This document shows positions 1 through 64,000 of a DNA stretch of 64,000 nucleotides, one piece after another. Numbering within the stretch: position 1 is the first letter of the stretch; each line of letters opens with the position of its first letter. A program made the position numbers and the translations under genes. The notes beneath the pieces are model-generated. The model was not told the DNA's origin. It worked only from the letters and a program-made list of their open reading frames with translations, and did no database searches. Source of the stretch: Geovibrio thiophilus (GTDB taxonomy: Bacteria > Chrysiogenota > Deferribacteres > Deferribacterales > Geovibrionaceae); the NCBI RefSeq assembly GCF_004087915.1, contig NZ_CP035108.1, positions 930,001 to 994,000 of the forward strand. The letters run 5' to 3'.

Positions 1-139
1 GCCAGCCTGAAACCGCAAGGCTCATATCAAAATGCTCCACGAGCTGCTGCATCATGGGCGGTACCTTAAACTGGTTAAGCGGAGCCGCCACGCCGGCGGC
101 AAATACTATGAGTAAAATAAAATAACGATTATTGAGCAT
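1..139 (-). CDS. MFS transporter, N-terminal fragment
   Basis: The gene runs off the left edge, so only the first 46 residues are visible. They read as a start Met, a basic pair and a hydrophobic first membrane segment, followed by a short stretch ending in a Ser-Gly-Trp as in the first helix pair of major facilitator transporters of the CynX/NimT type. The ATG at 137-139 is preceded by an AAGGAA ribosome-binding site. Substrate cannot be inferred. The MFS assignment rests on a short sequence. Confidence 0.55.
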   Translation of the reverse strand, partial: MLNNRYFILLIVFAAGVAAPLNQFKVPPMMQQLVEHFDMSLAVSGW

Positions 140-239
140 TTTCCTTCCACAAAATGAGCGCCTCTTTTTGAAGCAGGTGTTGTTGTATCTCTGCGAAAGC
201 TTTTCATGATGCCTGCACGGATGGAGGCTGTCGAAAAAC

Positions 240-1655
240 TCAGCAGCTCTTCTCGACAAGAAGCCTTATTCTGCTTATTGTTTCCTCAAGCTTTTCTTCC
301 TCTATTGAAGCAGGGCAGAGAAGTATGTGGCTTGTGTCATTTCTGTCAAAGAAGTAGCCCGGATAAGCGTCTGTCATGATGCCGTGCCTGTTGAATATCT
401 TGCGGATATTTACTCCCGGAAAGTCAAGCCAGAAGTGGAAATAACAGTTTCTTTCATCCCACTCCGCTTTAGGTTTAAGATGCTTTTCACACAGCCTCAG
501 CGCCGCTTCACGTCTTTTCAGCACAAAAGCTTTAATATCCTTCATCATAACATACATCATGCCACTTCTGAACATCTCATCGGCCACAATCTGCATAAAA
601 AAGTTTGCTTTGACACCGTTCTGGATAAAAACATTGCTGAAATGCTCAATGAGGTATCTGTCCGCAATGATCCATGAGAGCTGGAAGTCAAAGGGATAAC
701 ATTTAAGCATGCTTCCCATATAAATAACGTTTCCGTGAGTATCAAGTGATTTAAGAGGGTTCAGAGAAATTCTTGAGTGCCATATATTGGCAGAGTGGTC
801 TATTTCTACTACCGGAATTACGTATTTATCCACCAACTCAATGAGTTCAAGCCTTCTCTTTCTGCTCATGACAATTCCGGTAGGTCCCTGATCGGTCGGA
901 TCGAGATGAAGGATCGGACAGCACCTGTGCTTAGCAATTTTTTTTTCAAGATCAGAAACGGAGATTCCATGTCGGTCAAGCTTGATGGGAGTCATGTTCA
1001 TTCCAAGGGAGTGAATGTTTGAAATAGTATTGATTATGTTTGTCTGTTCGTATAAAAAACTTGAATTGGTATTCAGAAGCGATTCATAGACATAATAGAG
1101 CCTCTGGATAGTCTCAGAGGATATAAGAACGTTTTCCACATCCGTTTTTATACCCATGCGTTCAACATGACGCACCACTGACTCCCGCAGAGCGGTGAGA
1201 CCGTATTTTGTAAGCTCAAGGTTTTTTTTTTCGTTTATCCTCAATGCGGATGTTTTCATGGCATCATGAAGATACTCCGCTGTATGAAAGCTGTTGCTGA
1301 GACTGAAATTGGTAAGCCCGTTGGAGTTTCCCCAAAACCTGTATTCTTCAAAGCTGGTTTTGTGTCTCGCCTTTTTTATATAGCTTTGCCAGTTCACCTG
1401 TTTGCTGTCGAGCCTGTTTGTTATTACATAGCCTGATTTAGGGTAGGAAACCAGCAGTCCTTCATGCTGAAGCTGGCTGAAAGCAGAAATCAATGTAGTT
1501 TTACTTATCCCGAGCTTGGTCATAAGTTGTTCCCGACCGGGCATTTTTGTTCCGTTTTTGAGTTCCCCGTTTTTTATTTTTTCTCTGAAAAAATTTGCAA
1601 GCTGCATATACATTGGGAGTTTTGATGTACTGTCTGCTTTCCATTCATATAACAT
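240..1655 (-). CDS. MocR/PdxR-like GntR regulator with aminotransferase domain
   Basis: About 471 residues. Residues 1-75 form a GntR winged helix (LPMYMQLANFFREKI, then GREQLMTKLGISKTTLISAF). The rest is a fold-type-I PLP aminotransferase-like domain. The lysine expected to hold PLP is kept in GSMLKCYPFDFQLSW. The usual PxHQxPTG motif is replaced by DPTDQGPTG, as befits a sensor rather than an enzyme. I chose the ATG at 1655 because CAGGAG lies 7 bases upstream; an upstream ATG at 1688 has no such site. It is divergent from the first molybdoenzyme operon and probably controls it. The effector is unknown. Confidence 0.8.
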   Translation of the reverse strand: MLYEWKADSTSKLPMYMQLANFFREKIKNGELKNGTKMPGREQLMTKLGISKTTLISAFSQLQHEGLLVSYPKSGYVITNRLDSKQVNWQSYIKKARHKTSFEEYRFWGNSNGLTNFSLSNSFHTAEYLHDAMKTSALRINEKKNLELTKYGLTALRESVVRHVERMGIKTDVENVLISSETIQRLYYVYESLLNTNSSFLYEQTNIINTISNIHSLGMNMTPIKLDRHGISVSDLEKKIAKHRCCPILHLDPTDQGPTGIVMSRKRRLELIELVDKYVIPVVEIDHSANIWHSRISLNPLKSLDTHGNVIYMGSMLKCYPFDFQLSWIIADRYLIEHFSNVFIQNGVKANFFMQIVADEMFRSGMMYVMMKDIKAFVLKRREAALRLCEKHLKPKAEWDERNCYFHFWLDFPGVNIRKIFNRHGIMTDAYPGYFFDRNDTSHILLCPASIEEEKLEETISRIRLLVEKSC

Positions 1656-1688
1656 AAATACACTCCTGATCAGGAATAAAAAATTCAA

Positions 1689-2061
1689 TTGTTTGTGACT
1701 CTCTCTGCAAAAAACGGAACTGCTTTTCTATAAAATAGCCTGAAACAGCTCTTTCCGAAAGTCCCAGATTATCTTCAAGTATAGGGACAAGATTGCGGAT
1801 ACCTCAGTTAACTTGTGGGATTTAGCAGCACCTCCACGCAGCGGAAGGTACTGAACCCTCATTTGCGTTCATGAGTAACTATTCGGTATATACTCCTTGT
1901 ATATATAGAATATTTAATCATATGCGAAACAGTATGAATCCGCTGTTTTGCCTATGCTTGTCTCTTGAATATTACCTTATCTGGACCTTTTTATTAGTCA
2001 ATTAAACATTAATATACAATTACGAATTAGCTAATTCAGTACGCTTTCATTGAGGTAGAAC
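1689..2061 (+). promoter_or_regulatory. Divergent intergenic region with structured leader
   Basis: This 373-bp gap separates the MocR-like gene from the molybdoenzyme operon, so it must hold promoters for both. On the + strand two hairpins lie close together: ACCTCC (1830-1835) with GGAAGGT (1843-1849), and CTCAT (1858-1862) with ATGAG (1871-1875). The first resembles the 3' part of Moco-type riboswitches (CCTCC...GGAAGGT), which would suit a molybdoenzyme gene, but I cannot align the whole motif. An AT-rich stretch around 1890-2040 may contain the promoter. Confidence 0.3.
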
Positions 2062-4779
2062 ATGAAAACAGTTCAAGTAAGCAGGAGATCGGTTCTAAAA
2101 GCGGCCGGAATCGCGGGAGCTGCCGCGGTCATGGGAATTAACCTTGACAGCACAAACTCCGCTCTTGCTGCGGCGGAAGCTAAAAAAGGCATACTGTCCA
2201 AAGATGACTGGCACTACGGTCACTGTCGCATGTGCATGAGAGGAACGTGCCCGAATATGTACCGTGTGGAAAACGGCGTGGCGGTTGAGGTAATGGGCAA
2301 CCCCAAGACTCCCACCAGCAAAGGAGCACTCTGTGCCAAGGGACAGTCTATAATCCAGAACCTTTATAACCCTTACAGGGTTAAAGCACCCATGAAAAGA
2401 ACCAACCCTAAAAAAGGGCTACAGGAAGATCCTCAGTGGGTGGAAATATCATGGGATGAAGCCCTTAATACAACGGCAGGTGTCCTGAAAGAGATTAGAG
2501 AGAGAGATCCAAGAAGATTTGTATACTCAGTTGGTTTCGGAGATATGGATTTCTTCTGCACATTCCTTTTTTATTTCGCTGGAGCATACGGGACTCCCAA
2601 CTACATAAAAACAAATGGAACACTTTGTGTTCTTCACTACGCTTCCGACCTTGTACAGGGAGTTTTCCCCGGTGTTAAGCCAGATGCAACCTACGCAAAA
2701 TACATCCTTGCAATGGGCATGAACCTTGGTATGGGTATTGCGTCTTCTGATGGTGGTGTCAGAGGACTTCTCAACCGTATATATAACGAAAAAGACATTA
2801 AGGTTGTGTGTGTTGACCCCCACTGCGGGCCCGATGCCTCAAAAATGGAGTGGGTACCAGTTAAACCCGGCGGAGAACTTGCTTTTCTCATGGGCGTGGC
2901 AAACAGCATCATCTTTGAAGTTAAGAAGATGGACTTCGAATTTCTTAAATGGAAAACCAACGCTCCGTATCTTGTCGGCTCTGACGGCTATTATGCAAGA
3001 GGAGCAGACGGTAAGCCGCAGATCTATGACCTCAAAGATAAAAAAATAAAATCCTTTGATGATAAAACACTTACCGATCCTGATATTGACGCTAAAAATG
3101 TAATGATTAACGGCGTCAAAACAAATGCAGGCTTTGTTCTTGTTAAAGAAGGTCTCAGAAAAAATACACCCGAATGGGCAGCTAAAATTTCCGGTATTCC
3201 TGCTTCAAAAATCAGGGAAGTTGCAAAAGATTTCGTTGATAACGCCAGCATAGGTGAATCAATTGAGATGATAAACGGAAAAGGGGAAAAGGTTGTTCTC
3301 CCTAAGCGCACATCCGTATGTGAAGGCAAACGCGGTATTAAAAATATGCGCGATGGAGTTCACTCCGACCTTATGACTAAGCTTCTCAATATGCTTGTAG
3401 GTTCACTTGACGTACCCGGAGGCATGCTCGGTACACAGAGAGGGCGTTTTTTAAGTCCCGATGAGGACGGCGTTGTAGCCCCAAAAGGTGAGGCAAGGTT
3501 CAAAAAACCTGTTTACCCTCCTCAGCATATTAACCTTGCGGAGTACTTTCCCCACAGGCACACTCTGCCCACACTTGCCTTCAAGGTTGCGGCTGATACA
3601 CGCAAATACGGGCTGAACTATGACATAGAAGCTCTGCTCACAGTGGGTGGAAACGTAATCGCCAGCACCACTGAGCCTTATGAAATGGCTGCTTCTGTTG
3701 CCAAAATACCCTTCTCCGCAACAGTTGCCTACCACTATGATGAAATGGCACATATGGCAGACATTCTGTTACCTTCACACGCCCTGCTTGAAAAAGAATC
3801 TGTAAACTCATACGAAGGTGCGTTTGACGTTTATACAAAGGAGACTATCTCAACAAGAGTAATGATGTACAGAGATCCCATGCCTCCGCTGTATAATACC
3901 AAACAGCCGCAGGATATAATTATCGAGCTCTGTGAGCGCATAGGAATGATCGATGATTTCAATGCCAACATCAATAAAACAGGTGTAATTCTCGGTGAGG
4001 TTACTTTTGCGAAACTTGATCCTAAGGATTACCTCGAACCCGGCAAAAGATACACCATCGCGGAAATCTGGGACAAAGGCGTTCGCGCTTACTTCAACAA
4101 GCCTCTTGATGACATGAAGCGTGACGGTATCATCGTTCAGCAGATGGCTCCTGCGGATGCTTATAATTCATCCTTCTTTAAAAAAGGAGAAACAAGACAC
4201 CCGATTTACTTCGAACGTCTGAAACGCAGCGGAGATGAGCTCCGTAAATTCTTTACGGAGTACAAGGATAAGATATATCTGCCTGATTTTGATATGGAAG
4301 ATCAATTCCGATACTACGAACCGGTAATCACATGGAGACCGAAAGATCTCACTAATGTGAAGAAAGGCGAAAAATATGACCTGATCTCCATTAACTGGAA
4401 AACCCCTACATCAGGCATAAGATCCGCAGCTGTTGATCAGCTTCCTTATCTGAATGAAGTTAGTGAAACCTTCGATCCTACATATGGCAAAATATGTCTC
4501 AATACCAAAACAGCAGCAGAAAAAGGAATTAAGGAAGGTGACACAATCTGGGTTGAATCAGCCAACGGAAAAGTCTCCGGTCAGGTTCACATTACAGAGC
4601 TTATTTTCCCTGATGTTGTAGGCTTTGCAGGTGCTCTCGGGCGTCTTGTTGATTCTCTGGGCAAAAAAGCGGCTTCATACCCCATGTACAACAAACTTAC
4701 GAACGCAAAAGTTTCCAACTGCTGCGCAGTGGCGATAGGCGTCTCTAACTCTGTACCAGTTCGTATTTACAAAGCCTGA
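2062..4779 (+). CDS. Tat-exported molybdopterin oxidoreductase, catalytic subunit (PhsA/PsrA/ArrA-like)
   Basis: 905 residues. A twin-arginine signal (SRRSVLKAAGIAGAA) predicts periplasmic export in folded form. Next is a [4Fe-4S] motif, HCRMCMRGTCP, and GALCAKGQ, which closes the cluster site of DMSO-reductase-family enzymes. The molybdenum ligand region TNGTLCVLHYASD offers a Cys, as in polysulfide, thiosulfate and arsenate reductases. A C-terminal molybdopterin-dinucleotide-binding barrel follows. It is the first gene of an operon with a ferredoxin subunit and a chaperone, but no membrane anchor is encoded nearby, so electrons probably reach it through a soluble or remotely encoded carrier. 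The substrate cannot be fixed from motifs alone; sulfur oxyanions, polysulfide or arsenate are possible. Confidence 0.85.
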   Translation: MKTVQVSRRSVLKAAGIAGAAAVMGINLDSTNSALAAAEAKKGILSKDDWHYGHCRMCMRGTCPNMYRVENGVAVEVMGNPKTPTSKGALCAKGQSIIQNLYNPYRVKAPMKRTNPKKGLQEDPQWVEISWDEALNTTAGVLKEIRERDPRRFVYSVGFGDMDFFCTFLFYFAGAYGTPNYIKTNGTLCVLHYASDLVQGVFPGVKPDATYAKYILAMGMNLGMGIASSDGGVRGLLNRIYNEKDIKVVCVDPHCGPDASKMEWVPVKPGGELAFLMGVANSIIFEVKKMDFEFLKWKTNAPYLVGSDGYYARGADGKPQIYDLKDKKIKSFDDKTLTDPDIDAKNVMINGVKTNAGFVLVKEGLRKNTPEWAAKISGIPASKIREVAKDFVDNASIGESIEMINGKGEKVVLPKRTSVCEGKRGIKNMRDGVHSDLMTKLLNMLVGSLDVPGGMLGTQRGRFLSPDEDGVVAPKGEARFKKPVYPPQHINLAEYFPHRHTLPTLAFKVAADTRKYGLNYDIEALLTVGGNVIASTTEPYEMAASVAKIPFSATVAYHYDEMAHMADILLPSHALLEKESVNSYEGAFDVYTKETISTRVMMYRDPMPPLYNTKQPQDIIIELCERIGMIDDFNANINKTGVILGEVTFAKLDPKDYLEPGKRYTIAEIWDKGVRAYFNKPLDDMKRDGIIVQQMAPADAYNSSFFKKGETRHPIYFERLKRSGDELRKFFTEYKDKIYLPDFDMEDQFRYYEPVITWRPKDLTNVKKGEKYDLISINWKTPTSGIRSAAVDQLPYLNEVSETFDPTYGKICLNTKTAAEKGIKEGDTIWVESANGKVSGQVHITELIFPDVVGFAGALGRLVDSLGKKAASYPMYNKLTNAKVSNCCAVAIGVSNSVPVRIYKA

Positions 4780-4789
4780 GGAGAAAGAA

Positions 4790-5398
4790 ATGAAACTGGC
4801 AATGATACTTGATAGAAGAAGATGTTATGCGTGCCACGGCTGTGCAGTTGCGTGCAAAGTTGCCAATGCTACTCCTCCGGGTACATTTTGGACAAAGACC
4901 ATAACAGAGGAAAAGGGCAAATTTCCCAAAGCTCATATGGAATACACGCCGCTTATATGCAACCACTGCGACAAGGCTCCTTGTGTGGAAGTATGCCCCA
5001 CAGGAGCATCCAAAAAAATGGAAGACGGTACAGTGCAGATCACAACGTCGGAATGCGTGGGCTGTCAGCTCTGCATGGAAGCATGTCCTTACGGCGCACG
5101 TTATTTCAACGAAAAAGACTCACCTACTTACTGGGCAGAAACAGGTAAACAGGACATTTTTGAACAGTCGCGCTATAAACAGCATCCTGCTGGAACTGTT
5201 GATAAATGCACCTTCTGCGCACCCAGAAGGGAAAAAGGTCTGCCGCCTGCGTGCGTTCAGACTTGTGCCGGAGTAGCAAGAATCTTCGGAGACCTTGACG
5301 ACCCAGACAGTGAAATCTCGAAGATATTTAAGCAGTATAAACCAAAACCTCTTTACCCTGAAAAAGGAACATCACCGAGAGTATTTTACATAGAGTAA
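4790..5398 (+). CDS. Four-cluster ferredoxin subunit of molybdoenzyme (PsrB/DmsB-like)
   Basis: 202 residues with four cysteine groups typical of electron-transfer subunits of the DMSO-reductase family: CYACHGCAVACKVAN, CNHCDKAPCVEVCPTGA, CVGCQLCMEACPYGAR and CTFC...CVQTC. These would bind four [4Fe-4S] clusters and pass electrons to the catalytic subunit encoded 10 bp upstream. It has no signal peptide and would be co-exported with the Tat-tagged partner. AGGAG precedes the ATG. Confidence 0.9.
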   Translation: MKLAMILDRRRCYACHGCAVACKVANATPPGTFWTKTITEEKGKFPKAHMEYTPLICNHCDKAPCVEVCPTGASKKMEDGTVQITTSECVGCQLCMEACPYGARYFNEKDSPTYWAETGKQDIFEQSRYKQHPAGTVDKCTFCAPRREKGLPPACVQTCAGVARIFGDLDDPDSEISKIFKQYKPKPLYPEKGTSPRVFYIE

Positions 5399-5407
5399 AC
5401 ACTTCTA

Positions 5408-5449
5408 ATGACCTTCCGTGCTTCTCTTCCTCCGCCGGAAGGTCATTTT
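5408..5449 (+). terminator. Intercistronic hairpin, attenuator or weak terminator
   Basis: An 11-bp perfect inverted repeat, ATGACCTTCCG (5408-5418) and CGGAAGGTCAT (5436-5446), is followed by TTTT. It sits between the ferredoxin and chaperone genes and could reduce chaperone expression or protect the upstream mRNA. The ribosome-binding site of the next gene begins just after it. Confidence 0.6.
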
Positions 5450-5464
5450 CTAAGGAGGTCTGTT

Positions 5465-6136
5465 ATGGACAAAGCCACAACCGAAATATTTGAAAACGCC
5501 GCCAACGATGCAGAGATTTTTTCACTGCTCGCCACCTTTTATAATTATAATCCTGAGCGGAAAATTATAGAAGGAGCAAGCAATCTTAATTATGAAGAAA
5601 TTTCTGATGAAGATGTAAGACTGGCAGTAGCAAAAATAAGAAACTACGCCTTATCAGGCTTTCCTCACAGCAGCGAGGAAAAACTTCTGAACCTCAAAAG
5701 GGACTGGACAAAGCTCTTCAGAGCAGTTTCGCCTGACTACGGACCAAAAGCACCTTATGAAGAGGTTTACCTTGCGGTGAAAAACTCCGGACTTATAAAA
5801 GAACTTGCGGCACTTTATCTTGATGCAGACTACACAAGATACGCCGAACTGAATAACCGTCACGACTATATAGGCATTCAGCTTGATTTTGTAGCTTTCC
5901 TCTCTTTCCAGCGGGCAAATGCACTGAAAGAAAACAATCTCAAAAACTACAATAAGCTTACAGATCTGTCTCATGATTTCACAGTAAATCATATAGCCTC
6001 GTGGTTTCCCAAGTTCTGTAACGAGGCCTTTAAACACGTCCGTACAGATTTTTACAGGGGTGTGCTTGGTCTGACCTACCTTGCACTCTTTGACAGCAGT
6101 AAACTACCCTCTTCATATTACGAAACAGGGGCATAA
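5465..6136 (+). CDS. TorD/DmsD-family molybdoenzyme maturation chaperone
   Basis: About 223 residues, all-helical. The pattern is that of the TorD family: an N-terminal FSLLATFYNY helix, a middle YEEVYLA segment resembling the family's Y/E-rich motif, the DYIGIQLDFVAFLS helix and a C-terminal region with WFPKFCNEA. Such proteins bind the Tat signal of the catalytic subunit until cofactor insertion is complete. The ATG at 5465 follows TAAGGAGG at an ideal distance; an earlier ATG at 5408 would lie inside the hairpin. Cytoplasmic, and a clear partner of the 905-residue enzyme. Confidence 0.82.
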   Translation: MDKATTEIFENAANDAEIFSLLATFYNYNPERKIIEGASNLNYEEISDEDVRLAVAKIRNYALSGFPHSSEEKLLNLKRDWTKLFRAVSPDYGPKAPYEEVYLAVKNSGLIKELAALYLDADYTRYAELNNRHDYIGIQLDFVAFLSFQRANALKENNLKNYNKLTDLSHDFTVNHIASWFPKFCNEAFKHVRTDFYRGVLGLTYLALFDSSKLPSSYYETGA

Positions 6137-6170
6137 GAGCATACTAAATTTTTTATTACAGGAGATAGAA

Positions 6171-7415
6171 ATGAGACTTAAAGCTCTGATAAGTTTATCA
6201 GTTATGATATGTGCGTCTGCAACGGCATTTGCTGCTGAAAATATAAAAGATATGTTTGCTGACGGCTCACTCAGGGGAGAAGTCAGAATCCTCAGCTTCG
6301 AGAGAGATTTTGACAAAAACACACCCGACAGAAAAGATACTGCAGCCGGCGGACTTCTTTACTACCACACAGCACCTTTTAAAGGAATATCTTTCGGCGC
6401 GGCTTTTGCAACTGTAAACGGTGTTTTTAATGATGACAAAGATGCAGTGTACAGCATTCTCGCCAGAGATGAAGAAGGTAATCATAGAAATGTTACTCGC
6501 CTTCAGGAGTATTTCATTCAGGGAGAATGGATTGACACGGTTATCAAATACGGTGCGCAGGAAGTAAGAACTCCTATGCTTGAAACTCATGATCTGCGTA
6601 TGTTGCCGAGAACATATAAAGGGCTTTCAATCGTTAATAATTCTTTTGAAAATCTTACTTTGTCCGCTTATTACCTCACAGATGCAATGGGATGGACTGA
6701 TGAAGAATTCATTTCACTTTCCAAGTCTGTTGCTGATGAACCCGGTGGTGCGGCGGCAATATCAGAAGACAGCCACATGTCCATCTTCGGCGTATCGTAC
6801 AATATCCCCACCGAGATAGTGAAAGCCAATGTTCAGGGCTGGTTCTACACCATGGAGAACGTTTACAGAGAGACCTTCTTCAAGGCTTCTTTAAGCAAAA
6901 AGCTTGGTCAAACAAATGTTTACTTCAATCCCTCATATTTCTCTCAGAAATCTCAGGGCGATGAACTCAACGGTGAGGCAGATACAGACCAGTACGGCTT
7001 CAATACAGGCGTGATGTTCAAAGGCTTTAATGTGACGGGCTTCTACGGCAAAACAGGTGACGACGGTCTCGTTCTTCCGTGGGGCGATGAGAAGGTTGTA
7101 ATCCAGCAGGTGCTCGCAGCAGGCAGAGCAGAAGAGGAGGTTTATGCGGCACGAGTGGCTTACGATTTCTCCCAAATCGGTCTGAAGGGTCTGAGCGCTT
7201 ATATTTTCCATGCCGAGTATGATGTTCCTGAATCAACAGGCAAAGACCAGTCCGAAACGGATTACAGTGTTCAGTACGCTTTTTCCGGAACTCTGGACGG
7301 GCTGAGTCTAAGGGCGAGATACGCTGACATAGATGTTAAAGATGGCGGCGAAGGCTATAACGACATCCGCTTCTACGCCGTATACAAATTTGCCCTCGGC
7401 AAAAAGGAAAAATAA
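6171..7415 (+). CDS. Outer-membrane porin-like beta-barrel protein
   Basis: 414 residues starting with a Sec signal peptide (LISLSVMICASATAFAA). The mature part alternates polar and aromatic residues in repeated strands (SLRGEVRILSFERDF, LKGLSAYIFHAEYD, DIRFYAVYKFALG) and ends in a strand, as OprD-like porins do. The real start is the ATG at 6171 after AGGAG; an upstream in-frame start overlaps the chaperone gene. As last gene of the operon it may admit the respiratory substrate or release its product. Specificity unknown. Confidence 0.7.
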   Translation: MRLKALISLSVMICASATAFAAENIKDMFADGSLRGEVRILSFERDFDKNTPDRKDTAAGGLLYYHTAPFKGISFGAAFATVNGVFNDDKDAVYSILARDEEGNHRNVTRLQEYFIQGEWIDTVIKYGAQEVRTPMLETHDLRMLPRTYKGLSIVNNSFENLTLSAYYLTDAMGWTDEEFISLSKSVADEPGGAAAISEDSHMSIFGVSYNIPTEIVKANVQGWFYTMENVYRETFFKASLSKKLGQTNVYFNPSYFSQKSQGDELNGEADTDQYGFNTGVMFKGFNVTGFYGKTGDDGLVLPWGDEKVVIQQVLAAGRAEEEVYAARVAYDFSQIGLKGLSAYIFHAEYDVPESTGKDQSETDYSVQYAFSGTLDGLSLRARYADIDVKDGGEGYNDIRFYAVYKFALGKKEK

Positions 7416-7434
7416 GCACACGCTTACATCTGAA

Positions 7435-7461
7435 AGCGGGCAGAGATGCCCGCTCTTTTCT
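7435..7461 (+). terminator. Rho-independent terminator of first molybdoenzyme operon
   Basis: A perfect 8-bp stem, AGCGGGCA (7435-7442) and TGCCCGCT (7447-7454), with loop GAGA, is followed by CTTTTCTT. It lies 20 bp after the porin stop and before the convergent activator gene. Confidence 0.8.
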
Positions 7462-7527
7462 TCCGTACAAGTGCTCTGCGCTGTCTCTCAGGAAGCGGTG
7501 CTCCCTGAGCCGTCGGGAATGCCGGAA

Positions 7528-9525
7528 TCAACGTTTCTGGAGCCTGCTGTATATTGTTGTCCTTGAAATACCCAGAAGCTTAGCCGCCTGCCGTATATTT
7601 CCGGTCTGCTCAATGGCATGAATGATCATCTCGTTTTTTACGTCCTTAACTACCTCCGACATGGAGCTGCCTGTGCTGCTGCTGTTTTCCAGTATATCTT
7701 TCGGCAGATTCTCGGGGCGGATTATCTTATCCGCTTTTGCAACAGTTACGGCATATATCATAGCATTCTCCAACTGCCTCACATTGCCCGGCCAGTGGAA
7801 GCTTGTGAGAATTTTCTCAGTTTCCTTGGAGATCGTATAGTGGGGAATATCAAAGCGTTCACATGTGGTTTTAACAAAATGATCCGCGAGAAGCAGTATG
7901 TCTATCCCTCTTTTCCGCAGAGGGGGAAGCTCAATATTAACTACCGCAAGCCTGAAATAAAGATCCTGCCTGAGTTCCATGCTGGTCACGCCGCCGCACA
8001 AAGGTTTATTTGTGGCGGAAATAATTCTGAAATCCACCGGAATGCTTTTGCATCCTCCGACCCTTGTGACCCTTTTTTCCTCAAGAACCCGCAAAAGAAC
8101 AGGCTGGAGCTCTATGGGCATATCACCTATTTCATCTAAGAATAATGTTCCGCCGTTTGCCATCTCTATTTTGCCCTTTTTACCCGATCGGCTGGCGCCG
8201 GTAAACGCGCCGCTTTCATATCCGAAAAGTTCGCTTTCTATCAGGGAGTGCGGTATGGACGCACAGTTTATTGCTACAAAGGGTCCTGAGGGGTTGTAGT
8301 TATTGTGAATTGCCTGAGCAAAAACTTCTTTTCCGGTTCCGCTTTCTCCTAAGAGAAGAACATTAACAGGCTTTTCGGACACGAGCTCAACGGTATCTTT
8401 CAAATCCTCCATCACGGGGCTTTGCGCTATGATGCTGTTAAAGGTAAAGAATATTTTTCTGTCGGCAATCTGTTTGTGGGAATCGGTGTTGACAGTGAAA
8501 CGCAGTATAGCGCCTTCCGCGTGCTTCAGACTGTCGCCGTGAAAAGGTTTTATATCCGCAGCAAGCTTTATTTTCGGATCACACTTAACCTGAAGGTCTT
8601 TATTATAAAGCGGGCGTCCTGTCTCCAGAGAATGTTTTATCGCAGTGCTGTCTTCAAAAAGGGAGCAGATGTTGATTTTAGTGCTGCCTTTATCCAGCTT
8701 CAGAAGTTTTATTGCTTTATTATTTATGTTTATTATGTAGCCTGCTTCATCAATTGAAATATACCCGTACTCTGAATTTTCAAATGTTGCCTGCAAAGTC
8801 GAGTCCATTATTTTCAGTCTTTTGTTTCTTCTGAATACCCTGAACTGGCTGGAAATTGCCGATGCAACCGCTGTAGCCCAGCCTAAAGCATGCTCCAGAA
8901 GCCGTGAGGTGTCGGCTTTAAGCTGAACAAGGTTTATTGTTCCCTGAATATCGCCGTATTCGTTGTATATAGGAGCTGCGCAGCTCATATGATCCCTGAA
9001 TACTTTTTTGTAATTTGCAGTGCCGATTATCTGAACAGGTCTCTGATACTTTCTTGCGAGCACATGGGCAGTGCAGCCCACCGTCTCCTCATTCCATACC
9101 GCACCGGGGCAAAGATTAAGCTTATCCCAGTACGAAAGCTTTTCTCCGTTATGAGGAATTACGAGGAACACGCCATTTTCATCACAAACGCTCATTGTGA
9201 ATTCAGTATGTTCAAGAATGCACTGAAACTCTTCCACAAAAGGCAAAACGAGATCAATAAGGATTTGCTTTTTTGCGAACAGAATATCCAGTTGTTCTGT
9301 CGTCAGAACTGGCACCTGAATGGATTCTGTATCCCAACAGACACCGTTTTCTCTTGAACTTTTCCATGTGGACAATATTTCATCGGGTATGTTTCTGGCA
9401 AAGTCAACAAGTATATCCTCTTCAATAAATACCTGTTTTGCTTCCTCAACTTTTCTCCAGAAATCCAAATCAAAACTTGTAAAACAAATGGGTGTCTTGT
9501 GTACGGTCCTTTTATGACTGTGCAT
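7528..9525 (-). CDS. Sigma-54-dependent AcoR-type transcriptional activator
   Basis: 665 residues. An N-terminal GAF-like sensor (about 60-220) with ENGVFLVIPHNGEK and CAAPIYNEYGDIQGTI is followed by a PAS-like segment (about 235-335), an AAA+ domain (about 345-580) and a Fis-type HTH at the end (IRQAAKLLGISRTTIYSR). In the AAA+ domain Walker A GESGTGKE, the sigma-54 contact loop GAFTGA and Walker B GGTLFLDEIGD are all intact, so it should be active. It is divergent from the second molybdoenzyme operon, whose promoter region has a consensus -24/-12 element and two palindromes. The ligand is unknown. Confidence 0.9.
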   Translation of the reverse strand: MHSHKRTVHKTPICFTSFDLDFWRKVEEAKQVFIEEDILVDFARNIPDEILSTWKSSRENGVCWDTESIQVPVLTTEQLDILFAKKQILIDLVLPFVEEFQCILEHTEFTMSVCDENGVFLVIPHNGEKLSYWDKLNLCPGAVWNEETVGCTAHVLARKYQRPVQIIGTANYKKVFRDHMSCAAPIYNEYGDIQGTINLVQLKADTSRLLEHALGWATAVASAISSQFRVFRRNKRLKIMDSTLQATFENSEYGYISIDEAGYIININNKAIKLLKLDKGSTKINICSLFEDSTAIKHSLETGRPLYNKDLQVKCDPKIKLAADIKPFHGDSLKHAEGAILRFTVNTDSHKQIADRKIFFTFNSIIAQSPVMEDLKDTVELVSEKPVNVLLLGESGTGKEVFAQAIHNNYNPSGPFVAINCASIPHSLIESELFGYESGAFTGASRSGKKGKIEMANGGTLFLDEIGDMPIELQPVLLRVLEEKRVTRVGGCKSIPVDFRIISATNKPLCGGVTSMELRQDLYFRLAVVNIELPPLRKRGIDILLLADHFVKTTCERFDIPHYTISKETEKILTSFHWPGNVRQLENAMIYAVTVAKADKIIRPENLPKDILENSSSTGSSMSEVVKDVKNEMIIHAIEQTGNIRQAAKLLGISRTTIYSRLQKR

Positions 9526-9602
9526 ATATTATTAATTTACCCTATAAGAAAATTAATTCAAGAAGAACAGATAACCGTTTTTCCGCACTAAAATCAAAAC
9601 AA

Positions 9603-9637
9603 TGTCCACCTCACTGGACATGTCCAGCTACTAGACA
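9603..9637. promoter_or_regulatory. Tandem palindromic activator sites (UAS)
   Basis: Two dyads lie back to back. The first, TGTCCACCTCACTGGACA (9603-9620), has perfect 6-bp arms and a 6-bp spacer. The second, TGTCCAGCTACTAGACA (9621-9637), has one arm mismatch and a 5-bp spacer. They end about 55 bp before the -24 box, a normal place for enhancer-binding protein sites. The divergent AcoR-type activator is the obvious candidate to bind them. Confidence 0.7.
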
Positions 9638-9691
9638 CTTCTTATCAGTCCAATATCCTGTAAACTACTTATGAATATTATTATATGCTTC

Positions 9692-9706
9692 TGGCACCCT
9701 ATTTGC
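9692..9706 (+). promoter_or_regulatory. Sigma-54 (-24/-12) promoter
   Basis: TGGCAC (9692-9697), five bases, then TTGC (9703-9706) match the sigma-54 consensus TGGCAC-N5-TTGC exactly. Transcription would start near 9718, about 45 bp before the first gene of the second molybdoenzyme operon. Confidence 0.85.
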
Positions 9707-9762
9707 GTCAATAGACGGCAGCATGATAAAAATTTTAAAAAAATATGTATGGAAGGTGTTTC

Positions 9763-10323
9763 ATGAAGTCTGCCCACGCTCTGGAAGCTCAGTTATCGAA
9801 AACAGAAATAATTATCGAAAGAATCCGGCTTGAGCATGCCTACGGAAGAATCCTATGCGGGCTTCTTAAGTTTGCTGAAACCGAACGCACCTTTAACGAA
9901 CTTATTCAGTATATAAATACCGCTGCGGAAAATACCTATCTCCTTCAACCCCCATCAGTAATTATTTCATGGCTGATCAGCACGGAAGCCATCCGCGCAG
10001 AAAACAGCAGTACTGAAAACGAGCGCTGGCGTACATCGGCAGAAGGATGCGCAGCGCTGGAAGCACTCGGATACACACAGAATGCCGGCATAATTTCAAA
10101 TGAACCTGAATTCAAGGAAATTTATATAAAAATTCTTCGGTTTTGTTTCACCCCCAGAACAAGGGACGAGATCGAGGATATGTTGGAAACACCGCTCAGA
10201 GACTGTTCTGTTCAGCCCGGTTACTTTATCAGTAACTTGGAGGAGACCGGCAGTCTTGAGTGGAGAGGAAAATGGACAACTGCTGAAAATGTGAAGAATA
10301 ATCCTGAGCTTTCAGATTATTAA
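9763..10323 (+). CDS. Small protein with two winged-helix-like repeats, unknown function
   Basis: 186 residues; I do not recognise the family. Two similar halves can be seen: residues about 24-95 (ILCGLLKFAETERTFNELI ... SVIISWLISTEAIR) and about 125-178 (ILRFCFTPRTRDEIEDML ... GYFISNLEETGSLEWRG). Each reads like a small winged helix ending in a beta wing and a Trp-Arg/Trp-Thr strand. No signal peptide or membrane segment. It is the first gene after the sigma-54 promoter, 50 bp before the catalytic subunit, so a regulatory or assembly role for this enzyme is plausible. The ATG at 9763 follows GGAAGG. Confidence 0.6.
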   Translation: MKSAHALEAQLSKTEIIIERIRLEHAYGRILCGLLKFAETERTFNELIQYINTAAENTYLLQPPSVIISWLISTEAIRAENSSTENERWRTSAEGCAALEALGYTQNAGIISNEPEFKEIYIKILRFCFTPRTRDEIEDMLETPLRDCSVQPGYFISNLEETGSLEWRGKWTTAENVKNNPELSDY

Positions 10324-10373
10324 CCGCTTTGGCTTTGTTGTACTTTTATTAATTCTATTAAGGAGTAATACGT

Positions 10374-13067
10374 ATGAAGCTGCTTAATGTCAGTAGACGA
10401 GACTTCATCAAGGCAACTATTGTTGCAGGAACCGCAGTATCCGTCAGTTCGATTACAAACACAGGTTTTGTTACATCAGCTGCCCACGCTGCGGAGGATT
10501 CGGGAACAAAGATTATCAGAACAAACTGCCGTAACTGCACCGCTGACTGCGGTGTTCTTGCCCACGTTAAAGACGGAAGAGTAATCAAGCTTGAGGGAGA
10601 CCCCGAATTTGAAAGAAGCGCAGGGGCACTTTGCCCTAAAGCTCTTGCGGGTATTCAGGCTCTTTACAATCCTAACCGCCTTAAATACCCGATGGAGAGG
10701 GTCGGAGCCAGAGGCGAAAACAAATGGAGACGCGTATCATGGGAAGAGGCTATTGATAAAATAGCGCGCAAGCTTATGGAAATACGCGCAAAATACGGTG
10801 CTGAATCCGTATTCGCGTCAACTGGCGGCGGCGGAAACCCCAACTTTTTCACCACGTGCAGGGTCTGCAACGTTTTCGGAACCCCGAACTGGTTTGAACC
10901 CGGAGCCGCTCAGTGTTATATGCCCAGAACGCTCATATACGGGCTTGTTTACGGCGGCGGCTTCTCTGGAGGCAATACCAGTTACGGCGATAACAATAAC
11001 GTTGAAACTTTCTTTTACGAAGAAGGCAAAACCAAATGTGTCGTCCTGTGGGCGGCAGCTCCGTCATTCAGCGGACCCTCACAGGCGGGGCGCATCCTCA
11101 CCGAACTGAGAGTCAGAGGCGTAAAAACAGTTGTCGTAGACCCCCGTTTTACGTCCGATGCTTCTAAAGCCGATGTATGGCTTCCGCTGAGACCCGGAAC
11201 AGACGTTGCTCTTTCTCTTTCATGGATAAGATATATTCTTGCAAACAATCTTTATGACAAAGAATTTGTCATGAAATGGACTAACCTGCCATATCTTGTC
11301 GATACTAAAACAAAGATGTTTCTGAAAGAAAGTGATGTGAAAAAGAATGGCAGGAAGGATGTTTACGTAGTCTGGGACAAAAAGTCCAACTCCGCGAAAG
11401 CAATTGAATATCCTTGGGACGATAAACTTTCTCCGGCTCTTGAGGGAGCATACAAAGTCAATAATGCGGAATGCAAAACCGGATTCCAATTATTGAAAGA
11501 AAGAGCTGAACCGTGGACTCTGGAAAAAGCTGCGGAAACCTGTTGGCTGAGAAAGCAGGATATTGAAAAAGCAATCAATATTTACGCAAAAAACACTCCG
11601 GGCGTTCTGGGTCATGGTGTGGCAACCGATCAGTTCCCCAACTCAACTCAGGCTGCGCACGGAACGGCTATTCTCAACATGCTCCTCGGTAATGTGGAAA
11701 AACCGGGCGCAGGTCTTCAGCGGTTTGATGATAAAGGAGTAGCGGGAGACGGCGGCTTTAAAGTCAAAACATCTCCGTTGGTCGGATTTCTGCCGGAAAA
11801 ACAGCTCAGGAAGCGTCTGGGCGGAATGGAATACAAAGGCATGCTGCATTGGTGGATTGCCAAGCCCACCAGTATTCTGGACGCCATGGAAACCGGCAAG
11901 CCGTACAAGCTTAAAGCATGGCTTGAGCGTTCGGGGAATAAACTGGGGACAGTGGCAAACTCGGGAAGATGGGTTAAAGCACTTCATAATCTGGACATGA
12001 TTGTTCATGCTTACATGTATCCGACATCATTTTCCGCGTATGCTGACTACCTTATTCCGCTCAATGAGTGGCTGGAAACCGACTTCATAGTTGACTCATT
12101 CAACAGGATGTACGCTCGCAGAGCCGTTACGCATCTGTTTGAGACAGCAAACGAAATGTGGTACTACGCCAGACTCATCAAACGAATGGGCGAACTTGGT
12201 CACGAAAACTGCAAAAGAGCCTTTGATCCCAAAGAAACCGCTCCTGAAATTCCTTTCCAAGATACATGGGAAAAACAGCTTGATGCTTGGTGCAAAGCCG
12301 GTTTCAACATGACATGGAAAGAGTATACTCAAAAAGTGCCTTTCGAGTTTGCCCCCATGAATGAATGGAGGAAACATTATGTTTATTTACAGAAAGATCC
12401 TGTCACAGGAAAGCCTGCGGGCTTTAACACGCCTTCCAAAAAAGCAGAGCTGTATCTTGAGAGCCTCATAACGCTTGGCAGAACCGGTCAGCCTTTTTCT
12501 CCCTATGCTCTTCCTCCCGCTTCGCATGACTATGATCCGCTTCCTTTTTATATGGAGCCGTCTGAAAATCCGAAAAGCGCAATGGCAAAAGACTTTCCTC
12601 TCGTTATGACAAACGGAAGGCTCCCCTACTGGCATCACCTTACCCTTCGCAATATTCCGTATCTCAGAGAGATCCAGCCTGTAGCTGAAATATGGGTTAA
12701 CCCTGATGACGCGGTTAAATACGGCGTAAAACAGTCGGACTGGGTATGGGTGGAATCGCTGAGAGGTAAAATCAACGCAAAAGCTCTCCTGACAGAAGGC
12801 ATACCTAAGGGAGTTGTCTACATGGAGCGTTTCTGGAACCCCGAAACCCTGGGGACTAAAACAAACGGTTTCAGAGAGATGAATGTAAACATACTCAGCA
12901 AGGAGACTGAGCCCTTCAATGAGGTTGTGGGTACATATACGCTCAGAGGCTATCAGGTAAAAATTTACAAGGCTGACGGTGCCCCGAAGGGCGTTTGGAC
13001 AAAAGCTAAAGAGTTTGAGCCTTGGATGCCGAAAGCATCTGAACCTACAAAGATAGTGGAGCTTTAA
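10374..13067 (+). CDS. Tat-exported molybdopterin oxidoreductase, second catalytic subunit
   Basis: 897 residues. The Tat signal is SRRDFIKATIVAGTA. The iron-sulfur motif is NCRNCTADCG, closed by GALCPKALAG. The metal-ligand region PGAAQCYMPRTLIYG contains a Cys. TNGRLPYWHHL and the C-terminal domain (VWVESLRGKINAKALL) belong to the molybdopterin-guanine-dinucleotide-binding part. It diverges strongly from the 905-residue enzyme at the left, so it is not a recent duplicate. The operon supplies a ferredoxin, a chaperone and two kinds of quinol-linked membrane module, pointing to a periplasmic terminal reductase or quinone-reducing dehydrogenase. The substrate cannot be named. Confidence 0.83.
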   Translation: MKLLNVSRRDFIKATIVAGTAVSVSSITNTGFVTSAAHAAEDSGTKIIRTNCRNCTADCGVLAHVKDGRVIKLEGDPEFERSAGALCPKALAGIQALYNPNRLKYPMERVGARGENKWRRVSWEEAIDKIARKLMEIRAKYGAESVFASTGGGGNPNFFTTCRVCNVFGTPNWFEPGAAQCYMPRTLIYGLVYGGGFSGGNTSYGDNNNVETFFYEEGKTKCVVLWAAAPSFSGPSQAGRILTELRVRGVKTVVVDPRFTSDASKADVWLPLRPGTDVALSLSWIRYILANNLYDKEFVMKWTNLPYLVDTKTKMFLKESDVKKNGRKDVYVVWDKKSNSAKAIEYPWDDKLSPALEGAYKVNNAECKTGFQLLKERAEPWTLEKAAETCWLRKQDIEKAINIYAKNTPGVLGHGVATDQFPNSTQAAHGTAILNMLLGNVEKPGAGLQRFDDKGVAGDGGFKVKTSPLVGFLPEKQLRKRLGGMEYKGMLHWWIAKPTSILDAMETGKPYKLKAWLERSGNKLGTVANSGRWVKALHNLDMIVHAYMYPTSFSAYADYLIPLNEWLETDFIVDSFNRMYARRAVTHLFETANEMWYYARLIKRMGELGHENCKRAFDPKETAPEIPFQDTWEKQLDAWCKAGFNMTWKEYTQKVPFEFAPMNEWRKHYVYLQKDPVTGKPAGFNTPSKKAELYLESLITLGRTGQPFSPYALPPASHDYDPLPFYMEPSENPKSAMAKDFPLVMTNGRLPYWHHLTLRNIPYLREIQPVAEIWVNPDDAVKYGVKQSDWVWVESLRGKINAKALLTEGIPKGVVYMERFWNPETLGTKTNGFREMNVNILSKETEPFNEVVGTYTLRGYQVKIYKADGAPKGVWTKAKEFEPWMPKASEPTKIVEL

Positions 13068-13068
13068 G

Positions 13069-13674
13069 ATGAAGAAGAAAACCTTGGTAATAGATCTTGA
13101 CCGCTGCATGGGCTGCTATTCATGTGAGATCTCATGCAAAAACGAAAACCTCATTGATCTCGGTGTTTACTACAACAAAGTGCAGACGATGGGACCCTCC
13201 GGCAAGTTTCCCGATCTGGAAATGTATTATCTGCCGACAGTCTGTCAGTCGTGCAAAAACGCTCCATGTGTTGAAGTGTGCCCTACGGGAGCATCTCACA
13301 TCAATGATGACGGCGTAATCCTTGTGGATAAAGCAAAATGTATCGGCTGTCTCGCCTGCATGTCTGCATGCCCGTACGGCGCGCGTTCGTTTAATATCTC
13401 AACCGGAGTCGTGGAGAAATGCACACTATGCGATCACCTTAAAGCTCCTGACAAGCCAGCCTGTGTGAAAGCGTGCTGCGCCAGAGCACGTTTTGTCGGA
13501 GATATTGAAGACCCTGAGAGTGATGTATCAAAAGCAATCAAGGCAGCCGGACCGGAAAATGTTCATAGCCTGCCGGATTCGGGCAACGCGCCGACTGTGA
13601 GATACATTCTGCACAACAAGACAGCCAAATGGATTAACAAGCCGGAATGGAAATTTTTCCCTGATGCCGACTGA
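13069..13674 (+). CDS. Four-cluster ferredoxin subunit of second molybdoenzyme
   Basis: 201 residues with four cysteine groups: CMGCYSCEISCKNEN, CQSCKNAPCVEVCPTGA, CIGCLACMSACPYGAR and CTLC...CVKACC. It is closely similar in layout to the ferredoxin subunit of the first operon. It begins one base after the catalytic gene stops, with GGAG of the preceding codons serving as ribosome-binding site. It should carry electrons between the catalytic subunit and the membrane anchor. Confidence 0.9.
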   Translation: MKKKTLVIDLDRCMGCYSCEISCKNENLIDLGVYYNKVQTMGPSGKFPDLEMYYLPTVCQSCKNAPCVEVCPTGASHINDDGVILVDKAKCIGCLACMSACPYGARSFNISTGVVEKCTLCDHLKAPDKPACVKACCARARFVGDIEDPESDVSKAIKAAGPENVHSLPDSGNAPTVRYILHNKTAKWINKPEWKFFPDAD

Positions 13675-13689
13675 ATTTAAAAACTGTAA

Positions 13690-13711
13690 GGACAGCCCTG
13701 AGGGGCTGTCC
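13690..13711 (+). other. Intercistronic hairpin
   Basis: GGACAGCCC (13690-13698) and GGGCTGTCC (13703-13711) form a perfect 9-bp stem with a 4-base loop. No T-run follows, so an mRNA-stabilising or attenuating role is more likely than termination. A hairpin stands at the same place, between ferredoxin and chaperone genes, in the first operon. Confidence 0.6.
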
Positions 13712-13738
13712 GCCGCTATATGAGCAACGGAGCCGGAA

Positions 13739-14419
13739 ATGAGCAACACAGCAGAATATACGGATATTTCAATCAACAGAAGCAATATGTTCAGCTTTTT
13801 GGCACGGCTTTACAAGGTTGAAGCTGATGAAAGCCTGATAAAAAGCATAATAGAACTTCCCGAGATGGAGGAAGGGACTGCTGAATTTATTGAAGGAATA
13901 AAAGCAATGAAAAGCTGCCTGACAGGAAGCCGCACTGACATTGTAACAGAGCTTGCAGTGGATTATGCGTGCGTTTTTCTGGGTGCCGGAAAAGCGGAAA
14001 CCGAGCTTAGTGCCTATCCTTATCAGTCGGTCTATACCAGTCCGAAAAAATTACTGATGCAGGATGCCAGAGATAAGGTTCTTGCTGTTTACCGTAAGTT
14101 CGGATTGGACAGGTCGGAAAGATATAACGAACCGGAGGATCATATTTTCTTTGAACTTGAGTTTATGAGTGAGCTTTGCAAAAGGCTTTACGAAAGCGAG
14201 ATCAAAAAAGAGCACGCAGAATCCTTATCACTGCTTAAGGCTCAGAAAGCATTTATTACAGAGCATCTGTTAAAATGGGTTCCGGCTTTTTGCAGAGACG
14301 TGGAAAAAATAGCCGCAACCGGTTTTTACAAAGGAGCTGCAAAAGTTACATCTGCGTATCTTCATATGGATCTGGCTGTCACGGAAGAACTTATATCTGA
14401 CTGCACAGCGGGCAGGTAG
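13739..14419 (+). CDS. TorD-family chaperone of second molybdoenzyme
   Basis: 226 residues, helical. It shows the family's features: NMFSFLARLYKVEAD near the N-terminus, VDYACVFLGAG, YPYQSVYTSPKKLLMQ (the Y/E-motif region), PEDHIFFELEFMSELC and a C-terminal WVPAFCRDVEK. It should hold the 897-residue precursor for cofactor loading. GGAG lies 6 bases before the ATG. Confidence 0.85.
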   Translation: MSNTAEYTDISINRSNMFSFLARLYKVEADESLIKSIIELPEMEEGTAEFIEGIKAMKSCLTGSRTDIVTELAVDYACVFLGAGKAETELSAYPYQSVYTSPKKLLMQDARDKVLAVYRKFGLDRSERYNEPEDHIFFELEFMSELCKRLYESEIKKEHAESLSLLKAQKAFITEHLLKWVPAFCRDVEKIAATGFYKGAAKVTSAYLHMDLAVTEELISDCTAGR

Positions 14420-14423
14420 TGTC

Positions 14424-15218
14424 ATGCTGACAAAATGGAATATGACATTCTTCCTTTTTTTCGGACTGATCGGCGCGGCGCTGCTGCTGGGAAATGCCTT
14501 AAGATCATTACAGTCCGAAAAGCTGAACCGTATCTTTGTCTTTGCTGCCGCAGTCGCCTCAGTCATTTGCCTTACAGTGCTGGCTCTTACGATAAGCAGC
14601 CCGCTGAAGCTGCTGAATATTCTGGGGCATCCCTCTTCCGGACTCAGCAGCGCGGTAATAACCGATATTCTGCTTATCCCTGCGGCTTTTGTACTTCTGA
14701 GGAAAACAGAAAAAGGAAAAACGGCGGAAATCCTTATCGCCGCTGTTTCTGTGGTGTGTATTTACTGTTTTTCCCGGGTTTACATGGTTGTAACCCGTCC
14801 GGCTCTTAACAGTGTTACGGTTTTTGCGATGCTTTTTCTCCAGTGTCTGCTTGCGGCACTATTTTTTTCGGAACAGTACAAAAGAGAGAAGCTGTTCAGA
14901 ACAATATATCTTGCCGCAATATCCGCATACGGAGTCGTGTCCGCTGTTTTCCTGTTTCGCATAGGCTTTCTCGCCGTGCCTGACAGGGTGCTCCAGCTTC
15001 AAAGACTTTTTCAGGGAGATCTTGCTTTTCTTTTCTGGTTCACGGCAGCAGCAACATTTTTTGTGCCGGCGGGATTTATTTTATTCTCAGGCTTTCTGCG
15101 AACAGACTACAAGCGGTTTGTAATTATAAGCTGCTTAACGGGTCTCTTCGCGCTGAGCATGCTCATCAACCAGATGCCTGTGGTTTCCAGAGGCGTTGAC
15201 GGAAGATTCTTCTATTAG
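14424..15218 (+). CDS. DmsC-like membrane anchor subunit
   Basis: 264 residues with about eight hydrophobic helices and few long loops, matching the length and layout of DmsC-family quinol-interacting anchors. Visible features include FFLFFGLIGAALLLGNALR at the N-terminus, SRVYMVVTRPALNS in the middle and the late helix FLFWFTAAATFFVPAGF. It would link the periplasmic A and B subunits to the membrane quinone pool. It starts 5 bp after the chaperone stop. Confidence 0.75.
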   Translation: MLTKWNMTFFLFFGLIGAALLLGNALRSLQSEKLNRIFVFAAAVASVICLTVLALTISSPLKLLNILGHPSSGLSSAVITDILLIPAAFVLLRKTEKGKTAEILIAAVSVVCIYCFSRVYMVVTRPALNSVTVFAMLFLQCLLAALFFSEQYKREKLFRTIYLAAISAYGVVSAVFLFRIGFLAVPDRVLQLQRLFQGDLAFLFWFTAAATFFVPAGFILFSGFLRTDYKRFVIISCLTGLFALSMLINQMPVVSRGVDGRFFY

Positions 15219-15232
15219 AAAAAGGTTTGCTG

Positions 15233-15823
15233 ATGAAATTTTCAAGAAGGGGCTTTGTGAGCTTGCTCATTATAGCGCTCATGTCCGTAAAGAAAACATT
15301 TGCCGGCGAAGCGGGAGGGGTTCTTCTCCGACCTCCCGGCGCCGTAGCGGAGGATGAGTTTCTCGCAAGGTGCAACAGGTGCCAGAAGTGTGTTCAGGTT
15401 TGTCCCACAAGGGTGATTCTGCCGGCGTCTATCAAGTACGGGATTGTGAAGATGAACACTCCTTATGTTTCTTTTAAGAGATCCTACTGCAACTCCTGTC
15501 TCAAATGTTCCGAAGAATGTCCCACAGGAGCGCTCAGACCTGTCACGAAGGAAACGCTTAATATAGGCTTGGCGGTCATTGTGGAAAAAGACTGCGTGGC
15601 GTGGGATTTTACCGGATGCACTGTGTGTGTTGATAAATGCCCCCTCAAGGCAATTGAGCTGGACGGAAGCAAAAGACCGGTAGTGATAGGGGATAAATGC
15701 AACGGATGCGGTATATGCGAAGTTGCCTGTCCGGCTCCCTCCCTACGTTCCCACATAAGGGGCAAGGGAATAATAGTCAGAAACAGAGCTGAGGAAAAGA
15801 TTTCAGGAGGCTCTGTTGAGTAA
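15233..15823 (+). CDS. NapG/MauM-like periplasmic ferredoxin
   Basis: About 196 residues. The N-terminus SRRGFVSLLIIALMS resembles a Tat-type signal or anchor. Four cysteine motifs follow: CNRCQKCVQVCPT, CNSCLKCSEECPTGA, CTVCVDKCPLKA and CNGCGICEVACPAP, as in NapG. Paired with the NapH-like protein downstream it would form a quinol-oxidising or electron-relay module in addition to the DmsC-like anchor. I chose the ATG at 15233 because AAGG is 7 bases upstream; a TTG at 15227 is too close to it. Confidence 0.82.
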   Translation: MKFSRRGFVSLLIIALMSVKKTFAGEAGGVLLRPPGAVAEDEFLARCNRCQKCVQVCPTRVILPASIKYGIVKMNTPYVSFKRSYCNSCLKCSEECPTGALRPVTKETLNIGLAVIVEKDCVAWDFTGCTVCVDKCPLKAIELDGSKRPVVIGDKCNGCGICEVACPAPSLRSHIRGKGIIVRNRAEEKISGGSVE

Positions 15824-16622
15824 GATCAGACTTTCAGAAATAAGAAAATATGTTCTGTACGGCGGAACTGCGTTGATACTGACCGGAACCGCAGTGTCTT
15901 ACGGCGTAGGAACCTATTGTTCCGTGTGTCCCGTGGGTTTTCTGCAAATAACAGCAGCGTCCGGAACGGTACCGGTCAAAATGATTCCCGCAGTTTTTAT
16001 CGGTGTATTTGCTGTATACCTGCTGGGGCGTTTCTTCTGTTCATGGCTCTGTACTACAACGCTGTTGCGCACGGTCTCCGGTACAGAAAACAAATGCCGC
16101 AAATGCGGAACAGCGGAATCCGGATATAAAGGACTGATGCCGTATTTTGTTCTGGCTGCGGCGCTTATTTTCTCATTTATATTAGGGTTTCCCGTTTTCT
16201 GCCTCGTGTGTCCGGTTGGTCTGTTTTTCGGAGTTGTATATGCGTTTTTCAGGCTGTTTGTGGTTATGGAACCGAGCTGGAATCTTATTATCTTTCCGGC
16301 GATCATTTTTTCAGAAATTTTCATTCTCAAGAAATGGTGTTACTTCATATGCCCTATCTCCGCAATGTTTACGCTTATCTCCAAAATTCCCGGTATCAAG
16401 TTCAGACCAAAAGTTAATCAGGATACTTGTCAGCTCTCGGAAGGAATCCCATGCAGCATATGCAGGGGAGTATGCCCCGAAGGGGAGGAAGTATTAACTG
16501 ATGAAAAAGAGATGACAGAACACTGTACAAACTGCATGGCTTGTAAAGACGCATGCCCCACTGATTCGATTGTACCCGGAATTTATATTTCCGGACCAAT
16601 GAGAAAAAGTGTCAAAAAGTAG
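15816..16622 (+). CDS. NapH-like membrane ferredoxin
   Basis: 268 residues with four to five membrane helices. It has two CxxxCP motifs of the NapH/CcoG/NosR type (CSVCPVG and CLVCPVG), a third CPIS at the last helix, and a C-terminal two-cluster ferredoxin domain (CSICRGVCPEG, CTNCMACKDACPTD). It starts with TTG after AGGAGG and overlaps the NapG-like gene by 8 bases, so the two are translationally coupled. It likely oxidises menaquinol and passes electrons to the NapG-like protein. Confidence 0.85.
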   Translation: MSKIRLSEIRKYVLYGGTALILTGTAVSYGVGTYCSVCPVGFLQITAASGTVPVKMIPAVFIGVFAVYLLGRFFCSWLCTTTLLRTVSGTENKCRKCGTAESGYKGLMPYFVLAAALIFSFILGFPVFCLVCPVGLFFGVVYAFFRLFVVMEPSWNLIIFPAIIFSEIFILKKWCYFICPISAMFTLISKIPGIKFRPKVNQDTCQLSEGIPCSICRGVCPEGEEVLTDEKEMTEHCTNCMACKDACPTDSIVPGIYISGPMRKSVKK

Positions 16623-16675
16623 CTGAAAGCAGCTTGAGGCATAGAGCCTCAAAATAAATAAGAGGAGTTTTTATT

Positions 16676-17584
16676 ATGAAAAAGCAATTGGACTTCAAAG
16701 GTCTGTCCGTCTGTCAGTTCGTCATTGTTATGATGTTCATGTTCTGCCTGACCGGTGCCGCGGTCGCGCAGGATTATCCCTTGGGCTCTGAAGGGCTCAA
16801 AGCGGCGACTCTGCCCGGTCCGGGATTTTACTATGTAATGTATAACCAGTATTACACCGCAGATGACTTGAAGGATGCCGACGGAGACAATATAGACAAC
16901 GGCTTTAAAGCCAGAATATTCGGCATGGCACATCGTTTTGTGTTTGTTACAAATAAAAAGATTTTAGGCGCAGATTACGGAATGAACCTGATCGTGCCTA
17001 CAGTCAATCTCAATGTTGAGATAAGTGATTTCGGTGTTGATGAATCTGAGACAGGTGTGGGTGACATTACAATTGAGCCTTTTGTGCTTGCATGGCACAA
17101 ACCCAGATACGACGCTCTGTTGGCGGCGGCTGTCTATCTGCCCACGGGTGATTATGATGAAAAAAGAGGAGCGAACATAGGCAGCGACCATTACACGTTT
17201 CAGGTTTCAGGCGGCTACACTCTCTACCTTGACTCCGAAAGGCTCTGGCATCTTGGATTTATATCCAGATATGAAAAACATCTGGAAAACAGAGCGACAG
17301 ATGTCACCTTCGGAGACGATATTGACATTGACTACGGATTCGGCAGACAGATCGGTCTGTGGGATTTAGGCATTTCCGGATATGCGCACTGGCAGATTAC
17401 GGAAGATAAAGGAAATGACAAAACGACAGAAGAGAAAGACCGTGTATTTGCGCTGGGACCTGAAGTTCAGTACACTATTCCTGCGGTAAAAGGGCAGGTT
17501 GTGCTGAAGTATTATAAAGAATTCGGAGCGCGCGATACCAAAGAGGGTGATGCCTTCTGGCTTAAACTAATTAAAGCATTCTAG
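16676..17584 (+). CDS. Outer-membrane protein of the SphA/MetA phenol-degradation family
   Basis: 302 residues with a signal peptide (MFMFCLTGAAVAQ). The mature part begins GPGFYYVMYNQYYTADDLKDADGD and shows the family's repeated strands, with PTGDYDEKRGANIG, GYTLYLD and YTIPAVKGQVVLKYYKEFGA. It closely resembles the protein at 24355-25254, so the genome uses this barrel with two different redox systems. Family members are proposed to transport hydrophobic compounds across the outer membrane; the cargo is unknown. It closes the sigma-54 operon. Confidence 0.75.
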   Translation: MKKQLDFKGLSVCQFVIVMMFMFCLTGAAVAQDYPLGSEGLKAATLPGPGFYYVMYNQYYTADDLKDADGDNIDNGFKARIFGMAHRFVFVTNKKILGADYGMNLIVPTVNLNVEISDFGVDESETGVGDITIEPFVLAWHKPRYDALLAAAVYLPTGDYDEKRGANIGSDHYTFQVSGGYTLYLDSERLWHLGFISRYEKHLENRATDVTFGDDIDIDYGFGRQIGLWDLGISGYAHWQITEDKGNDKTTEEKDRVFALGPEVQYTIPAVKGQVVLKYYKEFGARDTKEGDAFWLKLIKAF

Positions 17585-17610
17585 ATTCCTCCTGCGTGCT
17601 GTTAAAGATT

Positions 17611-17641
17611 GCTGAGAGAGCGCCGCTCTCTCAGCTTTTTT
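17611..17641 (+). terminator. Rho-independent terminator of sigma-54 operon
   Basis: GCTGAGAGAG (17611-17620) and CTCTCTCAGC (17626-17635) form a perfect 10-bp stem followed by six T residues. It ends the second molybdoenzyme operon. Confidence 0.9.
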
Positions 17642-17669
17642 CAAATAACTGGTTCATATACGGATGCTT

Positions 17670-17801
17670 TTATCTTTCAAAAAAAACTTCGCTCATTTGC
17701 TTTATGTCACGAAAAAGAGGGTTGCCGAAGAGCCGTCTATATTCTCTCCTGAAATGTGACGGACTTGCGTAGCCGAGCACGACACGGTTTGCACCCAGAG
17801 C
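17670..17801 (-). pseudogene. Remnant of an AraC-family regulator (C-terminus)
   Basis: Read on the minus strand this stretch encodes GYASPSHFRREYRRLFGNP followed by about 16 more residues and a TAA. That is the second HTH of AraC/XylS regulators (consensus GYxSxSHFxRxFRRxFGxxP). The sequence upstream (LGANRVV) has already lost the helix pattern and no start or N-terminal domain remains. It is the end of a deleted gene overlapping a leader-like region on the other strand. Confidence 0.7.
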
Positions 17802-17900
17802 GGGTGTTAGGTAAATCCATCCACCTCGATTAGGTGAAAAAGCCTATAACATCACGGGAATCCTGCCGATTGAAACCGCAACCCGCCGACTGTAGTATAA
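17781..17900 (+). promoter_or_regulatory. Cobalamin-riboswitch-like leader, possibly incomplete
   Basis: CGGGAATCC near 17854 and CCCGCCGACTGTAG near 17882 match the conserved core of cobalamin riboswitches (GGGAA ... CCCGCCACTGTA). Upstream are small hairpins: CACCC/GGGTG, CACCT/AGGTG, and GTTA...TAAC enclosing the latter. I cannot find the downstream B12 box, so the aptamer may be truncated or divergent. It lies 30 bp before the MFS transporter gene. Confidence 0.4.
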
Positions 17901-17930
17901 AATCTAATTTATTTATAGCCGGTGTAAACG

Positions 17931-19103
17931 ATGCAGAAAAAAATTCAGAGAAACAATTTTATTCTTCTTTTTACGATAAATTTCCTGATAACGTTCTGCT
18001 TTGCGGTGAACGACTCCTTTTTTCCGATTTTTTATAAGCCGCTCAGTTCTAACGCTTTAATATTCGGGCTGGCATTCACGCTTTATTCCGTCTCTAAAAT
18101 TCTTCTCAGCCCCGCAGTCGGGAAGCTGCTCGACAAATACAGGGCGGATTATGTGCTGCTGCTCTCCCTGTTCATTTACACGGCGGTATCCTGTCTCCTA
18201 TGCTTCGTACACAATCCGGCGGCAATACTTGTAATAAGGATAATGCAGGGAACAGCCTGCGCTATGTTCCGTCCTGTTATTTATTATCTTCTCAATATAG
18301 GTCTTGACGGCAAAAGAGGCAGGGTTATGGGAATGTTTGACCTGTCCTTTTATTCAGCACTGGCAATAGCCCCCATTACCGGAGGCTTTCTGCTCAGCAG
18401 CTTTGATTTTGTGAGTATTTTTCTGCTTATGATTTTCTGCTGCTCTGCCTCCGTCATATTATTCGTGTGTTTCTTCAATATTGCCAGTCTGGTATCCGGT
18501 AAAAATGGCGGGTGTACGGATCCGAATCTATCCATGGGACTATCTGTTTATTTAGTAATGTTTTATATTTTTTGCAGAGGATGGGGTATATCAACAGTAG
18601 CTGTTTTCCTTCCGCTGATTCTTAACAGAGCAGACATAAGCCCCGCAAAAACAGGGATAGTTCTGAGTGCGGCAACGGCTTCGACCGCATTGCTGCTTCC
18701 CTTTACAGGCAGACTTGCGGATTTGTTCCATAAGAGAAGTCTCATAGTGGTAGGCGGTGCCGCAGTATCTCTCTTGATTCCTGCCTTCAATGCTGTTTCC
18801 GACTACTCCCATTTTCTTTTGCTTGCGGTTTTCAGCGGAATATTCAGCGCAATTTCTCAGCCGGCATCATCAGCTCTGGTAATAGAACAGGTTCCGAAGA
18901 GTCAATTAGGATATGCTATGGGAAAGTTCAATGTCTCTCTGGCAATGGGCTTCAGCTGTGCTCCCTTATTCGGGCAGATGGTCAGTCCGTCGGGGGATCC
19001 GGCTGCTGCACTGATGATGTCAGCGGCACTCGGCGTGCTTTCCGCTCTGTTCGTTCTCTTATACCCCATCAAAACCGAAAAAAAAGTATTGAGCTTTGAA
19101 TAA
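17931..19103 (+). CDS. MFS transporter
   Basis: 390 residues with twelve hydrophobic helices and the major-facilitator loop motif after helix 2 (GKLLDKYRADYVLLL) repeated in the second half (GRLADLFHKRSLIVVGG). The basic IQRNNFILLFTINF start is typical for the inner-membrane N-terminus. A cobalamin-riboswitch-like element precedes it, which if functional would suggest transport related to corrinoids. Otherwise the substrate is unknown. It stands alone between the sigma-54 operon terminator and the two-component genes. Confidence 0.8.
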   Translation: MQKKIQRNNFILLFTINFLITFCFAVNDSFFPIFYKPLSSNALIFGLAFTLYSVSKILLSPAVGKLLDKYRADYVLLLSLFIYTAVSCLLCFVHNPAAILVIRIMQGTACAMFRPVIYYLLNIGLDGKRGRVMGMFDLSFYSALAIAPITGGFLLSSFDFVSIFLLMIFCCSASVILFVCFFNIASLVSGKNGGCTDPNLSMGLSVYLVMFYIFCRGWGISTVAVFLPLILNRADISPAKTGIVLSAATASTALLLPFTGRLADLFHKRSLIVVGGAAVSLLIPAFNAVSDYSHFLLLAVFSGIFSAISQPASSALVIEQVPKSQLGYAMGKFNVSLAMGFSCAPLFGQMVSPSGDPAAALMMSAALGVLSALFVLLYPIKTEKKVLSFE

Positions 19104-19205
19104 CGGATTAATATGAAGTGATTTTTTTTAAAACTTCTCCGAAAACCCTGAGCTGTCTGAAAAAGTTTTGAATTAAGCAGCAGTTTCAATGATAAAGGAA
19201 TTAGT

Positions 19206-19221
19206 CCTATTCAAGCATAGG
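19206..19221. promoter_or_regulatory. Dyad upstream of the histidine kinase gene
   Basis: CCTAT-N6-ATAGG lies about 100 bp upstream of the kinase gene. A compact form, CCTATATAGG, occurs at 21463-21472 upstream of the flavoprotein gene. Both could be response-regulator sites, but with two short examples this is weak. Confidence 0.2.
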
Positions 19222-19320
19222 GATTTTCCTGAGCCCGATTTCTGTTTTTCCTGATTTCATATTTTTTTAAGACTATTATATTCAGTAAGACTCAAACTTT
19301 TTTTTTATTTAAGAGGCAGT

Positions 19321-20811
19321 ATGAATACTGAAACTGTGAACAATATTTCAAATTTAAAGACAGAGAATGAATCTTTGCGCAGAGAACTTGCGGTATTGAA
19401 AAGGAGATACGAGGATTTGGAAAACAGGGAGCTTGAAACGTCTCTCTTGCTGGAAGAATTGCCTTTGGGCGAGATAGTTCTGGATAAAGACGCAAAGTTC
19501 ATTGCCTATAATACAAAATTTGCAAATCTTCTGGGGTATTCTAAAGAAGAATTGATAGGTAAAGATTTCAGTGTTGTCCTTGCGGAAGGACTGGAGCAGC
19601 ATGCAAAAACTTTTCCTGTGTTTAGAAATGTCGGTGTGGATATAAATCTTACGTGGAAAATGAGAAAAAAAGACGGTGATGTGGTTACGACTGTTCTCTA
19701 CGCCAAGGCGAAGTTTGCTAAGAGCGGTAATTTTGTTTATGGCAGAGGCTACATTGTAGATATTTCAGATAAAGTTGCGCTTATTGAAGCTCTCCGGAAA
19801 TCGGAAAGAGAAAAAACGCTGATACTTGAATCCATGTCCGAATGTGTTGCCTACTATGGAAAAGACATGCGGGTTATATGGGCAAACAACAATGCTGCGT
19901 CTATTCTTCAGAGAACCATTCCCGATATACTCGGTAAAACATGTAAGGACTTCTGCAATAAAGATAGAGATTACTGCCGCTTTTGCCCTGTGACGCTTTC
20001 CCTCACAAATCTTACTCCGCAGAGTGATGAAATCAATATAGATGAAAACGCCCAGATAACTATGGCAGTCCACCCTGTGATCAATGACAAAGGGGAATTT
20101 GACGGCATGGTGCAGATGGTAACGGACATAACTGAAAGGAAGATGTTGGAAAAGCGGCTTTCAGACGCATCAAACTTTGAACGCAGGAAAGTAGGACAGG
20201 ATATACATGACGGGCTCAGCCAGACTATGACCGGTATCGTCTTTATGGCTTCCGCACTTCAGGCTGAACTTGAGTCAAGAAAAAGCACTTTGGCAAAAGA
20301 TGCCGAAGACATTGTATTCTATACAAAAAACGCACTCAGCACTTTGAGAGGTCTTATACAGGGTCTCTGTCCGGTCGGCATAGATCCGCAAGGGCTTATC
20401 AGCGCTTTGCGCAATCTCACTGAAAATATCGAATCAGTATACAGGATTAAATGCAGGTTTATCTGTGATGATTCAATCATTGTATCTAATTATGACGTGG
20501 CTAATCATATATATCTTATTGCTCAGGAATCAGCATGCAACGCTGCCAAGCACAGTCAATGTTCCAAGCTGACAATTACTTTTAAAAGAATCAGAACAAA
20601 TATAAAACTTTCCATAGAAGATAACGGAATCGGTATAGAGGGTGATCTCCGCAAGTGTAAGGGCATGGGAATCAGAATAATCAAGAACAGAGCTATGGCA
20701 ATAAAGGGTTTGTTTTCTCTGAAAACCAGCCCTGCGTTTGGGACAAAGGTATCGGTAGTTTTACCGGAGAATAATCTGAATAATACTGCGGAGAGAAATA
20801 ATGAAGGATAG
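19321..20811 (+). CDS. PAS-containing NarX-type sensor histidine kinase
   Basis: 496 residues without membrane helices, so cytoplasmic. An N-terminal coiled coil (SNLKTENESLRRELAVLKRR) is followed by two PAS domains (about 45-150 and 160-275). The second has the cysteine cluster CKDFC...CRFC, which might bind a metal or iron-sulfur centre. A HisKA_3 dimerisation box follows (ERRKVGQDIHDGLSQTM, His near 295), then an ATPase domain (YLIAQESACNAAKHS, IEDNGIGI, GMGIRIIKNRA). It overlaps the response-regulator gene by 11 bp. It probably senses redox state or the substrate of the downstream reductase cluster. Confidence 0.88.
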   Translation: MNTETVNNISNLKTENESLRRELAVLKRRYEDLENRELETSLLLEELPLGEIVLDKDAKFIAYNTKFANLLGYSKEELIGKDFSVVLAEGLEQHAKTFPVFRNVGVDINLTWKMRKKDGDVVTTVLYAKAKFAKSGNFVYGRGYIVDISDKVALIEALRKSEREKTLILESMSECVAYYGKDMRVIWANNNAASILQRTIPDILGKTCKDFCNKDRDYCRFCPVTLSLTNLTPQSDEINIDENAQITMAVHPVINDKGEFDGMVQMVTDITERKMLEKRLSDASNFERRKVGQDIHDGLSQTMTGIVFMASALQAELESRKSTLAKDAEDIVFYTKNALSTLRGLIQGLCPVGIDPQGLISALRNLTENIESVYRIKCRFICDDSIIVSNYDVANHIYLIAQESACNAAKHSQCSKLTITFKRIRTNIKLSIEDNGIGIEGDLRKCKGMGIRIIKNRAMAIKGLFSLKTSPAFGTKVSVVLPENNLNNTAERNNEG

Positions 20812-21460
20812 CTACAAAGTATTTATAGTCGATGACCACGCAGTGGTAAGAGAGGGGCTCAGCAGGCTCATTGAGCAGGAGAATGACCTCACTGTCTGCG
20901 GCAATTCCGAGGATGGCTACGGCTTAATGAAAGCTATGGAAACATGCAGACCTGATGTGATTGTGGTTGATCTTTCCCTCGAAAAATCAAGCGGACTTGA
21001 TGTGGTTAAAAACGTTAAAAGTTTTTATCCTGATACTAATATAATTGTTCTTTCCATGCACGATGAGCAGATTTTTGCAGAAAGATCAATGAGGGCAGGT
21101 GCGTCAGGCTATATTATGAAATGTGAAAAGCCGAAGGAACTGATAAATGCGATAAGAAAGGTTGCTAAAGGCAAGCTGTATATCAGCGATAAAATGACAA
21201 CACTTCTTCTCCATAAAGCAATAAACCTCAAGGAAAATGACAACAGGGATCTGATAGAAACTCTGTCAGACAGAGAGTTTCAGGTTTTTCAGCTTATCGG
21301 AAAAGGAGTATGCACAAAAGAAATAGCAGAAATGCTCAATCTCAGTTCCAAAACAATTGACTCGTTCAGAGAAAAGATTAAACACAAAATGAACTTCAGT
21401 AATTCATCCGAATTGGTTCAATTCGCAATCAAATGGGTAAATCTTAATAATATCTCCTGA
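20801..21460 (+). CDS. NarL/LuxR-family response regulator
   Basis: 219 residues. The receiver domain (1-120) has the acidic pocket IVDDHAVVREG, the phosphorylatable Asp in VIVVDLSL, and the Lys in YIMKCEKPKEL. The C-terminal LuxR HTH reads LSDREFQVFQLIGKGVCTKEIAEMLNLSSKTIDSFREKI. It is the partner of the overlapping kinase and the likely activator of the flavoprotein/cytochrome cluster that follows. Confidence 0.9.
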   Translation: MKDSYKVFIVDDHAVVREGLSRLIEQENDLTVCGNSEDGYGLMKAMETCRPDVIVVDLSLEKSSGLDVVKNVKSFYPDTNIIVLSMHDEQIFAERSMRAGASGYIMKCEKPKELINAIRKVAKGKLYISDKMTTLLLHKAINLKENDNRDLIETLSDREFQVFQLIGKGVCTKEIAEMLNLSSKTIDSFREKIKHKMNFSNSSELVQFAIKWVNLNNIS

Positions 21461-21479
21461 TTCCTATATAGGATAATTG

Positions 21480-21515
21480 CCTTATCCCTCATAAGAACTT
21501 TCTTGAGGGATAAGG
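21480..21515 (+). terminator. Long hairpin after response-regulator gene
   Basis: CCTTATCCCTCA (21480-21491) and TGAGGGATAAGG (21504-21515) form a perfect 12-bp stem. No T-run follows, so it may be a mRNA-end structure or a regulator-binding palindrome rather than a classical terminator. Confidence 0.45.
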
Positions 21516-21649
21516 ACAGAACCGTATCTGCGGTACGGGAAATTTGACTCTAATTACGGTAGTGCTCCCGATTGTTATATATTTGCTTCAACTTTAATTT
21601 AGCTTAGGAGTTTTTGATTGCTCCGAAAGCAAATTATAAGGAGGACCAG

Positions 21650-23185
21650 ATGTTCAGTCGGTTTCAGAAGATTTATTTCTTAATTTTATGTTTTGCGGCA
21701 GTTCTTTTTACCTTGCCGTCATATGCTAAAGACAGAGTATATGAAACAGATGTTGTGGTAGTCGGTGTCGGAGGTGCCGGTGTTTCCGCTGCTGTTTCCG
21801 CAGCCGAATCAGGAGCAAGAGTCATAGCCATTGAGAAGCAGGAAATCCCCGGCGGGAGTTCAAATTTTGCGGAAGGGCTGTTCGCAGTGGATACAGATCA
21901 GCAGCGGCAGGAGTTTATTGATCTTACCGCTGAGGAAGCTTACAGGGTTTCCATGGAGTTTAATCAGTCCTACAGGGTGAATCCCGCTCTTGTGAGAATG
22001 TATCTCAAGGAATCCACACGGACGATCAAATGGCTTGAAAAACAAGGTGTCAAATTTAAAGTTTTCAGAATGTCTGCTGAGGAGCCAAAAGTATGGCATC
22101 TGGTTGAAGACTACGGTAATGCCCACCACGGAGCGGCGCTGATCGCCAGAATGGTTGAGAGGGCTAATGAACTCGGAGTAAAAATAATGTACAGCACTCC
22201 GGGGAAAAAACTTATATACAAAGACGGCGTTGTTAAAGGGGTTGAAGCGGAAGACTCCAGAGGCAACAGAGTTATTATCAATGCAAAGGCTGTTATTCTC
22301 GCCACTGGAGGTTTCCCTGACAGCAAAGAGAAGATCGCGGCATGGACTCCCTTCGACCCTTCTAAAGTTGAGGCTTTTGTAAATTTGAATAAAACCGGAG
22401 ACGGCATAGACATGGCAACTCAAGCCGGTGCGGATACTGTCGGCTTCGGACTGATGCTGCACCCTGCGATCAAAGATAAAGGCATCCCCCTTATCGGAAA
22501 TCTCGTGGGAATGAGCTGGGAGCCTAACCTATGGGTAAATAAGTACGGCGACAGGTTTATTGATGAAACCATAGTACATAATTTCGCTCTTGCAGGAAAT
22601 GCAATCGAGGCACAGAGAGACAGCTTTGTCTGGTCAGTCTTTGATGAAAATACAATTAAGTATGTCGAGCAGGAAGGTTCACGTACAGGTGTCGGCGTTC
22701 TTGTACCTGTTATGACCAAAATGCTCAATCTGAGAAAAGAAATTAAAGCCGCAGTTGATGCAGGCAGTGAAAAAGTTGTAACTGCTAAAACACTTGATGA
22801 ACTTGCTGCAAAAATGAAGGTTGACCCCGCGAGATTTAAAGCGTCTGTTGCAAAGTTCAACATGATCAAAGAGAAAAATCTTGATCCTGATTTTACGAGA
22901 AACCCCGCAACTGTAATCCCTGTCAGTTCCTCTGATTATTATGCAATTAAGGTTCAGCCGTATTTCTTTGTAACTCTCGGCGGTGCCCGTGTAACTCCTG
23001 CATTGGAAGTTACTGATGCTCAGGATAAAGTTATTAAGGGTCTGTATGCGGCTGGATGCGACGCAGGCGGTCAGTACGGCAGAACATATACTCTTTGGGC
23101 TTCGGGTTCCGCATATTCTTTCGCTGCGACTTCAGGAAGAATATCCGGTGTCAAAGCTGCCGAATATATAAAATCTGTCAAATAA
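21650..23185 (+). CDS. Periplasmic FAD-dependent oxidoreductase, flavocytochrome c/fumarate-reductase family
   Basis: 511 residues. A Sec signal (FLILCFAAVLFTLPSYA) is followed by the FAD-binding motif VVVGVGGAGVSAAVSAAESG, GGSSNFAEG and a C-terminal FAD segment GLYAAGCDAGGQYG. The fold is that of Fcc3, UrdA and methacrylate reductase, but the heme domain is separate, encoded downstream. Residues that bind C4-dicarboxylates look absent: the TRDKAS-like site reads IVHNFALA, the HHTMGG site reads YFFVTLGG, and GANRLGGNAL reads GRTYTLWASGSA. So it should reduce (or oxidise) something other than fumarate. The ATG at 21650 follows AAGGAGG. Confidence 0.82.
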   Translation: MFSRFQKIYFLILCFAAVLFTLPSYAKDRVYETDVVVVGVGGAGVSAAVSAAESGARVIAIEKQEIPGGSSNFAEGLFAVDTDQQRQEFIDLTAEEAYRVSMEFNQSYRVNPALVRMYLKESTRTIKWLEKQGVKFKVFRMSAEEPKVWHLVEDYGNAHHGAALIARMVERANELGVKIMYSTPGKKLIYKDGVVKGVEAEDSRGNRVIINAKAVILATGGFPDSKEKIAAWTPFDPSKVEAFVNLNKTGDGIDMATQAGADTVGFGLMLHPAIKDKGIPLIGNLVGMSWEPNLWVNKYGDRFIDETIVHNFALAGNAIEAQRDSFVWSVFDENTIKYVEQEGSRTGVGVLVPVMTKMLNLRKEIKAAVDAGSEKVVTAKTLDELAAKMKVDPARFKASVAKFNMIKEKNLDPDFTRNPATVIPVSSSDYYAIKVQPYFFVTLGGARVTPALEVTDAQDKVIKGLYAAGCDAGGQYGRTYTLWASGSAYSFAATSGRISGVKAAEYIKSVK

Positions 23186-23198
23186 TATTTAATGTTCC

Positions 23199-23227
23199 GG
23201 CATACCGGGAGCAGGTTCCGGTATGCC
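23199..23227 (+). other. Hairpin downstream of flavoprotein gene
   Basis: GGCATACCGG (23199-23208) and CCGGTATGCC (23218-23227) form a perfect 10-bp stem without a T-run. It may stabilise the flavoprotein mRNA or lower read-through to the cytochrome gene. Confidence 0.5.
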
Positions 23228-23397
23228 CTCGCTGAAATATTCCAACATTCTTTGCGTTTCATTTTTGTGCACAGGCGGTATCTCTCATCGTTCAGATCAT
23301 AGCAACTGATTTGTGCGGGTTCAGAGAGATGCAGCCTCCGCTTATGGTTATTATATCACCGGTTTAACAATGCTTTTCAGAGCACAAGGAGTTTGCA

Positions 23398-24081
23398 ATG
23401 TCTGAAATATTAAGAAAGATGCCTCTGGTTTTGCTGGGCACCGTCTTAAATCTATACGGAGCTGTTTTTATTTCCGCTGCTGCCGCGGATTTTAATTATG
23501 CCTGTTCTGACTGCCATGAGAATATTAAGAGCGTTTTAACTGAAAAACACCCTGAGGTCGGACAGGGGGAATGCTTTCTCTGCCATACGGAAGGGGAAAA
23601 CACTGTCCGATTAGGTAAAATAATACACGAAAAACATATAGCCGATATGGGAATATCCGAGGAAACATGTTTAGCATGCCATAAGCTTTCAGCAGACAAT
23701 ACAATAACCGTTAATAACACCGAGAATATAACTGTTGATAAATCCGACATAGCAGATGCCGCAGAAAAATTTGTTACTTTTTATGAGCCGGGAAAATTGG
23801 CAAACTCACATAAAAATGCCGGAGAGTATTGTCTTTCCTGCCATAAAACATTTGATATAGATGAATCGGAAAATATGTCTTCAAAGTGTATTGCCTGCCA
23901 TGGCGATTACGAGGTAATGGCAAAAAAAACTGAATCATCAGCATTTATCCGTAACCCGCACAAGCACCATTATCAGAGTCTTGATTGTACTAAATGTCAC
24001 ATAGTCCATGATGATTTTACTGACTACTGTTTAAAATGCCATCAGTGGAATTTTACATGGCAGCAGAAGATAAAAAAATAA
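23398..24081 (+). CDS. Seven-heme periplasmic cytochrome c
   Basis: 227 residues with an N-terminal signal or anchor (LVLLGTVLNLYGAVFISAAAA) and seven CxxCH sites: CSDCH, CFLCH, CLACH, CLSCH, CIACH, CTKCH and CLKCH. The last four resemble the tetraheme domain fused to the flavin domain in Fcc3-type fumarate reductases. It most likely delivers electrons to the flavoprotein encoded upstream, forming a two-subunit reductase similar in plan to the methacrylate reductase of Geobacter. AAGGAG precedes the ATG. Confidence 0.88.
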   Translation: MSEILRKMPLVLLGTVLNLYGAVFISAAAADFNYACSDCHENIKSVLTEKHPEVGQGECFLCHTEGENTVRLGKIIHEKHIADMGISEETCLACHKLSADNTITVNNTENITVDKSDIADAAEKFVTFYEPGKLANSHKNAGEYCLSCHKTFDIDESENMSSKCIACHGDYEVMAKKTESSAFIRNPHKHHYQSLDCTKCHIVHDDFTDYCLKCHQWNFTWQQKIKK

Positions 24082-24105
24082 CTTCCTCCTAAACCTTTAT
24101 TGATT

Positions 24106-24137
24106 AAGGGCAGATCGTCCGCAGCGGTCTGCCCTTT
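24106..24137 (+). terminator. Terminator after cytochrome gene
   Basis: AAGGGCAGA (24106-24114) and TCTGCCCTT (24128-24136) form a 9-bp stem, followed by a T-rich stretch (TGATTATTTATTG). Confidence 0.65.
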
Positions 24138-24354
24138 GATTATTTATTGACAGAGTTTAGGGATACTTTATTCGGGTATATTGCTTCATAGGAAAAATAC
24201 TCATCGGCGTTAAGAGAACGGACTACATTCAAAAAAGATAAATCACCCTGCCGGCAGAGGACAATTCTTGGTTAAATATAGTAATTGCTCTGATTTACGA
24301 TCTTCCTTTTCTTTAATACTCTGAATACGGATACATTAGTAAGGAGGTATTGTA

Positions 24355-25254
24355 ATGTTTAATTCTGCCAAAATAGTCTTTGCAGCATTTCTGACAGCAG
24401 TATTTATGAGCATCGCACCGTTCACCGCTTTTGCAACAGAGGGAGGCGGCGGCGCATACGGAAACGGTGCCGAAGATTCCATGTCTGGGAATGTCCCGGG
24501 TCCCGGATTCTGGTTTGTCAACTACATGAACTATTATCATTCGGATGAGTTTAAGGATAACAACGGTGATACTCTTTTAGGAAAAGATCAGTTTGAAGTG
24601 ACAACTTTGGCGAACATTTTCCGATTCGCCTACACTTCAAATGTTCAAATTCTCGGGGGTAATTTAGGCGGTTACCTGCTTGTTCCTCTGGTTTATGCCG
24701 ATGTTAAAACTCCGGTCGGCTCAGACACAAATGAGGGTCTGGGCGATATGACAATTTCCCCGTTCATTTCATGGCACACAAAAAACTTTCATTGGGCTGT
24801 TGCTTTTGACGTGACAACACCCACCGGTGATTATGATAAAGATGAAGTCGCCAACATTGGGCGCAATTATTTTACCTTTGAACCCCTTGTGGCATTTACT
24901 TACCTTGCCGACAACGGCTTTGAGTTTACCGGCAAGCTCATGTACGACATCAATACTGAAAACAATGATACTGATTACAAATCCGGTCAGGAACTCCACG
25001 CCGATTATTTTGCCGGTTATCATGCGGGTCCGTGGACATTCGGTCTGAATGGTTATCTTTATAAGCAAGTTACTGATGATGAACTGAACGGAAACGAGGT
25101 TAAGGATAACCGCGGTCAGATTATGGCGGCAGGACCTATGGTTTCATACTTTTTCAAAGGGCAGAGCATTGTTCTGAAATATCAGAAAGAGTTTGAAGCT
25201 GAAAACAAATCTGAAGGAGAAAAAGTTTGGTTAAAATACTTTGTGCATTTCTAG
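24355..25254 (+). CDS. Outer-membrane protein of the SphA/MetA phenol-degradation family (second copy)
   Basis: 299 residues with a signal peptide (AFLTAVFMSIAPFTAFA). The mature part starts GPGFWFVNYMNYYHSDEFKD and includes TPTGDYDKDEVANIG, YFTFEPLVAFTYLAD and a final aromatic strand (VWLKYFVHF) suited for barrel assembly. It is homologous along its length to the protein at 16676-17584. Its place between the flavin/cytochrome pair and the dehydratase-like genes suggests a channel for the substrate of this cluster. AAGGAGG lies 7 bases before the ATG. Confidence 0.75.
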   Translation: MFNSAKIVFAAFLTAVFMSIAPFTAFATEGGGGAYGNGAEDSMSGNVPGPGFWFVNYMNYYHSDEFKDNNGDTLLGKDQFEVTTLANIFRFAYTSNVQILGGNLGGYLLVPLVYADVKTPVGSDTNEGLGDMTISPFISWHTKNFHWAVAFDVTTPTGDYDKDEVANIGRNYFTFEPLVAFTYLADNGFEFTGKLMYDINTENNDTDYKSGQELHADYFAGYHAGPWTFGLNGYLYKQVTDDELNGNEVKDNRGQIMAAGPMVSYFFKGQSIVLKYQKEFEAENKSEGEKVWLKYFVHF

Positions 25255-25307
25255 CACATTGAGCTTATTGATACACATCCTGTAGGAAGGCATAAGTCAT
25301 GGGCAGT

Positions 25308-25339
25308 GTCATCCCGCGGTTCACCGCGGGGTGACGCTC
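25308..25339 (+). terminator. Rho-independent terminator
   Basis: GTCATCCCGCGG (25308-25319) pairs with CCGCGGGGTGAC (25324-25335) over 12 bp with one G-U pair. CTCTTTTG follows. It separates the outer-membrane protein from the dehydratase-like operon, whose own promoter should lie in 25340-25530. Confidence 0.75.
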
Positions 25340-25533
25340 TTTTGACAAACTATCTAAACAGAAAAAGTTATCGGTTAAAGAAGAATCCCTATTCAACCGT
25401 AAGAGTTTTGCCTAAATACAACTGGATGAATAATCCGTGAAAAAACAGTTATCCAACCTATTTCCTTAATGACAGAAAACACTAAAATTTAAACAGTGGT
25501 TTTCCCAAAATACGCAAAAGGAGTGGAGACGCC

Positions 25534-26691
25534 GTGAATGCACAATTCAAATCAACAATTTTACAGGATTTCAGAAAAACTGCGGCTAATCCTGTTAATG
25601 TTTCATTGCAGGAGTGGAAAAAAAGCGGCAGGAAGATAATCGGGTGTATGTATCATTACATACCCGAGGAAATTATTACTGCCGCCGGCATGCTTCCTTA
25701 CCGCATGAAGGCTGTAGGAAGCAAAGGAACGGAATTGTCCGAGTCATGTTTCACACAGATAAACTGCGGCTTTGTCCGGCATCTTTTTGATTCCGGAGTA
25801 AGAGGAGAACTCGGTTTCATTGACGGACTGGTATCTGTCAATAACTGTGATCATATAAGACGGTTTTATGAAAACTGGCAGAAAAAAATTAAAACTCCTT
25901 ATATGCACTTTATGCCGTTTCCTAAGAAAAGCGGCAGGGAGCAGGCAGAGGTGTACCGCAAGGAGCTTGCAGACTTCAAGAACAGCCTTGAAAAACATTT
26001 TAATGTTCAAATTACTGATACTAAGCTTAAAAAAGCTATAGAGCTTCATAATGAAACCCGCCGTCTTCAAAGAGAGCTGTATGAACTCAGAAAAAAGAAA
26101 AACCCCCCGATCACCGGTGCGGATGTACATGCGGTTATGGTTGCATCTTCCTCAATGCCTAAAGAAAAATATAATACAATGCTCACAGGTCTTTTGGAGG
26201 AACTCTATACGGGTGAAGGTATATCTGACTACTCTGAACGTATTATGGTTGTCGGCGGCGAACTGGATGACCCGAAGTTTATAGAGGTGATTGAAAGCCA
26301 AGGATGTCTCGTTGTTGCAGATTCCCTCGGATACGGTTACAGAGCCATAGCGGAAGATGTGGATACTGACATTGAACCTCTTACTGCTCTCGCGGAATAT
26401 CATGTGCTTAAACGTCCTGCATGCCCCAGAATATTCGGAACTACATTCAACAGAAACGATTTTGTAAGGCACATCGCTGAAGAGTTTAAGGTTGACGGCG
26501 TTATTTCGGTACGTCTGCCTCTTTGCGACGAGTGGTCATTCGAGCAAGTTAACCTCATAGGATACTTGAAAAAACATGGCATACCCCACCTTACTCTTGA
26601 CATTGATTACATTCTGAGCAGCACGGGACAGATAAAAACAAGGAGTCAGGCGTTTCTTGAAACAATCTCAGGAACAAAGCATGGGCGTTAG
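25534..26691 (+). CDS. 2-hydroxyacyl-CoA dehydratase/benzoyl-CoA reductase-like subunit A
   Basis: 385 residues of the HgdAB/BcrBC superfamily, which bind [4Fe-4S] or double-cubane clusters and accept electrons from an ATP-driven activase. The cluster cysteines are present: SESCFTQINCGF (Cys72/Cys78), VNNCDHIRRF (Cys105) and PLCDEW (Cys331). GCMYHYIPEEIITAAGMLPYRM is the usual start of the domain. GTG is the start, 5 bases after GGAG. No CoA ligase, CoA transferase or enoyl-CoA gene is nearby, so a CoA-thioester substrate is not supported; a double-cubane-type small-molecule reductase is an alternative. Confidence 0.8.
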   Translation: MNAQFKSTILQDFRKTAANPVNVSLQEWKKSGRKIIGCMYHYIPEEIITAAGMLPYRMKAVGSKGTELSESCFTQINCGFVRHLFDSGVRGELGFIDGLVSVNNCDHIRRFYENWQKKIKTPYMHFMPFPKKSGREQAEVYRKELADFKNSLEKHFNVQITDTKLKKAIELHNETRRLQRELYELRKKKNPPITGADVHAVMVASSSMPKEKYNTMLTGLLEELYTGEGISDYSERIMVVGGELDDPKFIEVIESQGCLVVADSLGYGYRAIAEDVDTDIEPLTALAEYHVLKRPACPRIFGTTFNRNDFVRHIAEEFKVDGVISVRLPLCDEWSFEQVNLIGYLKKHGIPHLTLDIDYILSSTGQIKTRSQAFLETISGTKHGR

Positions 26692-26734
26692 AAGGATAGT
26701 AACAGATTTTATTAATCCATTTCGGAGGCAAAAA

Positions 26735-28027
26735 ATGACAACAAAACCTATAAGAGGGCTTGAACGTTATTATGAATACAGAGAGCGCTGGAAAGCGATA
26801 ATATCTGATATGGAAAAGTCTCCAGTTCCTAATCCTGCTCTTCTTGCTCTTTTCAGGCTCTTTCTGGAAAATGATGAGAAAACGATTGATTGCGCTGAAA
26901 ATAACAAGCCTTTTCTCTCAAGCTGGTACGGCAATGCGCCGGAGATTTATGCTGCCATGGGAATACATTATATCTGTGTTGTGGATAACCTGCTTGCACA
27001 TCAATCTTTTACAGATGACCTAGCCGGAATCGACGCAAATATTGTACCGGATGATATGTGCGGACTGATTAAACTCGGAGCCTACGCAGTTGAAAAAGGG
27101 CTGGTTCCCACTCCCACAGGAATGATTGCTATGCTTGAACCGTGTGATGCCCAGTCTGTTCTCCATGAGTCGTGGATTAACAACGACGCATGGAAAGATG
27201 TGCCGTATTTCGCGCTTGATCCCGCATACAGAAGCGGAAAAGAGGATTTTGAGTACTTTGTCGGTGAACTGAGGAGAATGATTGCGTTTCTGGAAAACCT
27301 TACCGGAATCAAGCTTGACTGGAACAGGCTTCGTGAAGTGATCGAAGAAACCAACAAGCAATATGAAATATGGGATGAATATAACCAGCTCAGGAGAGCC
27401 GTTCCATGTCCCGGCGGTTCTTTTCAGGGTTCAGGTATAGGCTGGGCAATTTCTCAGCATATTATGGCAGGCCACCCCGGGGCTACTGATCTGTTCAGAA
27501 TGCTTCTTGCTGACGAGGAATCCAGATATAAAGCTAATAAAGGCTGGCTTGAGAAGGAAAACAGCAGAGTGCTGTGGGCGGATCTGATCGGAACAGTTAA
27601 CGCTCCGATTGGAGAATGGCTTGAAAAAGAACACGGAACGGTCGTTGTTCAGGATTTTCAGGGCTATACTCCATATTCCCATATAGACACCTCGACAGAA
27701 GAAAGCATGCTGCTGGGATTGGCTAAGCGTAACCTTGCGGAAGTGCCTATGATCAGGCAGGCGCGGGGGAATGTGGATGTATTCATTGAGGATGTGATCA
27801 GGATAGTTGAAGATTACAAGATTGATTGTGTATTTTTCCCCGGTCATGTGGGACATAAGGATCAGTCTGCGTCTGTAGGCTTTTTGAGAGAAGCATGCAG
27901 GGAACTCGGAGTTCCTCTTCTGGTTTTGACCATGGATATTTTTGATCCGCGCTATTTGCCTATGGATAAATTCACACATATTGTCAATGAGTTTTTTGAG
28001 ACTCATAAACTGGGCAAATTTAAATAA
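26735..28027 (+). CDS. 2-hydroxyacyl-CoA dehydratase/benzoyl-CoA reductase-like subunit B
   Basis: 430 residues, same superfamily as the preceding gene and likely its heterodimer partner. LSSWYGNAPEIYAAMGIHYI opens the domain. Two cluster-type cysteines are seen (DDMCGLIKLGAYAV, Cys109; LEPCDAQSVL, Cys137). At the third expected position the sequence reads FFPGHVGHKDQSA, His instead of Cys, so cluster ligation in this subunit may be unusual. The ATG at 26735 follows GGAGG; an upstream in-frame ATG overlaps subunit A and has no ribosome-binding site. Confidence 0.78.
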   Translation: MTTKPIRGLERYYEYRERWKAIISDMEKSPVPNPALLALFRLFLENDEKTIDCAENNKPFLSSWYGNAPEIYAAMGIHYICVVDNLLAHQSFTDDLAGIDANIVPDDMCGLIKLGAYAVEKGLVPTPTGMIAMLEPCDAQSVLHESWINNDAWKDVPYFALDPAYRSGKEDFEYFVGELRRMIAFLENLTGIKLDWNRLREVIEETNKQYEIWDEYNQLRRAVPCPGGSFQGSGIGWAISQHIMAGHPGATDLFRMLLADEESRYKANKGWLEKENSRVLWADLIGTVNAPIGEWLEKEHGTVVVQDFQGYTPYSHIDTSTEESMLLGLAKRNLAEVPMIRQARGNVDVFIEDVIRIVEDYKIDCVFFPGHVGHKDQSASVGFLREACRELGVPLLVLTMDIFDPRYLPMDKFTHIVNEFFETHKLGKFK

Positions 28028-28052
28028 ACTTATCTGAAAATTCAAGGATACC

Positions 28053-28079
28053 GCTGATCAGCAGAGATTGCTGATCAGC
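28053..28079 (+). other. Intercistronic hairpin of two palindromes
   Basis: GCTGATCAGCA (28053-28063) and TGCTGATCAGC (28069-28079) are an 11-bp inverted repeat, and each arm contains the self-complementary GCTGATCAGC. It lies between subunit B and the activase gene and may set their relative expression: activases are needed in small amounts. Confidence 0.5.
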
Positions 28080-28101
28080 ATAAAAAATTTGGAGAGGACG
28101 A

Positions 28102-28893
28102 ATGTTTGTTGCGGGCATAGATTTAGGTTCAGCCACCGGAAAAGTTGTCATAATGGAGAACGACAGGGTAGCTTCAACCGTGGTGATACGTTCAACCGCA
28201 AGCCCTGAAAAAACTGCCGCATTAGCCATTGAGGAAGCTGCATCCAAAATAGGGCTGAAAGCTGTTTCTGATCTCGAATACATAGTCGGAACAGGCTACG
28301 GCAGAAGCGGTGTTTCGTTTATAACTGAAAATATCTCTGAGATAACCTGCCATGCAAAAGGTGCGCACTGGCTGAACCCGGGCATCAGAACCGTAATAGA
28401 TGTCGGTGGTCAGGATTGTAAAGTTATTTCTGTGAACGCTGACGGTAAGGTTATTGAGTTTGCTATGAATGATAAGTGCGCAGCGGGAACAGGCAAGTTT
28501 TTTGAAGCAATGGCGAGAACACTTGACTGTTCTTTGGATGAATTTGCTGCACTGGCATTGAGATCAGGAAATCCATGCTCAATCACAAAACAGTGCAGTG
28601 TATTTGCGGAATCAGAAGTTATTACCCTCATAAATAACGGAGAAAGGCAGGAAGACATAGCCGGCGGGCTTATTGATTCAATTGTCCGCAGGCTGCTTTC
28701 AATGATTTACCGTGTCGGAGCTGTTCCTCAAGTCGTTCTTACGGGCGGATGCGCAAGAAACATGGCACTCGTGAAAAGTCTGGAAGTCAGTCTGGGTATT
28801 CCCGTTATAAGAACAAAAGAGGATCCGCAGATTACCGGCGCTTTAGGCGCGGCTTTATTTGCTCAGGCAAAGGCTTTGATACAAAATAAATAA
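28102..28893 (+). CDS. ATP-dependent activase (BadF/BadG/BcrA/BcrD, HgdC family)
   Basis: 263 residues of the ASKHA ATPase fold. GIDLGSATGKVVIMENDRV is the phosphate loop, VIDVGGQDCKVISV the second phosphate motif, and VLTGGCARNMALV the adenosine motif. The two cysteines that hold the homodimer-bridging [4Fe-4S] cluster appear in NDKCAAGTGKF and KQCSVFAESE. It hydrolyses ATP to fire single low-potential electrons into the HgdAB-like partner encoded just upstream. GGAGAGG precedes the ATG. Confidence 0.9.
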   Translation: MFVAGIDLGSATGKVVIMENDRVASTVVIRSTASPEKTAALAIEEAASKIGLKAVSDLEYIVGTGYGRSGVSFITENISEITCHAKGAHWLNPGIRTVIDVGGQDCKVISVNADGKVIEFAMNDKCAAGTGKFFEAMARTLDCSLDEFAALALRSGNPCSITKQCSVFAESEVITLINNGERQEDIAGGLIDSIVRRLLSMIYRVGAVPQVVLTGGCARNMALVKSLEVSLGIPVIRTKEDPQITGALGAALFAQAKALIQNK

Positions 28894-28896
28894 AAT

Positions 28897-29667
28897 GTGC
28901 GGTGGATTGTGTCAGATTTCGACCATTATATAAACTGTGTTTCATCTTTAATCAGTGAGTTTGTGTCAGAAGGGAAAAACTGCAAGATTCTCTCCTGCGA
29001 TGCTGAAAACAGCCATGCGCTTTTGCAGATCAAATCAGAAAAAAGGGCGGGCTCGGGTCTTGTAATGAAGTCTGAAACATTTCTTGAGCTGGGCGGACCT
29101 GTTTCAGGCTCGTGCAATCTGTCTCTTTATTCCATAAATGAACAGTTGGTCAAGGACGGCAGAATCCGTCTTATCGGACCGGATGTTCATGAATGCAGCG
29201 GAGAGAGTTCTTTCGGACAGATTGTTATTGTCGCAGGGAAAAAATTGACGGATGAGGATTATCTTGATTTGCAGAGATCTGTATACACAGGAGAACAAAT
29301 AGAAGGTTATATGATGAAAAGTACAACTGGACATATTTGGTCAAGAATAAGCAGGGATGCCGCTGCAAAAGGTTTTGATTTTAAGTTTCTCGGAACCGCA
29401 CTGGTCAATATCATAAAATTAAAAATGCCATCTGTTGCTTCTGCTGAGATAGTCTTTGTCACTTCTTCAAAAAAAGATATTGAGAAACTTAATCAGATAA
29501 AGATGAAAGTTTCTGAAATTTATCAGCAAATCAAAGAGAAAAAATGGAAGCAGAGGGGGGTTGATATTTATCAGTGTGCTTTTCATGGAAACTGCAGCTC
29601 CTGTAAGGATAAACCGATTTGCGATGAAGTTAACAGAATTTCCAGCGCAAGAAAAAAAGTTGTGTAA
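28897..29667 (+). CDS. Mini acetyl-CoA synthase (CdhC/AcsB)-like protein
   Basis: 256 residues. The stretch LELGGPVSGSCNLSLYS, GRIRLIGPDVHE, IVIVAGKKL, IEGYMMKSTTGHIWSRISRD, KGFDFKFLGTALVNIIKL and AEIVFVTSSKKDIEKL follows, in order, the middle domain of acetyl-CoA synthase and archaeal CdhC (ELGGPK, IGPD, V.VAGK, EG.MH...IW.RIS, G.K...IG..L...K, I..V.V.F.TD). The usual A-cluster domain is missing. In its place the last 35 residues hold CAFHGNCSSCKDKPIC, four cysteines that could bind a metal cluster. It sits between an activase and a nickel ATPase gene. Function unknown. Start codon GTG at 28897 or 28909. Confidence 0.7.
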   Translation: MRWIVSDFDHYINCVSSLISEFVSEGKNCKILSCDAENSHALLQIKSEKRAGSGLVMKSETFLELGGPVSGSCNLSLYSINEQLVKDGRIRLIGPDVHECSGESSFGQIVIVAGKKLTDEDYLDLQRSVYTGEQIEGYMMKSTTGHIWSRISRDAAAKGFDFKFLGTALVNIIKLKMPSVASAEIVFVTSSKKDIEKLNQIKMKVSEIYQQIKEKKWKQRGVDIYQCAFHGNCSSCKDKPICDEVNRISSARKKVV

Positions 29668-29696
29668 ATTGTGTGCGGGAATATTAGGAGTAAATA

Positions 29697-30503
29697 ATGA
29701 AATCTGATAAAGAATTACTTTGCAGGAATACAAGAATCTATGCCGTCTGCGGTAAAGGCGGTGTGGGGAAAACCGCTTTTACCGCCTTACTTACAAGAGC
29801 ATTGGCTGAAAGAAAATCTACGGGAAGACTTTTAGTGATAGACGCTGATCCTGCATTAGGACTTGCCAATGCTTTGGGCATTAAAATCTCAAAAACAATC
29901 GGACAGGTGAGAGAAGCTGTTATTCAAACAGCAAAGGACGGCATTGAAACGGAAATTCAGGAAATGGCCGGTATGTTGGACTATTTGCTGCTTGAAACAC
30001 TTGTTGAAGGAAACGGTTTTGCTCTTTTGGCTATGGGGCGCTCTGAGTCAATGGGCTGCTATTGCTCAGTGAATAATCTTTTACGAGATGCGATAAACGA
30101 ACTATCTGATAAGTTTGACACAATCTTGATAGATGGGGAGGCAGGTCTGGAACAGATAAACAGGCAGGTTGTTGAAACGCTTGATTATCTCATTATTCTT
30201 TCAGATTCATCGGCTAGGGGGCTACAGACAGTCGGTCTTATAAAAAAAATGACAGAAGAAGATAAAGTGATTTCATGCAAAAGCATCGGGCTGGTTTTCA
30301 ACAGAGTGAATAGTATTAACGAAATGCTCCGCCGTACCGCAAATGAAATTGGTATAAATATTCTTGGAGTAATTCCAAACAGCGAACAACTGGCTGATTT
30401 TGATATGCGCAGCATTGCTTTGACAGGTTTGCCCAAGCATAATGAGGCGTATGAGGCAATCGACACTATACTTGAGCAGCTTATCAATAGAGCGAATTTT
30501 TAA
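29697..30503 (+). CDS. CooC/AcsF-type nickel-insertion ATPase
   Basis: 268 residues of the MinD/ParA-like P-loop family. VCGKGGVGKTAF is the deviant Walker A and VIDADPALGLANALG follows. MGCYCSVNNLLRDAI matches the CooC signature with the CxC metal site at the dimer interface. TILIDGEAGLEQINRQ is Walker B. Such proteins insert nickel into CO dehydrogenase or acetyl-CoA synthase. No CODH is visible here, so its client is probably the mini ACS-like protein immediately upstream, or the dehydratase-like pair. AGGAG lies 6 bases before the ATG. Confidence 0.87.
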   Translation: MKSDKELLCRNTRIYAVCGKGGVGKTAFTALLTRALAERKSTGRLLVIDADPALGLANALGIKISKTIGQVREAVIQTAKDGIETEIQEMAGMLDYLLLETLVEGNGFALLAMGRSESMGCYCSVNNLLRDAINELSDKFDTILIDGEAGLEQINRQVVETLDYLIILSDSSARGLQTVGLIKKMTEEDKVISCKSIGLVFNRVNSINEMLRRTANEIGINILGVIPNSEQLADFDMRSIALTGLPKHNEAYEAIDTILEQLINRANF

Positions 30504-30666
30504 AACAGATGTGCATGTCTATACGATTTACTGCAATGTATAAAAAGATGGGAGAAGGATGGATATCCCAGCAGAAACCAATCACCATCTTCTGCGCAGT
30601 TTTCAAATTTCTTGAGCTATGCCTTTGTATAGATTAATTTTTTGCCATACTCCATGATGGAGCGGT

Positions 30667-30753
30667 TCATGACCGATTTCTTATTTTTGTAACCTTACGA
30701 ATTGCACTGTTAAGTGATTTTATTGCATTGTGGCATAAGTTGTTGGGTATTTC
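30667..30753 (-). pseudogene. Remnant of an IS256-family (mutator) transposase
   Basis: On the minus strand this encodes IPNNLCHNAIKSLNSAIRK followed by VTKIRNRS and a stop. It corresponds to the conserved block of IS256 transposases around TTNxIESLNRxIRKVTKxR. No other part of the gene is recognisable. It marks old insertion activity next to the island border. Confidence 0.65.
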
Positions 30754-30783
30754 ATCTGGTCGTCAAACGAGAGAAAACAGAGT

Positions 30784-30797
30784 AATGGAGGCGGCGG
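30784..30797. repeat. Left attachment site candidate (attL)
   Basis: AATGGAGGCGGCGG, identical to 56634-56647 at the 3' end of ssrA. The flanks on both sides differ, as expected for the core of an integrase crossover. Confidence 0.72.
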
Positions 30798-31114
30798 TTC
30801 CATTATATTGGATTTTGCTGTCCGAAAATGGATTTTAAATTAGTGTAAGTTATTGTTGAATATTAATTGATGATTTTTACTCCGGTTTTCTGATTATCCA
30901 TATCCGGACAGATTTTCCCATATTTTAGGCACCGTTTTGGGCACTAAATTTTGCCCCTGAAAATCAAAACTGCAAAAACGATATGTCCGTTTTCGGACTT
31001 GGAATCCATGTCTGGACACAGTTTTATATATCATTTTCATTCCTTAAAGTCCATATCCGGATTGCGGTTCGATTTCTAGATGCGAAATCAAATTCTGAGA
31101 TATGATTCTGATAT

Positions 31115-31216
31115 GCGGTGAAAACAGATATTAAATACCGCATAGTGTACGGTGAATAACTGTTGCTTTTGCGGTGAATAATAGTTATATTTACATTAAA
31201 ATTTGCGGTGAATATT
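31115..31216 (+). promoter_or_regulatory. Repeated GCGGTGAAT boxes in the Fic gene promoter
   Basis: Four direct copies of (G)CGGTGAA(TA) stand at 31115, 31150, 31171 and 31205. The last overlaps the ribosome-binding site of the Fic gene. They are likely operator sites for autoregulation by the Fic protein's C-terminal winged helix. Confidence 0.5.
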
Positions 31217-32323
31217 ATGTGGATATATGAGCAGAGCGATTGGCCTCACTTCAAATGGAATGCAGAAGCTTTAGCATACAAGCTTGCTGATATTCGTTAC
31301 AGACAAGGACTTCTTCTTGGAAAGATGGCTGGGATCGGGTTTGATTTAAAGCAGGAGGCAAGCTTAAAAACTTTGACCAGTGATATTGTAACTTCTTCGG
31401 CAATTGAAGGTGAACTCCTCAACCGGGAAGAAGTACGTTCATCTATTGCACGCAGGCTTGGAATCGATATTGCAGGGCTTGTTCCTGCCAGCAGGAATAT
31501 CGATGGTTTTGTGGAAATGATGATTGATGCTACCCATAATTTTTCTCGAGATTTAACTGAAGAAAGACTTTTTGCATGGCATTCTGCATTGTTTCCTACC
31601 GGTCGAAGCGGAATGTACAAAATTGCTGTCGGACAGTGGCGAACACCAGAGTCTGGTGCAATGCAGGTTGTTTCCGGTGCAGTAGGACGTGAAAAGATAC
31701 ATTTCGAAGCCCCACATGCAGATAAAATTTCTGACGAAATGGTTGCTTTCTTAAATTGGTTCAATTCTGATACCACTCTTGATCCCATCATAAAAGCAGG
31801 AGTTGCCCATCTTTGGTTTGTTACCATTCATCCTTTTGAAGACGGCAACGGCCGCATAGCCCGTGCTATTACTGACATGCTTCTTGCCCGTGCAGATGGT
31901 ATTTCTGAGCGTTTTTACAGTCTTTCAAGCCAGATTGAGGCAGAGCGTAAAGACTACTATTTTCAGCTTGAGCGCCAACAGAAGGGAGCTACTGATGTAA
32001 CCGGATGGCTTGAGTGGTTTCTGGGCTGTCTTGGCCGTGCCTTGGAGCGTGCTGAGGATAATTTGAAGTCCATTATTTACAAAACAGAACTGTGGAATCA
32101 TTTCAAGCAGTTTTCAGTTAATGAGCGTCAGCGGATGATAATTAATTTAATGCTTGACGACAGCTTTGAAGGATATATGAACACCTCAAAATATGCTAAG
32201 CTCGCCAAATGTTCCAATGATACGGCTTTGAGAGACATTCAGGAGTTGAAGGCTTACGGTGTGTTTATCCAAAACATTGCAGGTGGGCGGAGCACAAGCT
32301 ACCGTTTGCGGGATCCTGTGTAG
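31217..32323 (+). CDS. Fic-family AMP-transferase (class II) with N-terminal DUF4172 and C-terminal winged helix
   Basis: About 368 residues. The N-terminal block WIYEQSDWPHFKWNAEAL is DUF4172. TSSAIEGELLN is the class II inhibitory helix ([S/T]xxxE[G/N]). HPFEDGNGRIAR is the complete catalytic Fic motif, so AMPylation activity is expected but self-inhibited. Residues about 305-365 look like a winged helix (MNTSKYAKLAKCSNDTALRDIQEL). I chose the ATG at 31217, six bases after GGTG. Cytoplasmic; target unknown. First gene of the island after attL. Confidence 0.9.
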   Translation: MWIYEQSDWPHFKWNAEALAYKLADIRYRQGLLLGKMAGIGFDLKQEASLKTLTSDIVTSSAIEGELLNREEVRSSIARRLGIDIAGLVPASRNIDGFVEMMIDATHNFSRDLTEERLFAWHSALFPTGRSGMYKIAVGQWRTPESGAMQVVSGAVGREKIHFEAPHADKISDEMVAFLNWFNSDTTLDPIIKAGVAHLWFVTIHPFEDGNGRIARAITDMLLARADGISERFYSLSSQIEAERKDYYFQLERQQKGATDVTGWLEWFLGCLGRALERAEDNLKSIIYKTELWNHFKQFSVNERQRMIINLMLDDSFEGYMNTSKYAKLAKCSNDTALRDIQELKAYGVFIQNIAGGRSTSYRLRDPV

Positions 32324-32335
32324 TTGGGAGAAAAT

Positions 32336-32689
32336 GTGCACATGAAAATAAAATTCAGGGCATGGTTTACCGGTGATATTGAGTTGGGTAAAACTCTCAA
32401 ATTCATCTGGTGCAAGACAGAAGGGGATATAAGGCTTGTAATGGAAAATGATGAAGAGATTTCTTATTCGCTTGAGATGGTTCTTCTTGATGACGATTGG
32501 ATAAAGGAGCTGTTTGTCGGGTTAAAGGACATAAACGGTAAAGAAATCTACGAAGGTGACATCGTTCGCTTTAATCAGTCGGGAGAGATCTTTGAGGTAA
32601 AATATGACGGACAGGCTTTTTATCTTGATAATTTAAATATATCTGAAATAATAGGCAACATACATGAAGAGGGGGCTGGATTAAGATAA
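32336..32689 (+). CDS. YopX-family protein
   Basis: About 118 residues. KIKFRAWFTGD at the start and LKDINGKEIYEGDIVRF ... IIGNIHEE at the end are the signature of YopX proteins, common small proteins of phages and plasmids. GTG at 32336 (5 bases after GGGAG) or ATG at 32342 could be the start. It begins directly after the Fic gene, likely cotranscribed. Function unknown. Confidence 0.8.
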   Translation: MHMKIKFRAWFTGDIELGKTLKFIWCKTEGDIRLVMENDEEISYSLEMVLLDDDWIKELFVGLKDINGKEIYEGDIVRFNQSGEIFEVKYDGQAFYLDNLNISEIIGNIHEEGAGLR

Positions 32690-32707
32690 AATATTTATCC
32701 TCTATAG

Positions 32708-32770
32708 ACGATATTTGGCAATTATCCTTTTTGAGGTATATTTAAGGTATATCCTCTAAGGATGATAATT
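32708..32770 (+). repeat. Duplicated hip promoter/operator, copy 1
   Basis: The segment around ATTTGGCAATTATCCTTTTT and TATATCCTCTAAGGATGATAA is nearly identical to 46083-46140 in front of the intact hipBA. It contains TATCC/AAGGATA-type arms that HipB repressors bind. Confidence 0.65.
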
Positions 32771-32921
32771 ATGCAAGATCAGGTTATAACACCTGCAAGA
32801 AGTCTTTGTCAGCCTGTTGAAGCATTTCGTGAGAAAAAAAGGGCTTACGCAAAAGGCATTGGCGGATCTGGTCGGTGTCAAGCAGTCAAGTGTTTCCAAT
32901 ATAGAAAGTAGTTCTTCATAG
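32771..32921 (+). pseudogene. Frameshifted hipB copy
   Basis: ATGCAAGATCAGGTTATAAC and the following sequence parallel hipB at 46141 (EAFREKK then, in another frame, LTQKALADLVGVKQSSVSNIE). A shift in the AAAAAAAGGGC run and an early stop destroy the reading frame, and the rest of hipB and hipA is missing. The promoter copy upstream is well kept, so it could still titrate the HipB of the complete module. Confidence 0.75.
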
Positions 32922-33059
32922 TTGATGCAAAACCAATAATCTTTTGATTTCTTAGCATATCTCCGAAAGCTTCTAAATTTATTTTTCTTAAAAAAATCTA
33001 CGCCTCTTCCGTATCTGGAAAACTCTCATGTTATCGTTTCTAAAATCAGGGAGGCAGGA

Positions 33060-33227
33060 ATGAAAACCGAAGAACTCTTTGAAAGAATATTCAAGGCTCT
33101 TGAAAGTAAATATAACGACGACAATAGGTTTGAAGACAACATAAAGTTCAAACTTGAAGAGGCTGTTCTGGACAGTAAATCGGAATATGAGCTGAAAGCC
33201 ATTTTGGAGAAATTCAGCTTAAAATAA
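33060..33227 (+). CDS. Small helical protein, unknown
   Basis: 55 residues (MKTEELFERIFKALESKYND...), strongly charged and probably all helix. GGGAGG lies 7 bases before the ATG, which supports translation. I do not recognise it. It is 12 bp upstream of another tiny gene, so the pair may be an operon. Confidence 0.5.
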   Translation: MKTEELFERIFKALESKYNDDNRFEDNIKFKLEEAVLDSKSEYELKAILEKFSLK

Positions 33228-33239
33228 AAGAAGGAAGTT

Positions 33240-33359
33240 ATGAGTGCATTAAAATACTTTATACTTGGTGCAATAACCGGCGTGGTTGGAATTGGTGCTG
33301 CAGCATTGATAAGTGAGAAGGTGAGCGGAGACGGACTCTCTTATGTAAACGATTCATAG
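33240..33359 (+). CDS. Small single-span membrane protein
   Basis: 39 residues with one hydrophobic helix (YFILGAITGVVGIGAAALI) and a short polar tail. AAGGAAG precedes the ATG. Unknown function; its size and partner gene would also fit a small membrane toxin with a neighbour, but nothing proves this. It ends just before an IS481 element. Confidence 0.5.
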   Translation: MSALKYFILGAITGVVGIGAAALISEKVSGDGLSYVNDS

Positions 33360-33366
33360 GAGAAAT

Positions 33367-34633
33367 TGTTGACTACATAAAATGATTTAGGACAAAAATC
33401 GTTCTGAATTACATTAAGTGAAATAGTCACGACTTAATCTTTCACATAATGGTTTAACAAGCGGTGAGCCATAAGTTATCCTCTATGGGTTCGGGCAGAA
33501 CACATAGGAGGAAATAACAATGACTCACCAAGAAAAACTTATCAGAAATAAGCTCGGTTTACTAGAGCTTGGTTCCTATCTCAAGAATGTATCAGAAGCT
33601 TGCAGAGTAATGGGCTACAGCAGAGACACATTCTATCGTGTAAAGAATGCCTATGATAACGGCGGGGTAGACGCTTTAGTTGAACAAACCCGCCGGAAAC
33701 CTAACACCAAGAACAGAGTTCCTGAAGAAGTTGAAGCTACTGTATTGGAGTTTACCCTTGAAGAGCCGTCTTATGGTCAGAAGAGAGCCAGTGACGAGCT
33801 TAGGAAGCGTGGAACGTTTATCTCTGCTGGCGGTATACGCTGTGTCTGGCTCAGACATGGTCTGGAGACCTTTAATAAGCGTCTTCATGCTTTAGAAGAA
33901 CATGTTGCAAAGACTGGTGCTGTGCTCACAGAGAAGCAGCTTGAAACTCTTGAAAGAGCCAAAGAGGAGAAGATTGCCTGGGGCGAGATTGAGACTGAGC
34001 ATGTTGGTTACCTTGGAGCTCAGGATACTTTCTACGTTGGCACGATGAAAGGTGTCGGCAGGATTTATCAACAGACCTTCATAGATACCTATTCGGCTGT
34101 AGGCTTTGCGAAGCTCTATAACACCAAGCAGCCGATCAACTCAGCTGATATGCTCAATGACAGAGTTATACCTTTTTTTGAGTCCTACGGCGTACCTCTG
34201 CTAAGAGTTCTGACTGATCGTGGAACCGAGTACTGTGGTAAAGCTGATGCTCACGATTTCCAGTTGTTCTTAGCCCTAAATGACATCGAACACACTAAAA
34301 CCAAGGCTAAGAGCCCTCAGACGAATGGCATCTGTGAGAGATTCAACAAAACGATTCTGGATGAATTTTACAAAGTCGCTTTCAGAAAGAAAATCTATCA
34401 CAGCATAGAAGAGCTTCAGATTGACCTTGATGAATGGCTACATAAGTACAATTACGACAGAACTCATCAGGGCAAACGCTGCCAAGGCAGAACTCCTATG
34501 GAAACATTTACGGAGAATCTTTCGTTGGCAAAGGAAAAAATATTGGGTATGAATAGAGAAGAACTGACACTTATCAGTTAACTGACACCGAACCTCAAGA
34601 GGGTAACTGTCAGATTATGTCGTGGTCAGCACA
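33367..34633 (+). mobile_element. IS481-family insertion sequence
   Basis: The element is bounded by imperfect inverted ends: TGTTGACTACATAA at 33367 and, at the right, TTATGTCGTGGTCAGCACA ending at 34633. One transposase gene fills it. I cannot identify a clear target-site duplication. Confidence 0.6.
33520..34581 (+). CDS. IS481-family transposase
   Basis: 353 residues. An N-terminal HTH (LGSYLKNVSEACRVMGYSRDTFYRVKNAY) is followed by an rve integrase domain with acidic residues in TFIDTYSAVGFAK, LTDRGTEYCG and NGICERFNKTILDEFY. It appears intact. TAGGAGG precedes the ATG. Confidence 0.9.
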   Translation: MTHQEKLIRNKLGLLELGSYLKNVSEACRVMGYSRDTFYRVKNAYDNGGVDALVEQTRRKPNTKNRVPEEVEATVLEFTLEEPSYGQKRASDELRKRGTFISAGGIRCVWLRHGLETFNKRLHALEEHVAKTGAVLTEKQLETLERAKEEKIAWGEIETEHVGYLGAQDTFYVGTMKGVGRIYQQTFIDTYSAVGFAKLYNTKQPINSADMLNDRVIPFFESYGVPLLRVLTDRGTEYCGKADAHDFQLFLALNDIEHTKTKAKSPQTNGICERFNKTILDEFYKVAFRKKIYHSIEELQIDLDEWLHKYNYDRTHQGKRCQGRTPMETFTENLSLAKEKILGMNREELTLIS

Positions 34634-34659
34634 CATTAAGTCAAATACTAGTTCAAAGC

Positions 34660-35632
34660 TTATTTAAGTAAACAACACTTTTTATATTTTTTACCACTAC
34701 CACAGAGACATGGATTATTTCTACCAGTCTTTTCTTTTCCTTTAGTATTTTGCTTGTCTGGATTTATTAAATTTAAGTTTGATAAAGACATAGATCTATA
34801 GTTCATGGAATCCGAATAAACATATGAATATTCTAAAGTAATACAAAATCTGATATTTAAATTTTCATCAATACATGCCCCATAATAATCATGCAATTTT
34901 TGTTTATATTTCCTTTTTTCACAGTGGTTTTTTAAGAATTCTAGAGCTTCTTTAGCACTTCCATTATTACAGTGAATTGTTAAGCCAAATGAATCATTGA
35001 CGATTGTGCAATCATGCTGTCGCCCAGTTCTCATTGTGTCTTTAGCCATATTTTCAATATAACCACTCAGTTCTAAAACAGATTCTTCACTTAAATCTAG
35101 AAGAGCTTCTCCAAACTTAATTGTTGCTGGGTCACTATTATACTTAATCTGGGAAATAAGTTTACCAAAAGACGTGTCTTTTTGTCTTGTCAAGATACCT
35201 TCTGGAGTCTCTTTTGCAGGCGCACCTGTACGCCTCGCTAACATTGCAATATCTAAATCTTGTGCAATACTATCAACTAATATAATTCGACCTTGTCCTT
35301 CTGGAAAAGAAAGATTGTACTGCAAATGGTAACTTAAAATAGCATGTTCATGGGTTGCTCTTAAGGATTTTATGTAACTTAAACGTTTTTTCAGAAAATC
35401 CGTAAAATACAAAGGATTATCCAAAAATTCGCATAATATATCGAAAAAGAAGATATCCAAAACATAAGGAGGATGGACAATGCTACTTGTTTCATATTTT
35501 AAGAAATGGGTTGCTTGTACAGAGAGTGCAGGATAGTGAGAAGAAGTTGAGCAAATAATGAATATCTCATTAATCTTGTGCTTTAGTTCGATACTATTTC
35601 TTTCAGAGTCGAGCATGTAATTACTATTTCAC
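34660..35632 (-). pseudogene. C-terminal half of NERD-like/SEC-C protein, cut by IS3
   Basis: About 318 codons ending in the zinc-binding SEC-C motif GRNNPCLCGSGKKYKKCCLLK. The N-terminal part is missing here; it lies beyond the IS3 element at 36903-38093. The frame continues upstream of MLDSERNSIELKHKINEIF to a TGA created near the IS border. The two halves read like a single protein in which the nuclease-like domain leads into this segment. If translated alone from the internal ATG it would give a SEC-C protein without the nuclease part. Confidence 0.7.
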
Positions 35633-35659
35633 AGGTGGTACCCATCTTTAGTACAGTTT

Positions 35660-36529
35660 TTAGACTGAAATAAGGTGGAAACTCTCAGTCATTTTATCAT
35701 CTTTTTTCCAGATTTGAATCTCTAATCCGTTATAAGCTTCATATGGCGTTCTGTCGCCCAGAGAAGAATGCGGTCTTCCTGTATTGTAGAAATTTATCCA
35801 GTCCGCCAGTCCTCGTTTCAGCTCGTGTCCGTTATCAAACGCATGGAGATAGACAAAGCTATATTTCAATGTCCGCCAGATACGCTCAATCATGACATTA
35901 TCCATCCAACGCCCCTTGCCGTCCATAGAGACCTTAATCCCTGCATCTTTAAGGGTTTGCGTAAATTCATAGCTGGTAAACTGACTCCCCTGATCAGTAT
36001 TAAAGATTTCAGGTGTTCCGTACTTTTCAAGGGCTTCCTCAAGCGCAGCCACGCAGAAATCAGAATCAAGGCTGTTTGAAAGTCTCCAACTGAGAACTTT
36101 TCTGCTGTACCAATCCATAATAGCCACCAGATAGAGGAATCCTCTTCTCATTGGTATGTAGGTAATATCCGAGCACCAAACTTGATTAGGGCGGTTTATA
36201 TCAATATCTCTAAGCAGATACGGATATGTCTTATGCTCCGGATGTGGAACACTGGTCTTGGGCTTCTGATAAACAGCAGCTATGCCCATCTTCTTCATAA
36301 GCCTGCTGACACGCTTGCGGCTAACATTGTATCCATACCTTCTGATAAGCTTTGCCATCTGTCTGGAACCAAAGTCAGGTGTCGCCATAAACTGCTTATC
36401 TATTATGCGCATGAGTTCAAGATTCAACGCCGACTCGCCTGACTCTTGATAGTAATAGCAGGAGCGGCTGATGCCCAAAAGCTCGCACTGACTGCTGATG
36501 GACAGGCTGCTTTTTACGTTATCGATCAT
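35660..36529 (-). CDS. IS3 transposase OrfB (DDE integrase)
   Basis: 289 residues. HTH_21-type N-terminus (SQCELLGISRSCYYYQ), then the rve domain with catalytic acids in VWCSDITYIPM, FNTDQGSQFTS and MIERIWRTLKYSFVY. The ATG at 36529 has its own GGAGGA site. Intact. Confidence 0.9.
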   Translation of the reverse strand: MIDNVKSSLSISSQCELLGISRSCYYYQESGESALNLELMRIIDKQFMATPDFGSRQMAKLIRRYGYNVSRKRVSRLMKKMGIAAVYQKPKTSVPHPEHKTYPYLLRDIDINRPNQVWCSDITYIPMRRGFLYLVAIMDWYSRKVLSWRLSNSLDSDFCVAALEEALEKYGTPEIFNTDQGSQFTSYEFTQTLKDAGIKVSMDGKGRWMDNVMIERIWRTLKYSFVYLHAFDNGHELKRGLADWINFYNTGRPHSSLGDRTPYEAYNGLEIQIWKKDDKMTESFHLISV

Positions 36530-36549
36530 AAGCTTCCTCCGGGATATGC

Positions 36550-36840
36550 TTACCGTTTCCCGAAGGCTCGCTGCAAAAAATCACGTTCCACCGTCAGCTG
36601 GCCTATTTTTGCGTGAAGATCCTTTATCTCAGACTCTGTTCGCTCTTCAGACTTGCAGGGCTTGTTGGCAAAGATTGATGCCATACCCTCTATGGCTTCT
36701 TTCTTCCACTTGGAAATCTGGTTCGGGTGAACATTATACTTGGCTGATAATTCTGATAAAGTCAGCTCTTCTCGAAGAGCTTCAAGAGCTACTTTCGATT
36801 TAAACTCCGCTGAGTAACGGGTACGTTTGGCCTTTGACAT
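36550..36840 (-). CDS. IS3 transposase OrfA
   Basis: 96 residues. HTH of the IS3 OrfA type (YSAEFKSKVALEALREELTLSELSAKYNVHPNQISKWKKEAI) and a C-terminal leucine-zipper-like helix (LHAKIGQLTVERDFLQRAF). The ATG at 36840 follows GGAGGACC. OrfB starts 20 bp downstream, so both proteins may be made separately or by frameshifting. Confidence 0.88.
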   Translation of the reverse strand: MSKAKRTRYSAEFKSKVALEALREELTLSELSAKYNVHPNQISKWKKEAIEGMASIFANKPCKSEERTESEIKDLHAKIGQLTVERDFLQRAFGKR

Positions 36841-36902
36841 CGCATGGTCCTCCAATATGCTTTTTACACCTTAGCATACTGTACAGATTTTGGGGACCAC
36901 CT

Positions 36903-38093
36903 CTTTCTAAGTAGCGCTTTAGCACAAATCAACCCTTGATCGTAAGCATCTTGAACAGCTTTTTTAAAATCAGTTCGTAAAGTGTTATCATTGCATTTCT
37001 GAGCCTCTAAAGTTAAGCCCTTTGATTTCGTCTGTACAATAAATATTCTGTCAGAATATTGAACTAATATGTCTATTTCGCCTAATCTGTTGCTTGGAGA
37101 AGAATATATATCTATATTTTTGTAAACATTTTTACTTCCGAATATTTGAGATAGCTTATTAAATACAAACTCTTCTGTAAAACGACCTCTATTTTCAACA
37201 GCAATATCTCTGTATCCTTTGTCTTTCATCATCCAGTAGAAAGGTGATTCATAAATAGCCTGATAAAGTGATGTGCTATCGAAGCTTAGATATTCATCAG
37301 AACTAATTTGTATTATAGGTTTTGCTTGAATCATATTAAAATCGTGTAACTCATTAAAAGAATTATTTCTTTTTGTATCATCTACTGAAAATAGTTTCAT
37401 GAAACTTTGAACAGTATTTTTCTCAAGCTTAGATTGTTTAGCGATGTCAGAAACATTGAATTTAAAAAGGTTTATCAGAAAGTTCCCATCTATTAAAGCT
37501 TTTGAAGATTTAATTTTATCTGAGAGAGTGGAATTGATATTTTCTAAAACTCTATCAGAAATGGCTTTACAAATACTCACACAATTCTGAATAGAAAGCC
37601 CACAAGTTTTCTCAAGCCAATTATTATCATTCTGATATTTCTCAATAGCAAACTCATGAAATTGGAAATTGTGTGCTGACATGCCACAGTAAAATATGAC
37701 TTCACGAAAAAAGCTATTTGGAAATTCATCTGATGTTTTTACAGGGATCCCTTCACTTGGTAAGCTACCAAATAGTTCATCTCGAATAGTCAAGCACATA
37801 GAATCATGTAATTCTCTTAAAAGTTCTTCTGTTTTATCAATGTAAGATTGTACTCTTGCAGGTGTAATTTTTTGAGTATTGATTCCTTTTTTTATCGCAA
37901 ACCCTAAGATGGTCTTAATTTCTGTGTCAATTAGATTCTTACGTGAATAACGTTCAGAGACTTCATCAGAGCCAATTTTTTCTGTATAGTAAATATATCC
38001 GGTTTCTAAACAAAAATGCGCAACAGCATTTAGATAACCATCTTGAATGCACAGCTCCTTTAATTCGGCTATTATATGTTCCTCAGTCCTCAT
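36903..38093 (-). pseudogene. N-terminal half of NERD-like nuclease/SEC-C protein, cut by IS3
   Basis: About 395 own codons. The C-terminal part has a restriction-endonuclease-like core: RFTEEFVFNKL, then RLGEIDILVQYSDRIFIVQTKSKG, i.e. E...D...(E/Q)xK spacing of NERD and PD-(D/E)XK nucleases. After LICAKALLRK the frame enters the IS and stops. The remainder, with the SEC-C motif, lies at 34660-35632. The ATG at 38093 follows AGGTG. It was likely a defence or RNA/DNA-processing enzyme; now inactive unless the half works alone. Confidence 0.7.
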
Positions 38094-38172
38094 GAATTCA
38101 CCTATCAATTTAGAACAAAATTTGTTCTAAATTGTGCAACTCCGAAATATCCATAAAACTGGGAGTAATTTC

Positions 38173-38559
38173 TTATTCGTGTAATTTATAAATTTCTGAT
38201 TTGTGTTTATTCCTATTAGTATTAGAATGTTCTGGTTCTCCTATATTTTCAAGTCTGCTCACCGATGGTTCAGTCAATCTTGAACTAATATTATAGAACG
38301 GATATTGACCATTGATTTCTGGATGTAAGGTCGCGGCAACTTCAACGTCTGAAGTAGAAATATATTTTCCAGACCATTCTTGTATATAGTGTTTTAACAT
38401 AAAACGTTTAGTGGTTTGACTCTTATTTTTCTTTTGCGCATCTAACCATTCATAGGCAATTTTTATACAATCATTGTGCTCATGTGATATATTATCAGGA
38501 TAAATGTATTTTGTTCTTTTTTTAGCCTCATTAATTTCTCTATCAGTAAGATTATTCAT
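38173..38559 (-). CDS. Hypothetical protein upstream of the NERD/SEC-C gene
   Basis: 128 residues, polar, no signal or membrane segment. The central part KRFMLKHYIQEWSGKYISTSDVEVAATLHPEI could be a small helical DNA- or protein-binding unit. I do not recognise it. It is on the same strand 80 bp upstream of the broken nuclease gene and probably formed an operon with it. Confidence 0.5.
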   Translation of the reverse strand: MNNLTDREINEAKKRTKYIYPDNISHEHNDCIKIAYEWLDAQKKNKSQTTKRFMLKHYIQEWSGKYISTSDVEVAATLHPEINGQYPFYNISSRLTEPSVSRLENIGEPEHSNTNRNKHKSEIYKLHE

Positions 38560-38821
38560 GAGATATTACTCCCCAATTCTAATGTGGATTTAGTTCCTTG
38601 GACTATAGCATACAAAGGTTTCTTTGTTGACTAGTTCCATCTAGGTCAACATAACTAGACCTTTATGCTTTTTTAGGTCTGCACTTATTCCCTCAGAATA
38701 TCTTTACACGGTTAATTTTACTTTTTGATTATTTTAGATCACAAAACCGTAATAATTCAATAGCTAAACTCATCAATATGCAACGGATTAGTAATTTTCC
38801 ACACTCTGCGGGTTCATAAGG

Positions 38822-39195
38822 CTAAAATGATGGTCTTGCGTAAGATGCTCTGATGGCTCTTCCTGCGGAGCATTTGTGGTTGAGAAGTAAATCTAAGAAG
38901 TGAACATTACTGAGAAGTACTTCTAGATGAGCGATTTCTATATTAGTTGGCGGTTTTTCTTTAAATTCAGCGATATAGTCTTCCCATATTTTTTTGAATT
39001 GTTTAATTTGTTCCTGAAGATGCTCGTCTTTCAAGTAGTCTAGGTTGTCTTGCTCAATCGCATTCAGCAACCGCCATGAAAAACCGGAAACAAGGTCATA
39101 AGTTCGTCTCTGGTGTTTTTTATGAGTTCAGACTCTTCAGTAAGTTGCTTAATCAGCTGCCTTAAAGCGGCATTTCCCTCTCGAAGTCTTTTCAA
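38822..39195 (-). pseudogene. Small coiled-coil protein gene, probably frameshifted
   Basis: A TTG at 39195 after CAGGAGGT opens a 43-codon frame (KRLREGNAALRQLIKQLTEESELI). It stops at 39064 just where a second frame continues with LNAIEQDNLDYLKDEHLQEQI to 38822. Joining them by one base near the GTTTTTC run would give a single helical protein of about 120 residues. Alternatively the second frame is reinitiated from TTG at 39070 through the TTGCTGA overlap. No family recognised. Confidence 0.4.
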
Positions 39196-39294
39196 TTACC
39201 TCCTGTTAAACATTGCTACTTCCTGACCATACCCTGAAAGTTCTCAATACTCCTTACTAACCCTTCTTTTATTTCAGGTAGAGAGAGGATAGGA

Positions 39295-39930
39295 TTAATT
39301 GTAGTTCCAGATTCCTTTCTTTTCTATAAGTTTATCTCCAAAGAAAAAGGAAAATACGGAGAGTAAAATAAATATTATAATTAGGCACTTATTTTGATTT
39401 ATTATTGCAATATTTTTTGTCAAAAGAGCTAGCCCTTCAAGTAAAAGTAAACTAATAAATACAATTAGTGCACGTTGTGCTCTTTGCACATAGAATAGAC
39501 GTTCAGAGTTAGGTTGTATTGAATTTTGTAACTCCCAGAGCTTGCTCGAAATGATCATTTTCATTGCATTTAGTCTATCTTCTTTCTGAAACTCAAAAAC
39601 GTTATCAGCAACGATTTGTAATCGGCTTTGTGAACTTATGCTTTTTATTGAATACCAGACAGATTTCAAAAGCCAAAGTGCTGATACAGCGTATATTAGT
39701 GTGAAGAGTGCATTATTTGAACTAGTGACGTCTGGTAATTTATCAGAAAAGAAGACTAAAAATGCAGAAGCAGCACCTGATGCTGTTAAAATTATATTAG
39801 CTCTATTTTCGGCGGATTCTCCTCTTAGTCTTTCTTTTTCAATTCTTTGGTCAAGAAATTCACCGCATAAAGTGAGAACTTCTTGACTTTCTGATGTTAA
39901 TTTTTTTTTTAAACTTTCAATTGTTTCCAT
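39295..39930 (-). CDS. Membrane protein of the graspetide operon
   Basis: 211 residues. A charged N-terminal helix (SLKKKLTSESQEVLTLCGEF ... RLRGESAENR) precedes two membrane helices (ANIILTASGAASAFLVFF and LFTLIYAVSALWLLKSVWY). A long cytoplasmic helical stretch follows, then two more helices near the end (ALIVFISLLLLEGLALL, CLIIIFILLSVFSFFFG). The layout resembles SLATT/Pycsar-type effector membrane proteins, but a peptide exporter or immunity protein is equally possible. It starts 13 bp after the ligase stop with GAAGGG as binding site. Family not firmly recognised. Confidence 0.6.
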   Translation of the reverse strand: METIESLKKKLTSESQEVLTLCGEFLDQRIEKERLRGESAENRANIILTASGAASAFLVFFSDKLPDVTSSNNALFTLIYAVSALWLLKSVWYSIKSISSQSRLQIVADNVFEFQKEDRLNAMKMIISSKLWELQNSIQPNSERLFYVQRAQRALIVFISLLLLEGLALLTKNIAIINQNKCLIIIFILLSVFSFFFGDKLIEKKGIWNYN

Positions 39931-39943
39931 TGCTTAATTCCCT

Positions 39944-40903
39944 TCAGCACAACAGAGTGTCAATTAAAGCATCACGTATTGGGTGCTTCACAGCCTGCTC
40001 AAGCCAAGCCCATTGACCGTTTGGGTTGAGCTCTAAAAAATAGTAACGCCCATCTCTTGCCTTAATCATATCAATCGCAGAATATTTGAGTTTGAAATGT
40101 TGTGTCAGTCTTTGGCATTTAGACTCTATAGCAGGAGGTAAAACGATTTTTTCTTGCCTTAATTCGATATTAAAATGATCTGCCAATCGCCAATCAATAG
40201 ATGTTTCATGATAATCTTGAGAATAAATGGCTGTCGAAAAAACGGTATTGCCTACGACAGTAATTCTTATATCAAACTCTTTTTCTATTTTTTCCTGAAA
40301 TATCATAGGAATATAGGCATAGTTTTCGATAGTATCTATATATTTTTGGTCGATCATTTGAGTTCCGGCTATTTTTGCTTCGACACCATTAAATAAAAAA
40401 CCATTTTTAACAGCCTTAGCTATTATATTCGAGGCATTTTCTTTGTAAAACTTTCGTATTATCTCTTGGTTAGCAGATATACATGTACTGGGAATGTTTA
40501 GACCAATGTCGACTGCTAGCTTTAACTGTTCAGGCTTGTTACTTGCTCTCAGAATATTGTGAGGAGCATTTAGCCAGATATCGTCACTTATATTGCGCCA
40601 TAATGATTTTAAAGATTCTCCAACTTCTCTGTTTGCAAATTCTTTTTCATTATCCATTACATCAACTTGTGGAAGACGTGGTTGTCGGATATAGGCCCCT
40701 GTGATTTCGGAAACAGAAATTGGTGACCTATTAGAAAAAGTAATTTGAGAGGACGCTGATTGAGAATTAATAAAGAAATGCACTTCCCATTTAGAAAGGT
40801 ATTCTTCAGTGTTTATTCTAACGAAAGGAATATCTCTTTCATAAAGGCGATATACTAGATAATCAGTTGCAATATCATTTTTATTGGAAACTATTAAAAG
40901 CAA
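39944..40903 (-). CDS. ATP-grasp peptide ligase (MvdC/MvdD-like graspetide synthetase)
   Basis: 319 residues, the usual length of graspetide ligases. The N-terminal part (LLIVSNKNDIATDYLVYRL ... YIRQP) matches MvdD-type pre-ATP-grasp domains. The ATP-grasp core shows IIAKAVKNGFLF, IPMIFQEKIEKEFDIRITVVG, and metal-binding YYFLELNPNGQWAWLEQA, the family hallmark. It should form omega-ester or omega-amide rings between Ser/Thr/Lys and Asp/Glu side chains of the two precursors encoded just upstream. It starts with TTG inside the last codons of precursor 2; GAGG in the core codons is the binding site, so translation is coupled. Confidence 0.87.
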   Translation of the reverse strand: MLLIVSNKNDIATDYLVYRLYERDIPFVRINTEEYLSKWEVHFFINSQSASSQITFSNRSPISVSEITGAYIRQPRLPQVDVMDNEKEFANREVGESLKSLWRNISDDIWLNAPHNILRASNKPEQLKLAVDIGLNIPSTCISANQEIIRKFYKENASNIIAKAVKNGFLFNGVEAKIAGTQMIDQKYIDTIENYAYIPMIFQEKIEKEFDIRITVVGNTVFSTAIYSQDYHETSIDWRLADHFNIELRQEKIVLPPAIESKCQRLTQHFKLKYSAIDMIKARDGRYYFLELNPNGQWAWLEQAVKHPIRDALIDTLLC

Positions 40904-41094
40904 AATTCAGCCTCAGGATCTGGATCATCATCTGATGGAGCAACGAATGTCTTTGATTGTGTTACTAAACTGATTAAATTTAGGTAATTTTGTTCTGTGT
41001 AAATTATATTATTTTTGTATTCTGTACATGGTTCTTTTGGAGCTATTACTGCTTTTGACAGTAGAAAAGTCGGCTTTATTTTGTTGTTGCTCAT
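40894..41094 (-). CDS. Graspetide precursor peptide 2
   Basis: 66 residues. The leader (MSNNKIKPTFLLSKAVIAPK) is followed by a linker and the C-terminal core SKTFVAPSDDDPDPEAEFCF. The core shares SKTxxxPxDDDPDPxAEFCF with precursor 1. Ser, Lys and Thr are possible nucleophiles and the Asp/Glu run the acceptors, as in graspetides. ATG at 41094 lies 10 bp after the stop of precursor 1; a longer start is unlikely because it would overlap precursor 1. The stop overlaps the ligase start. Confidence 0.82.
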   Translation of the reverse strand: MSNNKIKPTFLLSKAVIAPKEPCTEYKNNIIYTEQNYLNLISLVTQSKTFVAPSDDDPDPEAEFCF

Positions 41095-41104
41095 GATGCC
41101 ATCT

Positions 41105-41326
41105 TTAAAAGCAAAATTCAGCATCTGGATCAGGATCATCATCTCCAGGGAATGCTTCTGTCTTTGAACCTGTTATGATTGACGATATTAAACAAACAGG
41201 TGTAATTTCTTTGTGTTCATTTGCTATTGTGTTAAACTGCAAACTCTCATTGAATACCCACTGGGTTGTTGAATATGCAGGGTTGACTTCTTTTGCCTGA
41301 CTGAGTAAATAGCTTCGTTTTTCCAT
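41105..41326 (-). CDS. Graspetide precursor peptide 1
   Basis: 73 residues. The leader includes RSYLLSQAKEVNPAYS, comparable to TFLLSKAVIAPK in precursor 2; this is the likely ligase-recognition helix. The C-terminal core is SKTEAFPGDDDPDPDAEFCF. The middle part differs between the two peptides while the last 13 residues are almost identical, the normal pattern of leader plus core in RiPPs. AAGGAG lies 5 bases before the ATG. First gene of the operon. Confidence 0.82.
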   Translation of the reverse strand: MEKRSYLLSQAKEVNPAYSTTQWVFNESLQFNTIANEHKEITPVCLISSIITGSKTEAFPGDDDPDPDAEFCF

Positions 41327-41392
41327 TTGAACTCCTTTTTAGTGCGTAGCCATTATTGGTTTATACGAATGCAATTATAAACATATTCACAG

Positions 41393-41419
41393 ATTATAGC
41401 ATAGGAAGAGTAGTGTCAA
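41393..41419 (-). promoter_or_regulatory. Sigma-70-type promoter of the graspetide operon
   Basis: On the minus strand TTGACA (41419-41414) and TATAAT (41398-41393) are both perfect consensus hexamers. The spacing is 15 bp, short, but TGC before TATAAT makes an extended -10. Transcription would start near 41386, giving a 60-base leader before precursor 1. Confidence 0.65.
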
Positions 41420-41553
41420 TGTGGATTTGTTTTCGTTTTGTAGACACTTTAAAAGCATATTAGATTGATGCAGGTCATTATATATTGTTTTCAAAGTGAT
41501 AATAACTTATAAAAAAGGTATAATTGATATTTAATACTGCAGGAGAAGACGGT

Positions 41554-43539
41554 ATGTATCTTCAAAAAATTACTATCAAAAACTATCGGTGTTTTCAGAA
41601 CTTCTCCATGGAATTTCAGAAAGGACTTAATGTTATTATTGGTGCAAATAACTCTGGTAAAACAGGATTACTCTACGCAATTAGACTCCTAAAAGATCCC
41701 TCAGTATATGTGGATGATTTTAATAAAAATGACCTATTAGAATTTAATAATAAATACCGTAATGAGGCTCCTCAAATAGAGGTTACATACACTATTCGCC
41801 ATTTGATATTGGAGAGTGACACGGAAGATGAAAGCATTATCCGGCTATTGCCATTCCTGGGGATGGATAATCTGAACGAGACTTTAACTGAAGAGAATGG
41901 AGTATATCAGTATGATGTTACAGCTGTAATAAAAGCGGTTTGTTCGCTTGATGTTAAGGTTCTTGGCGATTATAAAAGTGCGATTTCTGACATTACAGAT
42001 TTTAACGGATTTGTGACCGTGCTAAAATCATTTATCTCTCGTTATTCATGGTCATATTATAACGGAACAAACGATACGGTTGCAGACAGAAAAGACGCTT
42101 TGGGAATATTTGACATTCGCTTTATTGGTGCTGAAAGAACGAGCGAAGCTGTTAGTAAAGAAACACGCCGTGAGATAGATAAATTTGCAAAAGACCAGAA
42201 CAACATTACAGCTTTAGAACAGTTAAAGTCAGACATATCAATTCAAATGAAAGATCTTTTGCAACCGGCTCTTGAGAAACTTTCACAACTTTTTGAAAAT
42301 GAAAATAACGATATAGGTCTTACTCGCGGAAATGTTACGATATCCCATGATTTGCGCCCAAGCGTATCGGTTGGAGACGCTTATGTAACTGAGGTGCGAG
42401 ATACTCATGCAGATTATAATATTCCATTGGATTACAATGGATTAGGATATAACAACTTAATCAGTATATACATGCTCATAAAATTGATGGAAATACGCAA
42501 AGGAAGAGATTTCCGGATTCTATGTCTAGAGGAGCCTGAGGCTCACCTGCACCCTGCGATGCAGTATAAACTTTTCAAATATCTGCGTAAACTGGACGAA
42601 ACAGACAAGCTCAATCAACAAATTTTTGTAACCACGCATTCAAGCAATATTTCTGCAGTTGCCGGTATTGACAATATGTATATGCTAGCACATGAACGTG
42701 TGAATGGGCAATCAAACTGTAAACAGCAGAGCTTGGCGGTTCATTTTGCTACGAAGCCAGATGCAAAAATACATCTGACAAAGTTTCTCGATGTTACCCG
42801 ATCTGACATGCTTTTTGCTGACAAAGTGATATTGGTTGAAGGCATAGCCGAAAAACTACTGCTGCCGTTATTTATGGAAAAATGCGGTTGTCCGTATGAA
42901 GATGAACATATTTCAGTCGTTGAGATTGGAGGCAAGCATTTTGGTCACTTTGTCGAGCTTTTTAACGGCAACGCAGTAAGCAAAAAAGTGCTTTGCATCA
43001 CTGATAGAGATTTCCGATGGCGAGATGACGGTGCTATACAATGTTATTCAGAGTATGAAAATGGCACAACTTCGCACATTGAGGACTTAAAAGAAGGCTT
43101 TCCGATCAATAACTTTCAAATATATACCCAAAATCTCGGAGGACGAACGTTTGAAGATGAGCTTTTTTTCACAAACTTAGATAATACTGCTGTTGGGAAG
43201 GCATTGTTCAAACTCGTGGCGAGTCCAAGTGTTTCGAGTTTTGCTGATACATACGGTTTTGATTATGCTGTGTGGAATAATATCGAAAAACACAAAGAGA
43301 TAGACGGACGTTCTCGACCTTTGATTACGAAACTGTTAGATGAATTTAACACTGTAATTACTTCTGATAATTCTAAAGAGGATTTTTATAAGCGTTTATT
43401 TTTCGCTGAACTATTTCTCTATTATGCCGAAGCCAAAAAAGGTGATACTGCACTGAATATTCTGACTGATACTGCAATCTCTAACAATCTTATTGTGCCG
43501 AAATATATTAAGGATGGACTAATATGGCTGTTGAAATAA
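41554..43539 (+). CDS. gajA: OLD-family nuclease, GajA of a Gabija-type defence system
   Basis: 661 residues. The N-terminal ABC-type ATPase has Walker A IIGANNSGKT, a signature region near LDYNGLGYNNLISI and Walker B LCLEEPEAHLHP. The C-terminal TOPRIM domain has VILVEGIAEKLLLPLF and LCITDRDFRW, supplying the metal-binding acids. Gabija GajA nicks or cuts foreign DNA when nucleotides are depleted. It overlaps the helicase gene by 16 bp. ATG at 41554 follows AGGAG; an upstream TTG lacks support. It is larger than the classical 578-residue GajA. Confidence 0.85.
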   Translation: MYLQKITIKNYRCFQNFSMEFQKGLNVIIGANNSGKTGLLYAIRLLKDPSVYVDDFNKNDLLEFNNKYRNEAPQIEVTYTIRHLILESDTEDESIIRLLPFLGMDNLNETLTEENGVYQYDVTAVIKAVCSLDVKVLGDYKSAISDITDFNGFVTVLKSFISRYSWSYYNGTNDTVADRKDALGIFDIRFIGAERTSEAVSKETRREIDKFAKDQNNITALEQLKSDISIQMKDLLQPALEKLSQLFENENNDIGLTRGNVTISHDLRPSVSVGDAYVTEVRDTHADYNIPLDYNGLGYNNLISIYMLIKLMEIRKGRDFRILCLEEPEAHLHPAMQYKLFKYLRKLDETDKLNQQIFVTTHSSNISAVAGIDNMYMLAHERVNGQSNCKQQSLAVHFATKPDAKIHLTKFLDVTRSDMLFADKVILVEGIAEKLLLPLFMEKCGCPYEDEHISVVEIGGKHFGHFVELFNGNAVSKKVLCITDRDFRWRDDGAIQCYSEYENGTTSHIEDLKEGFPINNFQIYTQNLGGRTFEDELFFTNLDNTAVGKALFKLVASPSVSSFADTYGFDYAVWNNIEKHKEIDGRSRPLITKLLDEFNTVITSDNSKEDFYKRLFFAELFLYYAEAKKGDTALNILTDTAISNNLIVPKYIKDGLIWLLK

Positions 43540-45473
43540 CTTCCGGCGATATTTTTGCTAATGAGCAACTCAATAAACACGCCAAGATTTATGCTGGCCC
43601 AGGTGCAGGTAAAACACATTTCTTGGTTGAAAATGTAAAACATATTGTAACAACTTACCCACTAGTGGCACAGAGCCATCAACGAAAGGTACTATGTGTA
43701 ACTTATACTAATGCTGCGGTTGATGAAATAAAGCGTCGCTTAGATAGATATGCCGATTCTGTGGAAGTGTATACGATTCATGGTTTTATTATTGAACATA
43801 TCATCAATCCATTTCAACAGGATTTAAGGCAAATAATGCAAGACGATTTTGGAATAATCGTAAGCGAAAAGGGTCAAATTACTTCACAAGTAGAAGGTTT
43901 GGGAATATTGCATGGCGTCGATAAAGATGAAATATTCCAATATATTCTTGATATCACTGATGAAACAAACAAACCAGAGTACAGCAAAAAAATTATGGGG
44001 GATGTCTGTATCGATATTGGTACTTACAACAGCGATCCCGATGGATTTGCCTCAAAAAATATGAATAAAAAATTTCATGCATCGTCCCGAATAGCTGAAG
44101 AACATATATTGCCGATAAAAGAGTATGTCTGGTCAATCGTTAGAAAATTGACACATAACGAGATACTATATTTTGGGTATCGGATCCTCGAAAAGAATCA
44201 TACTGCACTCTATGCAACAAGAGTCAGGTTTCCTTTTATTTTTGTTGATGAATTTCAGGATACGAACCCTCTGCAGACAAAACTGATTAAAATGATCGGT
44301 CATAAATCTACCGTGCTTGGCATCATAGGTGATTTAGCACAATCTATCTATAGCTTTCAAGGAGCTAAACCGTCGCAATTTGCAGGATTTGCACTAGAGA
44401 GCGATAGAGAACTAATTGAATATGTTGTCAATGGAAATAGACGGTCTACTGTTAACATTGTTAACTTTTGTAATTATCTTCGGCAATCTGACGCAAATGT
44501 ATCGCAAATAAGCATAAAGACATATGCCGATGACACCGTAAGACAACAAACGGAATCTAAAAAAATTCACTTCATTATTGGAAGTGGTGATGCAGAGATG
44601 CGTCATATCGCACGAATTGTTGCTGATGGTGGTGTAGTATTGACAAGAACATGGGCAGCGGCATTCGAATATATCAATGAGGTGACACAACCTCAAGTTC
44701 AAAGCCTTCGCGAAATTTACAATAGTTATTATACTTCACCGATTGATATTCGACGAGACATCGAAGAACATGGTTATGTAACTTGGGTTAGAGCATTCAG
44801 ATTTATCTTTAGTCTATGGAATGGATTTCGTACCGGTTCGTTTGTTGATGTATTACGAGCTATTTCGTATTACAGACCTATCGAGCCAAAGTTGATTACC
44901 CCAAAGTTAATTTCTCAAATCAAGAAGCTCTCTTCCTCTATCTTTGAAGCTCTTTCAGACTTCACAATTGATAAAACCACGGTAAATGTTATTGGAGATT
45001 TCAACACTAAAACTGCAGATCCACAGTTTTCGGAGATTATCAGCATTTTGGGTTCTGATTTCAAAATTCCTGTATTTGACGAAGCCGACCGAGAAGATTT
45101 GAAAAATAACGTGAGCAGTCTAAATTGGCAAACATCTTATAAACTGTTTACAGAAGTTTTCTCTGCAGGTAGCAAATATATGACTGTACACCAAGCTAAG
45201 GGGCTTGAATGGAAAAGCGTAGTTGTTAGTTTAAAACCAAACCCGCGGAGCAACATGGATAATATCACGCTTGAAAGAATGTTCTCAAACCCGCAGTTGT
45301 TAGCTGAAGATTCCGCGCAAGAATTTACTCGTATGTATTATGTTGCTTGTAGCCGTGCAAAAGAAGATTTATACATACATTTGCCCAGCGATTTTAACCA
45401 ATCCATCATTGAAAGCGCTTTGAATAGTTTCTCAATAAAAAGTGGACATAATATTGATTATGAATTCCTATAA
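43524..45473 (+). CDS. gajB: UvrD/Rep-like helicase, GajB of a Gabija-type defence system
   Basis: 649 residues. Superfamily 1 motifs are all visible: Walker A AGPGAGKTHFL, LCVTYTNAAVDEIKRRL (Ia), FIFVDEFQDTNPLQ (II), GDLAQSIYSFQGA (III), TVHQAKGLEWKSVVV (V) and YYVACSRAKEDLYIHLP (VI). In Gabija the GajB subunit senses DNA ends or ssDNA and activates GajA. Overlap with gajA indicates translational coupling. It is longer than typical GajB (about 500 residues), with extra sequence between motifs III and V. Confidence 0.86.
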   Translation: MAVEITSGDIFANEQLNKHAKIYAGPGAGKTHFLVENVKHIVTTYPLVAQSHQRKVLCVTYTNAAVDEIKRRLDRYADSVEVYTIHGFIIEHIINPFQQDLRQIMQDDFGIIVSEKGQITSQVEGLGILHGVDKDEIFQYILDITDETNKPEYSKKIMGDVCIDIGTYNSDPDGFASKNMNKKFHASSRIAEEHILPIKEYVWSIVRKLTHNEILYFGYRILEKNHTALYATRVRFPFIFVDEFQDTNPLQTKLIKMIGHKSTVLGIIGDLAQSIYSFQGAKPSQFAGFALESDRELIEYVVNGNRRSTVNIVNFCNYLRQSDANVSQISIKTYADDTVRQQTESKKIHFIIGSGDAEMRHIARIVADGGVVLTRTWAAAFEYINEVTQPQVQSLREIYNSYYTSPIDIRRDIEEHGYVTWVRAFRFIFSLWNGFRTGSFVDVLRAISYYRPIEPKLITPKLISQIKKLSSSIFEALSDFTIDKTTVNVIGDFNTKTADPQFSEIISILGSDFKIPVFDEADREDLKNNVSSLNWQTSYKLFTEVFSAGSKYMTVHQAKGLEWKSVVVSLKPNPRSNMDNITLERMFSNPQLLAEDSAQEFTRMYYVACSRAKEDLYIHLPSDFNQSIIESALNSFSIKSGHNIDYEFL

Positions 45474-45523
45474 AAACAGGATAAGCGGTATAACGAAATC
45501 TTATGTTCTGAGCGATTAAAATC

Positions 45524-45994
45524 ATGAGAAAACCAAAAGGCAAGATTAGAAAAAGAATCTATTATGACTTTAAAGCGTTAGACTGGTCTGCATCCCATAA
45601 TTTTGGTATTAATTACTATTTTGAAGATAAAGGTAGCGAAAGAGTGGGATGTAACTCATCTCTTAATATCTCATGCCAAATTATTTCACCCCAAATAAAA
45701 AACATAAACTATTGCAATATGGTTTTGTTTGCATCCTTTGAGTTTGAAAAACATCTTTCTCAAGATACTCTTACAGGCAAAGTTAATCACATTGGCTTTA
45801 TACAAAAGCAGCGAGGTAAAGATCATATTACCTTCTATGTATCTTTACCTTTATATATATTCAACAGTCTTCATGCCTTATTGGGATTTAATAAAACAAC
45901 TAAGTTTTCCGTTTTTGCTGATGAACTCAGATATGGCACAGGCTCTATTTATTACGTTTCTTTTAATGAAAATGAGTATGAAAGTACTGACTGA
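45524..45994 (+). CDS. Hypothetical protein downstream of Gabija pair
   Basis: 156 residues. A basic N-terminus (MRKPKGKIRKRIYYDFK) is followed by a beta-rich body (CNSSLNISCQIISPQ, DHITFYVSLPLYIFNSL, TGSIYYVSFNENEYE). I do not recognise it. It lies 50 bp after gajB in the same direction, with no terminator between, so it may be an accessory gene of the defence operon. The ribosome-binding site is weak. Confidence 0.5.
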   Translation: MRKPKGKIRKRIYYDFKALDWSASHNFGINYYFEDKGSERVGCNSSLNISCQIISPQIKNINYCNMVLFASFEFEKHLSQDTLTGKVNHIGFIQKQRGKDHITFYVSLPLYIFNSLHALLGFNKTTKFSVFADELRYGTGSIYYVSFNENEYESTD

Positions 45995-46082
45995 ACTTAA
46001 CGGTTCTCGGTGAAAGTTTTCTGTTCTATTTTTGCAATTATCTATAATGTTACTCTGAAAAAATTTATCCTTTATAAACCAT

Positions 46083-46140
46083 ATTTGACAATTATCCTTT
46101 TAAGGGTATATTTAGGATATATCCTCTAAGGGTGATAAGT
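46083..46140 (+). promoter_or_regulatory. hip operator/promoter, copy 2
   Basis: TATCCTTTTAAGGGTATA, the palindrome AGGATATATCCT and TCTAAGGGTGATAA lie between 46095 and 46140. They resemble the TATCC-N8-GGATA operators of HipB and are nearly duplicated at 32708-32770. Confidence 0.65.
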
Positions 46141-46386
46141 ATGCAAAATCAGATTATATCATCTGCAAAGATTCTTGGGAAGGCGATTAAAGCATTTCGT
46201 GAGAGAAAGGGGCTTACGCAAAAGGAATTGGCGGATCTTGTCGGTGTCAAACAGTCAACCGTATCCAACATTGAAACCGCAAGCGGAGATTTGCGATTAA
46301 GCACTTTGTTTCGTCTTATATCTGCACTTGAAGCTGATATGACTTTCAACGAGCGGAAAAAGAAAAATAATCCGGATGCTTGGTAA
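46141..46386 (+). CDS. hipB: HipB antitoxin (module 1)
   Basis: 81 residues, Cro/C1-type HTH: LGKAIKAFRERKGLTQKELADLVGVKQSTVSNIETASGDLRLSTLFRL. It neutralises the HipA kinase and represses the operon. ATG at 46141 follows AAGGGTG. The stop overlaps the hipA start (TAATG), so both are coupled. Confidence 0.9.
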   Translation: MQNQIISSAKILGKAIKAFRERKGLTQKELADLVGVKQSTVSNIETASGDLRLSTLFRLISALEADMTFNERKKKNNPDAW

Positions 46387-47699
46387 TGGGACGCAGAAGA
46401 AAATCTTCAAGTCTCAATCTTTTTATGAACGGCGAAGCAGTCGGTAAGCTCAACCGTCTTTCATCAGGAAGGCTGGAACTGCTTTACGATGATGAGTGGA
46501 TGAATTCTGCGTTTGGTCGTTCAATCTCTCTTTCCCTCCCTATAGTTTTGAAGCGTCATACGGGAGATGTTGTCGAAAACTATTTTGATAATCTTCTTCC
46601 GGACAGCATGCCTATACGCAACAGGATACAGGCGAGATTCGGTATTGCCAAAGGAGACAGCTTTGACCTGCTTGCAGTTATAGGCAAGGACTGCATAGGC
46701 GCTTTGCAGATGCTGCCGGAAGGTGTTGAAACAGATGATTTTCACCGGATAGTTGCAGAGCCTTTGACAGATAGTAGTATTGCTGAAATTCTAAAAAACT
46801 ACAGATCCATGCCGCTCGGTATGAACGACGAAGATGATTTCAGAATTTCAATTGCCGGAGCGCAGGAAAAAACAGCTTTTTTATCATATAAAGGACAATG
46901 GTGCAGACCGTCAGGCTCCACTCCGACAAGCCATATTTTCAAGCTCCCTATAGGCAGAATAGAGCACAATAATATTGATTTATCGGACAGTGTTGAAAAT
47001 GAATGGCTGTGCCATTTATTGCTCAAAGAATTCGGTTTGCCTGTTGCAAATGCTGAAATCAAAGAATTTGCAGATATGAAGGCTCTCGTTGTCGAACGCT
47101 TCGACAGAAAATGGTCTGAGGACGGTTCATGGTTGTTCCGTCTTCCTCAGGAGGATATGTGTCAGGCGATGGGCATATCCCCTGCAATAAAATACGAGAG
47201 TAGCGGTGGCGCAGGGATTGAAAGCATAATGAAGCTTTTACTCGGCTCTGCAAACAGTATTGAAGATCGCAGGATATTCATGAAGGCTGGGTTTGTATTC
47301 TGGCTACTGGGAGCAACAGACGGTCATGCCAAGAATTTCAGCATATTCCTTGAACAGGGCGGACGTTTCAGGCTTACGCCTCTTTATGATGTGATGTCGG
47401 TTTATCCGTTAGTAGCCAAGAAAGAGCTTTCATTGCAGAATGTCAAGATGGCTATGTCCGTGTCCGGGAAATCAAAACACTACAGATGGGCAGAAATACA
47501 GCAAAGGCACTGGCTGGCAACTGCCAAGCTGTGCAGCTTTCCTGAAAAAGAAATAAAAACGATAATGGATGAGGTTATCGGCTCAGTTGATAAGGCTGTC
47601 AGCAATGTTGAAGCTCTGTTGCCGCCTTTTTTCCCTGATTCGGTATCAGAGCCTATATTCAGTATGCTTAATGGACAAGTGAAGACATTTTTAGTGTAG
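46386..47699 (+). CDS. hipA: HipA serine/threonine kinase toxin (module 1)
   Basis: 437 residues. The N-terminal Couple_hipA subdomain (LNLFMNGEAVGKLNRLSSGRL) is followed by the kinase fold. The Ser loop region reads FRISIAGAQEKTAF, the catalytic segment GATDGHAKNFSIFL and the metal-binding PLYDVMSVYP. HipA proteins phosphorylate tRNA synthetases and cause growth arrest. The layout is a full-length HipA, not a split HipS/HipT. ATG at 46386. Confidence 0.92.
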   Translation: MGRRRKSSSLNLFMNGEAVGKLNRLSSGRLELLYDDEWMNSAFGRSISLSLPIVLKRHTGDVVENYFDNLLPDSMPIRNRIQARFGIAKGDSFDLLAVIGKDCIGALQMLPEGVETDDFHRIVAEPLTDSSIAEILKNYRSMPLGMNDEDDFRISIAGAQEKTAFLSYKGQWCRPSGSTPTSHIFKLPIGRIEHNNIDLSDSVENEWLCHLLLKEFGLPVANAEIKEFADMKALVVERFDRKWSEDGSWLFRLPQEDMCQAMGISPAIKYESSGGAGIESIMKLLLGSANSIEDRRIFMKAGFVFWLLGATDGHAKNFSIFLEQGGRFRLTPLYDVMSVYPLVAKKELSLQNVKMAMSVSGKSKHYRWAEIQQRHWLATAKLCSFPEKEIKTIMDEVIGSVDKAVSNVEALLPPFFPDSVSEPIFSMLNGQVKTFLV

Positions 47700-47827
47700 T
47701 CCATTTTACATTTTCCTTTGCAGAGATGCTGTTAATCACTGTGCAGCGGTTATTTAGCTCTATATGTGAAATTTTCCATTAATAGTGTGGCGGAATTTCT
47801 TTAAATTTTATGTAAATGCTTCTTACT

Positions 47828-47860
47828 CCTTAGTACACTGTGCAGATTTGCTGGACTACC
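47828..47860. repeat. Solitary IS3-type terminal sequence
   Basis: CCTTAGTACACTGTGCAGAT followed by TTGCTGGACTACC matches the right end of the IS3 element at 36869-36902 (CCTTAGCATACTGTACAGAT, TTTGGGGACCACC). No transposase gene accompanies it, so it is a relic of an excised or deleted copy. Confidence 0.7.
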
Positions 47861-47871
47861 TATAAAGTCAA

Positions 47872-47946
47872 CTGCCTCCTTATTTTCCTGATTTAGTGCC
47901 TGAGCCGATATTTGATATGTTTAAGAATTCAGCGGAGAAGTTGTAA
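47872..47946 (+). pseudogene. C-terminal remnant of a hipA gene
   Basis: The frame encodes LPPYFPDLVPEPIFDMF and a stop, parallel to the end of HipA module 1 (LLPPFFPDSVSEPIFSML). All upstream sequence has been lost, apparently through the IS3-type insertion whose end is 11 bp away. Confidence 0.75.
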
Positions 47947-48022
47947 GAAATAGGTATAGTTCCGAGAGTTGCAGACAATTATTTAATGTCAAATTATGTT
48001 TTTTGTGTGTAAAGTAGGTATT

Positions 48023-48781
48023 ATGAAGAATAAAACAGTAAACATAACAGATTTCCCGCACGATAACCCATACGGAATAAGGATGTATGAGGTTCTTCTG
48101 TTCGGTATGAAGAATATGGTTCTGCCTACAGAGCATAACCCTGCAAGACATTTAAATCTTTTTATGTCAGAGATATTTTCAAAAAAAGAACTGCCGGATA
48201 TGGAAGAAGCGCAAAAAGCCGTTACTCTGGTTATGGATACGTATAATTCTATTTCACGTTTTTTTATGAAAGATAAAGATAATAGCTTTCCCTCTGATGT
48301 TGCCGCTATAACCGAAGCTGCCGTTAATAACGTGGTTGATGTATACGGCAAGAAAGGGTTGATAGAACTTCTTCATAAGTGTATCAGCGGTTTTGAGTTC
48401 ATTTTAGAGCATTATGAGGATGAACTGTTTGCTCTGGAGCTTAACGATAAAACAGCAGGCGAGACTGGAGTCGCTGATTATGCGGAACTGTGCGAAATGA
48501 TGAGCAGGGTTGCGGCAAAGACTGTTGCAGAGCTTTCGGAAAAAGGTAAAAGGGCTGCAGCATACAGACATATGGGCTGCTTTATCCTTGCCAACCTGAT
48601 CATGCTCACTGATATTGCTAACTCCATCCGGATTTTAAATATGCCCAAACCTGTCAGACAGGAGGCAAAGAAGGACAAAATCGGAAGAAATGATCCTTGT
48701 TCCTGCGGCAGCGGACTGAAGTATAAAAAATGCTGCGGAAAGAATGATAATGTGGTTTATTTGAATCAAACAAAGCCGTAA
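48023..48781 (+). CDS. SEC-C motif protein
   Basis: 252 residues. The main part is helical and not recognised ([38 protein letters not shown]). The end carries the SEC-C zinc motif [18 protein letters not shown] and a short tail. SEC-C domains occur at the end of SecA and in many mobile-element proteins, where they contact ribosomes or partner proteins. It is the second SEC-C protein of this island. ATG at 48023 is chosen; GTAGG lies upstream. Confidence 0.7.
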
Positions 48782-48956
48782 AAAATTATTCTTTTTCCCC
48801 TCCTTTCCAGCCTACTTATTATAAATACTGCTTGACTAAAATTTATTATCTTTCCAGTACAATGTCAGTCTATAATAGTGCTTCACCAGTATTTATGTTG
48901 CGTTACCCATATTTCTGTATAATAATTCTGCTATAGTAGTATTAAAGGATATGAAC

Positions 48957-49202
48957 ATGGCTAAGAAAATCATAAAAGCAGAGATGCCGGAACCTCAGCT
49001 GCTCAGAAGTGCAGAGGTGTTGGGGGAGTTCATAAGAGCGGCGAGAACGGGCAGCAGTCTGACTGTCCATGATGCCGCCGCTTTGTGCAATGTTTCCGTA
49101 AGTACCATAACAAATCTTGAAAATGCCAAAGCCGATGTTAAATTCAGCACTGTTCTTCAGGTATGCAGGATGCTCGGCGTAACTCTGAGAATCGAAGCAT
49201 GA
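48957..49202 (+). CDS. HipB-like antitoxin (module 2)
   Basis: 81 residues; HTH LGEFIRAARTGSSLTVHDAAALCNVSVSTITNLENAKADVKFSTV. It is quite different from HipB of module 1, so cross-talk is unlikely. The stop overlaps the start of the kinase gene (ATGA). ATG 48957 has AAGG 8 bases upstream. The preceding 170 bp contain repeated CTATAATAGTG/CTATAGTAGTA boxes that may be its operator. Confidence 0.85.
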   Translation: MAKKIIKAEMPEPQLLRSAEVLGEFIRAARTGSSLTVHDAAALCNVSVSTITNLENAKADVKFSTVLQVCRMLGVTLRIEA

Positions 49203-50464
49203 ACGGCAGACTGTATCTGAAGCTGAACAGGGAGAATATAGGCTTCATTGAGCATGACATGAAAGAGGACCGGTTCGGACTGAGGCTGGATGATAAAACG
49301 TTAAAGCTGTCTCCGTTCGTGTTTGACAACGGGGACTCGGGCGCAGTGAAACGCTTTCTGATGAATCTGCTGCCTGAAGGTAAGGGGCTTGATGAGCTTT
49401 CTGCGATGATGCACATTTCTAAAGGGAATGTGTTCGGTCTGATCAAGGCAATCGGAGCTGAAACGGCAGGAGCATTATCATTTCATGCAGCTCCGGATGA
49501 GACGGAAGAAACCGCTTTCAGGGAGATTTCGCAGGAAGAACTCAGAGAGAGGATAAGGGAACGCAGGGGCACTCCTATCACTCTGTGGGACGGCAAAGTC
49601 CGGCTGTCTGTGGCGGGCGTGCAGGAAAAGTTACCTGTGCTTATTACTCCTGACGGCAGATTCGGCTTCGGTGAAGGGAAGCTGGCATCTACCCATATAC
49701 TTAAGTTCTGTAGGTATGCGGATGAGCATATTGTTTTGAACGAGCATCTTTGCATGACACTTGCCCGAAGGCTGAACTTGCCCTCTGCAGAGACTGAAAT
49801 TCTGCGGTTTGATGAACCTGTGCTTAACGTGAAGCGTTTTGACCGTATTTTAATGGAAGACAGGGTTGAAAGAAATCACATCATCGACGGTTGCCAGATG
49901 CTTGATATGCCGCCGTTTTATAAGTATGAGCGAGTTTATGGCGATGGACGTGATGTACAGAATTTCAGAGAAGGAGTATCGCTAGCAAAGCTATTTCGGA
50001 CTGCTGAATTATGCTCAGTTCCTGCCGCAGCCGTCAGAGATATGCTGAACTGGGTGCTGTTCAATCTTCTGATAGGTAATTGCGATGCTCATGGTAAAAA
50101 CATTTCATGGCGTTATTCGTCGGATAAAATAAGCATGGCTCCGTTTTATGACATGCTTTCGATCACGGTATACAAGGGAAAATATAATGAAAGTCTGGCA
50201 ATTGGCATCGGAGATACCTTTTCGCCGGAAATATATGCTTATGATTTGGCTGAGATGTGTGAAACTTGTGGTATTCAGCCCCGTTTTGCGGCACGGATGA
50301 TGGAAAAGCTGGCAAAATCTGTAAAAACTGAGATCGGAGATCTGACTGCAGGGATGGAATTATCAGATGAAGAATCGGATTTCGCATGTGAGCTCATATC
50401 TTTATTGAAAAGGAATGCAGAAAGGTATATTGAGGTAGCAAAGGAGCTTCCTGAAGTTAAATAG
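49199..50464 (+). CDS. HipA-like kinase toxin (module 2)
   Basis: 421 residues. N-terminal LYLKLNRENIGFIEHD, Ser loop VRLSVAGVQEKLPVLI, catalytic LIGNCDAHGKNISWRY and metal-binding APFYDMLSITVY are all intact. It overlaps its antitoxin gene by 4 bp. Only moderate similarity to module 1 is apparent, so the modules are separate acquisitions rather than local duplicates. Confidence 0.9.
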   Translation: MNGRLYLKLNRENIGFIEHDMKEDRFGLRLDDKTLKLSPFVFDNGDSGAVKRFLMNLLPEGKGLDELSAMMHISKGNVFGLIKAIGAETAGALSFHAAPDETEETAFREISQEELRERIRERRGTPITLWDGKVRLSVAGVQEKLPVLITPDGRFGFGEGKLASTHILKFCRYADEHIVLNEHLCMTLARRLNLPSAETEILRFDEPVLNVKRFDRILMEDRVERNHIIDGCQMLDMPPFYKYERVYGDGRDVQNFREGVSLAKLFRTAELCSVPAAAVRDMLNWVLFNLLIGNCDAHGKNISWRYSSDKISMAPFYDMLSITVYKGKYNESLAIGIGDTFSPEIYAYDLAEMCETCGIQPRFAARMMEKLAKSVKTEIGDLTAGMELSDEESDFACELISLLKRNAERYIEVAKELPEVK

Positions 50465-50821
50465 AGTTCATAGTTATTTAACAATGGTCAAAAGGGCTTT
50501 CATACAAAGTGATCCTGTAAATCTCTCTATTTGACTATCGCGATGAAATCTGGAAAATAATATATACTATCAACGCAATATAATCCTTGAACAGTGTTAT
50601 CCGCAAGGCTGTAAAAAACAGAAAAATCTTTCCGAGTGACAAATAAGCTTTTAAGGTTTATTTGGCTATCAAACAGGCATCCAAAAAGTAGACTATGCCA
50701 CAGAGGGACTGACTCCCAGCCATGAATCGGTTCATCATGGAATACGGCGAAAGGGCAGAAGTCAAAAAAGACATTTACATAAAATGACTTATAGAGTAAT
50801 CGCTTAGCCTGAGAGTGCTCT
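50465..50821. other. Intergenic stretch between convergent hip modules
   Basis: 357 bp. A short frame at 50721-50786 encodes MNRFIMEYGERAEVKKDIYIK. A related sequence (MNRSIMEYGKK) occurs on the minus strand around 30650, so both may be scraps of one mobile element. No other coding or RNA signal seen. Confidence 0.35.
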
Positions 50822-52006
50822 TCATTGTTTTAATGTTTCCAAGAGCCACATTTTTCTTTCATTATATTTTCCCTGAATTTGGCTCTTTATATTGCTGTCT
50901 GCTATTAATTCGAAATCAATTTTTTCTGTAATGTCCTTAAAGGTTGTCTGTATAAGTCGAATATTTACTCCCAAATCATCTGCGTATTTTCTCCAGTCCT
51001 CAATGGTGAGGTGCCCGGGATTTACCTGCTCGCCTATTGAAATTGCCATTTCAACATCAAATCCGTAAATATCCGTGCAAACTATGTCGTAAAACGGTGC
51101 GAGGCTTACCTTGTTGCCCGATTCAATATCATCATAAAGCAGAGAGATATTCTTGAGGTGGGCGTCCGCATTGCCTATCAGATAGTTAAAAAGTGTCCAT
51201 CTTATTAATGAAAGAATATCCAGAACAGGTGATTTGCAGTATCTTCTGATGATGTCAGCAATCTGTTTGTATTCGCCGTAATATTTGCTGTCTCTGGATA
51301 TGCCTAAGCATTGGGTGAAATCCTCCTGATGCAGACGTATTATCAGATCTTCATCAGGTTTTCTGTCATATCTCTTAACCAGAAGCGCCTTGTAGTCTCC
51401 GATAGTTATGATTTCAGAATCTATGGTGTTCAGTCCGACTGACTTAGCAAGTGTAAGGCATATATGCTCATTCTCTTCCAAGCCTTCAAGCTTTTGGTTG
51501 TACACAGGCTTTATGATGTGAGTGCTGGCGGCTGTTTCTTCCGGCAGATAGAAATCATTTCCGTCATACATGACTGGGAGCTTCGGCTGTGCACCGGCTA
51601 AGGACATTCTTGTTTTTATATCGGAAGCAAAAGGCTTTCTGGGCAGCTCATCGATGATTTTACCCAGTTCGCTCAAAGTTAGCTTTCTGTAAGAGCCTTT
51701 GGAAATAAAATTATTGTCTTCGGAAAAGTATAATGCTCCAGCGCAGTCTCCGCCGAGCTTACTAAGCAGGCCGAAGGAATCTCTTACGCTGAGGCGATAA
51801 AATTGTGCAACCGCCTTTAGTTGTTCCTCTTCCGGCAGCAGTCCGGTGAAAAAGTTATAAACAATCTCTTTATCAGCTTCGCTGTCGATGGGCATCGAAC
51901 ATGAAATCCGAATACTACCTGTATATTCGAAGGAATAGTCCTCATAAAGCCTGCCGACAGGCTTCAGTCCGCTTTTGGTAGGAATGCTTACATTCAGATA
52001 CTTCAT
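50822..52006 (-). CDS. HipA-like kinase toxin (module 3)
   Basis: 394 residues, slightly shorter than the other two. Ser loop TRMSLAGAQPKLPVMY, catalytic LIGNADAHLKNISLLY and metal-binding APFYDIVCTDIY are present. The N-terminal subdomain (VSIPTKSGLKPVGRLYED) is kept. It begins one base after the antitoxin gene on the minus strand. Confidence 0.9.
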   Translation of the reverse strand: MKYLNVSIPTKSGLKPVGRLYEDYSFEYTGSIRISCSMPIDSEADKEIVYNFFTGLLPEEEQLKAVAQFYRLSVRDSFGLLSKLGGDCAGALYFSEDNNFISKGSYRKLTLSELGKIIDELPRKPFASDIKTRMSLAGAQPKLPVMYDGNDFYLPEETAASTHIIKPVYNQKLEGLEENEHICLTLAKSVGLNTIDSEIITIGDYKALLVKRYDRKPDEDLIIRLHQEDFTQCLGISRDSKYYGEYKQIADIIRRYCKSPVLDILSLIRWTLFNYLIGNADAHLKNISLLYDDIESGNKVSLAPFYDIVCTDIYGFDVEMAISIGEQVNPGHLTIEDWRKYADDLGVNIRLIQTTFKDITEKIDFELIADSNIKSQIQGKYNERKMWLLETLKQ

Positions 52007-52007
52007 G

Positions 52008-52220
52008 TCAGCCTCTGCTTTCTGCGGTAATATCTATTCCGAGATTGGAGGCAATTTTGATTGCATATCCCAGACGGACATTCTCTTTGCCCCTCTCAAG
52101 CTCGGAAATAAAGCGCAGTCCGACACCGCTGAGCTGGGCAAGCTGAGTTTGCGTCAGCCCCAGCTCCTTACGTCTCTCCCGTATTATTTTTCCAAAGTCT
52201 TCACTGCTGATTATACGCAT
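52008..52220 (-). CDS. HipB-like antitoxin (module 3)
   Basis: 70 residues; HTH FGKIIRERRKELGLTQTQLAQLSGVGLRFISELERGKENVRLGYAIKI. It lacks any C-terminal extension. A palindromic operator with TCGGTAAAA arms lies just upstream. It forms an operon with hipA module 3. Confidence 0.88.
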   Translation of the reverse strand: MRIISSEDFGKIIRERRKELGLTQTQLAQLSGVGLRFISELERGKENVRLGYAIKIASNLGIDITAESRG

Positions 52221-52226
52221 AATTAT

Positions 52227-52286
52227 CCCCTTCGGTAAAACATAGGCTTAAAATTGAATAAAATCAATAAATTTTACCGATAGGGA
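52227..52286 (-). promoter_or_regulatory. Operator of hip module 3
   Basis: CCCCTTCGGTAAAA (52227-52240) and TTTTACCGATAGGG (52272-52285) are inverted copies 31 bp apart flanking the presumed promoter. A weaker third half-site (ATTATCCCGAGCGGTAGAAT) follows at about 52310. This is a typical two-site arrangement for a HipB-type repressor. Confidence 0.65.
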
Positions 52287-52340
52287 GAATTATAAGAAAA
52301 ACCAGATTCATTATCCCGAGCGGTAGAATTAAAAAAATGC

Positions 52341-52514
52341 TCAGTCATCCTTTTTACTTTTTAATAAAATAAAGATGATGATCCCGCAGGTAATTGAAGC
52401 GATTAAGTAAAGTACAAGCTCCAGCCTCATTTCCGGTTTTAAGATAATACCTAAAACAGCAACCATTGACAGCATAACACAAAGCTCAAAAATCTTCTTG
52501 CATATCATTCTCAT
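52341..52514 (-). CDS. Tiny two-span membrane protein
   Basis: 57 residues: MRMICKKIFELCVMLSMVAV leads into one helix, and LVLYLIASITCGIIIFILL is a second, followed by KSKKDD. AAAGGAG lies 7 bases before the ATG. Third of three tiny genes in a row. Function unknown. Confidence 0.6.
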   Translation of the reverse strand: MRMICKKIFELCVMLSMVAVLGIILKPEMRLELVLYLIASITCGIIIFILLKSKKDD

Positions 52515-52528
52515 ATTAGTTTACTCCT

Positions 52529-52633
52529 TTATCCCATTAAAAGTATCAGTCCGTATTTAATGAAAATCTCCAGCACAATGACTTTTGTTACCGCGGAACA
52601 AATATTCAGGGTCTTTTCATAAAAAACACGCAT
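52529..52633 (-). CDS. Tiny single-span peptide
   Basis: 34 residues (MRVFYEKTLNICSAVTKVIV then LEIFIKYGLILLMG), amphipathic to hydrophobic. GGAGG stands 8 bases before the ATG, which supports translation. It sits 2 bp after the 70-residue membrane protein gene and 14 bp before the 57-residue one. Confidence 0.5.
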   Translation of the reverse strand: MRVFYEKTLNICSAVTKVIVLEIFIKYGLILLMG

Positions 52634-52635
52634 AG

Positions 52636-52848
52636 CTATTTCCTCCGGTGTTTCATCGATCTTATAAAGCGTGAAGGATTACGTTTTGCATTCCTGTATA
52701 TTTTGAGTGCAGCTCTTTTCTTCTTCTTTTTTGTTTTTTCCCTCTCTTTTTTGTTTACCTTTTCAAGCCCACGGGCTGCAAAAAAAGCCAAAATTGTAAT
52801 TGTTAAACCGAATATTCCTAAAAATGCTATTCCTGAATTAGATCCCAT
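52636..52848 (-). CDS. Small basic membrane protein
   Basis: 70 residues. One N-terminal helix (IAFLGIFGLTITILAFFAARG) is followed by a highly basic cytoplasmic tail (KKEREKTKKKKKRAALKIYR, then NAKRNPSRFIRSMKHRRK). The tail could bind nucleic acid or acidic lipid. AGGAG precedes the ATG. The start overlaps the 3' end of the integrase gene in another frame. First of three tiny membrane-protein genes. Not recognised. Confidence 0.6.
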   Translation of the reverse strand: MGSNSGIAFLGIFGLTITILAFFAARGLEKVNKKEREKTKKKKKRAALKIYRNAKRNPSRFIRSMKHRRK

Positions 52849-53976
52849 CTTTAAATTCTCCTGCGAACAGACTGCCGTCCTTTCTGTCTTTTGATGCTAT
52901 GTATCTGTTGTATTTTTCCAAGGTTGTTCTGAGGCTGGAGTGGCCGAGGGTCTTGGAAACCATGTCGGATCCTCTCCTGCTTTCAATGCCAATGAAGCGA
53001 ATGTGTGGCGAAGCTGGTATGCCGGTCTTGAGGGCAATTCGGCTGTTTCCATTGCTTTATAGTATTTCTGCCTGAAATTTTCCCAACACATACGCTTGCC
53101 CAGCATATTGGTGAAGACGAAAGGCTCAGCATTCTCAGTCCGTTTTTTATATTGTTCTTGAAGCAGATTGAAAAGAAGGTCGTTCATATCTATGTCCCTT
53201 CTGCTGCTTGAAGTTTTGAGTGTTGTGGTTTCTCCGAGAACATACCCTTCCCGGATCATGATTATTCTGTTTTCCCAGTCTATATGCTTCCACTGCAGAG
53301 CTACAGCTTCATTCGGACGGCAGCCGCTGAATGCAAGAAACGATATGAAATTTACATAGAACGGATAAAAATCCTTGAAGGCGTCAATGAGTGCATGCAA
53401 TTCCTCCTTGCTGAAAGGATTGATTTCAGGTTTATCATTTCTCAACGATCGTACTCTTGCCATCGGATTCTTTGTAATAATTTCATCCTCGGCGAGTTCT
53501 CTGAAAAAGGTTTTAAGCGGTACAAGCTTCTTATTGATTACGGAATTCTTATTATCCCGCTTCATAATCTCTATCATCATGCTGATGTCTGTCTGGTTTA
53601 TTTCGGTCACCTTTTTATAACCGATAACCGGAGAGATATGCTTGCGATGGAATGACCGCCATGTTCTGTGAGTATTTTTGGCTAGATGAACCTTGTTATC
53701 AAGCCATGCAAGATACATCTCATCAAAGGTCAGCAGTTTTTTAGGTGCTTCCTGCTTGGGAGCAAACTGCCCGGATTCCGGAAAAATTGCTTGTAAATCT
53801 GCTTTTGCTAATCCGAGCTTCTCTGCTTCAATGACAGATTCCAGCAGCTTAACCTTTATATTGGCGGCGTGCATGTTGCGGGTGTTATCACTGAGTCCGA
53901 GAGATATTCTGTATCGCTCTTTATTGTAATAAAAGTCGATAAAGAGTACGCCGTTTTTTGCTCTGATTTTTGCCAT
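52838..53976 (-). pseudogene. Tyrosine recombinase (integrase), frameshifted before the catalytic Tyr
   Basis: A 360-residue phage-type integrase: Arm-like N-terminus (MAKIRAKNGVLFIDFYYNKERYRI), core-binding domain (TFDEMYLAWLDNKVHLAKN) and catalytic domain with Arg in FLAFSGCRPNEAVAL and RHTFASLAL. Immediately after AGEDPTW the frame shifts by one base near 52963. In the restored frame VSKTLGHSSLRTTLEKYNRYI supplies the GH box and the nucleophile Tyr, ending at 52838. As written, both catalytic elements are lost. ATG at 53976 overlaps the stop of the upstream recombinase fragment. Confidence 0.85.
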
Positions 53977-54818
53977 TATGCTATCCTCATATCGGAGTAG
54001 TTTTTGGATAAATAACGGCGGCATGTCGACCATTTGCAGATGATTTTACCTTCGACCTTAAAATAGTGGATTCCCTCCACCAATCGTTCTCTCATTATCA
54101 TCTTTCTTGTCGCCTGCTCACTGTAAGGCCAATCCTTCATTTCGCTGAGCTGCTTGATTGTGAGAAACTCTGGCTCACTGCCTGCTATATGACTGTTCAA
54201 AATTTCAGTGACCTCTTCAATCTTGCTGTGAAGCTCATGAATACCTTTAGAAAGCTCTTTTAATACTTCTTCAAGAAACATATGTGACCTCTTTCCCGAC
54301 CATTTCCTGACATTGCTCAGCCTTATTTTGCTTTTTGCAACCAATCCCGTTTGCAGAATCTTTTGACGAAAAACTCCGTGGTCAGTATCCAGAAACAGTC
54401 TTAAAAACTGCTGGTAGCTTATGACCGATTCATTTTTATCCTGCTTGCGAATAAATGCTTCCGTAATCCAGTCTATGATATGGATATAGCTTTGGATGGA
54501 AATCTCAGGTGATATGTGTCCGAGCTGTTCTGAGATTCGCCATAATGAATCAGTGCCGTAGGTATAGCTTTCCTGTTTAAAGAGCTGTCTGAAATTTTCT
54601 TCATCAGCGTTGGTTATTTTTCCAGATTCATATTTCGGCGGCAATGTATCAGCAAGCTCCGGCAGTTTTGCTTTGAACATACGTATCAGCATATTTGACG
54701 CAAAAGAGTGCCTTAAAGAGTGAAAAACCAACTCATCATCCTGAAAGAAGTTCTTTAGCTCACGGATGATATTTGGAAATATTTCTGCATTTAGGTAATA
54801 GCGTTCTTCGTCATCTTC
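53976..54818 (-). pseudogene. Large tyrosine recombinase, 5'-truncated
   Basis: The frame is open from the IS remnant border at 54818 without its own start. It contains FHSLRHSFASNMLI, LGHISPEISIQSYIHI (GH box and probable nucleophile Tyr) and a C-terminal wHTH/excisionase-like segment (FLTIKQLSEMKDWPYSEQATRKMI). The N-terminal and first catalytic parts were removed by the IS at 54819. It overlaps the following integrase by TAATG, so the element once carried two coupled recombinases. Confidence 0.75.
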
Positions 54819-55346
54819 CTATAGTGGACCGATGAATTGAGACAGTGAGTGTAGATTTCTAAGTGTTTTTTGACTTAAAATACTATGAGAAATCGGAGGT
54901 CTGCATGAGTAAGAAGAGACGGCAGTTCTCTGTCGAGCAGAAGACGAAGATTGTTCTTGAGGAAGCTATTTACAAACACGGTACTCCTGAGATCTTAAAT
55001 TCAAATCATGGCAGTCAGTACACCTCTTATCGCCATACAGAGATGCTTAAGAGGCATAATATCAAGATTTCCATGAACGGCACTGGGCGCTCTACCGACA
55101 ACATCGCAATTGAGAGATTTTTCCGTACTTTGAAGTACGATGATATATATGTCAGGGATTACAGCAGTATCAGTGAATTAAGAGTCGGAATCGGTAGATT
55201 CACGGATTACTACAACAATGAAAGATTACATTCTGACTTAGGTTACAGAAGACCTATGGATGTGCATATGAATCAGGTGAGAATGGCTGCATAGAAACAC
55301 ATTAAGAAATCAGATTATACTGTCTTGACAAGGGGTGGCACTATAG
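54819..55346 (+). mobile_element. Internally deleted IS3-family element
   Basis: CTATAGTGGACC (54819) and GGTGGCACTATAG ending at 55346 are inverted ends. The element is only 528 bp and lacks most of orfA and the first half of orfB. Its ends differ from those of the IS3 at 35633-36902, so it is a different element. Confidence 0.7.
54905..55294 (+). pseudogene. Fused and deleted IS3 transposase
   Basis: 129 codons. The first 18 (MSKKRRQFSVEQKTKIVLE) are the start of OrfA. From EAIYKHGTPEIL the sequence continues as the last part of OrfB, with NHGSQYTS and NIAIERFFRTLKYDDIYV. The deletion happens to be in frame. One catalytic Asp and the HTH are missing, so it is inactive. Confidence 0.85.
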
Positions 55347-56386
55347 TATAGTTTTTCAATTTCAATACTATATTTATTTTCAAGGAAAAGGGTAAATTCC
55401 TCTATTGTTTTTCTTACTGCGGTAAGGATATTTATATATTCTTCTTTTGTCATTGATGTATCTATAAGTAAATGATGAATTACGCCGTGTCTATATTTAA
55501 TAATATCGTTAATTATATCGTTAAGGCGAACAACTTTGTTGCCAATTTTTCTTTTTTTAGAAATAATTTTTAAAAAATCGATGTTCAGCCATTCATTAAA
55601 AGCTTTATTGACTTGTGTGATATTTTGAAAAGAATACTTACTGCTTATCAATTGCTCAATTGCTCAATTGCTCAATTGCTCAATTGACAGATGCCCTTCT
55701 GAAATATTAAGAATATCAGCAAACTCAACTTTCATCGAATGTTTTTGAAGTTTATTTATCGCAAATTCATCATATTTGATTAATATTTGAAACGATTGGG
55801 AGAAAAAAAACTCGAAAATTGAGACCGCAAATGGTACAAGACCATTATAAAGTATTCTTCTGGGTTCACTGGTTTGCATCCATTTGAAAACCTTATTTTC
55901 TGGTTCATGTTTATTAAATTGCATCAGACCATCTGGGAGTGAAAGTTCTAGCATTTTGATTTGCTGCTCTACATGTCGAAATGTTGATGTTAGCCCTCTG
56001 CTCAACGGGGAGCTTTTATCTTCCCATAAAGGAGCATATCGATTTGTACCATAATCGCCTTTGATAATCCCTCCGAATAGCTTTCTAGCTCCTCGCAACA
56101 CATCATTTAGCATTTTAACATCATGCCAACTTGCACTGTAAGTATTTCTTACATGCAAAGCCCATTTACTTTTTGTTATCGATTCGTCATCACCTACTAC
56201 AGGGAAAATATCAGCAGACACCCCATCTATTGATTTAAACTCATCATATACAAACCATGAATAATTAAGTGTCCCTTGCGGCCAGTCCCAAAGATGACCG
56301 CATTTAATGAATCCCCAGCTTTCTAAATATTTTTTAAGATCGTTTTTGGATGCATCTTCAGGATAGAGTGTTAAATCTCTGCCCAT
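55347..56386 (-). pseudogene. HEPN-like gene broken by tandem repeat and IS
   Basis: The first 240 codons (MGRDLTLYPEDASKNDLKKYL...) run from 56386 to a stop at 55664 inside an 8-bp repeat tract. The frame resumes beyond it and shows IKYRHGVIHHLLIDTSMTKEEY, an R-x4-H motif typical of HEPN ribonucleases, before running into the IS3 remnant at 55346. With a single repeat unit the two parts would be one continuous protein. The N-terminal domain is not recognised. Originally perhaps a toxin-like or abortive-infection RNase. Confidence 0.6.
55649..55687. repeat. Octanucleotide tandem repeat (CAATTGCT) x 4.75
   Basis: Four full CAATTGCT units and a partial fifth (CAATTGA). In the minus-strand gene the repeat adds a TGA in frame from the second unit onward. 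This explains why the gene appears as two frames. Confidence 0.9.
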
Positions 56387-56633
56387 TTTTCCCTCAATAT
56401 TTAAGATTTAAGTTTTTCAAAATGAATTATATAAGTATAATCAGTTTAAAATATTTAGAGAACATATTTTTAGACAATTCATTATTCAATGATTTTGAAT
56501 TTTAATCGAGGGTACGGGAGTAAAATCATCATAAAACTTTCTAGACTTTTTTAATTGAAAGTGTCTGTGCTGTGCCGAATATGTGCCAAGTCTAAAAGTG
56601 CACTTGTAATTAATTGATAATAAAGAAGAAAAA

Positions 56634-56647
56634 AATGGAGGCGGCGG
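56634..56647. repeat. Right attachment site candidate (attR) at ssrA 3' end
   Basis: AATGGAGGCGGCGG. Bases 56636-56647 are the last 12 of the tmRNA (complement of CCGCCGCCTCCA). Identical to 30784-30797. The acceptor end of tmRNA is a common target of island integrases. Confidence 0.72.
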
Positions 56648-56980
56648 GAATCGAACCCGCGTCCGAAAAACTTACAGTCGAAGGCGCTACATGCTTGTTC
56701 TGTGATCAGGTGTCCTTTAAATCTCAGCCACAGACAGCTATGACTTAAAGTAAGCCTTTAGGTTTCAGTCCCTTTGTTTAAGGCGGTTCAAAGGACTTGG
56801 CTCACTATTGTTTGGCGCACTCGGGTCAGCCGTGAGCAGGCCTCGCTCTGTGCGTCGCCGTCAATTAAGCAGCGAGTGCAAATTCGTTGTTTGCAGTTAC
56901 TATTTGCCGGCTAATTAACGAGGTGCCGACCTCGGCATGCTCCCAGGACCTACGATTCCCCGTCGAAACCGATCGCCCCC
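56636..56980 (-). ncRNA. ssrA: tmRNA
   Basis: The 5' end GGGGGCGATCGGTTTCGACG and 3' end GGTTCGATTCCCGCCGCCTCCA-type acceptor/T-loop (read on the minus strand) are diagnostic. The tag reading frame GCA AAC AAC GAA TTT GCA CTC GCT GCT TAA encodes ANNEFALAA. Length 345 bases. It rescues stalled ribosomes with SmpB, encoded 1.3 kb away. The CCA is encoded, and this end doubles as the island attachment site. Confidence 0.97.
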
Positions 56981-56992
56981 ATGAGGACAGTT

Positions 56993-57020
56993 AGTATATA
57001 TGTTCGGCGGCTTAGTGCAA
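56993..57020 (-). promoter_or_regulatory. ssrA promoter
   Basis: On the minus strand TTGCAC (57020-57015), a 16-bp spacer and TATACT (56998-56993) form a near-consensus sigma-70 promoter about 12 bp before the mature tmRNA end. Confidence 0.7.
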
Positions 57021-57046
57021 GCTCTTTATTCCGCAAACATATAAAA

Positions 57047-57078
57047 GCGTGCCGACCACATCCGGCAGGCACGCCTTC
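57047..57078 (-). terminator. Terminator of quinone reductase operon
   Basis: GCGTGCC (57047-57053) and GGCACGC (57068-57074) pair, with an extra GCC/GGC inside. On the minus strand TTTTAT follows. It separates the marR operon from ssrA. Confidence 0.75.
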
Positions 57079-57083
57079 TGAAA

Positions 57084-57611
57084 TTATTTAAGCCTTGCGG
57101 CGAGTCTTTTTGCGTGTGCGAGCGCTTTTGCCTGCACTTCGTCTTTATCACCCGCAAAGCCGGGGATATACATCATCCCATTGGAGGATTCACTTGGCTC
57201 AAGCCTGATCTGAGTGAGGGCGAGTGTCTGTTTAACCGGAAGCAGCAGTTCATCAGTAGTAGGGCTGACGTATCCCTCAGCTTGAACGCCTGTGGTGAAA
57301 GAGAGGATAACAGACTTATCCTTGAGTTTATCGCCGCCTTCGCCGTATGCAAATCCGTATGTGATCACTTCGTCAACCCACTGCTTGAGGATCCACGGCA
57401 GGCTGTACCAGTTAAACGGAAACTGGAAAACTATCCTGTCTGCCTCAACAAGCGCCTGCTGTTCTGCCTCCACGTTAAAATGACCGTTAACTCTGTGTTC
57501 GGCGAGTGTTCTTACTTTAACATCCGGCAGTTTTGCCAGCTCAGCTACTATTGCCGCATTTGATAATGACTGTTCGGGTGATGAATGTCCGTAAATTACA
57601 AGTGTTTTCAT
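57084..57611 (-). CDS. NAD(P)H oxidoreductase, KefF/MdaB-like flavodoxin fold
   Basis: 175 residues. TLVIYGHSSPEQSLSN is the FMN phosphate loop, VFQFPFNWYSLPWILKQWVDEV the family's FxxPxxWYxxPxxLKxW motif, and SFTTGVQAEGY the ribityl-binding loop. Such enzymes reduce quinones with two electrons in the cytosol. It is cotranscribed with the MarR regulator 40 bp upstream and probably protects against electrophiles. AAGGAG precedes the ATG. Confidence 0.88.
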   Translation of the reverse strand: MKTLVIYGHSSPEQSLSNAAIVAELAKLPDVKVRTLAEHRVNGHFNVEAEQQALVEADRIVFQFPFNWYSLPWILKQWVDEVITYGFAYGEGGDKLKDKSVILSFTTGVQAEGYVSPTTDELLLPVKQTLALTQIRLEPSESSNGMMYIPGFAGDKDEVQAKALAHAKRLAARLK

Positions 57612-57651
57612 GGTATTCTCCTTAACCTGTTGTTCTTATTTAGAAAGGGAT

Positions 57652-58071
57652 TTATCTCATTTTTTCCGCAGCGTCGCTTATAAGCTGTGCAAGGTTGTCC
57701 GCCTCGCTTCTGCCGAGCTTTTCGGAATACATCTCATAAAGCTTCTGTGCCGCTTCGGTTATTTTTGCTGTCATTTCTCTGCCTTTTTCTGTGGCGTATA
57801 TTTCTGCGCTTTTGCCGCATCTGCTGCGGGTTATATATCCTTTTCTCTCCAATCCGTCTGCGAAACGGGTTATTGTGGAAGGAGCAAGGGCAAGAAGCTC
57901 CGCCGCTTTGGTGGGGTTTATCCCCGGTTCATCCGCCGCCAGCATAAGCAGAAACGCCTGTGAAGGGTTCATCCCTGTTTCCGAGAAGCATTCTTCCGCG
58001 AGCTTGGAAATCTGTCTGGCGAACCCCATGCTCGCCGCGTAAAGACATTTTTTAGGAGTGTGACCTTCCAT
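57652..58071 (-). CDS. MarR-family transcriptional regulator
   Basis: 139 residues. Winged helix: FLLMLAADEPGINPTKAAELLALAPSTITRFADGLERKGYITRSRCGKSAEIYATEKGREM. The conserved Cys at the N-terminus (KKCLYAASMG) and CGKSAE in the wing could serve as redox or electrophile sensors. It leads the operon with the quinone reductase and likely represses it. A palindrome stands 15 bp upstream. Confidence 0.88.
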   Translation of the reverse strand: MEGHTPKKCLYAASMGFARQISKLAEECFSETGMNPSQAFLLMLAADEPGINPTKAAELLALAPSTITRFADGLERKGYITRSRCGKSAEIYATEKGREMTAKITEAAQKLYEMYSEKLGRSEADNLAQLISDAAEKMR

Positions 58072-58085
58072 TTCGTTCTCCTTGC

Positions 58086-58097
58086 TTGTACATACAA
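58086..58097. promoter_or_regulatory. Probable MarR operator
   Basis: TTGTACATACAA has perfect 5-bp arms around CA and lies 15 bp upstream of the marR-type gene, in the position of its promoter. Confidence 0.55.
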
Positions 58098-58266
58098 ATA
58101 TAATGCACCTCCGGATTGCGTCAAGGGGAAAATAGGATAGAAAAAGTATGGTTAATTGGAAAAAGTTATAAGATACTGTAATATAAAATAATATTGACTA
58201 TATTCCGGACGAGGTGTTACTTAGAATACGCACGAAGATGTAGGTTTTGTAAGCCTTGAATAAGGC

Positions 58267-58713
58267 TTATCTGATCTTGAGTTCTCTGCCCAGTTCTCTT
58301 TGCAGGTCACGTTCTTTGATAACCTGACGCTTGTCGTGGCTCTTTTTACCTTTCACAAGAGCTATCTCAGCTTTGATCAGATTGCGGGAGTTTAGATAAA
58401 CACTCAAGGGAACCACAGAAAGCCCCTTTTCATTCATTTTACCGATGAGCCGTGTGATTTCCTTCTTATGCAGAAGCAGTTTGCGGGAGCGGGTGGGTTC
58501 GTGGTTAGCGATGTTTCCCTGCTTATATTCAGATATATGGCAGTTGATAAGGTGCATTTCTTCACCGATGATTTTAACGAAAGAGTCCTTCAGGTTCACG
58601 TTTCCGCCCCTTGCGGATTTAACTTCAGTGCCCTGAAGAACAAGACCTGCCTCAAACTTTTCGATTATCTCATAGTCAAAATATGCTTTTTTGTTGCTTG
58701 CCAGTGTTGCCAT
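58267..58713 (-). CDS. smpB: SsrA-binding protein SmpB
   Basis: 148 residues, the full family length. NKKAYFDYEIIEKFEAGLVLQGTEVKSAR, EMHLINCHISEYKQGN and ALVKGKKSHDKRQVIKERD are its conserved blocks; the basic tail (LQRELGRELKIR) enters the mRNA channel. It binds tmRNA, whose gene lies 1.3 kb downstream. AGGAG-like GGAGAA precedes the ATG. Confidence 0.97.
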   Translation of the reverse strand: MATLASNKKAYFDYEIIEKFEAGLVLQGTEVKSARGGNVNLKDSFVKIIGEEMHLINCHISEYKQGNIANHEPTRSRKLLLHKKEITRLIGKMNEKGLSVVPLSVYLNSRNLIKAEIALVKGKKSHDKRQVIKERDLQRELGRELKIR

Positions 58714-58845
58714 TATGATTTTCTCCGTAATTGATTAAATTATTATCCGGTGAACAAAAATACAAGAGGAAAGATTGTTATTTGATGAAATAATAGTTAC
58801 AATATAGGAATTATTGTTTCGGAAGTATTATTTGAAGGTGTGTTA

Positions 58846-61590
58846 ATGACCGCTTATAAGTACAGCGCCTCGCTTCTCAGTTTGTTTGCTTCTCTTTCCA
58901 CGGCAATGGTTTTTTCCGCTGTGGTCATGTATTTTGTGAATGCTAACGCAAAGAATGACTATGAGGAGCGTGCGGCTCTTCTTGAGAAAAGATTTGTGGA
59001 GAGCAGTCAGGCAGAGGTGAAAAGCGAAGTTCAGCGGATGCTGAAGCGTATGGATGCTGTGAGGGAAAGCAGCGTTGAGATGAGAAAATCCGCCGTTGCG
59101 CTTAGAGTGGCTTCCGCTGCTGAATATGTGAACCTCAGTCTGGAAAGGAGAGGATCTTACAAATCCGCTGATTTCGGTAAGACGATTTCCGCCTTTAAGG
59201 GTGCGGATGATTCCGGACGTTTCTTTATAGTGGCGGAAGACGGGAAAATAATTTACCACGAAGAGGATGAGAGCTTTATAGGTAGAAATATCCTTGAACT
59301 GCTTAAAGGGAGTCCTGAGCTTTCTGATGTTCTTAAAGAACTGCGGGACAGCGGCTTCGGTTTCGGTTCATATGAACTTCAGGATAATCTCGTAAAAAGC
59401 GGAAAAAGAAGAATAGGCTATGTGCAGAGGCTAAAGGGTGTTCCTTTGTTTATCGGCAGCTCATTCACGGTGGAGAGCGCGGAAGAGGAAGCGAAAAAAA
59501 GAGTGGCGGCTTCCATACGCCGTGAGCGTTACGGAAAGGACGGAGTCGGCTATTTCTGGGTGAACACAAACGATTTTCAGGCGGTTGTGCATCCGATAAC
59601 CCCGGAGCTTGAGGGCAAAAATCTGAAAAACATGCGTTCCCGTGACGGGCAGTATATTTTTCAGGAGATAGATAAAATACTGAAAAACGGCGGCGGTTAC
59701 GCCGAATATTTCTGGCCCCGTCCGGATACTGTTGTTCCCGAACGGAAAGTCACATACGTTACAGAGTACAAGCCTTGGGGCTGGGTGATAGGGACAGGCT
59801 TCTACTTCAGCGACCTTGAGAAACAACTGGAGGAGGAGCGCAGGCTTATTGAGAAGCTTGTTCAGAATGATCTGGCGGAAGTTAAAAAGGTTATAGTCTA
59901 TCTTTTCCTTGCGGTGTTAGCCGTAGGCGTATTCATATACAGGATGATACGCAGGCTTGAGATAAGGCAGGAGGGGCACAGAAACCTCCTTGAGCAATAT
60001 AAATCAATTCTTGATAAAAGCTCGGTGGTCACAATAACCGATGAGTTCGGCGTGATGACCTATGTGAACGACAAATTCTGCGAAATAAGCGGCTACAGCC
60101 GGGACGAGCTTCTGGGCAACAGACACAACATCATTAAACACCCCACAACTCCCATCGAGACCTTCAAGGATCTCTGGGGAACCATTACAAAGGGGAGAGT
60201 ATGGAAAGGTGTACTGAGAAACAGAAGAAAGGACGGCGAAAGCTTTTACATAAGCGCCACAATAGCCCCTATACTGAACAGATTCGGAGAAGTGATAGAG
60301 TATATCGCCTGCGCGAACGACATTACGGAGCTTGTGGAAAACCGCAACCGCATTGAGGAGCTGTTCAACAGCGACAGTCTCACGGGATTGGGCAGCAGGG
60401 TGAAGCTGATTAATGATGCCGAGCCGATAGAGTACCCCGTGCTTGCCATACTTGACATACGGGGTTTTAAGCAGATAAACGAGTTCTTCGGCAACCACTT
60501 TGCCGACCGCATACTTATGGAAACAGCCAGAGAATTTGTGGCGTTCCCCGCTCTCTCCGGCTACTTGGTCTACAGGCTGCACTCGGATAAGTTCGGGATC
60601 CTTGCGGACAATGCGGATATTCTTGTCTTCAAAGAAAATATAGCCGCAGCCATGCGCAGAGTAGGGGCTATTCTTCAGGAAAGGCATGGTGAGGACAAAC
60701 GCATCTATTTCACTGCGGGTATCGCCGCCGATAAGGATAATCTTCTCGCTTACGCTGATATGGCGCTCAACGGGGCCAAAAAGCTCAAACAGGATATTCT
60801 GGTTTATTCTCAGGCAGACAACAGAATCATTGCCGACTTTGAGGAGAATCTTGAAATAATCAGAAAAGTCTCCGATGCCCTGAAAAATGACAGGGTAACG
60901 GCGTACTACCAGCCGATCATAGATCTGAAAACGGGCGACAGCGAAAAATACGAATGCCTGATGAGGATAATAGACGAGAACGGAGATGTGATAAGCCCCG
61001 CCAAGTTCCTTGATATATCAAAGAAAACCAATATGTACCCAAGGCTTACGGCACGGGTTATTGAGAAGTCGGTGGCGGCGTTTAAGAATCTGCCTTACCA
61101 CTTTTCCATCAATCTTTCCGTGGAGGATATTTTCGACCGTGACACTATGGACTATCTTTTCACTGTAGCTAAAAACAATGGTGTTCTCGGACGTCTTGTC
61201 ATTGAGATAGTGGAGTCTCAGGAGCTTGTAAATATTGATGAGACAAACAGAATATTTGAGAAATTCAAGTCCGGAGGGGCTAAGATCTCCATAGATGACT
61301 TCGGCGCAGGCTTCTCCAACTTTGATTATCTTATGAACATCAGGGCGGATTATCTGAAAATAGACGCATCCATAGTGAAGAGGGTGGAGGATGATGAGGC
61401 TTCAAGAGAGATTATCGCCTCCATAGTTTCTCTCGCTAAACACTCCGGCATGAGAACCGTCGCCGAGTTTATTTCCAACGAAAACATAGCCCGGGAGATA
61501 AGTCTTCTCGGTGTGGATTACGGACAGGGGTATTTTTACGGAAAGCCGGAGGAGAAACCTGTCTTTATCTCTCAAGCAATTGTAATATAA
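58846..61590 (+). CDS. Cache-PAS-GGDEF-EAL protein, probable c-di-GMP phosphodiesterase
   Basis: 914 residues. An N-terminal helix (LLSLFASLSTAMVFSAVVMYF) and a second near 350 (VIVYLFLAVLAVGVFIY) enclose a periplasmic double Cache-type sensor with DGVGYFWVNTNDFQAVVHP. A PAS domain (about 385-500) and a GGDEF domain follow, but the active-site loop reads LHSDKFGIL instead of GGDEF, so cyclase activity is unlikely. In the EAL domain YECLMRI, SINLSVED, EIVESQ, IDDFGAGFSN and LKIDASIVK are intact. It should hydrolyse c-di-GMP in response to a small ligand. ATG 58846 follows GAAGG. Confidence 0.88.
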   Translation: MTAYKYSASLLSLFASLSTAMVFSAVVMYFVNANAKNDYEERAALLEKRFVESSQAEVKSEVQRMLKRMDAVRESSVEMRKSAVALRVASAAEYVNLSLERRGSYKSADFGKTISAFKGADDSGRFFIVAEDGKIIYHEEDESFIGRNILELLKGSPELSDVLKELRDSGFGFGSYELQDNLVKSGKRRIGYVQRLKGVPLFIGSSFTVESAEEEAKKRVAASIRRERYGKDGVGYFWVNTNDFQAVVHPITPELEGKNLKNMRSRDGQYIFQEIDKILKNGGGYAEYFWPRPDTVVPERKVTYVTEYKPWGWVIGTGFYFSDLEKQLEEERRLIEKLVQNDLAEVKKVIVYLFLAVLAVGVFIYRMIRRLEIRQEGHRNLLEQYKSILDKSSVVTITDEFGVMTYVNDKFCEISGYSRDELLGNRHNIIKHPTTPIETFKDLWGTITKGRVWKGVLRNRRKDGESFYISATIAPILNRFGEVIEYIACANDITELVENRNRIEELFNSDSLTGLGSRVKLINDAEPIEYPVLAILDIRGFKQINEFFGNHFADRILMETAREFVAFPALSGYLVYRLHSDKFGILADNADILVFKENIAAAMRRVGAILQERHGEDKRIYFTAGIAADKDNLLAYADMALNGAKKLKQDILVYSQADNRIIADFEENLEIIRKVSDALKNDRVTAYYQPIIDLKTGDSEKYECLMRIIDENGDVISPAKFLDISKKTNMYPRLTARVIEKSVAAFKNLPYHFSINLSVEDIFDRDTMDYLFTVAKNNGVLGRLVIEIVESQELVNIDETNRIFEKFKSGGAKISIDDFGAGFSNFDYLMNIRADYLKIDASIVKRVEDDEASREIIASIVSLAKHSGMRTVAEFISNENIAREISLLGVDYGQGYFYGKPEEKPVFISQAIVI

Positions 61591-61696
61591 GCATTTTCAA
61601 CTTTAATAACAGCTTCGGAGTAATAAATATTGTTTTCGGTTTCGTCTTGCTGTAAAACTGATTATTATCTAATTCAATAACAGACAGGAAATAGCT

Positions 61697-62122
61697 ATGA
61701 TTAAAAAGGGGAACGGGTTTATCACGGGAATAGAGTTCATGGATCAGCAGCACGATTTTTTTGTGACCGCCATGAACCGTCTGCTTGAAGCCATGAAAAA
61801 CGGCGAGGGCAAGGAAGAAATCCGTAAGACCATGCGGTTTGTTGAGCTTCACATACTCAAATATTTTCCGAGGGAAGAGGAATTCATGCGTGAAAACAGC
61901 TATCACGACATAGAGTTCCACATAATCCAGCACAAAAAATTCAGAGCCGACTTTGATGAGATAAAGGACATCTATTTCTCAAAGGGCTATTCTGTTTCGC
62001 TTCCGCTGACTCTCCAGAGAAAAATGCAGGACTGGCTTGCGAATCACATCAGCAAGACAGACAGCATTCTGGGTGACTACGTTAACTCAGTTAAAAAAAC
62101 CGGAGGCGGAACCGCAGGCTGA
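61697..62122 (+). CDS. Bacteriohemerythrin
   Basis: 141 residues. Iron ligands of the di-iron site are visible: EFMDQQHDFF, ELHILKYFPREEEFM, HIIQHKKF and WLANHISKTD. It lacks the first Trp-containing H of some members, reading FITGIEFMDQQH. It binds oxygen and may protect or signal oxygen in an anaerobe. It stands after the EAL protein, same direction. AGGAA lies before the ATG. Confidence 0.85.
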   Translation: MIKKGNGFITGIEFMDQQHDFFVTAMNRLLEAMKNGEGKEEIRKTMRFVELHILKYFPREEEFMRENSYHDIEFHIIQHKKFRADFDEIKDIYFSKGYSVSLPLTLQRKMQDWLANHISKTDSILGDYVNSVKKTGGGTAG

Positions 62123-62175
62123 GAACCTGAGAAACAATAAGCGCACCCGCATGCTCTGAGTGCGCCGGAGACCGT

Positions 62176-62427
62176 TTAGCTGCCCGCGGCAGCGGGGCAT
62201 GAAGCGCATTTCGGGGATGATGAATCCGCAGACGCGCATGATGGAGCCTTTGAGTAGCCCTGATCGTGCCATCCTCCGCCTTTAAGCTGAAAACCGCTCA
62301 CAGACATAATCCTTTCCGCCTCACCCTTACAGGCAGGGCATTCCTTTACTTTCTCAACGCTTGTGATGCTTTCCATCATCTCTGTAACTTTTCCGCATGA
62401 CCTGCATCTGTACTCGTAAATAGGCAT
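62176..62427 (-). CDS. FmdB-type zinc ribbon protein
   Basis: 83 residues. MPIYEYRCRSCGKVTE and VKECPACKGEAERIMS form the CxxC...CxxC zinc ribbon of the FmdB/CxxC_CxxC_SSSS family. The tail is rich in Ser and Cys (PSCASADSSSPKCASCPAA). Often annotated as a regulator, function unproven. ATG at 62427 follows GAAGGTG. A GCGCAC/GTGCGC hairpin (62141-62165) lies after its stop. Confidence 0.85.
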   Translation of the reverse strand: MPIYEYRCRSCGKVTEMMESITSVEKVKECPACKGEAERIMSVSGFQLKGGGWHDQGYSKAPSCASADSSSPKCASCPAAAGS

Positions 62428-62450
62428 TCCTGTCACCTTCAAAAAAGTTT

Positions 62451-62479
62451 CAGGACACTTTTCAGTGCCCTGTTTTTTT
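62451..62479 (+). terminator. Possible terminator upstream of uvrB
   Basis: CAGGACACT (62451-62459) and AGTGCCCTG (62464-62472) pair with one mismatch, followed by seven T residues. It would stop read-through toward uvrB. Confidence 0.5.
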
Positions 62480-62590
62480 ATTCTTCCGAAACAAAATGAA
62501 TATTACCGTATGCTGAAAAAATCAAGCTTTTATCTCGGGAAATATTAATTATTCATTGTACAGACGCCAAAAAAATATAGAATAACTTTC

Positions 62591-64000
62591 ATGAGTTTTA
62601 AGCTTAATTCGGATTATCTTCCGGCGGGGGATCAACCCGCCGCCATAGACCAGCTCACGGAGAATTTCCGTGACGGCGCAGATGCTCAGGTGCTTCTGGG
62701 CGTTACAGGTTCCGGCAAAACGTACACAATGGCGAACGTTATCCAGCGTCTGAATGTTCCCACGCTGATAATAGCGCATAATAAGACCCTTGCCGCACAG
62801 CTTTACGGAGAGTTTAAGAAGTTTTTTCCGGAAAACGCCGTGGAATATTTCGTCAGCTACTACGATTATTACCAGCCGGAAGCCTACGTTCCCTCCAGCG
62901 ATACTTACATCGAGAAGGATTCCTCAATCAATGAGGAGATAGACAAGCTCCGTCACTCCGCCACAAGAAGCCTTCTTGAAAGGCGTGATGTAGTAATCGT
63001 CGCCAGTGTTTCCTGCATATACGGTCTCGGTTCGCCGGAAGCGTACAGCGGTATGCTTGTTGTCCTTGAGACAGGCGAACCAGCAGACATGGAAGAGGTG
63101 CTGGAGAAGCTGGTTGAGATTCAGTACGAACGCAATGACTATGATTTTCACAGGGGAACCTATCGTCTTAAAGGCGATACTCTGGAGGTTTTTCCCGCCC
63201 ATGAGGATTCTGTCGCCTACCGCATAGAGTTTTTCGGGGATGAGGTGGACAGGCTGTCCGAGTTTGACCCAATAACAGGTAAGACAATAAAGGAGCGCCT
63301 GAAGCTTGCCGTATATCCCGCCACTCACTACGTAACCCAGAAAGTAACAAGGGAAGACGCTGTTAAGAATATAAGAAACGAACTTCTGGAGCGCTGCCGC
63401 TTTCTTGAGGAGAACAACCGCCTTCTTGAGGCGCAGAGGCTCACTCAGCGCACCATGTACGATATAGAAATGATAATGGAGACGGGCTACTGCAACGGCA
63501 TTGAAAACTACTCCCGCTTTTTTGAAGGTAGGACGACGGGGGAAGCGCCGCCGACACTGCTCAGCTATCTGCCGAAGGACGCTCTTGTCATAATAGACGA
63601 GTCCCACATGACCGTTCCGCAGGTACGGGGAATGTACAACGGCGACCGCTCCCGCAAGACGACCCTTGTGGAGTTCGGTTTCCGCCTTCCTGCTGCGCTG
63701 GACAACAGACCGCTTAAGTTCGAGGAGTTCCGCAGCGCCGTTAACCGTGTGATGTACGTGAGCGCCACACCGGCGGACTATGAGCTTAATGACTCAAAAG
63801 GGATTATAGCCGAACAGATTATCCGTCCCACAGGGCTTATCGATCCGCTCATAGAGATCCGCTCAGCTAAAACTCAGGTGGATGATCTTCTTGCGGAGAT
63901 TCAGAAGATAACCGCACAGGGCGAGCGTGTGCTTGTCACTACTCTTACCAAGCGCATGGCGGAAGAGCTCACGAAGTATTATCAGGAGGTGGGCGTCCGT
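62591..64000 (+). CDS. uvrB: Excinuclease ABC subunit B, 3'-truncated by window end
   Basis: 470 codons are visible and the frame is open to the edge. [20 protein letters not shown] is the standard UvrB start. [17 protein letters not shown] is Walker [16 protein letters not shown] is the beta-hairpin region that inserts into damaged [23 protein letters not shown] is the DEAH-like motif, and [12 protein letters not shown] the next helicase motif. It acts with UvrA and UvrC in nucleotide excision repair. The start is the ATG at 62591. Confidence 0.97.

Follow-up and report, generated by a model that had tools for sequence, protein, structure and literature searches.

Which reaction would call for an ATP-driven electron gun, a fragment of acetyl-CoA synthase (ACS) and a nickel-type ATPase encoded side by side, in a bacterium with neither CODH nor a full-length ACS? 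The question is raised by a locus of Geovibrio thiophilus, whose genome is complete (3.0 Mb, one contig) and from which we analysed one stretch of 64,000 nucleotides, hereafter the window. Positions 25534-30503 hold exactly five genes in a single orientation. In the reading that we prefer, and to which we give about an even chance, they encode one ATP-driven low-potential iron-sulfur reductase with an ACS-derived metal subunit and a CooC protein that loads this subunit.

Layout and identity of the five genes

The features of the locus are listed by position, strand and basis.

25312..25345, + strand: terminator-like hairpin between the upstream porin gene and the cassette (consensus match only)
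25534..26691, + strand: HGD-D subunit A, BzdN/DCCP-like, electron-storing (GTG start, GGAG upstream)
26735..28027, + strand: HGD-D subunit B, HadB/BzdO-like, presumed catalytic [4Fe-4S] subunit (ATG start with GGAGG)
28053..28079, no strand: palindrome GCTGATCAGC-N7-GCTGATCAGC between the subunit B and activase genes (direct reading)
28102..28893, + strand: ATP-dependent activase, BcrAD_BadFG / CoA_E_activ (profiles)
28897..29667, + strand: mini-ACS, acetyl-CoA synthase / CdhC middle domain only (profiles, fold, family alignment)
29575..29622, + strand: C-terminal cysteine motif of mini-ACS, C227-x5-C233-x2-C236-x5-C242 (alignments)
29697..30503, + strand: CooC-type nickel ATPase (profile, structure match, motifs)

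All five reading frames are intact, and plausible ribosome-binding sites were found at most of them. The frame of subunit B is open from a TTG at 26657, while residues 1-29 of this longer version fall under pLDDT 50 in the structure model and a GGAGG at 26724 precedes the ATG at 26735. This ATG is most likely the start, hence the gene does not overlap that of subunit A. For mini-ACS, the family alignment suggests GTG 28909 as the true start. The hairpin upstream suggests that the cassette is transcribed separately, and about 700 bases free of cassette genes lie between CooC and the next gene; accordingly, the limits drawn in the first-pass annotation match the likely operon.

That annotation had also named the five genes correctly, as the intact frames and the curated profiles for HGD-D, activase and CdhC confirmed. 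PF06050 (HGD-D, cut-off 28.4) recognised subunit A with 290.8 bits (E 2.5e-86) and subunit B with 147.5 bits (E 9.3e-43). The activase matched BcrAD_BadFG (E 4.4e-56) and TIGR00241 (246.5 bits, cut-off 125.4), and direct reading placed its candidate cluster cysteines in NDKCAAGTG and KQCSVFAESE. Mini-ACS scored 58.5 bits with CdhC (PF03598, E 9.7e-16, cut-off 24). The best match of subunit A was BzdN and that of subunit B was HadB, the latter by profile and fold, with the AlphaFold model of subunit B matching HadB, BzdO, MbdO and DCCP. The proposed membership of both subunits in the ATP-dependent HAD/BCR/DCCP superfamily is thus borne out by the profile alignments and by the fold of subunit B. 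Scores stayed far below the equivalog cut-offs of DCCP (NF040772, 206 bits vs 350), the BCR subunits (BzdN, 158.5 vs 453.8; BcrC, 125 vs 421; BcrB, 19.8 vs 487) and HadBC (155.2 vs 700 and 26.4 vs 750), and mini-ACS likewise missed the NCBIfam cut-offs for full-length ACS (72.4 bits vs 372 and 62.9 vs 356). Among solved structures, CooC1 (3kje) was by far the best match of the fifth gene (E 1.8e-13), and both the deviant Walker A motif GKGGVGKT (29751-29774) and the CYC metal motif (30057-30065) align with it. The CXC motif was invariant in 17 of 17 proteins aligned. In CooC-1 of Carboxydothermus the two cysteines of this motif are a Zn site for which Ni is a competitor (PMC6006190).

Recurrence of the set and absence of CODH and full ACS from two genomes

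A co-occurrence survey, proposed in the first-pass annotation, was carried out with mini-ACS as the bait. The five-gene set was complete in the window and at 12 further loci (L034, L037, L038, L039, L045, L046, L048, L050, L052, L053, L054 and L105), in several gene orders and across several phylum-level lineages, which excludes chance. At L038 a molybdoenzyme gene lies between subunit B and the remaining genes, and at L039 CooC is partly masked by N. Other sets lack only a visible CooC or are cut by contig ends (L040, L041, L044, L049 and L106), and at L047 mini-ACS alone is visible, at a contig end. Two genomes carry split sets, with mini-ACS and CooC at one place (L035, L036) and subunits A and B and the activase elsewhere (L080, L079). 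The hosts include, by name, Desulfatibacillum, Desulfobacterales, Myxococcota, Abyssobacteria and Poribacteria MAGs. In a broad sample, mini-ACS was present in 9 of 385 genomes, and those examined also carried A-subunit genes of the family. The distance matrices of all ten gene pairs correlate (permutation p 0.0005-0.0095), in keeping with joint inheritance of the genes, although they would also do so through shared ancestry alone.

Detection depended on the query. Scanning the genome contigs with the window mini-ACS as a single query gave no match because the divergence is too great, and the contig survey therefore used an alignment of four sequences. The PF03598 profile also misses divergent mini-ACS, the copy in genome G351 being found only with the family alignment. 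One candidate (L033, in genome G136) was rejected as a cassette member, as it is a split true ACS with an intact A-cluster motif.

The A subunits of cassette genomes formed one clade (100/100) that leaves out BzdN, DCCP, HadC, MbdN and the A-like proteins of G136; grouping with a characterised dehydratase, an outcome that the first-pass annotation had named as a refutation, was thus not what we found for subunit A. Four rows labelled 'NOACS' inside this clade are genomes with mini-ACS elsewhere, the short-locus rows L069, L074, L076 and L078 outside it possibly represent wrong frames, and several long branches leave fine placement unsure. The mini-ACS proteins formed a clade of their own (100/100), separate from full ACS, and the window copy branched outside all other members with weak support (80/59).

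No other gene family was found in most cassette flanks when they were searched for neighbours hinting at a substrate. Occasional neighbours are AOR with ferredoxin (two loci), a DMSO-reductase-family molybdoenzyme (one) and a GMC-type oxidoreductase (two). Among the openly licensed papers searched, no description of the five-gene set was found; the mlp gene cluster and the published CODH gene context were both considered, and neither matches. Recurring as a set in many unrelated anaerobes, the five genes are very probably one enzyme system, real and conserved and, as far as the openly licensed literature goes, apparently new, with the window copy as a divergent member.

The first-pass annotation had seen no CODH gene in the window. 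This holds, and extends to both CODH and full ACS across the whole host genome. The sole Prismane match there was rejected as CODH, being a hydroxylamine reductase (HCP). G351, which also bears the cassette, has neither CODH nor full ACS. CooC must therefore serve something else in these two genomes; its client probably lies inside the cassette, and CODH/ACS is an unlikely client outside it.

Cluster ligands of the reductase pair and the cysteine motif of mini-ACS

In BzdN the [8Fe-9S] cluster is bound by Cys36/73/100/263/293/327, and in BzdO the [4Fe-4S]-OH2 cluster by Cys95/128/380 (PMC11971306). Profile alignment placed these ligands at positions 40/78/105/266/297/331 of subunit A and 135/163/400 of subunit B, the latter numbered from the 26657 frame. 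Each of the 15 relatives compared has cysteine at all nine positions (six in A, three in B). The window subunit A retains four of its six, namely C297 and the proximal cubane ligands C78, C105 and C331; the proximal set is complete. Y40, with C38 two residues before it, and G266 replace two double-cubane cysteines, and the distal set is broken, likewise in HadC and MbdN. The earlier suggestion of a double-cubane (DCCP-type) protein hence stands for the relatives, but fits the window copy only in four cysteines and a displaced one. In the window subunit B, C135 and C163 are kept, while position 400 (27854-27856) is His vs Cys in all 15 relatives. Since three of the nine ligands are lost or moved, the clusters of the window copy probably differ from those of its relatives. 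Judged from these residues, subunit A of the window heterodimer would hold just one cubane and subunit B a changed cluster, perhaps with His as a ligand. The departures could also mark a drifting or repurposed copy and so count against the preferred reading, as does the fact that subunit B does not conserve the catalytic His131 and Tyr97 of BzdO, a BCR subunit.

The mini-ACS model (pLDDT 83.5) matched ACS only among PDB entries at E <= 0.001 (Foldseek; best 1.9e-13, 1oao), and the ACS middle domain is the sole match by sequence and fold. An 18-sequence family alignment showed E64, L65, G66, P68, S72, M139, W148 and R150 to be invariant, together with C233, C236 and C242. L037, L050 and L052, part of a double-activase subtype, lack C227, which counts against the preferred reading. 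The CxxCx5C motif aligns to the start of the ACS A-cluster [4Fe-4S] ligand set. The protein had been described as an ACS without the A-cluster domain; this is right in that the C-terminal Cys-Gly-Cys nickel-ligand domain is absent, mini-ACS ending 14 residues past its own motif, but it overlooks a conserved cysteine motif at the A-cluster [4Fe-4S] site. At this motif pLDDT falls to about 55-73, and the poor order may arise from modelling a metal site with no metal in place. The missing Cys-Gly-Cys domain is itself a point against the preferred reading. For the ACS middle domain, contact with CoA has been reported and contact with the CoFeSP corrinoid protein has been modelled (PMC12289521).

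A proposed reductase, its alternatives and the nearest known systems

In the proposed system, the activase would hydrolyse ATP and fire electrons into the A/B heterodimer, where, as in BCR, A would receive them first and pass them on to B. Subunit A would act as the electron store, using a double cubane in most relatives but, in the window copy, probably a smaller cluster, and subunit B would carry the catalytic [4Fe-4S] cluster with its open coordination site. Mini-ACS and CooC would form a pair resembling ACS and its nickel insertase AcsF, with CooC loading a metal, most likely nickel, at the C-terminal cysteine motif of mini-ACS or, through mini-ACS, into subunit B. Having kept the CoA-contacting middle domain, mini-ACS may dock on the reductase and present or complete its active site. 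Complex formation, nickel and the electron path are all parts of this scheme that we infer, and the metal carried by CooC-like ATPases need not be nickel, which counts against it. The leading guesses for the substrate are a CoA thioester or a small C1/CO-type ligand. A bolder version, which we offer tentatively and consider more doubtful than probable, is a new class of nickel-dependent ATP-driven reductase in which a CooC-loaded, ACS-derived subunit gives a Ni-Fe-S site to a BCR-like electron gun, independent of CODH and the Wood-Ljungdahl pathway. Known nickel enzymes are few, and electron guns powered by ATP attain potentials that are seldom reached elsewhere in living systems (as in Birch reduction and the reduction of acetylene and azide). 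A conserved cassette that unites the two toolkits, and that is found also where CODH and ACS are lacking, points to undescribed low-potential chemistry, puts the ACS middle domain to use outside acetyl-CoA synthesis and provides a concrete gene set for expression.

Alternatively, the cassette may include a metallocofactor assembly line, in which a mini-ACS scaffold and the CooC ATPase build or insert the A/B cluster (Fe-S or heterometal) and the finished enzyme has no ACS-derived subunit. The shortness of mini-ACS, its compact cysteine motif and the existence of A/B pairs without an adjacent mini-ACS speak for this, as does the established role of AcsF/CooC proteins as maturation ATPases (PMC6006190; AcsF-ACS as cited within PMC10134865). 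Against it, a whole ACS middle domain exceeds the needs of a scaffold, and no requirement for assembly factors of this kind is known for BCR, HAD and DCCP enzymes. Overall, we consider it possible though doubtful.

The window copy could instead have arrived horizontally and be in decay or repurposed, so that conclusions about the family would not transfer to it. Mini-ACS is absent from the 50 same-phylum genomes searched, and the copy was therefore probably acquired horizontally; the cassette also adjoins a mobile/defence island, and the altered ligands and long branches fit decay or repurposing. Against this stand the intact frames, plausible ribosome-binding sites at most of them, the retained motifs of the activase and CooC, and the weakly supported position of mini-ACS outside all others, which fits an old lineage. 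We regard decay or repurposing as unlikely.

An ordinary (R)-2-hydroxyacyl-CoA dehydratase or aryl-CoA reductase, with neighbours that are merely regulatory or CoA-binding helpers, would agree with the likeness of subunit B to HadB and of subunit A to BzdN and with the canonical activase. The wide margins by which all BCR, HAD and DCCP equivalog cut-offs were missed and the separate clade of subunit A make it improbable, and no dehydratase or BCR is known with a CooC or ACS partner. Service to the canonical CODH/ACS (Wood-Ljungdahl) pathway, for example in ACS reactivation or maturation, is highly improbable and nearly excluded, for although CODH exceeded its curated cut-off in 7 of 10 cassette genomes tested and most have full ACS, the window genome and G351 carry the cassette without either, and no CODH/ACS family recurs beside it at the loci examined.

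The preferred reading, one reductase with an ACS-derived metal subunit, can be set beside known systems. Class I BCR (BzdNOPQ / MbdONPQ) shares the HGD-D heterodimer (one subunit stores electrons, the other is catalytic), the BadF-type activase and, in the cassette family, the six double-cubane cysteines of BzdN and the three cysteines of BzdO. It differs in clade, in the unmatched NCBIfam models, in His131/Tyr97 and in lacking mini-ACS and CooC, and the window copy further lacks two of the six double-cubane and one of the three catalytic-cluster cysteines. DCCP with DCCP-R of Carboxydothermus resembles the cassette in fold, ATP-driven activase and the [8Fe-9S] ligand pattern of the relatives' subunit A, but is a homodimer of one subunit type rather than two different subunits and has no ACS-like protein or nickel-type ATPase. 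The (R)-2-hydroxyisocaproyl-CoA dehydratase HadBC/HadI contributes the best structural match of subunit B (HadB), and HadC, like the window subunit A, has no cysteine at the equivalent of position 266 and has one at 38; the cassette nevertheless misses its cut-offs and adds mini-ACS and CooC. AcsB / CdhC with AcsF shares the middle domain, the cysteine cluster after it and the CooC/AcsF-type ATPase partner, whereas mini-ACS has about 250 residues vs 400-730 and neither the N-terminal CODH-docking domain nor the C-terminal nickel-ligand domain. Although its FAD-dependent oxidoreductase and HypA/HypB are unrelated to the proteins of the cassette, the isr isoprene reductase operon of Acetobacterium offers a parallel, as it joins a reductase to nickel-insertion proteins in an operon without a known nickel enzyme (PMC10134865).

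Variation within the cassette and beside mini-ACS

A subtype of the five-gene cassette carrying two different activases was found at seven loci in other genomes (L037, L039, L050, L052, L053, L054 and L105). The first Cys of the motif that ends mini-ACS, the short protein with only the ACS/CdhC middle domain, is missing in L037, L050 and L052, all within this double-activase subtype. In the window itself, a palindromic stretch in which GCTGATCAGC occurs twice separates the subunit B and activase genes:
28053-28079, palindromic stretch

A protein of about 220-238 residues recurs beside mini-ACS in two loci, with no match in Pfam:
L049, 8086-8799
L051, 10729-11388

At L035 and L036, each one part of a split cassette in two Abyssobacteria-type genomes, mini-ACS and CooC are divergently oriented to aldehyde:ferredoxin oxidoreductase and ferredoxin genes.

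HGD-D proteins outside the cassette

The host genome encodes a second, shorter HGD-D (dehydratase/benzoyl-CoA reductase-like) protein with its own activase, distant from the cassette and accompanied by neither mini-ACS nor CooC:
L086, 7865-9599 (host genome C1, ~629864-631598)

The subunit A profile gave 52 matches in the 3.7 Mb genome G136 (L084, L085, L033), many of them paired with B-type subunits, and the HGD-D reductases of this genome are expanded on a large scale. At L033 of G136, CooC adjoins an ACS gene broken into two frames.

Genes flanking the cassette

The genes 5' of the cassette look like a respiratory reductase unit distinct from it, preceded by genes for a PAS kinase and a LuxR-type regulator:
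21614-25254, flavoprotein, multihaem cytochrome c and Phenol_MetA_deg porin

The exported flavoprotein is vinyl-phenol-reductase-like (331 bits, below the cut-off). Downstream of the cassette, profile scores identified a Gabija anti-phage system (GajA, 336 bits; GajB, 304 bits) in an island low in GC, which also holds Fic, transposase and HipA-like genes:
31208-32323, Fic gene
33520-34581 and 35660-36529, two transposase genes
41524-45473, Gabija (GajA and GajB)
46380-47699, HipA-like gene
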